A stretch of DNA of 17,020 nt from Deltaproteobacteria bacterium (GTDB lineage Bacteria > Desulfobacterota > DSM-4660 > Desulfatiglandales > Desulfatiglandaceae): assembly GCA_018644785.1 (NCBI GenBank), contig JABGPV010000093.1, positions 1 to 17,020 of the forward strand. Reading direction: 5' to 3'. Below are positions 1 through 17,020 of the stretch, in pieces (the stretch's first letter is position 1; each line of letters begins with the position of its first letter). The notes below the pieces were generated by a model. It was not told the origin of the DNA. It made no database searches and saw nothing but the letters and a program-made list of their open reading frames with translations. A program made the translations under genes and the position numbers.

Positions 1-42
1 GTTAAAATTTTGATCTTCCTTGACCTTGACAAAAAATCCTAG

Positions 43-59
43 TTTTCGTTCAGACACTA
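43..59 (-). repeat. 17-bp repeat, inverted copy of 2607-2623
   Basis: The reverse complement of 43-59 is TAGTGTCTGAACGAAAA, an exact match to 2607-2623 in opposite orientation. The two copies enclose the thioredoxin pair and the ArnT-like gene. It could be an interspersed repeat or the end of a small mobile element; nothing else of an element is visible. Confidence 0.6.
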
Positions 60-105
60 TTTACAAAAGATAAGAGAAAAAGCAATTATTTGATGGAGGT
101 CACTT

Positions 106-459
106 TTGCCGAATTCAGAAAAGATCATTATCGAAGTAATGTACAAGGCGAGCTACTGCCTGCCCTGTCTGTATATGGATGAAACCGTCCTTGAAATACT
201 GCCTGAATACGATCAGTATATCGACTATAGGCGAGTCGATTTCATGCATAGCCCCGGAAAAGAAAGGTTTCTGGAGATTTCCTGCGAACTATATGGTGAA
301 GAGGCAGTCCGGAAACACTGCCGTGTGGCGCCGGTTCCCTCCCTTTTCATTGACGGGGAACTGTTCTTTGACGCGATTCCTCCCATGTTTGAGTTGAAAG
401 AGGCCATTGAAGAGGCTTTGAAACAGAAGGGTTTGAGACAAGCAGGAGAATTATCATGA
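106..459 (+). CDS. Thioredoxin-like protein with CLPC active site
   Basis: A 117-residue cytoplasmic protein without signal peptide or membrane segment. A beta strand (residues 7-12) leads into a C18-L-P-C21 redox motif followed by Y-M, and a cis-proline motif V-A-P-V-P-S lies around residues 74-79, followed by a strand and a C-terminal helix; this is the thioredoxin fold. The likely role is thiol-disulfide exchange, partner unknown. The start is TTG at 106, chosen because GGAGG at 95-99 stands six bases upstream. Its TGA stop overlaps the ATG of the next gene (ATGA at 456-459), so the two are translationally coupled. The next gene is a paralogue, with the same EV...(C/U)xxCxYM and APVPS...IDG..(F)FD framework. 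An extra Cys (C60) and a Cys before the cis-Pro region (C72) are also present. The thioredoxin-like assignment is secure; the subfamily is not known to me. Confidence 0.85.
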   Translation: MPNSEKIIIEVMYKASYCLPCLYMDETVLEILPEYDQYIDYRRVDFMHSPGKERFLEISCELYGEEAVRKHCRVAPVPSLFIDGELFFDAIPPMFELKEAIEEALKQKGLRQAGELS

Positions 460-749
460 CATCGAGAATCATTCAGATCGAGGTGCTTCACGAAGGCGCC
501 CATTGAATTTCGTGTGAATACATGGCCAGGCTGGTCGAATCGGTGGTTGCGGACTACGGCGAAACGGTGCGGTGGGAAAAGGTCATCACCAAAGATCTTG
601 TGGGGGCCAAACGTTTTTTGACGCTGTCGAAGGAATTGGGACGTATGGCACCGGTTCCTTCCATATATATCGATGGTAAGCTTGCGTTTGATACCACGCC
701 CGGAAGTGACGAACTTAAGGAATGCTTAAACAGACTGATTTCCGCTTGA
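456..749 (+). CDS. Thioredoxin-like selenoprotein, UxxC active site (in-frame TGA at 504-506)
   Basis: Reading from ATG 456 gives 97 residues if TGA 504-506 is decoded as selenocysteine. The site then reads H16-U17-I-S-C20-E-Y-M, which aligns residue for residue with Y-C-L-P-C-L-Y-M of the upstream paralogue, so Sec replaces the first, nucleophilic Cys. The second half (A-P-V-P-S-I-Y-I-D-G, then a C-terminal helix) matches the paralogue's cis-proline half. If TGA were a stop, only a 16-residue stub plus an ORF from ATG 522 would remain; that ORF lacks the first strand and the redox Cys pair and has no good ribosome site. A SECIS-like hairpin follows the TGA. Expected role: cytosolic selenol/thiol oxidoreductase. 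UxxC thioredoxin-type selenoproteins are established in Desulfobacterota; this exact family is not one I can name. Sec is inferred from alignment and hairpin, not proven. Confidence 0.85.
504..537 (+). promoter_or_regulatory. Sec codon TGA plus bacterial SECIS-like hairpin (thioredoxin-like gene)
   Basis: TGA at 504-506, then 22 bases, then apical loop GGC (529-531) closed by GGCCA/TGGTC (524-528 with 532-536; one G-U pair), extendable by T523-G537. Bacterial SECIS elements lie just after the UGA, with a short stem and a G among the first two loop bases; all three points are met. Confidence 0.7.
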
Positions 750-778
750 GCTGTTGTCACTTCTGATAGAGTCAACTC

Positions 779-2443
779 ATGAAAAGAGTCTCCATCGCAC
801 TGTTTGTTCTCTTCGTATTCGTCTATATCCTTCCCCTGGGTTTCCGACCGCTGACCATTCCGGACGAAACCCGGTACGGGGAGATACCCCGGGAAATGCT
901 GACTTCGGGGGATTGGGTTGTTCCCCGACTGAACGGATTGAAATATTTTGAAAAACCCCCCTTTGGATACTGGGCGAATGCTGTTTCCATGCGCACGTTC
1001 GGCGAGAATACCTTTGCCCTGCGGATACCATCGGCGCTATCCGTAATTGTTTCCGCCCTCATGATTTTTCTGCTGGTACGACGGTTTTCACCCGGGGGGC
1101 CGGCCTCCGTCCTGGCCCCGGCCATCTTTTTGACCTGTCCTCTCGTCCTGGCTATCGGCCACATCAATCTTCTGGACAGCCTGCTTTCCATGCTACTGAC
1201 CGGAGCGCTGGTCTGCTTTTTCTTTGCGCACATGGCGGATAAAATGCGGCGGAAGGCGCTTTTTCTCGCCCTCATGGGCATTTTCTGCGGACTGGCTTTT
1301 CTCACGAAGGGATTTCTGGCCTTCGCCGTGCCGATGCTGGCGGTGGTGCCGTTCCTGCTCTGGGAGGGCCGCTATAAAGACCTGCTCAGGATACCGTGGA
1401 TTCCATTGATAACGGCGGTTGGGATCGTTTTGCCCTGGTCCCTGATGATTCATTTTCGTGAAGGGGATTTCTGGAACTATTTTTTCTGGACGGAGCATGT
1501 GGCAAGATTTTTGGATCCGGTCCGCGGACAGCATCCGAAGCCTCCCTGGTATTTTCTGCCCATTCTGGTGGGTGGCGCGCTGCCATGGATAGCACAGAGT
1601 CCGGCTGTTATACCAACGGTTCTCAAATTCGAAATGAAAAAGCCGCTCATACGGTTTGCCATTTGCTGGTTCCTTTTCCCGTTCCTTTTCTTCTCCGTCT
1701 GCAGCGGCAAACTTATCCCGTATATCCTGCCGTGCTTCCCCCCCTTGGCAATTGTTTTTGCCGTCGGTCTCGCCGCATACTTTGAAGCCGGGAAAAAAAA
1801 GGCTTTTTCGGCTTCCGCCTGGGTGCTGGGTATTCTGTGCGGTCTTGGGGGTCTGTTTTTACTGCTCTCAGGCCTAGTGCAAATGAACTGGGGCGCTAGT
1901 GAGGCGATCAGGATTTATGGCCCTGACGAAGGGGGTAAATGGCTGCTGGGTTCTCTGGGGGCCTTTTTATGGGCTTTTCTGGTGATATGTTCCACCCGGA
2001 TGAAAGACTACCGGAAAAGAATGGTTTTTTACTGTGTGGCTGTCTTGACGTTTTTTTTCATTTCGAATTTTTCTGTTCCCAACAGCGCCATGGATCGCAG
2101 AACGCCGGGAAAGCTTCTCGAGCGAAACCTATCCAGGGTGACCCCCGATGCCATACTGGTGTCCAATGACAATGTGATTCGTGCGGTCTGCTGGTTTTTC
2201 AAGCGGGATGACGTGAAAGTGCTTGAAAAACCAGGCGAATTCACCTATGGGTTGAAACATGACCCTAACAAACCGGGAAAATTTCTGAGTGTTCACGCGT
2301 TAAAGGAATTGATACGCGAAAACGCGGGAAAACGTCCGGTGATTCTGGTTCTGATCCAGGATCACTACAAGGACTACACAGACCAGTTGCCCGCTCCCAT
2401 CTTTATGGATAACGATAACCATTTCGTCTTCACGGTGTATTAA
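779..2443 (+). CDS. ArnT/PMT-type polyprenyl-phosphate sugar glycosyltransferase
   Basis: A 554-residue inner-membrane protein with a hydrophobic first segment and many predicted membrane helices. Near the N terminus is R-P-L-T-I-P-D-E-T-R-Y-G-E-I-P-R-E-M (residues 23-40), whose D29-E30 is the acidic pair of the first periplasmic loop in GT83/GT39 (ArnT, PMT) enzymes, followed by Y-F-E-K-P-P-F-G-Y-W. Such enzymes move a sugar from an undecaprenyl-phosphate donor to lipid A or protein on the periplasmic side. Length matches ArnT (about 550). A soluble C-terminal part of roughly 120 residues follows the last helix. The gene starts 29 bases after the Sec gene, without a strong ribosome site. The donor sugar and acceptor cannot be read from sequence, so I do not call it arnT. 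Confidence 0.85.
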   Translation: MKRVSIALFVLFVFVYILPLGFRPLTIPDETRYGEIPREMLTSGDWVVPRLNGLKYFEKPPFGYWANAVSMRTFGENTFALRIPSALSVIVSALMIFLLVRRFSPGGPASVLAPAIFLTCPLVLAIGHINLLDSLLSMLLTGALVCFFFAHMADKMRRKALFLALMGIFCGLAFLTKGFLAFAVPMLAVVPFLLWEGRYKDLLRIPWIPLITAVGIVLPWSLMIHFREGDFWNYFFWTEHVARFLDPVRGQHPKPPWYFLPILVGGALPWIAQSPAVIPTVLKFEMKKPLIRFAICWFLFPFLFFSVCSGKLIPYILPCFPPLAIVFAVGLAAYFEAGKKKAFSASAWVLGILCGLGGLFLLLSGLVQMNWGASEAIRIYGPDEGGKWLLGSLGAFLWAFLVICSTRMKDYRKRMVFYCVAVLTFFFISNFSVPNSAMDRRTPGKLLERNLSRVTPDAILVSNDNVIRAVCWFFKRDDVKVLEKPGEFTYGLKHDPNKPGKFLSVHALKELIRENAGKRPVILVLIQDHYKDYTDQLPAPIFMDNDNHFVFTVY

Positions 2444-2779
2444 AGCGGTATCCCTTAATATGGAAAACATCAGGGATTACCGGCCCGGGCCAAATCGTGG
2501 ATAGGAAGGTGATGTTTAAACCGGAAGAAGATGCGCCACTCCTGGCCATGTTGCTGGAAACCCATGGCAGTCTGAACAAATCAGAACGGTTCCTTTCACT
2601 TCTAATTAGTGTCTGAACGAAAAAGCCGTTCAGTAGTTTCCTATCCATAAATGCCCTTTTTCCGTCCCGCCGGCGGGACTGAATTGGAAACCCGCTGTGC
2701 CCAAAATGAAATGAGTGGATGGCCACTAAGTATGTCTGGATATCGCCTGAAGCCAAAGCGATCAAAGATACTCTTCCGG
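2444..2779. other. Intergenic region with degenerate coding traces
   Basis: No convincing gene. A short reading from ATG 2460 (M-E-N-I-R-D-Y-R-P-G) stops at TAG after 14 codons. In another frame an ORF from ATG 2512 (GGAAGG just upstream) runs 34 codons to TGA 2614-2616. A single base change of frame near 2488 would join them into one open stretch, so this may be a decayed gene fragment, but I cannot name a family. Confidence 0.3.
2607..2633 (+). repeat. 17-bp repeat with hairpin, partner of 43-59
   Basis: TAGTGTCTGAACGAAAA at 2607-2623 is the inverted partner of 43-59. Here it runs into a 7-bp hairpin, CTGAACG (2613-2619) with CGTTCAG (2627-2633) and loop AAAAAGC. The hairpin lacks a T tract, so a terminator role is uncertain. 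Confidence 0.6.
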
Positions 2780-2808
2780 TTGACAAGGCGTACATTTTCA
2801 TGTACATT
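2780..2808 (+). promoter_or_regulatory. Promoter of the toxin-antitoxin operon with internal palindromic operator
   Basis: TTGACA (2780-2785), 17-bp spacer, TACATT (2803-2808). Inside lies a perfect inverted repeat GTACAT-TTTC-ATGTAC (2790-2805), and TGTACA occurs at 2801-2806. TGTACA is the core bound by YefM in the yefM-yoeB operator, so this is probably the autoregulatory site of the antitoxin that follows. Confidence 0.75.
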
Positions 2809-2863
2809 AAAACAGCCATTTTTGCAGAGTCGTAATGCGGTTTTGACCAAGGAGAATATTGGG

Positions 2864-3127
2864 ATGCAAAAAATACCCATAACTGAAGCAAGGAACGAAT
2901 TCATGAAACTCCCTTACCAGGCCGCCAAACATCAGATCCTTGCTGTTACCAGAAGAAACAAGGAAGTCATGGCGGTCATGAGCTGGGAATTATACGAGGG
3001 GCTACTTGAGACGTTAGAAGTCCTGTCTGATCCAACGCTGATGAATCATCTTAAAAAGGGCATAGATGACGTCAAAGCCGGCAGAACCCATTCCCTCTCC
3101 GAAGCATATGAAAGGCTTGGGGTTTGA
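2864..3127 (+). CDS. Phd/YefM-family antitoxin
   Basis: An 87-residue protein, starting at ATG 2864 with GGAG at 2851-2854 nine bases upstream. The N terminus M-Q-K-I-P-I-T-E-A-R-N-E-F-M is the Phd/YefM DNA-binding fold's first strand and helix, and V-T-R-R-N-K-E-V-M-A-V-M-S-W follows the family pattern in which a basic turn leads to a hydrophobic strand. The C-terminal half is the expected flexible, acidic and helical toxin-binding segment. A longer open frame extends back to 2651, but it crosses the promoter and operator, so the short start is right. The toxin gene begins within its last codons. It should repress its own promoter together with the toxin. Confidence 0.85.
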   Translation: MQKIPITEARNEFMKLPYQAAKHQILAVTRRNKEVMAVMSWELYEGLLETLEVLSDPTLMNHLKKGIDDVKAGRTHSLSEAYERLGV

Positions 3128-3455
3128 AATACCGGATTCGCATTACCGATACCTGTCTTGCTCTGATAGAAAAAATCCTGACAAGAAAATTCAGCGGACG
3201 ATTTTAGATCGAATTAAGAATTTATCGGATGTACCCGACAAACAGGGTAAAAGATTGGTCAAAGACCTATCCGGATTCCGCTCGATACATGTGGCAGGAA
3301 GATACAGGGCCATCTACAAAATCGATAAACAGACCGTGATTGTTCATGTTCTTGCTGTAGGAATCAGAAAAGAAGGTGACAAAAAAGATATCTATAAGAT
3401 TGCAAAAAAACTGTTAAATGCAGGCCTACTGGATTTAGATCCGGATAAGACCTGA
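3124..3455 (+). pseudogene. RelE/ParE-family toxin, frameshifted near 3170-3178
   Basis: A RelE-type mRNA interferase or ParE-type toxin is recognisable in two frames. Frame one starts at TTG 3124, overlapping the antitoxin stop, and gives L-K-Y-R-I-R-I-T-D-T-C-L-A-L-I-E-K, the usual first strand and helix. The homology then continues in another frame with P-D-K-K-I-Q-R-T-I-L-D-R-I, the core D-L-S-G-F-R-S-I-H-V-A-G-R-Y-R-A-I-Y-K-I-D and R-K-E-G-D...I-Y-K-I-A-K-K-L. The switch falls at A6 (3170-3175) followed by TCC; one missing A or C explains it. The second frame is open back to 3066, but that part is only antitoxin shadow. Options are a true inactivating deletion, a sequencing error in a homopolymer, or slippage at the A run. 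The conserved core Arg residues are intact, so decay, if real, is recent. Confidence 0.7.
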
Positions 3456-3804
3456 TGCCTGCACCCTACTCTAAGGACCCTCTCCGCCTTTACCCTCAGT
3501 TCATTCTTTGCCTCCGCCTTCTGATCTCTGGTTTTTCCCCTTCCGCGCCATGCGGCAGGCTGAAATGTCGTACGTAGACCAAGCTCGTTCCAAGTCTTCA
3601 GCACTGGGGACAGATCACTAATTTTAGACAGGCCTATGGGGGATTAAAAAAACCCAAAATTTATTCAATCACTGCTGAAATATTGTAGCAGAACTTTTTA
3701 GGCAACCCGCCTGCTGGTGTTGCGGGTGTAACCGTCCACCGGGCCAACCACAAACTTATGTCTCCCCCCCGCCCTGTAAGTGTTTACCAGTGCCCCATAC
3801 TTTC
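3456..3804. other. Intergenic region, no gene seen
   Basis: About 350 bases without a supportable gene. ACCCGC (3705-3710) and GCGGGT (3722-3727) could form a weak 6-bp stem. A stretch around 3607-3625 (GGGGACAGATCAC) resembles flanks I associate with REP-type transposases, but no transposase is readable here. Confidence 0.4.
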
Positions 3805-3833
3805 TTGGGATTCTGCTGGGATTTGGGTATAAA
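3805..3833 (+). promoter_or_regulatory. Sigma70-like promoter of the AAA ATPase gene
   Basis: TTGGGA (3805-3810), 17-bp spacer, TATAAA (3828-3833), followed by TAAT. It places the transcript start about 25 bases before the ATG at 3868. Confidence 0.55.
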
Positions 3834-3867
3834 TAATGCTTGACTTGTCGGCAGATTGACGGCGATA

Positions 3868-5031
3868 ATGCCCGGCATGTTTACACGTGAACTAAAGATA
3901 ATAGGCACTTCAGCTTTTTTGCTTGGGCCGAGAGGAACGGGAAAATCCACCTGGATTCAGAAAAACTATAAGGATAATACCGTTGTTTACGATCTTCTAA
4001 ATACCACGGAATTGATCCGTCTCAGCCGGGATCCGTCCCTGCTTTACCGGGAAACCGCTCATTTGCCTTCGGGCTCATGGGTTATCGTAGATGAAATTCA
4101 AAAAGTACCTGCTTTGCTTAACGAGGTACACAGAATAATTGAAGAGAAAAGAATCAGATTTATTTTATCTGGATCAAGCGCACGAAAACTGAGAGAATCC
4201 GGAGTTAATCTGCTGGCCGGCAGGGCCCTTACTTACAACCTTTTCCCTTTGGTGACCCAAGAGGTCGGCTTCGAACTCGATTTGGACAGGCAGATCGCTT
4301 TCGGTATGCTTCCAAGTTCATTTTCAGCGGCAAATCCTAAGAGATACCTGCGAGCATACACAGAAACCTATTTGAAAGAAGAGATCAGGGAAGAGGCACT
4401 AACAAGAAATTTTGGTAATTTTGCCCGCTTCCTGGAAATAGCCGCCCGTCAAAACGGACAGCTCACCAACACAGCAGCCATCGCGAGAGATGCAGGGGTG
4501 GCACGACAAACAGTTCAGGGCTATTTTGATATATTAATCGATACGCTGATCGGTTATTGGCTCGCCCCATGGAAACTCAAAAGGACGACCAAGCAGGTGA
4601 GCCATTCGAAGTTCTACTTTTTCGATTCCGGTGTGGTCAGGGCATTGTCCGGTCGACTGCCTTATCCCGCAACACCTGAAGAATCCGGGCCGTTATTCGA
4701 ATGTTTTATAATTAACGAAATGAGAGCATACCTGCACTACACCGAGCTGGATTACCCGCTTTATTTCTGGAGAAGTCAGAACGGAGTAGAAGTGGATATC
4801 CTTCTCGAAACTTCAAAAGGTTATGTGGCCATCGAGCTGAAAAACGGCGTCGGATGGGTGAATAAATTCAACCGGGGGATGCACAGATTAGCAGAGGAGT
4901 TCGGCAGAAACAAAGTTAAATGTATTGGCGTCTTCAGGGGTGAAAGGCAACTCATGATGGATAGTGTCATGGTCTATCCTGCGCTTGATTTCTTAAGACG
5001 TTTATGGGATGGTGAAATTATTCAAGACTAA
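3868..5031 (+). CDS. AAA_14/DUF4143-type ATP-binding protein
   Basis: A soluble protein of 387 residues from ATG 3868 (TTG 3856 and ATG 3877 are in-frame alternatives; none has a clear ribosome site). It has a Walker A motif G-P-R-G-T-G-K-S-T near residue 20, a Walker B motif W-V-I-V-D-E-I-Q-K-V-P near residue 70, and a sensor-like F-I-L-S-G-S-S-A-R-K-L. A winged-helix-like stretch (T-N-T-A-A-I-A-R-D-A-G-V-A-R-Q-T-V) and a C-terminal nuclease-like strand pattern V-E-V-D-I-L-L-E...V-A-I-E-L-K-N-G follow, as in DUF4143. This is the common family of mobile, patchily distributed AAA proteins of unknown cellular role. It stands alone behind its own promoter, beside a toxin-antitoxin locus, consistent with an accessory island. 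The family is certain; the function is not. Confidence 0.9.
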   Translation: MPGMFTRELKIIGTSAFLLGPRGTGKSTWIQKNYKDNTVVYDLLNTTELIRLSRDPSLLYRETAHLPSGSWVIVDEIQKVPALLNEVHRIIEEKRIRFILSGSSARKLRESGVNLLAGRALTYNLFPLVTQEVGFELDLDRQIAFGMLPSSFSAANPKRYLRAYTETYLKEEIREEALTRNFGNFARFLEIAARQNGQLTNTAAIARDAGVARQTVQGYFDILIDTLIGYWLAPWKLKRTTKQVSHSKFYFFDSGVVRALSGRLPYPATPEESGPLFECFIINEMRAYLHYTELDYPLYFWRSQNGVEVDILLETSKGYVAIELKNGVGWVNKFNRGMHRLAEEFGRNKVKCIGVFRGERQLMMDSVMVYPALDFLRRLWDGEIIQD

Positions 5032-5134
5032 ACCACCTGTCTGATCCTGTTTCTCGTCCGGAATCTCCCTCAATTTCTGTAATAGTCCTTTTGTCTTCGT
5101 GGTGTATTAAGAATGAGAAGGGCAGAATGTAATA

Positions 5135-6376
5135 TTGCCCCGTGAAATTATGAATATCGAGTCTCAACGAAAAATTGACCGGATTGCGGGCAAAGCCATT
5201 TGCCGCCTGCTTTCCCTGTTTCCCCGAAAGAAGGTTAAAGCGGGGAGTGTGCCGTCATCGCCAAAAATTCTGGTCATACTCCTCTCTGAAATGGGGAGTC
5301 TTGTGCTGGCCCATCCCATGTTTACATATTTAAAAAAAAATCACCCCGGTGCGGATATCTTTGTGCTGGTATTTAAAAAGAACAGGGAATGCCTGGAAAC
5401 CCTGAAGCTGGTTCCTGAAAGAAATATCCTGACAGTCCATGGAGATTCGCTGACGGCAATGTTGAAGGACAGCATCCGGTTTATATTCCGGATGCGGAGA
5501 GAGAAAATAGATGCAGTGATTGACTGTGAACTCTTTTCAAGGATCAGCAGTATTTACGCTTTTCTAAGCGGTGCCGGGTTGCGGGTGGGGTTTCATCCCC
5601 ACACCCAGGAGGGCCTTTACAGGGGTGATTTTATTAACCGGCCCGTTCTCTACAATCCCTACCGCCACATATCCAGGCAGTTTGTGGCTTTGGCGCAGTC
5701 AATGGAAAACGGGAATGGTTTCCCTTTGGTGAAACGAAACGTGGGTGATGACGTTTTTTGTATCCCAACGCTGAATCCCAATGCGGATCAGCAGGAAGAC
5801 TTGAAGAACAGACTGAAAAGCGATTTTCCGGAAACCATTGGAAAAGATCTGGTCTTGCTTTATCCGGGAGGCGGCCTGCTCCCCATACGGGCATGGCCTT
5901 TGGACAATTATTGCGGAATTGCCACGAACCTGCTTGCAAAAGGTTACGTTGTGGGCATTATCGGGATGAAAGAAGATGCACCCCTGGCTGAAGTCATTTC
6001 CTCACGGTGTCAAAGCCCATATTGTATTGATCTCACCGGTTATACCCGAACCATCATGGAGCTGATCACCCTTCTTCATTTCGGGTCCCTTCTCATCACC
6101 AACGACGGGGGTCCCGGGCATTTCGCTTCGTTGACGTCGATCCCGACCATTATTTTCTTTGGCCCGGAGACCCCGACCCTGTATGCCCCGCTCAGTGAAA
6201 ATGCGGTAAGTCTCCATGTGCCACTGCCCTGTTCTCCATGTCTCACCGCCTACAACCACAGGAATTCTCCCTGCGACGGGAACAATGCCTGCCTTAAAGC
6301 CATCAGTCCGGAGGAAGTGTTTGATAAGGCCTGCGAACTGCTGAAAATAGACACCATTACCCCTATCATCTTATGA
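5135..6376 (+). CDS. Glycosyltransferase family 9 (heptosyltransferase-like)
   Basis: A 413-residue cytoplasmic or membrane-associated GT-B enzyme. The N-terminal Rossmann part starts with I-L-V-I-L-L-S-E-M-G-S-L-V-L-A-H-P, the family's acceptor-side motif. The C-terminal part has L-Y-P-G-G-G (nucleotide-sugar domain start), and N-D-G-G-P-G-H-F-A-S-L-T-S-I-P-T with F-F-G-P-E-T-P, which is the GT9 D-x-G-P-x-H donor motif. A four-Cys cluster (C-S-P-C, then C and C before the end) is also typical of the LPS heptosyltransferase branch. The start may be TTG 5135 or ATG 5150; AAGGG at 5119-5123 is the only nearby ribosome-like site. Its stop overlaps the next gene (ATGA at 6373-6376), so the two form a coupled pair. 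The sugar transferred is not readable; an LPS core or other envelope glycan is likely. Confidence 0.88.
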   Translation: MPREIMNIESQRKIDRIAGKAICRLLSLFPRKKVKAGSVPSSPKILVILLSEMGSLVLAHPMFTYLKKNHPGADIFVLVFKKNRECLETLKLVPERNILTVHGDSLTAMLKDSIRFIFRMRREKIDAVIDCELFSRISSIYAFLSGAGLRVGFHPHTQEGLYRGDFINRPVLYNPYRHISRQFVALAQSMENGNGFPLVKRNVGDDVFCIPTLNPNADQQEDLKNRLKSDFPETIGKDLVLLYPGGGLLPIRAWPLDNYCGIATNLLAKGYVVGIIGMKEDAPLAEVISSRCQSPYCIDLTGYTRTIMELITLLHFGSLLITNDGGPGHFASLTSIPTIIFFGPETPTLYAPLSENAVSLHVPLPCSPCLTAYNHRNSPCDGNNACLKAISPEEVFDKACELLKIDTITPIIL

Positions 6377-8508
6377 ACAGACCCTTGCACTCCATTCTTT
6401 CGGTAATTTCGTGGGGTTGGCACCAGCGCCACCGCTTCTTGAAGTTCGGCATGGTGGGTCTCGGCGGCGTGGTCATCAATCAGGTGGCTGTCTGGTTGTG
6501 TCACGCCCATGTGTTCGCGACCGTCGAGAACCCCTCGCTTCGTCTCAACCTGTCCCTGGCGGTTGGAATCCTGCTGAGCATGACCAACAACTTTCACTGG
6601 AACCGCCGGTGGACCTGGAAGGATCGCGCGCGCGCCCGTGAGGTGCCGATTGTACGTCAGTACCTGCAATACGCCGCCGCCAACTGGGCGGGCATTGTGG
6701 CACAGGTGACCATCACCAATCTGTTCATACGGTGGATGCCCTATTTGCTGGCCAATATGATCGGCATCGGTGTGGGATGCGTGGCCAACTTTATTTTGAA
6801 TGACCTGTGGACCTATCGCCAGGAAAGGAAGACGCGCCAGGAAAGGGGGCTGTCCCCCCTTCTTTTGACCATCAGCGGGCTCATTTTTGCTTTGTGCACC
6901 TATCTGTACGGTCTTGCCTCCCTGCACATTCTTCGGAACGGCGACGAACTGGTGTACATGCAAATCACGCGCGTGACCAGCATGGCCAAAGAGTGGCTGC
7001 CCCTGCAGGCCATTCCGGGCATGGGAAACACAAAGCCGCCACTGCTGTTCTGGCAGGGACTGGTGAGTACGGATTGGGGGAATCACTGGTCGGTGGTGGC
7101 GCTGCGCTGGCCCAGCGTGGCGTGGACTTTCGGTACGGCGCTGCTCTGCGGTCTGTTGGGATGGCGGTTGTCCGGGCGGGATGTATTCAAGGGGGCCCTG
7201 GCGGCGCTTTTCTATCTGGCCTTTTTCAGCACCTACCGCTACGGACGGCCTTATTTGACCAATCCACCTGAAACATTCTGGGTGTTCGCATGCTTTTTCA
7301 CCATGCTGTGGTGGAAGCCGCGATCCTTTGAGTCGCGCTTCGTTTTCCCGACCATCCTGGGTGTGCTGGCAGGCATGGCGCTGCTGACCAAAAGTTTCGC
7401 CCAACTGTTGCCCATCGGCGTGGGGCTATCGTGGTGGCATCTGCATGTGCGTGGGTGGCGTGTGACCTCATTTGCGCGCGACTCACTCCCGGGCCTCGTC
7501 TGGACAGCGCTGGTTTCGCTGGGCATGTTCTCGTTGTGGTTTTTGTTCGATCCTGACCCCGCGGCGGTATGGCAGGAGTTCGTGCTGGGGGAAAATGTGG
7601 GCAAAATGGCGGGCAGCGTGGGTTCCTGGTTGAAAGGGTTTTTGTGGAACGGCGACACTGTCTGGTCCCTTGCCGGGAGCTGGTTCTTCAACGCGGGTCT
7701 CCTGGCCTTTCCCTTGTTCGGTTTGATGGTGGTATGCTGGAAGCACCGCCGCACTTTGCTTGAAGAGGAGAAACTACTGTGGATCTGGGTCTTCGCCATC
7801 TTTATCGTGTTCTGCATTCCCAGTCAGCGGAGCGGGCGTTATCTGCTGGAGGGCATGCCGGCGCTGGCGGTGCTGCTGGCGACACGCTGCCGGCAGGTGG
7901 GTCGATATGCCTTCGTGTTGACGCTGGCAGGCGCCATTGCGGTGCTGTTGTCCCTGGGGTGGATATCGTTGCTGCTGGCGCGTGAGGTGGGTATAGAGGC
8001 CTTCAGCTGGTGGCACTTCCCGCTGGTGGTTGCTGCTGTGGCGTTTTCAGCGACGGCCATGGCACGGCCGCGGTGGACCGCCATGTGCACCCCCATCGCA
8101 GCGCTGTCGGTGTTCCTGGTGCTGACCAGTTTTCTTTCCGTGTTTGACGCGCCGCTGGGAACTTACGACACTGCCGTTATCAAGGCCACCGCTGATCGCG
8201 TGGTGTGGGCGCCGGAGAAGTTTCGCTCCAAGGCGGAAACCCATCGCTTCCTGCTGCCTCACGCGGTGGTGCGCGGCTATCCGGCCGGGGGGAAGGTGCC
8301 CGACGTACCCATTCGTGGGCCCCATGACTTAATGGTGATTCAACAGCCGCTGGATGCGCCGGCGCCTGAGGGCGCCATCGGCAGTCGCATCGATATTACC
8401 AGTCGGCACAAAGCCTGGCAGATCCGGGAAATGGCTACCGGCAACGTGAAGAAGCACTTGTTTGCCCGGGAGTGGGTCGTTCCCGCGGGTTCGCTGCCGG
8501 TTCGGTGA
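6373..8508 (+). CDS. GtrA-like domain fused to ArnT/PMT-type glycosyltransferase
   Basis: A 711-residue multi-pass membrane protein joining two domains. Residues about 20-150 are a GtrA/DPMS-type four-helix domain (R-F-L-K-F-G-M-V-G-L-G-G near residue 21, F-I-L-N-D-L-W-T-Y near 140), whose relatives help flip or present polyprenyl-phosphate sugars. From about residue 165 an ArnT/PMT-type transferase begins, with the acidic pair D191-E192 in R-N-G-D-E-L-V-Y-M and N-T-K-P-P-L-L-F-W at 219-227. A long helix-rich middle and a soluble tail follow. The fusion suggests that donor presentation and transfer are combined in one polypeptide. The ATG overlaps the stop of the GT9 gene. Base composition looks richer in G and C than in neighbouring genes, which may hint at a different origin. 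The donor and acceptor are unknown. Confidence 0.88.
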   Translation: MNRPLHSILSVISWGWHQRHRFLKFGMVGLGGVVINQVAVWLCHAHVFATVENPSLRLNLSLAVGILLSMTNNFHWNRRWTWKDRARAREVPIVRQYLQYAAANWAGIVAQVTITNLFIRWMPYLLANMIGIGVGCVANFILNDLWTYRQERKTRQERGLSPLLLTISGLIFALCTYLYGLASLHILRNGDELVYMQITRVTSMAKEWLPLQAIPGMGNTKPPLLFWQGLVSTDWGNHWSVVALRWPSVAWTFGTALLCGLLGWRLSGRDVFKGALAALFYLAFFSTYRYGRPYLTNPPETFWVFACFFTMLWWKPRSFESRFVFPTILGVLAGMALLTKSFAQLLPIGVGLSWWHLHVRGWRVTSFARDSLPGLVWTALVSLGMFSLWFLFDPDPAAVWQEFVLGENVGKMAGSVGSWLKGFLWNGDTVWSLAGSWFFNAGLLAFPLFGLMVVCWKHRRTLLEEEKLLWIWVFAIFIVFCIPSQRSGRYLLEGMPALAVLLATRCRQVGRYAFVLTLAGAIAVLLSLGWISLLLAREVGIEAFSWWHFPLVVAAVAFSATAMARPRWTAMCTPIAALSVFLVLTSFLSVFDAPLGTYDTAVIKATADRVVWAPEKFRSKAETHRFLLPHAVVRGYPAGGKVPDVPIRGPHDLMVIQQPLDAPAPEGAIGSRIDITSRHKAWQIREMATGNVKKHLFAREWVVPAGSLPVR

Positions 8509-8526
8509 CAGCTTGCCTGCCGTCAC
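8505..8526 (-). terminator. Possible terminator hairpin between convergent genes
   Basis: On the minus strand GTGACGGC-AGGCAA-GCTGTCAC forms an 8-bp stem with one G-U pair, 28 bases past the GcvH-like stop. No T tract follows, so intrinsic termination is uncertain. It overlaps the stop codon of the plus-strand gene. Confidence 0.3.
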
Positions 8527-8553
8527 TTTGCCCCGTTGTCGGTCCAAAAACCG

Positions 8554-9063
8554 CTAGATCTTCTGCGCTACGATACCGCCGTACACGGCCTTGCACATTC
8601 CCGAAACACCGCCTTTTAGACCCTCCGGATTTTTGCATCCCTCTGAGTTCTTCAGGCTTTCGGCGTATGCCGACGCCTCGGCCAGTTGGTGGAATTCCTT
8701 TTCCGATTCTTCTCCCGATTTTAGTTTAAAGAGCCATCCTTGGCCATAGGGATCTCGCAACACTAGCTCGGGATCACGTTTTACCCCGTCATTAAAGTGG
8801 ATATCCCCCGTTAACGGTGAATCGATGTAGAGGATTTTTCCGGTAATGGCAAAGATAACGGTCCCCCCTTGCCCACCCGTGTCCCCTTCCGCCACGAGCC
8901 AGTCCAAATCTTTGAGACCACCGGCAAGAATCAAGGCCGGTTCACTCAAACCGAACACGATAGAATCTTCGTCCTGTTTGGCCCAAAGGCCCTGCTTGAT
9001 GTAATAGCGACGATCTTCGGGTATCTCCAGACGCTTACCCAGAAACTTTTCAATAATGACCAT
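8554..9063 (-). CDS. GcvH-like (lipoyl-domain) protein
   Basis: A 169-residue soluble protein. The second of two tandem ATGs (9063) is preferred because AAGGAG (9074-9069) is five bases away; from 9066 the gap is only two. The segment R-D-P-E-L-V-L-R-D-P-Y-G-Q-G-W-L-F-K-L matches the C-terminal signature of glycine cleavage H proteins, and I-T-G-K76-I-L-Y-I-D-S-P-L-T-G-D-I matches the lipoyl hairpin, with K76 as the candidate lipoyl lysine. The hairpin seems one residue shorter than the E-S-V-K-A of true H proteins, so lipoylation is not assured. A tail with C143 and C157 follows, which classical GcvH lacks. No gcvT or gcvP is nearby; it is the last gene of an ArsR-redox operon, so a carrier role in thiol or sulfur chemistry is more likely than glycine cleavage. 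That role is inference. Confidence 0.8.
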   Translation of the reverse strand: MVIIEKFLGKRLEIPEDRRYYIKQGLWAKQDEDSIVFGLSEPALILAGGLKDLDWLVAEGDTGGQGGTVIFAITGKILYIDSPLTGDIHFNDGVKRDPELVLRDPYGQGWLFKLKSGEESEKEFHQLAEASAYAESLKNSEGCKNPEGLKGGVSGMCKAVYGGIVAQKI

Positions 9064-9111
9064 CATAACTCCTTAATCGACCATGTACGAATAGGGTGAT
9101 GATAACAACCA

Positions 9112-9429
9112 TCACTTCTTCAGCAAACGACCCAGCATTCCCTTCTTTTTCGGTTCCGGAGGTGGAAGTCCGAGACTTTTGCAAATGGCCGCCTCGACCT
9201 TTTCATCTGAAATATCCGAACCCTCCGTCACAATCTCTTCGCCGACCATAATGGCGGGAGCCACCGGCAAATCCAACTCAAAGTATTCATCCGTGTTGAA
9301 TTCCGCAGGCGGTTTGCTGATGGTCTCGATCTCAATATCGTAAGTTGCGCCCAACCTGGGCATCATGGTTTTGAAATGTTTTCAAGGTTTTCCGTTAGGT
9401 TCGTTAAGAAAGAATTTAACTTTTAACAT
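9112..9429 (-). CDS. Small Trx-fold selenoprotein with GKPU motif (in-frame TGA at 9382-9384)
   Basis: From ATG 9429, behind AGGAGGT (9440-9434), the frame reads M-L-K-V-K-F-F-L-N-E-P-N-G-K-P-U16-K-H-F-K-T and continues to residue 105 when TGA is read as Sec. A caller that stops at TGA would begin at ATG 9366 and lose the first strand and the Sec. Strand 2-8, the redox turn at 13-16, a helix, V-A-P-A-I-M-V with likely cis-Pro P58, and a final helix with C83 describe a thioredoxin/glutaredoxin-like fold. There is no CxxU or UxxC pair, so the partner Cys must be C83 or another protein. A charged tail (K-K-K-G-M-L-G-R-L-L-K-K) ends it. The gene overlaps the end of the DsbD fusion gene by 7 bases and precedes the GcvH-like gene. 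No signal peptide, so cytoplasmic. Sec is inferred. Confidence 0.82.
9348..9384 (-). promoter_or_regulatory. Sec codon TGA plus bacterial SECIS-like hairpin (GKPU gene)
   Basis: TGA at 9384-9382; 24 bases later loop AGGTT (9357-9353) closed by GCCC/GGGC (9361-9358 with 9352-9349), plus a U-G pair at 9362/9348. Four G-C pairs and GG in the loop make it the cleanest SECIS-like element of the window. Confidence 0.78.
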
Positions 9430-11279
9430 GGTGACCTCCTTTTAGAATAAATATGGCAATACGAAATATCGCCTTTGATTCCACGCGCTGCGCGGAAATT
9501 TTTTGATGTCATTATGATTTGAAAATGAGAATTGCCGGACGTAACATTTTTTTCCGCATCCCGCATGAGGCCCAGGAACTGGCCCGGCGGTAAGTAGTCC
9601 ACAAGGCGAAGATTCTGCAGTTCAACACCGTTACTGTCCAGAAACACCACGGTGGGAACGCCCTTGATCCGGTACCGGGCCAGCAGTTGTTCGTGAAGGG
9701 GATTGCCTTTTTTTGTCAGATCAACCTTGATCATTACAAAGTTAAGCATTCCCCGATCAACCACGCGTTTGTCGTGAAAAGTGATTTCATCCAGCTCTCG
9801 ACAGGGCGCACACCAATCTGCGTAGAATTCAATGATGACGGGTTTTTTCAGTTGTTTCGCCTGGGCGAGCAGTTCATCGGAGTAGGGCTGCCATGCCACA
9901 CCGGGGCCTTGCATGAACCAGGTACTCGTGAGGATGACAGCCAGGACCAGTCCCGTTGTTCCGGCAAGTGACTTAACCCACCCGAAACCCCGGAAAGCGT
10001 TTTTGGTTCTGTCGATCCAGCCCAGGTGAAGACCCGCGGAAAGAGCCACTGCGGCAAGGATAAATACCCCCACGGATTTTGGGAAAATCGGTCTGATAAA
10101 ATAGGCGGCCATGCCCACAAGGACCCACCCCATGAGTTTTCGAATCCACAGCATCCATTCGCCGGATCTGGGCAGTTTGTCAATCTGCCCTGAAAAAACG
10201 GCCAGGAAAAAGAGGGGCAGGCCCAGGCCCAGGCTCAAGGTGAAGAAGATGAGAAACCCCAGCCAAGGGCTTCCCATGCTGGCCACCCAGGTCAGCAACC
10301 CCAGGACAAAGGGACCGATACAGGGGGCGGCCACTACGCCCAGGGTGATCCCCATAAAGAGGGTCCCAAAATATCCCGTGTAGGATTTTGAAGCGGCCTG
10401 TGTCAACCCCGCGGGAAGTTTCAATTCCCAGAATCCGAAAAGGCTCGCCGCAAATAGCATCATGACGAGCGCAATCAGGACGAGCACAATGGGGTTCTGT
10501 AGCAGGGCTCCCATGAGGCTGCCGGTCAAGGCGGCTGTCACACCCAGGATGGAATTGGTGAGCGACAGACCACCGATGTAGCAGGCCCCATGGGCGAAAA
10601 GGTTCCCCCGGCCTCCTCCGCTTCTGCCGCCGAAATAGGAAACGGTTATGGGGATCAGGGGATAGACGCAAGGTGTCAGGTTGAGGGCCATACCCCCTGC
10701 AAATATGCCCAACAACGTCCAGATCATGGCCCAGCCGTTTAGAGGTCCGGGTTCTTCGGGCTTGGTGGAGATTTGGGACAGGCCCGCCGGCTGGCTTGCT
10801 ACGGGATATCCCTTTTTGTGCCATTCAGGATAACCTATGGGATCACGATAAACGTTTTTGTAACCCAGTTTTACGGCTACCCGAGCCGCCGAGTCGCTTC
10901 GGACTCATGCAAGCCCCGCTCAGTAAAAGACGAGGAAACGGTTTTTATCAGGTCCCAGGAATTTTTCCAGTTCATCCTTTTTCTTCCACCGCGACAACCA
11001 GGTGGGTTCCATGGGAAAATTCACGGCGCCTTTGATATGTCCGGTCCGGTATTCCCATTCCTGGCGGGCGTCTACCAGCAAGAAGCCTTGGGGGTCCTCA
11101 TCATACAGTTTCTTGAGTCTTTCCGTATTGATAAGCTGATACCCGCCGTTTGCGGCCTCGGCAACCACGTCTTCGTAGGTGGCGGTTACAGGCGCCACCG
11201 GACGGTTGGTATACCAGAGAAAGCCCACCGTGACGGCCACGGCGACGAGGGCCATTATAGCTGTTTTTAGGCTATTCAT
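9423..11279 (-). CDS. Rhodanese-DsbD-thioredoxin fusion selenoprotein with two Sec (in-frame TGAs at 10920-10922 and 10905-10907)
   Basis: One frame runs from ATG 11279 (GAGG at 11290-11287, seven bases upstream) to TAA 9425-9423 and is broken only by two TGAs. With both read as Sec it gives 618 residues. Order: N-terminal membrane anchor (about 4-24); periplasmic rhodanese domain with L-L-V-D-A-R-Q-E-W-E-Y-R-T-G-H-I-K-G-A and active loop F-Y-U120-A-G-L-A-U125-V-R-S-D-S-A-A; the domain's end L-G-Y-K-N-V-Y...G-Y-P-E-W; a linker; DsbD/CcdA membrane part from M185 with redox cysteines in L-T-P-C204 and A-A-P-C320; a C-terminal periplasmic thioredoxin domain with W-C491-A-P-C494. U120 is the rhodanese catalytic Cys position, and U125 takes the second conserved Cys of the YCxxxxC form. 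Standard calling would give two fragments, 11285-10920 and 10727-9423, and lose the active site. Likely role: membrane electron relay feeding a selenol sulfurtransferase or reductase. The domains are secure; Sec and the single-chain reading are strong inference. Confidence 0.85.
10873..10907 (-). promoter_or_regulatory. Second rhodanese Sec codon and SECIS-like hairpin
   Basis: TGA at 10907-10905; 21 bases later loop CGGGT (10883-10879) closed by CGGCT/AGCCG (10888-10884 with 10878-10874), plus a G-U pair. This hairpin does not overlap the pairing bases of the first one except at its margin, so each TGA has its own element. Confidence 0.7.
10890..10922 (-). promoter_or_regulatory. First rhodanese Sec codon and SECIS-like hairpin
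   Basis: TGA at 10922-10920; 18 bases later loop CGAAGC (10901-10896) closed by GAGTC/GACTC (10906-10902 with 10895-10891), with a further U-G pair at 10907/10890. The second TGA lies at the foot of this stem. Confidence 0.62.
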
Positions 11280-11319
11280 TTTCACACCTCGGTTTTCAGG
11301 GAATCGGATATTCCGGATG

Positions 11320-11775
11320 TCATAGTTTCCCCTCTCTTTTCAGCTTTGTGATCAGGAATTCAGCCCCCGATCGGGACAGGCCGCAGCCCTTCGCCAGGTC
11401 AGAGGGGCTTGTTGAGCCGGTTTTCTTAGCAAAATCGACAACTTCACCGTCCAGTTCTTCCAACCAGTCCTCAAACAGTGATAGGATCTCGGGGTCGGCA
11501 ACCGATGTAAGTTGTTTTGACCGGGCCACTTTGTCCACCATGCTCTGGCACATATCCGTTGGATCGACACCTTCGTCCATGCAGGTGGCCATTCAAAGAT
11601 GAACCATGCTGGTCAGCTTTTCATCGGAAGGTGTCCCCAGCAGATTTGACACCAATTCCAGTCGCGTTTCTTCTTCCAGAAAGAGGAACACATTCTCCAA
11701 TATGCCGGTGAGCGCCCGTGCGGCTTCCTCAGGTGTCATGTTATCGACCAGTTTTTGAATCTTGTCTGTACTCAT
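11320..11775 (-). CDS. Predicted selenoprotein of unknown function with winged-helix-like C terminus (in-frame TGA at 11593-11595)
   Basis: Two adjoining open frames, 11775-11596 and 11592-11320, are in the same phase and separated only by TGA. Read through, they give 151 residues with H-L-U61-M-A-T-C65-M-D. The first 55 residues are helical and acidic (T-P-E-E-A-A-R-A-L-T, F-L-E-E-E-T-R-L-E-L-V). C76 follows in the middle. The end, D-L-A-K-G-C131-G-L-S-R-S-G-A-E-F-L-I-T-K-L-K-R-E-G-K-L, looks like the recognition half of a winged helix. The ATG directly after the TGA has no ribosome site, which argues against two coupled genes, and a SECIS-like hairpin follows. I do not recognise the family. 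It sits between the ArsR gene and the rhodanese-DsbD gene, so it may be a redox-sensing or accessory protein. This is the weakest of the four Sec assignments, because no Cys homologue is visible in the window. Confidence 0.7.
11560..11595 (-). promoter_or_regulatory. Sec codon TGA plus bacterial SECIS-like hairpin (winged-helix-like gene)
   Basis: TGA at 11595-11593; 20 bases later loop AGGTG (11572-11568) closed by CGA/TCG, then a bulged A (11564), then TGGA/TCCA: seven pairs from 11579 to 11560. GG in the loop and the spacing fit bacterial SECIS. Confidence 0.65.
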
Positions 11776-11794
11776 GCTGCGTCATCTCCGGGAA

Positions 11795-12130
11795 TTAAAA
11801 TGATTTTCTTTTTGATAAAAGGTCTGTTACCAGTTCATGCAGTTGTTTGAGGATATCAATAATTCTCTGGTCTGCTACTTTATAATAGATAAAAGGCCCA
11901 CGTCGCTCCACATGGAGCAAAAGCGTTCGTTTCAATTCTTTAAGATGGTGGGAAACAAGGGGTTGGGAAAGTCTGAGCTCTTCCACTATTTGGGAAACAG
12001 ATTTTTCCCCGCCAATCACACAAAGGAGAATACGGAGGCGATTTTCATCGGCGAGGCTCTTGGATAGCGTGGCAACGGTATCAAGATGGTCGTTCAAACG
12101 AGGCATGGTTACTGCTTTTGAATGCGGCAA
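11795..12130 (-). CDS. ArsR-family transcriptional repressor
   Basis: A 111-residue winged-helix regulator. The helix-turn-helix is S-V-S-Q-I-V-E-E-L-R-L-S-Q-P-L-V-S-H-H-L (about residues 44-63), preceded by D-E-N-R-L-R-I-L and followed by the wing R-R-G-P-F-I-Y-Y-K-V. TTG 12130 is chosen as start because GGAGG (12140-12136) is five bases upstream; ATG 12106 is an alternative without such a site. The usual metal-binding ELCVCDL box is absent, and a single Cys sits before the HTH (L-L-C-V-I-G-G), so the signal is probably not arsenic through the classical site. It leads the operon of redox and selenoprotein genes and has a 34-bp palindrome upstream, so it most likely represses its own operon. 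The ligand is unknown. Confidence 0.88.
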   Translation of the reverse strand: MPHSKAVTMPRLNDHLDTVATLSKSLADENRLRILLCVIGGEKSVSQIVEELRLSQPLVSHHLKELKRTLLLHVERRGPFIYYKVADQRIIDILKQLHELVTDLLSKRKSF

Positions 12131-12167
12131 TCTTTCCTCCAGGTCTTCCCTTTCTCACCAAGGTTCA

Positions 12168-12201
12168 GATCAGTATATCAACGTGTATTGATATATTGAT
12201 C
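12168..12201 (-). promoter_or_regulatory. ArsR-type operator palindrome
   Basis: TATATCAA-cgtgta-TTGATATA (12174-12195) is a perfect inverted repeat, extended outward by GATCA and TGATC with one mismatched pair between. It lies 38 bases before the arsR start. TATACT (12177-12172, minus) inside it could be a -10 box, so binding would block transcription. Confidence 0.75.
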
Positions 12202-12248
12202 TGCCGGGGATGTCAAGGGGGAAATTTCAGCCTGGGTCTGTTGCACCA

Positions 12249-12446
12249 TCACCCTTCGGCTACGGCCTCCTGAACAAGGTCTCTTAAACAATGGGGAAAC
12301 CGCTTTATAATGGGTTCCGTTACCCTGTTCTTGTGTGTGAGCACACATTCACAACAAAGGCCGTGCCTTGGACAATCCGTTTTCGGACAGGAACAATAGG
12401 TGTTGATTTTGGTTTTATTAGGACAGTTTACAGTCTCATTTTCCAT
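12249..12446 (-). CDS. Small Cys-rich protein (DUF6485-like)
   Basis: A 65-residue protein with nine cysteines: C8, then C-S-C at 18-20, C25, the run C-C-E-C at 31-34 and C53, arranged N-C-P-N-K-T-K...Y-C-S-C-P-K-T-D-C-P-R-H-G-L-C-C-E-C-V. This spacing with the following H and a late Cys is like the small zinc-ribbon-type family I recall as DUF6485, a name I hold only moderately. ATG 12446 has GGGAG eight bases upstream. It probably binds a metal or an iron-sulfur cluster; no partner is evident. It lies between cobT and the arsR operon, 88 bases after cobT, and may be cotranscribed with cobT. Confidence 0.7.
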   Translation of the reverse strand: MENETVNCPNKTKINTYCSCPKTDCPRHGLCCECVLTHKNRVTEPIIKRFPHCLRDLVQEAVAEG

Positions 12447-12534
12447 GGTTTTCTCCCTTGTGGAATCTTCGTGGAACCTCTATCACAAACCGGCAGCGGG
12501 CAGCCTGGCTGTGTTTCATTTATAGCGCGGTGTC

Positions 12535-13617
12535 TCAGGAATCTTTGTTGGTAACACCCGCTTCTTCAAACGTGAGCATCTCCCTGGCAATTTTGGCCGC
12601 ACCCCCGATAATCCCCATGGCCAATGCGCCGCCGGTTCCTTCCCCCAGGCGCATTCCCAAATCCAGAATCGGGTCCAGTTGCAGATAATCGAGCATGCCC
12701 CGATGTCCCGGTTCTTCCGAACAATGTCCCGCAAAGAGATAATCTTTGACGGCTGGACAGAGCGCATTGGCAACGAGGGCACCGGCCGTTGAGATAAAAC
12801 CATCGATCACCACGGGGCGGCTATGGTAGGCGCCGGCCAGTATGCATCCGGCGATGCCGCCGATTTCGAATCCCCCTATTTTTTTTAGGACATCCAGACC
12901 ATCCCGGGCATCAGGCTGGTTCACTTCAATGGCGCGGCGGATGACATCCTTCTTCCGTGTAAGACCCTCATCGTCGACGCCGGTTCCCCGGCCCACCATC
13001 TTCTCCACGCTTCCGCCGGTCAATACGACACCGATTGCGGCGGAAGGGGTGGTGTTGCCGATGCCCATGTCGCCCGTCCCCAATATTTCCACGCCATTTT
13101 CCAGAAGATCAGACGCCACATAAAACCCCGTGAGCACCGCTTCTTCTGCCTTCTCACGTGTCATGGCGGGACCTTTAGCCATGTTTTCTGTGCCCCTGCC
13201 CATTTTGCGAACCAGAAGCCGGTCACCGTTAGCAAGGGAATCGGGGTCCAGATCCGGAATGATGCCCATATCCACCACCTGAACTTGTGCATTGATCCCT
13301 CCGGCCAGGATGTTGATGCCCGCACCTCCCATTAGAAATGCGCGAACCATCTCACCGGTAATGACCTGGGGATAAGCGCTGACGCCTTCCTCAACAACCC
13401 CATGGTCACCGGCCATCACCAGAAAGGCTTTTGCGTCAATTGAAGGCTTGAGCGTTCTGTTTATGGCACACAAACGTTCTCCAATATCATGAATCTTTCC
13501 AAGGGCGCGTGTGGGCATGACCAGTTGGGAGGTTCTCTGCCTCGCTTTTTCCATCCATTCTTCTTCAATGGGTTTCACCGATCCGATGATTTCCCGCAAA
13601 CCCGCTTTTTCAGACAT
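12535..13617 (-). CDS. cobT: Nicotinate-nucleotide--dimethylbenzimidazole phosphoribosyltransferase CobT
   Basis: CobT transfers phosphoribose from nicotinate mononucleotide to 5,6-dimethylbenzimidazole or a related base, forming the alpha-ribotide of the cobamide lower ligand, in the cytoplasm. The protein is 360 residues, as usual for the family. Markers in order: P-T-R-A-L-G-K-I-H-D-I-G near residue 35, M-A-G-D-H-G-V-V-E-E-G-V-S-A-Y-P, G-T-G-D-M-G-I-G-N-T-T-P-S-A-A-I, G-G-F-E-I-G-G-I-A-G, and L-G-E-G-T-G-G-A-L-A near the end, which holds the catalytic Glu. ATG 13617 is chosen because GGAGGA (13630-13625) is seven bases upstream; ATG 13620 and ATG 13632 are in-frame alternatives. No other cobalamin gene lies in the window. 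Its leader has a promoter and an intrinsic terminator. Confidence 0.95.
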   Translation of the reverse strand: MSEKAGLREIIGSVKPIEEEWMEKARQRTSQLVMPTRALGKIHDIGERLCAINRTLKPSIDAKAFLVMAGDHGVVEEGVSAYPQVITGEMVRAFLMGGAGINILAGGINAQVQVVDMGIIPDLDPDSLANGDRLLVRKMGRGTENMAKGPAMTREKAEEAVLTGFYVASDLLENGVEILGTGDMGIGNTTPSAAIGVVLTGGSVEKMVGRGTGVDDEGLTRKKDVIRRAIEVNQPDARDGLDVLKKIGGFEIGGIAGCILAGAYHSRPVVIDGFISTAGALVANALCPAVKDYLFAGHCSEEPGHRGMLDYLQLDPILDLGMRLGEGTGGALAMGIIGGAAKIAREMLTFEEAGVTNKDS

Positions 13618-13697
13618 CATGCTCTCCTCCATTTCATTTTCTCATTTTTTAATTCATAGGTATAGGCTAACCGGATAAAAAGTTCGTTTCGCCGCGC

Positions 13698-13731
13698 AAA
13701 AAAAATCCCCAAGCGTATTCGCCTGAGGATT
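13698..13731 (-). terminator. Intrinsic terminator in the cobT leader (possible attenuator)
   Basis: On the minus strand AATCCTCAGGCG-AATA-CGCTTGGGGATT (13731-13704) pairs over 12 bp with two G-U pairs and runs into eight T (13705-13698). It lies between the cobT promoter and the cobT start, with no minus-strand gene before it, so it either attenuates cobT or ends a short RNA. Confidence 0.75.
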
Positions 13732-13768
13732 TGCCTTCTCCACAAACCGTAAACAGGATTTTTCAGAC

Positions 13769-13797
13769 AGAATAGGAAGAATAAAATGGGTTGTCAA
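13769..13797 (-). promoter_or_regulatory. Sigma70-like promoter upstream of cobT
   Basis: TTGACA (13797-13792), 17-bp spacer, TATTCT (13774-13769), minus strand. The start of transcription would be near 13762, leaving about 30 bases before the terminator hairpin. Confidence 0.7.
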
Positions 13798-13850
13798 TAT
13801 TTATTCATCGCTGCTGGCGCCATTAACCACGCGGCGATTCCATGATTTTG

Positions 13851-13879
13851 TTGACAATATGGAAATGAAAAGTGATATT
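13851..13879 (+). promoter_or_regulatory. Possible promoter of the acyl-CoA ligase gene
   Basis: TTGACA (13851-13856), 17-bp spacer, GATATT (13874-13879; four of six). It lies within the open frame that extends upstream of ATG 13994, which supports the later start. It is divergent from the cobT promoter 54 bases away. Confidence 0.45.
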
Positions 13880-13993
13880 CGGGGGGCATTAAGTCGTTTC
13901 GATCCGCCAGGCGCTCTGTACCATATTTCAATTTCGAATATCGGTTATGGGCCGTATTTTTCATCACCCACCTTAATGTTGGAGGATTACGCG

Positions 13994-15736
13994 ATGGCAC
14001 TTGGACCCTGGGAAACACCCCGTTGGCCCGAAGGCGTTCCCCGTGAGATCACGGGGTATGAAAAACCGATCTTTTCGCTTCTGGACCAATCCGAAAAGAC
14101 CTATCCTGACAACACTTTCACTATCTTTAACGGTCGGTTCAAAACATACGCCCGTGTCAAAGATACAGCAGACCGTTTGGCGCATTTCCTGGCTGGCCGG
14201 GGGATTCAGAAGGGAGACCGGGTGGCGATCTTTTTACCCAATCTGCCCCATTTCCCTGAGATTTTTTTTGGTGTTTTGAAAGCGGGTGCCACCTGCGTGA
14301 CCTGCAACCCCCTTTATACGGCGTCGGAGTTGCATTACCAACTCAAGGACTCGGGTGCCAGAATCGTCTTCTGCATGGATCATCCCCAGTTTTATCCAAC
14401 GGTTGTGGAAGCCATGCGGGATACGGATGTGGAGCAGGTGGTGATCTGCAGTGTCAAATCTTATTTGCCGCCGATCATGGCATTCATTGGCGGTTTGCTG
14501 GGGAAGATCCCCAAGGCTGAAAAACACGAACCGGGTCATCTTCTGTTCGACGATGTGGTCAAAGGATCCCTGCCTGAACCCCCTGACATCGAAATTTCCC
14601 CCACTGAAGATCTAGCCCTTATCCTTTACACCGGTGGCACCACGGGAAGGCCCAAAGGGGCTTGCCTCACCCATTCCAATTTTATGGCCAATTTGACGGC
14701 CTTGGACGAGTGGTCCCTTACCCGTCAGGAGCTGGGCGGAAAACCGGAAAAACTCGAACGGGGAGAAGCCCAGACCATCCTGGGGGTTCTTCCCTGGTAC
14801 CACAGCTTCGGCCTCACCTGCGCCATGCTCTTTTCATGTTCTCTGGGAGGCCGTCTTATCTGCATTCCGGACCCCAGGGCAGGGAAACCACCCTTCACGG
14901 AGGTCCTGAAAGCGGCTCAGAAATACAAAGCGACCTTCATGTCGGCGGTTCCCACCATCTTCGTGGCCTTCGTCAACCATCCTCACATCGAGGATTATGA
15001 TTTGAGTTCTTTTATTGTTTGCAGTTCGGGCGGTGCACCACTGCCGCCGGAAGTCTGCCGGCAGTTTGAGGCCAAGACGGGCGCTGTCATTATTGAAGGC
15101 TATGGGCTCAGTGAAACGGCGCCCATTGCCAGCTGCAATCCAGCCGATGCGGAAACCCGGAAGATTGGCAGCATCGGGCTCCCGTTCCCCAGCACGGATA
15201 TCAAGGTGATGGATTTAGAGGCTAGCGACAAGGAATTGCTCAGAGGAGAGGACGGGGAAATCGCAATTCATGGTGCCCAGGTCATGAAAGGGTATTGGAA
15301 CAAGCCGGAAGAAACGGAGGCTGTTTTCCAGGATATGGACGGAAAGCGGTTCTTTCTTACGGGCGATATTGGACATATCGATGAAGACGGGTTCATTGTG
15401 ATTACCGATCGCAAAAAGGATCTGGTTCTGGTGGGCGGATTCAATGTCTATCCCAGGGAAGTGGAAGATATCCTTTTTGAACATCCCAAGGTGGCCATGG
15501 CAGCAGTTATCGGCATTCCGGATGACCGGAGCGGTGAAGCTGTCAAGGCGTTTATCCAGGTTAAACCCGGGGAAACGGCCACTGAGGATGACATTTTGGC
15601 CTACTGCAAAGAGAACATGGCCGGTTACAAGCGACCCCGGTTCATTGAGTTCCGCCAGGAACTCCCGGTATCCGCCGTGGGAAAGGTCCTACGCCGTGTG
15701 CTGCGGGACGAGGAGTTGAAAAAGAGGCAACAATGA
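13994..15736 (+). CDS. Long-chain fatty acid--CoA ligase (AMP-forming)
   Basis: An adenylate-forming enzyme of 580 residues that activates a fatty or related carboxylic acid to its CoA thioester through an acyl-AMP. The ATP-binding motif L-Y-T-G-G-T-T-G-R-P-K-G is at 211-222; G-Y-G-L-S-E-T-A-P, the hinge region T-G-D-I-G-H-I-D-E-D-G-F and D-R-K-K-D-L, the G-G-F-N-V-Y-P-R-E-V-E motif and the C-terminal catalytic Lys in V-S-A-V-G-K-V-L-R-R follow. ATG 13994 is chosen over ATG 13859 because GGAGG at 13981-13985 is eight bases upstream and the extra 45 residues are unlike the family. Its TGA overlaps the ATG of the next gene (15733-15736). Substrate chain length is not readable, so fadD is not assigned as symbol. 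Confidence 0.92.
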   Translation: MALGPWETPRWPEGVPREITGYEKPIFSLLDQSEKTYPDNTFTIFNGRFKTYARVKDTADRLAHFLAGRGIQKGDRVAIFLPNLPHFPEIFFGVLKAGATCVTCNPLYTASELHYQLKDSGARIVFCMDHPQFYPTVVEAMRDTDVEQVVICSVKSYLPPIMAFIGGLLGKIPKAEKHEPGHLLFDDVVKGSLPEPPDIEISPTEDLALILYTGGTTGRPKGACLTHSNFMANLTALDEWSLTRQELGGKPEKLERGEAQTILGVLPWYHSFGLTCAMLFSCSLGGRLICIPDPRAGKPPFTEVLKAAQKYKATFMSAVPTIFVAFVNHPHIEDYDLSSFIVCSSGGAPLPPEVCRQFEAKTGAVIIEGYGLSETAPIASCNPADAETRKIGSIGLPFPSTDIKVMDLEASDKELLRGEDGEIAIHGAQVMKGYWNKPEETEAVFQDMDGKRFFLTGDIGHIDEDGFIVITDRKKDLVLVGGFNVYPREVEDILFEHPKVAMAAVIGIPDDRSGEAVKAFIQVKPGETATEDDILAYCKENMAGYKRPRFIEFRQELPVSAVGKVLRRVLRDEELKKRQQ

Positions 15737-16920
15737 TTGGTACCGTGGGTTGGAAAACAATCGTTTCTTTTTTATTCTTATTGGTCGTCTTTTTTTGGTT
15801 TCCGTCATCAGGCTTTGCAGCGTCTGATGTGGTGCCGGACATTGCGCTGAAAAAAGGAAAAACATTGGTGGTGGGCATTGACCCGATCCCGCCTTTTGCT
15901 TTGCGTACCGAAGAGGGGCAGTGGCATGGTATCAGTTGGGCCATCTGGCACCTTGCTGCGTTACGCCTCGGTTGGACCTATGAAATAAAATTATTGCCAT
16001 TAGAGCAGATTATTCCCGCCCTCCTGGCAGGCGAAATCGATGTGGCGGCGACCGCTTTTGGGATTACGAAAAGACGTGAAGATAAAGTTGACTTTACGGT
16101 GCCTTACTATTTCAGTGCATTCGGGGTTGCAACTGCGAAACCAAAGGGCATCCATGCGTGGGTGGCCCTTATAAAAGACGTATTTTCATTTTATCTTTTG
16201 AAGCTGGTACTTGTTTTGACGGCCATCCTGCTTTTTGTATCCATGCTGTTCTGGTTTTGTGAAAGAAAGATAGATAGTGGAAAAAACGGTTCAGGGTTTT
16301 TCAGGGGTATAGGGAATGCATTTTTGCTCTCATCGGAAACCATGACAACGGTGGGTTATGGTGAGAACGTCCCTCGAACAAAAATGGGTCGACTTGCGGT
16401 ATACATCTGGATGTTTGTTTCTGTTATCCTGTTGACCTCCTTTACCGCAAGCATAACATCTTCCCTGACCACCATACAGCTTAAGAAGACACGATATAAT
16501 CTGGATGATTTGCGTCATATCAGAGTGGGTTGCCTTGCCCCTCCATCAAGGAGTGCCCTCTATCTTGAAAAGCAGGGTATCGCGCATCATTCTTTTGAGA
16601 CGGTGCATGCTGCTTTACAGGCAGTTTATCAACGAAAGATCGATGCTGTTGTTTATGACTTTTCAACGTTGCAGTATCTCGTTCAGGAAGATTACCGGGA
16701 AGAACTTACGGTCCTGCCCCACACGTTTCACCCGAAATTTCTTGCCTTGCCACTTCCACCGGACAGCCCACTCCGAAGACCGTTGAACAAAGCGATTCTG
16801 GAGGTTATGGAAATGCCTGTCTGGCATCGTATCCTGGTTTCTTACATCGGCAAAGACGCTGTTCCATCCATGCTGCCTTTTATTCGTCGGACCAATGGTC
16901 AGAACAATCAAAACCCGTAA
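15733..16920 (+). CDS. Prokaryotic ionotropic glutamate receptor-like potassium channel
   Basis: A 395-residue protein built like cyanobacterial GluR0. Signal peptide (about 1-30, ending F-A-A-S-D). First half of a periplasmic solute-binding domain (S1, about 40-138) with A-F-G-I-T-K-R-R-E-D-K-V-D-F-T, where R114 or R115 sits where amino-acid receptors bind the ligand carboxylate. Membrane helix 156-176. Pore loop T-M-T-T-V-G-Y-G-E-N-V-P, with the K+ selectivity filter TVGYG at 206-210. Second helix 221-245. Second half of the binding domain (S2), with D-A-V-V-Y-D309-F, the usual amino-group ligand position. The expected role is a ligand-gated K+ channel in the inner membrane, opened by a periplasmic amino acid or similar solute. 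It is coupled by a 4-base overlap to the acyl-CoA ligase gene, an odd partner. The architecture is clear; the ligand is not. Confidence 0.9.
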   Translation: MIGTVGWKTIVSFLFLLVVFFWFPSSGFAASDVVPDIALKKGKTLVVGIDPIPPFALRTEEGQWHGISWAIWHLAALRLGWTYEIKLLPLEQIIPALLAGEIDVAATAFGITKRREDKVDFTVPYYFSAFGVATAKPKGIHAWVALIKDVFSFYLLKLVLVLTAILLFVSMLFWFCERKIDSGKNGSGFFRGIGNAFLLSSETMTTVGYGENVPRTKMGRLAVYIWMFVSVILLTSFTASITSSLTTIQLKKTRYNLDDLRHIRVGCLAPPSRSALYLEKQGIAHHSFETVHAALQAVYQRKIDAVVYDFSTLQYLVQEDYREELTVLPHTFHPKFLALPLPPDSPLRRPLNKAILEVMEMPVWHRILVSYIGKDAVPSMLPFIRRTNGQNNQNP

Positions 16921-16954
16921 ACAGGGAGCTTCCGCAACCGTACAGGAGTCTGAT

Positions 16955-17020
16955 ATGCCATCATCCATTTTGATTACCGGGGCTTCCTCGGGGATCGGTA
17001 AAGCCCTTGCCTTTGAGTTG
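16955..17020 (+). CDS. Short-chain dehydrogenase/reductase, N-terminal part (runs off the window)
   Basis: Twenty-two codons from ATG 16955, with AGGAG (16944-16948) six bases upstream. I-L-I-T-G-A-S-S-G-I-G-K-A-L-A is the TGxxxGIG cofactor motif of SDR enzymes that bind NAD(P)H. It begins 34 bases after the channel gene on the same strand, so it may belong to the same operon as the acyl-CoA ligase, where a lipid-related oxidoreductase would fit. Substrate not readable from this fragment. Confidence 0.85.
   Translation, partial: MPSSILITGASSGIGKALAFEL

Follow-up and report, generated by a model that had tools for sequence, protein, structure and literature searches.

The electron order of DsbD, on which the relay proposed here is modelled, and its N-terminal Ig domain bearing Cys103/Cys109 have been described (PMC3961690, in the part available). 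The TsoB family is listed in a 2026 review with the motif UxxxxU and two selenocysteines (Sec), where credit for the family goes to Haft and Tolstoy 2025 (PMC13188914, as far as its accessible text goes); this review alone, among the literature matches listed, names TsoA or TsoB. The same accessible text includes UxxU Prx-like thiol:disulfide oxidoreductases, which have two Sec in one active site in common with TsoB, and a title cited in the available part of PMC2398784 refers to a family of selenoproteins whose redox motif holds a diselenide. The UxxU selenoproteins differ from TsoB by their PF00578 folds and by the two residues between the Sec, compared with four in the TsoB rhodanese loop. 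The family of the diselenide title is presumably SelL.

The window, i.e., the whole stretch of DNA analyzed in this study (17,020 nt; contig JABGPV010000093.1, assembly GCA_018644785.1, from a Deltaproteobacteria bacterium), contained the features listed in Table 1. Translation of 11279-9423 on the minus strand with TGA read as U gave exactly two in-frame TGA codons followed by a TAA stop, confirming the claim of the earlier note that a single frame is interrupted only at 10922-10920 and 10907-10905. The read-through product of 618 residues scored 1018.4 bits against the NCBIfam model NF045694 (rhodanese/DsbD fusion-like selenoprotein TsoB; curated cut-off, 805 bits), and with this score and the TGA/TGA pair in 75 of 80 related loci, the observed frame is far beyond chance. 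By sequence, the window gene is thus another TsoB, a bacterial family already described. The union of rhodanese, DsbD, and thioredoxin domains in one chain was borne out by the Pfam matches, but the suggestion that a paired-Sec fusion of this kind is undescribed did not hold, since the family is NF045694 and the accessible text of PMC13188914 gives UxxxxU with two Sec.

Table 1. Positions of the features identified in the window.
Feature	Positions	Strand	Basis
HUIPC-type thioredoxin-like selenoprotein gene, UGA at 504-506 (HUISC)	456..749	+	NF047660 142.4 bits (cut-off 105)
GcvH-related gene, downstream of tsoC	8554..9066	-	NF045810 257 bits (cut-off 150)
tsoC, UGA at 9384-9382 (NEPNGKPU)	9112..9429	-	NF045708 148.7 bits (cut-off 45)
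tsoB: N-terminal helix, rhodanese with U120 and U125, DsbD transmembrane domain, C-terminal thioredoxin domain (WCAPC)	9423..11279	-	NF045694 match, Pfam domains, frame
C-terminal thioredoxin domain of TsoB, Cys490-x-x-Cys493	9636..9896	-	PF13899 47.7 bits
DsbD-type transmembrane domain of TsoB, residues 186-398, invariant Cys204 and Cys320	10086..10724	-	PF02683 (DsbD_TM) 139 bits
Rhodanese domain of TsoB, residues 53-155, in place of the DsbD N-terminal Ig domain	10815..11123	-	PF00581 57.7 bits (gathering score 22.2 bits)
Hairpin 2, likely SECIS	10873..10889	-	Pairing in 99.6% of cells; two pairs with compensatory changes
Hairpin 1, includes the second UGA; loop 18 nt after the first UGA	10890..10907	-	93.3% of cells paired, 75 sequences
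Second UGA, residue 125, predicted Sec	10905..10907	-	TGA in 75/80 loci, other 5 unreadable; Cys in P0003, P0004
First UGA, residue 120, predicted Sec	10920..10922	-	TGA in 75/80 loci, other 5 unreadable; Cys in P0003, P0004
tsoA, UGA at 11595-11593 (LUMATC)	11320..11775	-	Full length; NF045695 215.6 bits (cut-off 170)
tsoR, ArsR/SmtB-type regulator	11795..12130	-	NF045707 156.7 bits (cut-off 115)
Palindrome TATATCAA-N6-TTGATATA, upstream of tsoR, possible operator	12174..12195	-	Sequence

The window copy shares with the described TsoB the domain order, the two Sec in UxxxxU (U120 and U125), and an operon with TsoA, TsoC, and TsoR, and nothing of substance differs. Its final ~40 residues are not common to the aligned relatives; residues 583-618 had pLDDT values below 50 in the structure model, and the 3' end of tsoB overlaps the start of tsoC. 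Compared with DsbD of the E. coli type (PRK00293/NF001419), the membrane and C-terminal thioredoxin domains and both of their Cys pairs are common, and the electron order is likely the same. The Ig domain with Cys103/Cys109 is, however, swapped for the rhodanese with U120/U125: the window TsoB had no Pfam match to an N-terminal Ig-fold domain, and scored 240.2 bits against the DsbD model NF001419, below the cut-off of 330. The best fold matches of the TsoB model were solved DsbD-gamma domains, with rhodaneses also among the matches, including 6mxv, the rhodanese that is the nearest solved chain by sequence to the TsoB rhodanese domain.

A single PF00581 match covered both U120 and U125. The usual active-site loop of rhodaneses is CX4R, a length from which TsoB departs: its loop is two residues longer than those of 6mxv and 3d1p, with the alignment gap at or beside the second Cys/Sec. 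A YCxGxxC loop at the same place was found in the two-Cys rhodaneses P0005 to P0009 (38-43% identity over the rhodanese region), which differ from TsoB in being 365-382 residues long, in showing several stretches that look rhodanese-like by eye, in having Cys rather than Sec, and in having no DsbD domain listed. Residues 120, 125, 204, 320, 490, and 493 were invariant in 69 of 69 proteins. The proposal of the earlier note that the rhodanese would be coupled to a membrane electron supply of its own was supported. We infer from these comparisons that TsoB would be a relay of the DsbD type, ending in a rhodanese that bears two predicted Sec.

Both loop positions were TGA in all 75 readable loci of the 80 related loci fetched; among the unreadable ones, L073, L077, and L080 start within tsoB, the sequence directly upstream of the L074 match is masked, and L079 lacks the domain. 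Additionally, among 395 genomes drawn from one phylum, 23 matches exceeded the cut-off; 22 of them carried exactly two TGA codons and one carried none. Full-length Cys forms are rare, with two Cys/Cys fusion proteins recovered by two word-based protein searches. These forms carry Cys at both positions, in support of the view that both conserved Cys of the rhodanese loop are predicted Sec here; homologues with residues other than Cys or Sec at both positions were not found, nor was a mixed Sec/Cys form seen in the readable loci, the 395-genome draw, or the protein searches. In the tree, the Cys/Cys forms nest among Sec forms and are separated from each other by a Sec form (100/99 support), and one of them shares its genome with a Sec/Sec form. 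Of 50 genomes of relatives, 49 had SelB above the cut-off; tRNA-Sec was above its cut-off in 43 of 49 (6 not over), a threshold also passed by 5 of 14 control genomes.

The bacterial SECIS rules given in the accessible text of PMC13188914 comprise a stem, a G in the loop, a spacing of 16-37 nt, and an energy of -7.5 or lower, and hairpin 2 of the window conforms to these rules as stated there, with six pairs, a CGGGU loop, and a borderline -7.5 kcal/mol. Its loop lies 21 nt from the second UGA and 36 nt from the first. Among the 75 sequences, the loop had G followed by G or U in every one, and 66 were at or below -7.5 kcal/mol. Changes on both sides of the stem occurred in 34 cells, at two of the six pairs (24 and 10), and 448 cells were paired compared with 417.9 +/- 2.5 in 1000 synonymous shuffles, none of which equalled it, although the shuffles carry no phylogeny and relatedness inflates this signal. 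Sliding the hairpin partners as a control abolished the pairing signal. Hairpin 1 showed a codon choice far from background, yet no covariation beyond that choice; in the window it had -6.3 kcal/mol, outside the published energy rule, and just 17 of the 75 sequences had a hairpin 1 fragment that reached the published limit. Accordingly, of the idea that each TGA has its own hairpin, the compensatory changes uphold the part on hairpin 2, whereas the part on hairpin 1 is weakened by the near lack of covariation and by the energies. Single-sequence folding after each UGA on the window strand was no better than shuffles (z 0.01 and -1.00) and was therefore kept out of the evidence, and an Rfam scan of the window gave no match. 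A loss of the hairpins in Cys forms was considered and rejected: the single Cys form with DNA read keeps both stems, with GG in the second loop, and therefore the hairpins here fail to tell Sec and Cys forms apart. Their retention may be due to recent descent from a Sec form.

The selenoprotein genes tsoA, tsoB, and tsoC adjoin one another and are accompanied by tsoR, as in the Tso operon. The TGA of tsoA was kept in 39 of 41 relatives and that of tsoC in 59 of 59; a search of the window for the literal LULAxC motif was empty because the window tsoA reads LUMATC. A looser form of the palindrome upstream of tsoR was found in only 1 of 37 relatives, and the claim of a conserved TsoR operator was dropped. 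A possible link to sulfur comes from 8 of 80 loci in which tsoA is absent and a gene of the ArsR type with a weak tsoR match lies directly upstream; all three of the weakly matching genes that were scanned encode ArsR-rhodanese fusions. Of the 67 loci with sufficient upstream DNA, 23 had neither tsoR, the weak ArsR match, nor tsoA. A possible link to thioredoxin is a thioredoxin reductase gene less than 6 kb away in 4 of 80 loci (one scanned); at locus L112 such a gene adjoins tsoR. The 7.8 kb downstream of the window operon are missing from the relative L002. Elsewhere in the window, the HUIPC gene adjoins a Cys paralogue at 106-459 (NF047660, 70.3 bits, below the cut-off). For the protein of the GcvH-related gene, a loss of the lipoyl lysine was considered, but a Lys aligns with a Lys of solved GcvH beside a one-residue gap.

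We consider it probable (roughly 0.7) that TsoB of the Tso operon is a DsbD-type protein in which a rhodanese replaces the terminal periplasmic domain and UGA/UGA encodes two predicted Sec, and that it relays electrons of cytoplasmic thioredoxin to the Sec pair. The sequences themselves show family membership, conservation of both UGAs, invariance of the six redox residues, the order of the domains, the operon, and the silent compensation in hairpin 2, which follows the second UGA. Hairpin 2 would be read by SelB as the SECIS of the second UGA, and the first UGA would be served either by hairpin 1 or by hairpin 2, a candidate because 36 nt is still within the published range. Electrons would pass from cytoplasmic thioredoxin to Cys204/Cys320 in the membrane, to Cys490/Cys493, and to Sec120/Sec125, and the Sec pair would alternate between a diselenide and two selenols, as the Cys103/Cys109 pair of DsbD does between disulfide and dithiol. 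More tentatively, the substrate might be an oxidized sulfur species beyond the inner membrane (e.g., sulfane sulfur or polysulfide), bound by the rhodanese and reduced by the relay. A bolder version is rather doubtful as a whole: TsoB would be a diselenide reductase wired to the membrane; its two Sec would form a unit that is acquired and lost as a whole; a single SECIS hairpin, located after the second UGA, would recode both UGAs, 15 nt apart, with hairpin 1 opened by the passing ribosome; and in sulfur-cycling anaerobes the Sec pair would be the last station of a DsbD relay for the periplasmic reduction of sulfane sulfur or polysulfide.

The catalytic Cys of rhodaneses sits at the start of the active-site loop, as does Sec120, which aligns with a Cys of 6mxv. 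With the rhodanese domain itself and the ArsR-rhodanese fusion regulators upstream in some loci, this fits a sulfur- or selenium-transfer enzyme rather than a reductase, in which Sec120 would take sulfane sulfur as a perselenide and pass it to a partner while the DsbD part only keeps the Sec pair reduced. We regard this as unlikely, given that the second Sec and the two extra loop residues point to a redox pair and that the positions, in the sequences read, are Sec together or Cys together, as a bonded pair would predict. An enzyme for metals or metalloids, with a loop like those of the Cdc25/ACR2 group of arsenate reductases and phosphatases, or a binder of soft metals, under an ArsR/SmtB sensor, appears decidedly improbable. 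TsoR is filed among the ArsR/SmtB metalloregulators, 32 of 80 loci have a DedA/VTT membrane gene near tsoB, and DedA is tied to selenite by one title that the available part of PMC10127716 cites; however, ArsR-type proteins also sense sulfur species, and BigR is a weak match of TsoR. The weak Cdc25 matches (best E 0.00018) stop at the loop start, and no known metal exporter was present in the scanned clusters, among the recurrent neighbour clusters listed.

It is very improbable that the TGAs are real stops, leaving either a decayed gene or two units, a short rhodanese fragment and an independent DsbD gene, even though the predicted proteins of 10 of 20 matches (P0010 to P0016, P0018, P0020, and P0022) begin after the second TGA. 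Both TGAs are kept in every readable relative, the protein is conserved on both sides, silent sites covary after the UGA, and full-length Cys/Cys forms exist; this reading was rejected. The frame would also be open if the host decoded TGA as another residue, e.g., Trp, which we hold to be next to impossible and likewise rejected: relatives carry Cys, not Trp, at both positions, tsoA, tsoC, and the HUIPC gene of the window terminate at TGA, and SelB is present in relatives.

TsoB read as a selenocysteine-ended relay provides a clean case for the decoding question, with two UGAs five codons apart and the second inside the first hairpin. In addition, it is a case for asking what Sec-Sec gains over Cys-Cys in a relay whose end probably lies outside the inner membrane. 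Natural comparisons are available in the Cys/Cys forms that arose among Sec/Sec ones, including one whose genome also has a Sec/Sec form. Should the relay feed the rhodanese, TsoB would supply electrons to sulfur chemistry on the outer side of the inner membrane in the kin of sulfate reducers.

Translation of tsoB with TGA read as U gave a single frame of 618 residues ending at TAA, with two in-frame TGA codons, and Pfam matches agreed with the domain order of rhodanese, DsbD and thioredoxin; both points had been proposed in the earlier note. TsoB scored 1018.4 bits against the NCBIfam model NF045694, 'rhodanese/DsbD fusion-like selenoprotein TsoB' (cut-off, 805). Moreover, a 2026 review (PMC13188914), in the part consulted, lists TsoB with the motif UxxxxU and two Sec, and gives an account of the Tso (three selenoprotein operon), with credit to Haft and Tolstoy 2025. 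Because of this match, the named tso neighbours and the listing in the review, the gene is a member of the described family TsoB and not of a new family, so that the arrangement the earlier note took to be undescribed was already on record.

Features of the tso region and of the thioredoxin-like gene pair in the window
Feature	Position	Strand	Bits (cut-off)	Remark
HUIPC thioredoxin-like gene	left end of window		142.4 (105)	with UGA
Cys paralogue	beside HUIPC gene		70.3 (105)	below cut-off
GcvH-related gene	near tsoB		257 (150)	NCBIfam
tsoC	directly downstream of tsoB		148.7 (45)	NCBIfam
tsoB	11279-9423	minus		
First TGA of tsoB	10922-10920	minus		residue 120
Second TGA of tsoB	10907-10905	minus		residue 125
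Hairpin 1	10907-10890	minus		
Hairpin 2	10889-10873	minus		alignment columns 34-50; paired in 99.6% of cells
Rhodanese domain	residues 53-155			Pfam; both TGA inside one match
DsbD membrane domain	residues 186-398			Pfam; C-terminal of rhodanese
Thioredoxin-like matches	after DsbD membrane domain			Pfam
tsoA			215.6 (170)	NCBIfam; full length through UGA
tsoR (regulator)			156.7 (115)	NCBIfam

The AlphaFold2 model of TsoB, built on an alignment of 69 rows, had a mean pLDDT of 79.4 and a pTM of 0.64, with residues 165-175 and 583-618 below 50. Solved DsbD-gamma domains were its best Foldseek matches, and rhodaneses were also among the matches. The TsoB tail (window 9423-9545) comprises about 40 residues not common to relatives and extends across the tsoC start and its ribosome site.

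Related loci were collected by a scan of genome contigs, and the best 80 of 578 were retained. The loop was readable in 75 of the 80, and TGA stood at both positions in all 75, as in the window, bearing out the two TGA codons read in the earlier note. Among the other five, the sequence starts within the gene in L073, L077 and L080, L074 is masked immediately 5' of the match, and the TsoB-like protein of L079 lacks the rhodanese. This protein (L079:7860-9272) is a membrane-thioredoxin protein of 606.9 bits, below the TsoB cut-off, with a signal-like start. For a second DNA set, 395 genomes were drawn from a single phylum and no more than three candidates were scored in each; 23 matches in 22 genomes exceeded the cut-off (8 of the 22 were already among the relatives' genomes G001 to G049); 22 matches had exactly two TGA and one had none. 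The genome of the TGA-free match also has a Sec/Sec tso operon, and no other tso gene was found beside this match in the 12 kb read. This lone Cys/Cys TsoB (L111:5026-6732) has a CobT-like gene about 3 kb away, and the Sec/Sec tso operon of its genome (L112) has a second tsoC copy. Another CobT-like gene, recognized by eye, lies upstream of tsoR in the window (12535-13632).

Word-based searches of 5.8 billion proteins found only two full-length fusions, P0003 and P0004, both Cys/Cys. In a midpoint-rooted tree of 70 proteins, both were nested within Sec forms: P0003 was sister to the Sec form L051 (100/99), and P0004 joined this pair (100/99). The Cys/Cys state therefore looks derived, and the two positions appear to switch together. 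No mixed Sec/Cys form was seen in the 75 loci, the 395-genome draw or the protein searches; since a mixed form would be shortened in a protein database, only the DNA sets test for it.

In the RNA alignment of 75 sequences, the helix of hairpin 2 was recovered by RNAalifold unaided. Its pair 36/48 occurred as GC (46), AU (19), CG (3), GU (3), UA (1), UG (1) or other (2), and pair 39/45 as CG (64), UA (10) or UG (1). These pairs fall on third codon positions (alanine/alanine and alanine/valine, the latter nearly always valine), so the paired changes are silent. When synonymous codons were permuted within alignment columns, paired cells numbered 417.9 ± 2.5 against 448 observed, which none of 1000 runs reached. 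The loop starts with the codon CGG, CGT or AGG in 74 of the 75 rows and with AGT in the remaining row, and consequently reads G then G/U in 75/75; the published bacterial SECIS model, as far as consulted, mostly has G then G or U. Hairpin 1 had codon choices far from background (GTC for 68/74 Val, GAC for 72/74 Asp, AGY for 75/75 Ser) and 420 paired cells against 295.6 ± 11.4 with background codons. Synonymous shuffling gave 418.1 ± 0.4 (largest, 420), leaving next to nothing beyond codon choice, and its third loop place holds any base. The spacing from UGA to loop was 18 nt for the first UGA and hairpin 1, 21 nt for the second UGA and hairpin 2, and 36 nt for the first UGA and hairpin 2, all within the 16-37 nt of the bacterial SECIS rule in the consulted part of PMC13188914. 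Both stems were kept in the one Cys form read. The suggestion that each UGA has its own hairpin is supported for the second UGA only, and a single hairpin may serve both.

Regarding Sec machinery, tRNA-Sec exceeded the cut-off in 43 of 49 relatives' genomes (drawn from 50 of the 80 loci), and reached at least 68 bits over the full model in 40; the weaker matches are unsure because 5 of 14 control genomes also passed. SelB exceeded its cut-off in 49 of 50 genomes, namely these 49 and the genome with both Sec/Sec and Cys/Cys forms, and in 2 of the 14 controls.

Where 1.2 kb or more of upstream DNA was available (67 loci), 36 had tsoR and tsoA, one had tsoA alone, seven had a weak ArsR match, and 23 had none of these. 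TsoC was encoded within 2 kb downstream in 51 of the 66 loci with at least 2 kb there. TGA occupied the predicted Sec position in 59/59 loci with a TsoC match and in 39/41 for TsoA (one AGA, one not aligned). In 8 of the 80 loci an ArsR-type gene lay immediately upstream of tsoB and tsoA gave no match; all three of these genes that were scanned encode an ArsR-type DNA-binding domain fused to rhodanese, directly 5' of tsoB (L006:7650-8327, L017:7602-8279 and L029:7626-8291). The commonest neighbour outside the tso genes was a DedA/VTT-type membrane gene (domain checked in one member), within 6 kb in 32/80 loci (L052:2204-2875 and 31 others) and downstream in 37 of 39 copies. Thioredoxin reductase genes (one scanned) occurred within 6 kb in 4/80 loci, and one adjoins tsoR in L112.

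At window 106-749, tandem thioredoxin-like paralogues with CLPC and HUISC place a Cys form beside a predicted Sec form. About 7.8 kb (750-8539), with glycosyltransferase-like, GtrA-like, toxin-antitoxin-like and ATPase genes by eye, separate this HUIPC gene pair from the GcvH-like gene. The two blocks abut in the close relative L002, so this segment was either gained in the window or lost in L002.

TsoB positions 120, 125, 204, 320, 490 and 493 were Cys (or UGA, aligned as Cys) in 69/69 proteins. According to the consulted part of PMC3961690, cytoplasmic thioredoxin supplies the electrons of DsbD, which reach in turn the membrane domain, the C-terminal domain (Cys461/464) and the N-terminal Ig domain (Cys103/109). 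TsoB has the earlier stations in common with DsbD, whereas rhodanese replaces the last; the predicted Sec pair is thus likely the end of a relay that would run from cytoplasmic thioredoxin through the membrane and C-terminal domains. Compared with the two nearest solved rhodaneses aligned, the loop has two additional residues, which lie at or next to the second predicted Sec, and the all-or-none Sec/Cys switch is consistent with a bonded pair. The earlier interpretation is probably right as to chemistry, and the rhodanese fold and upstream ArsR-type genes favour a sulfur substrate for TsoB.
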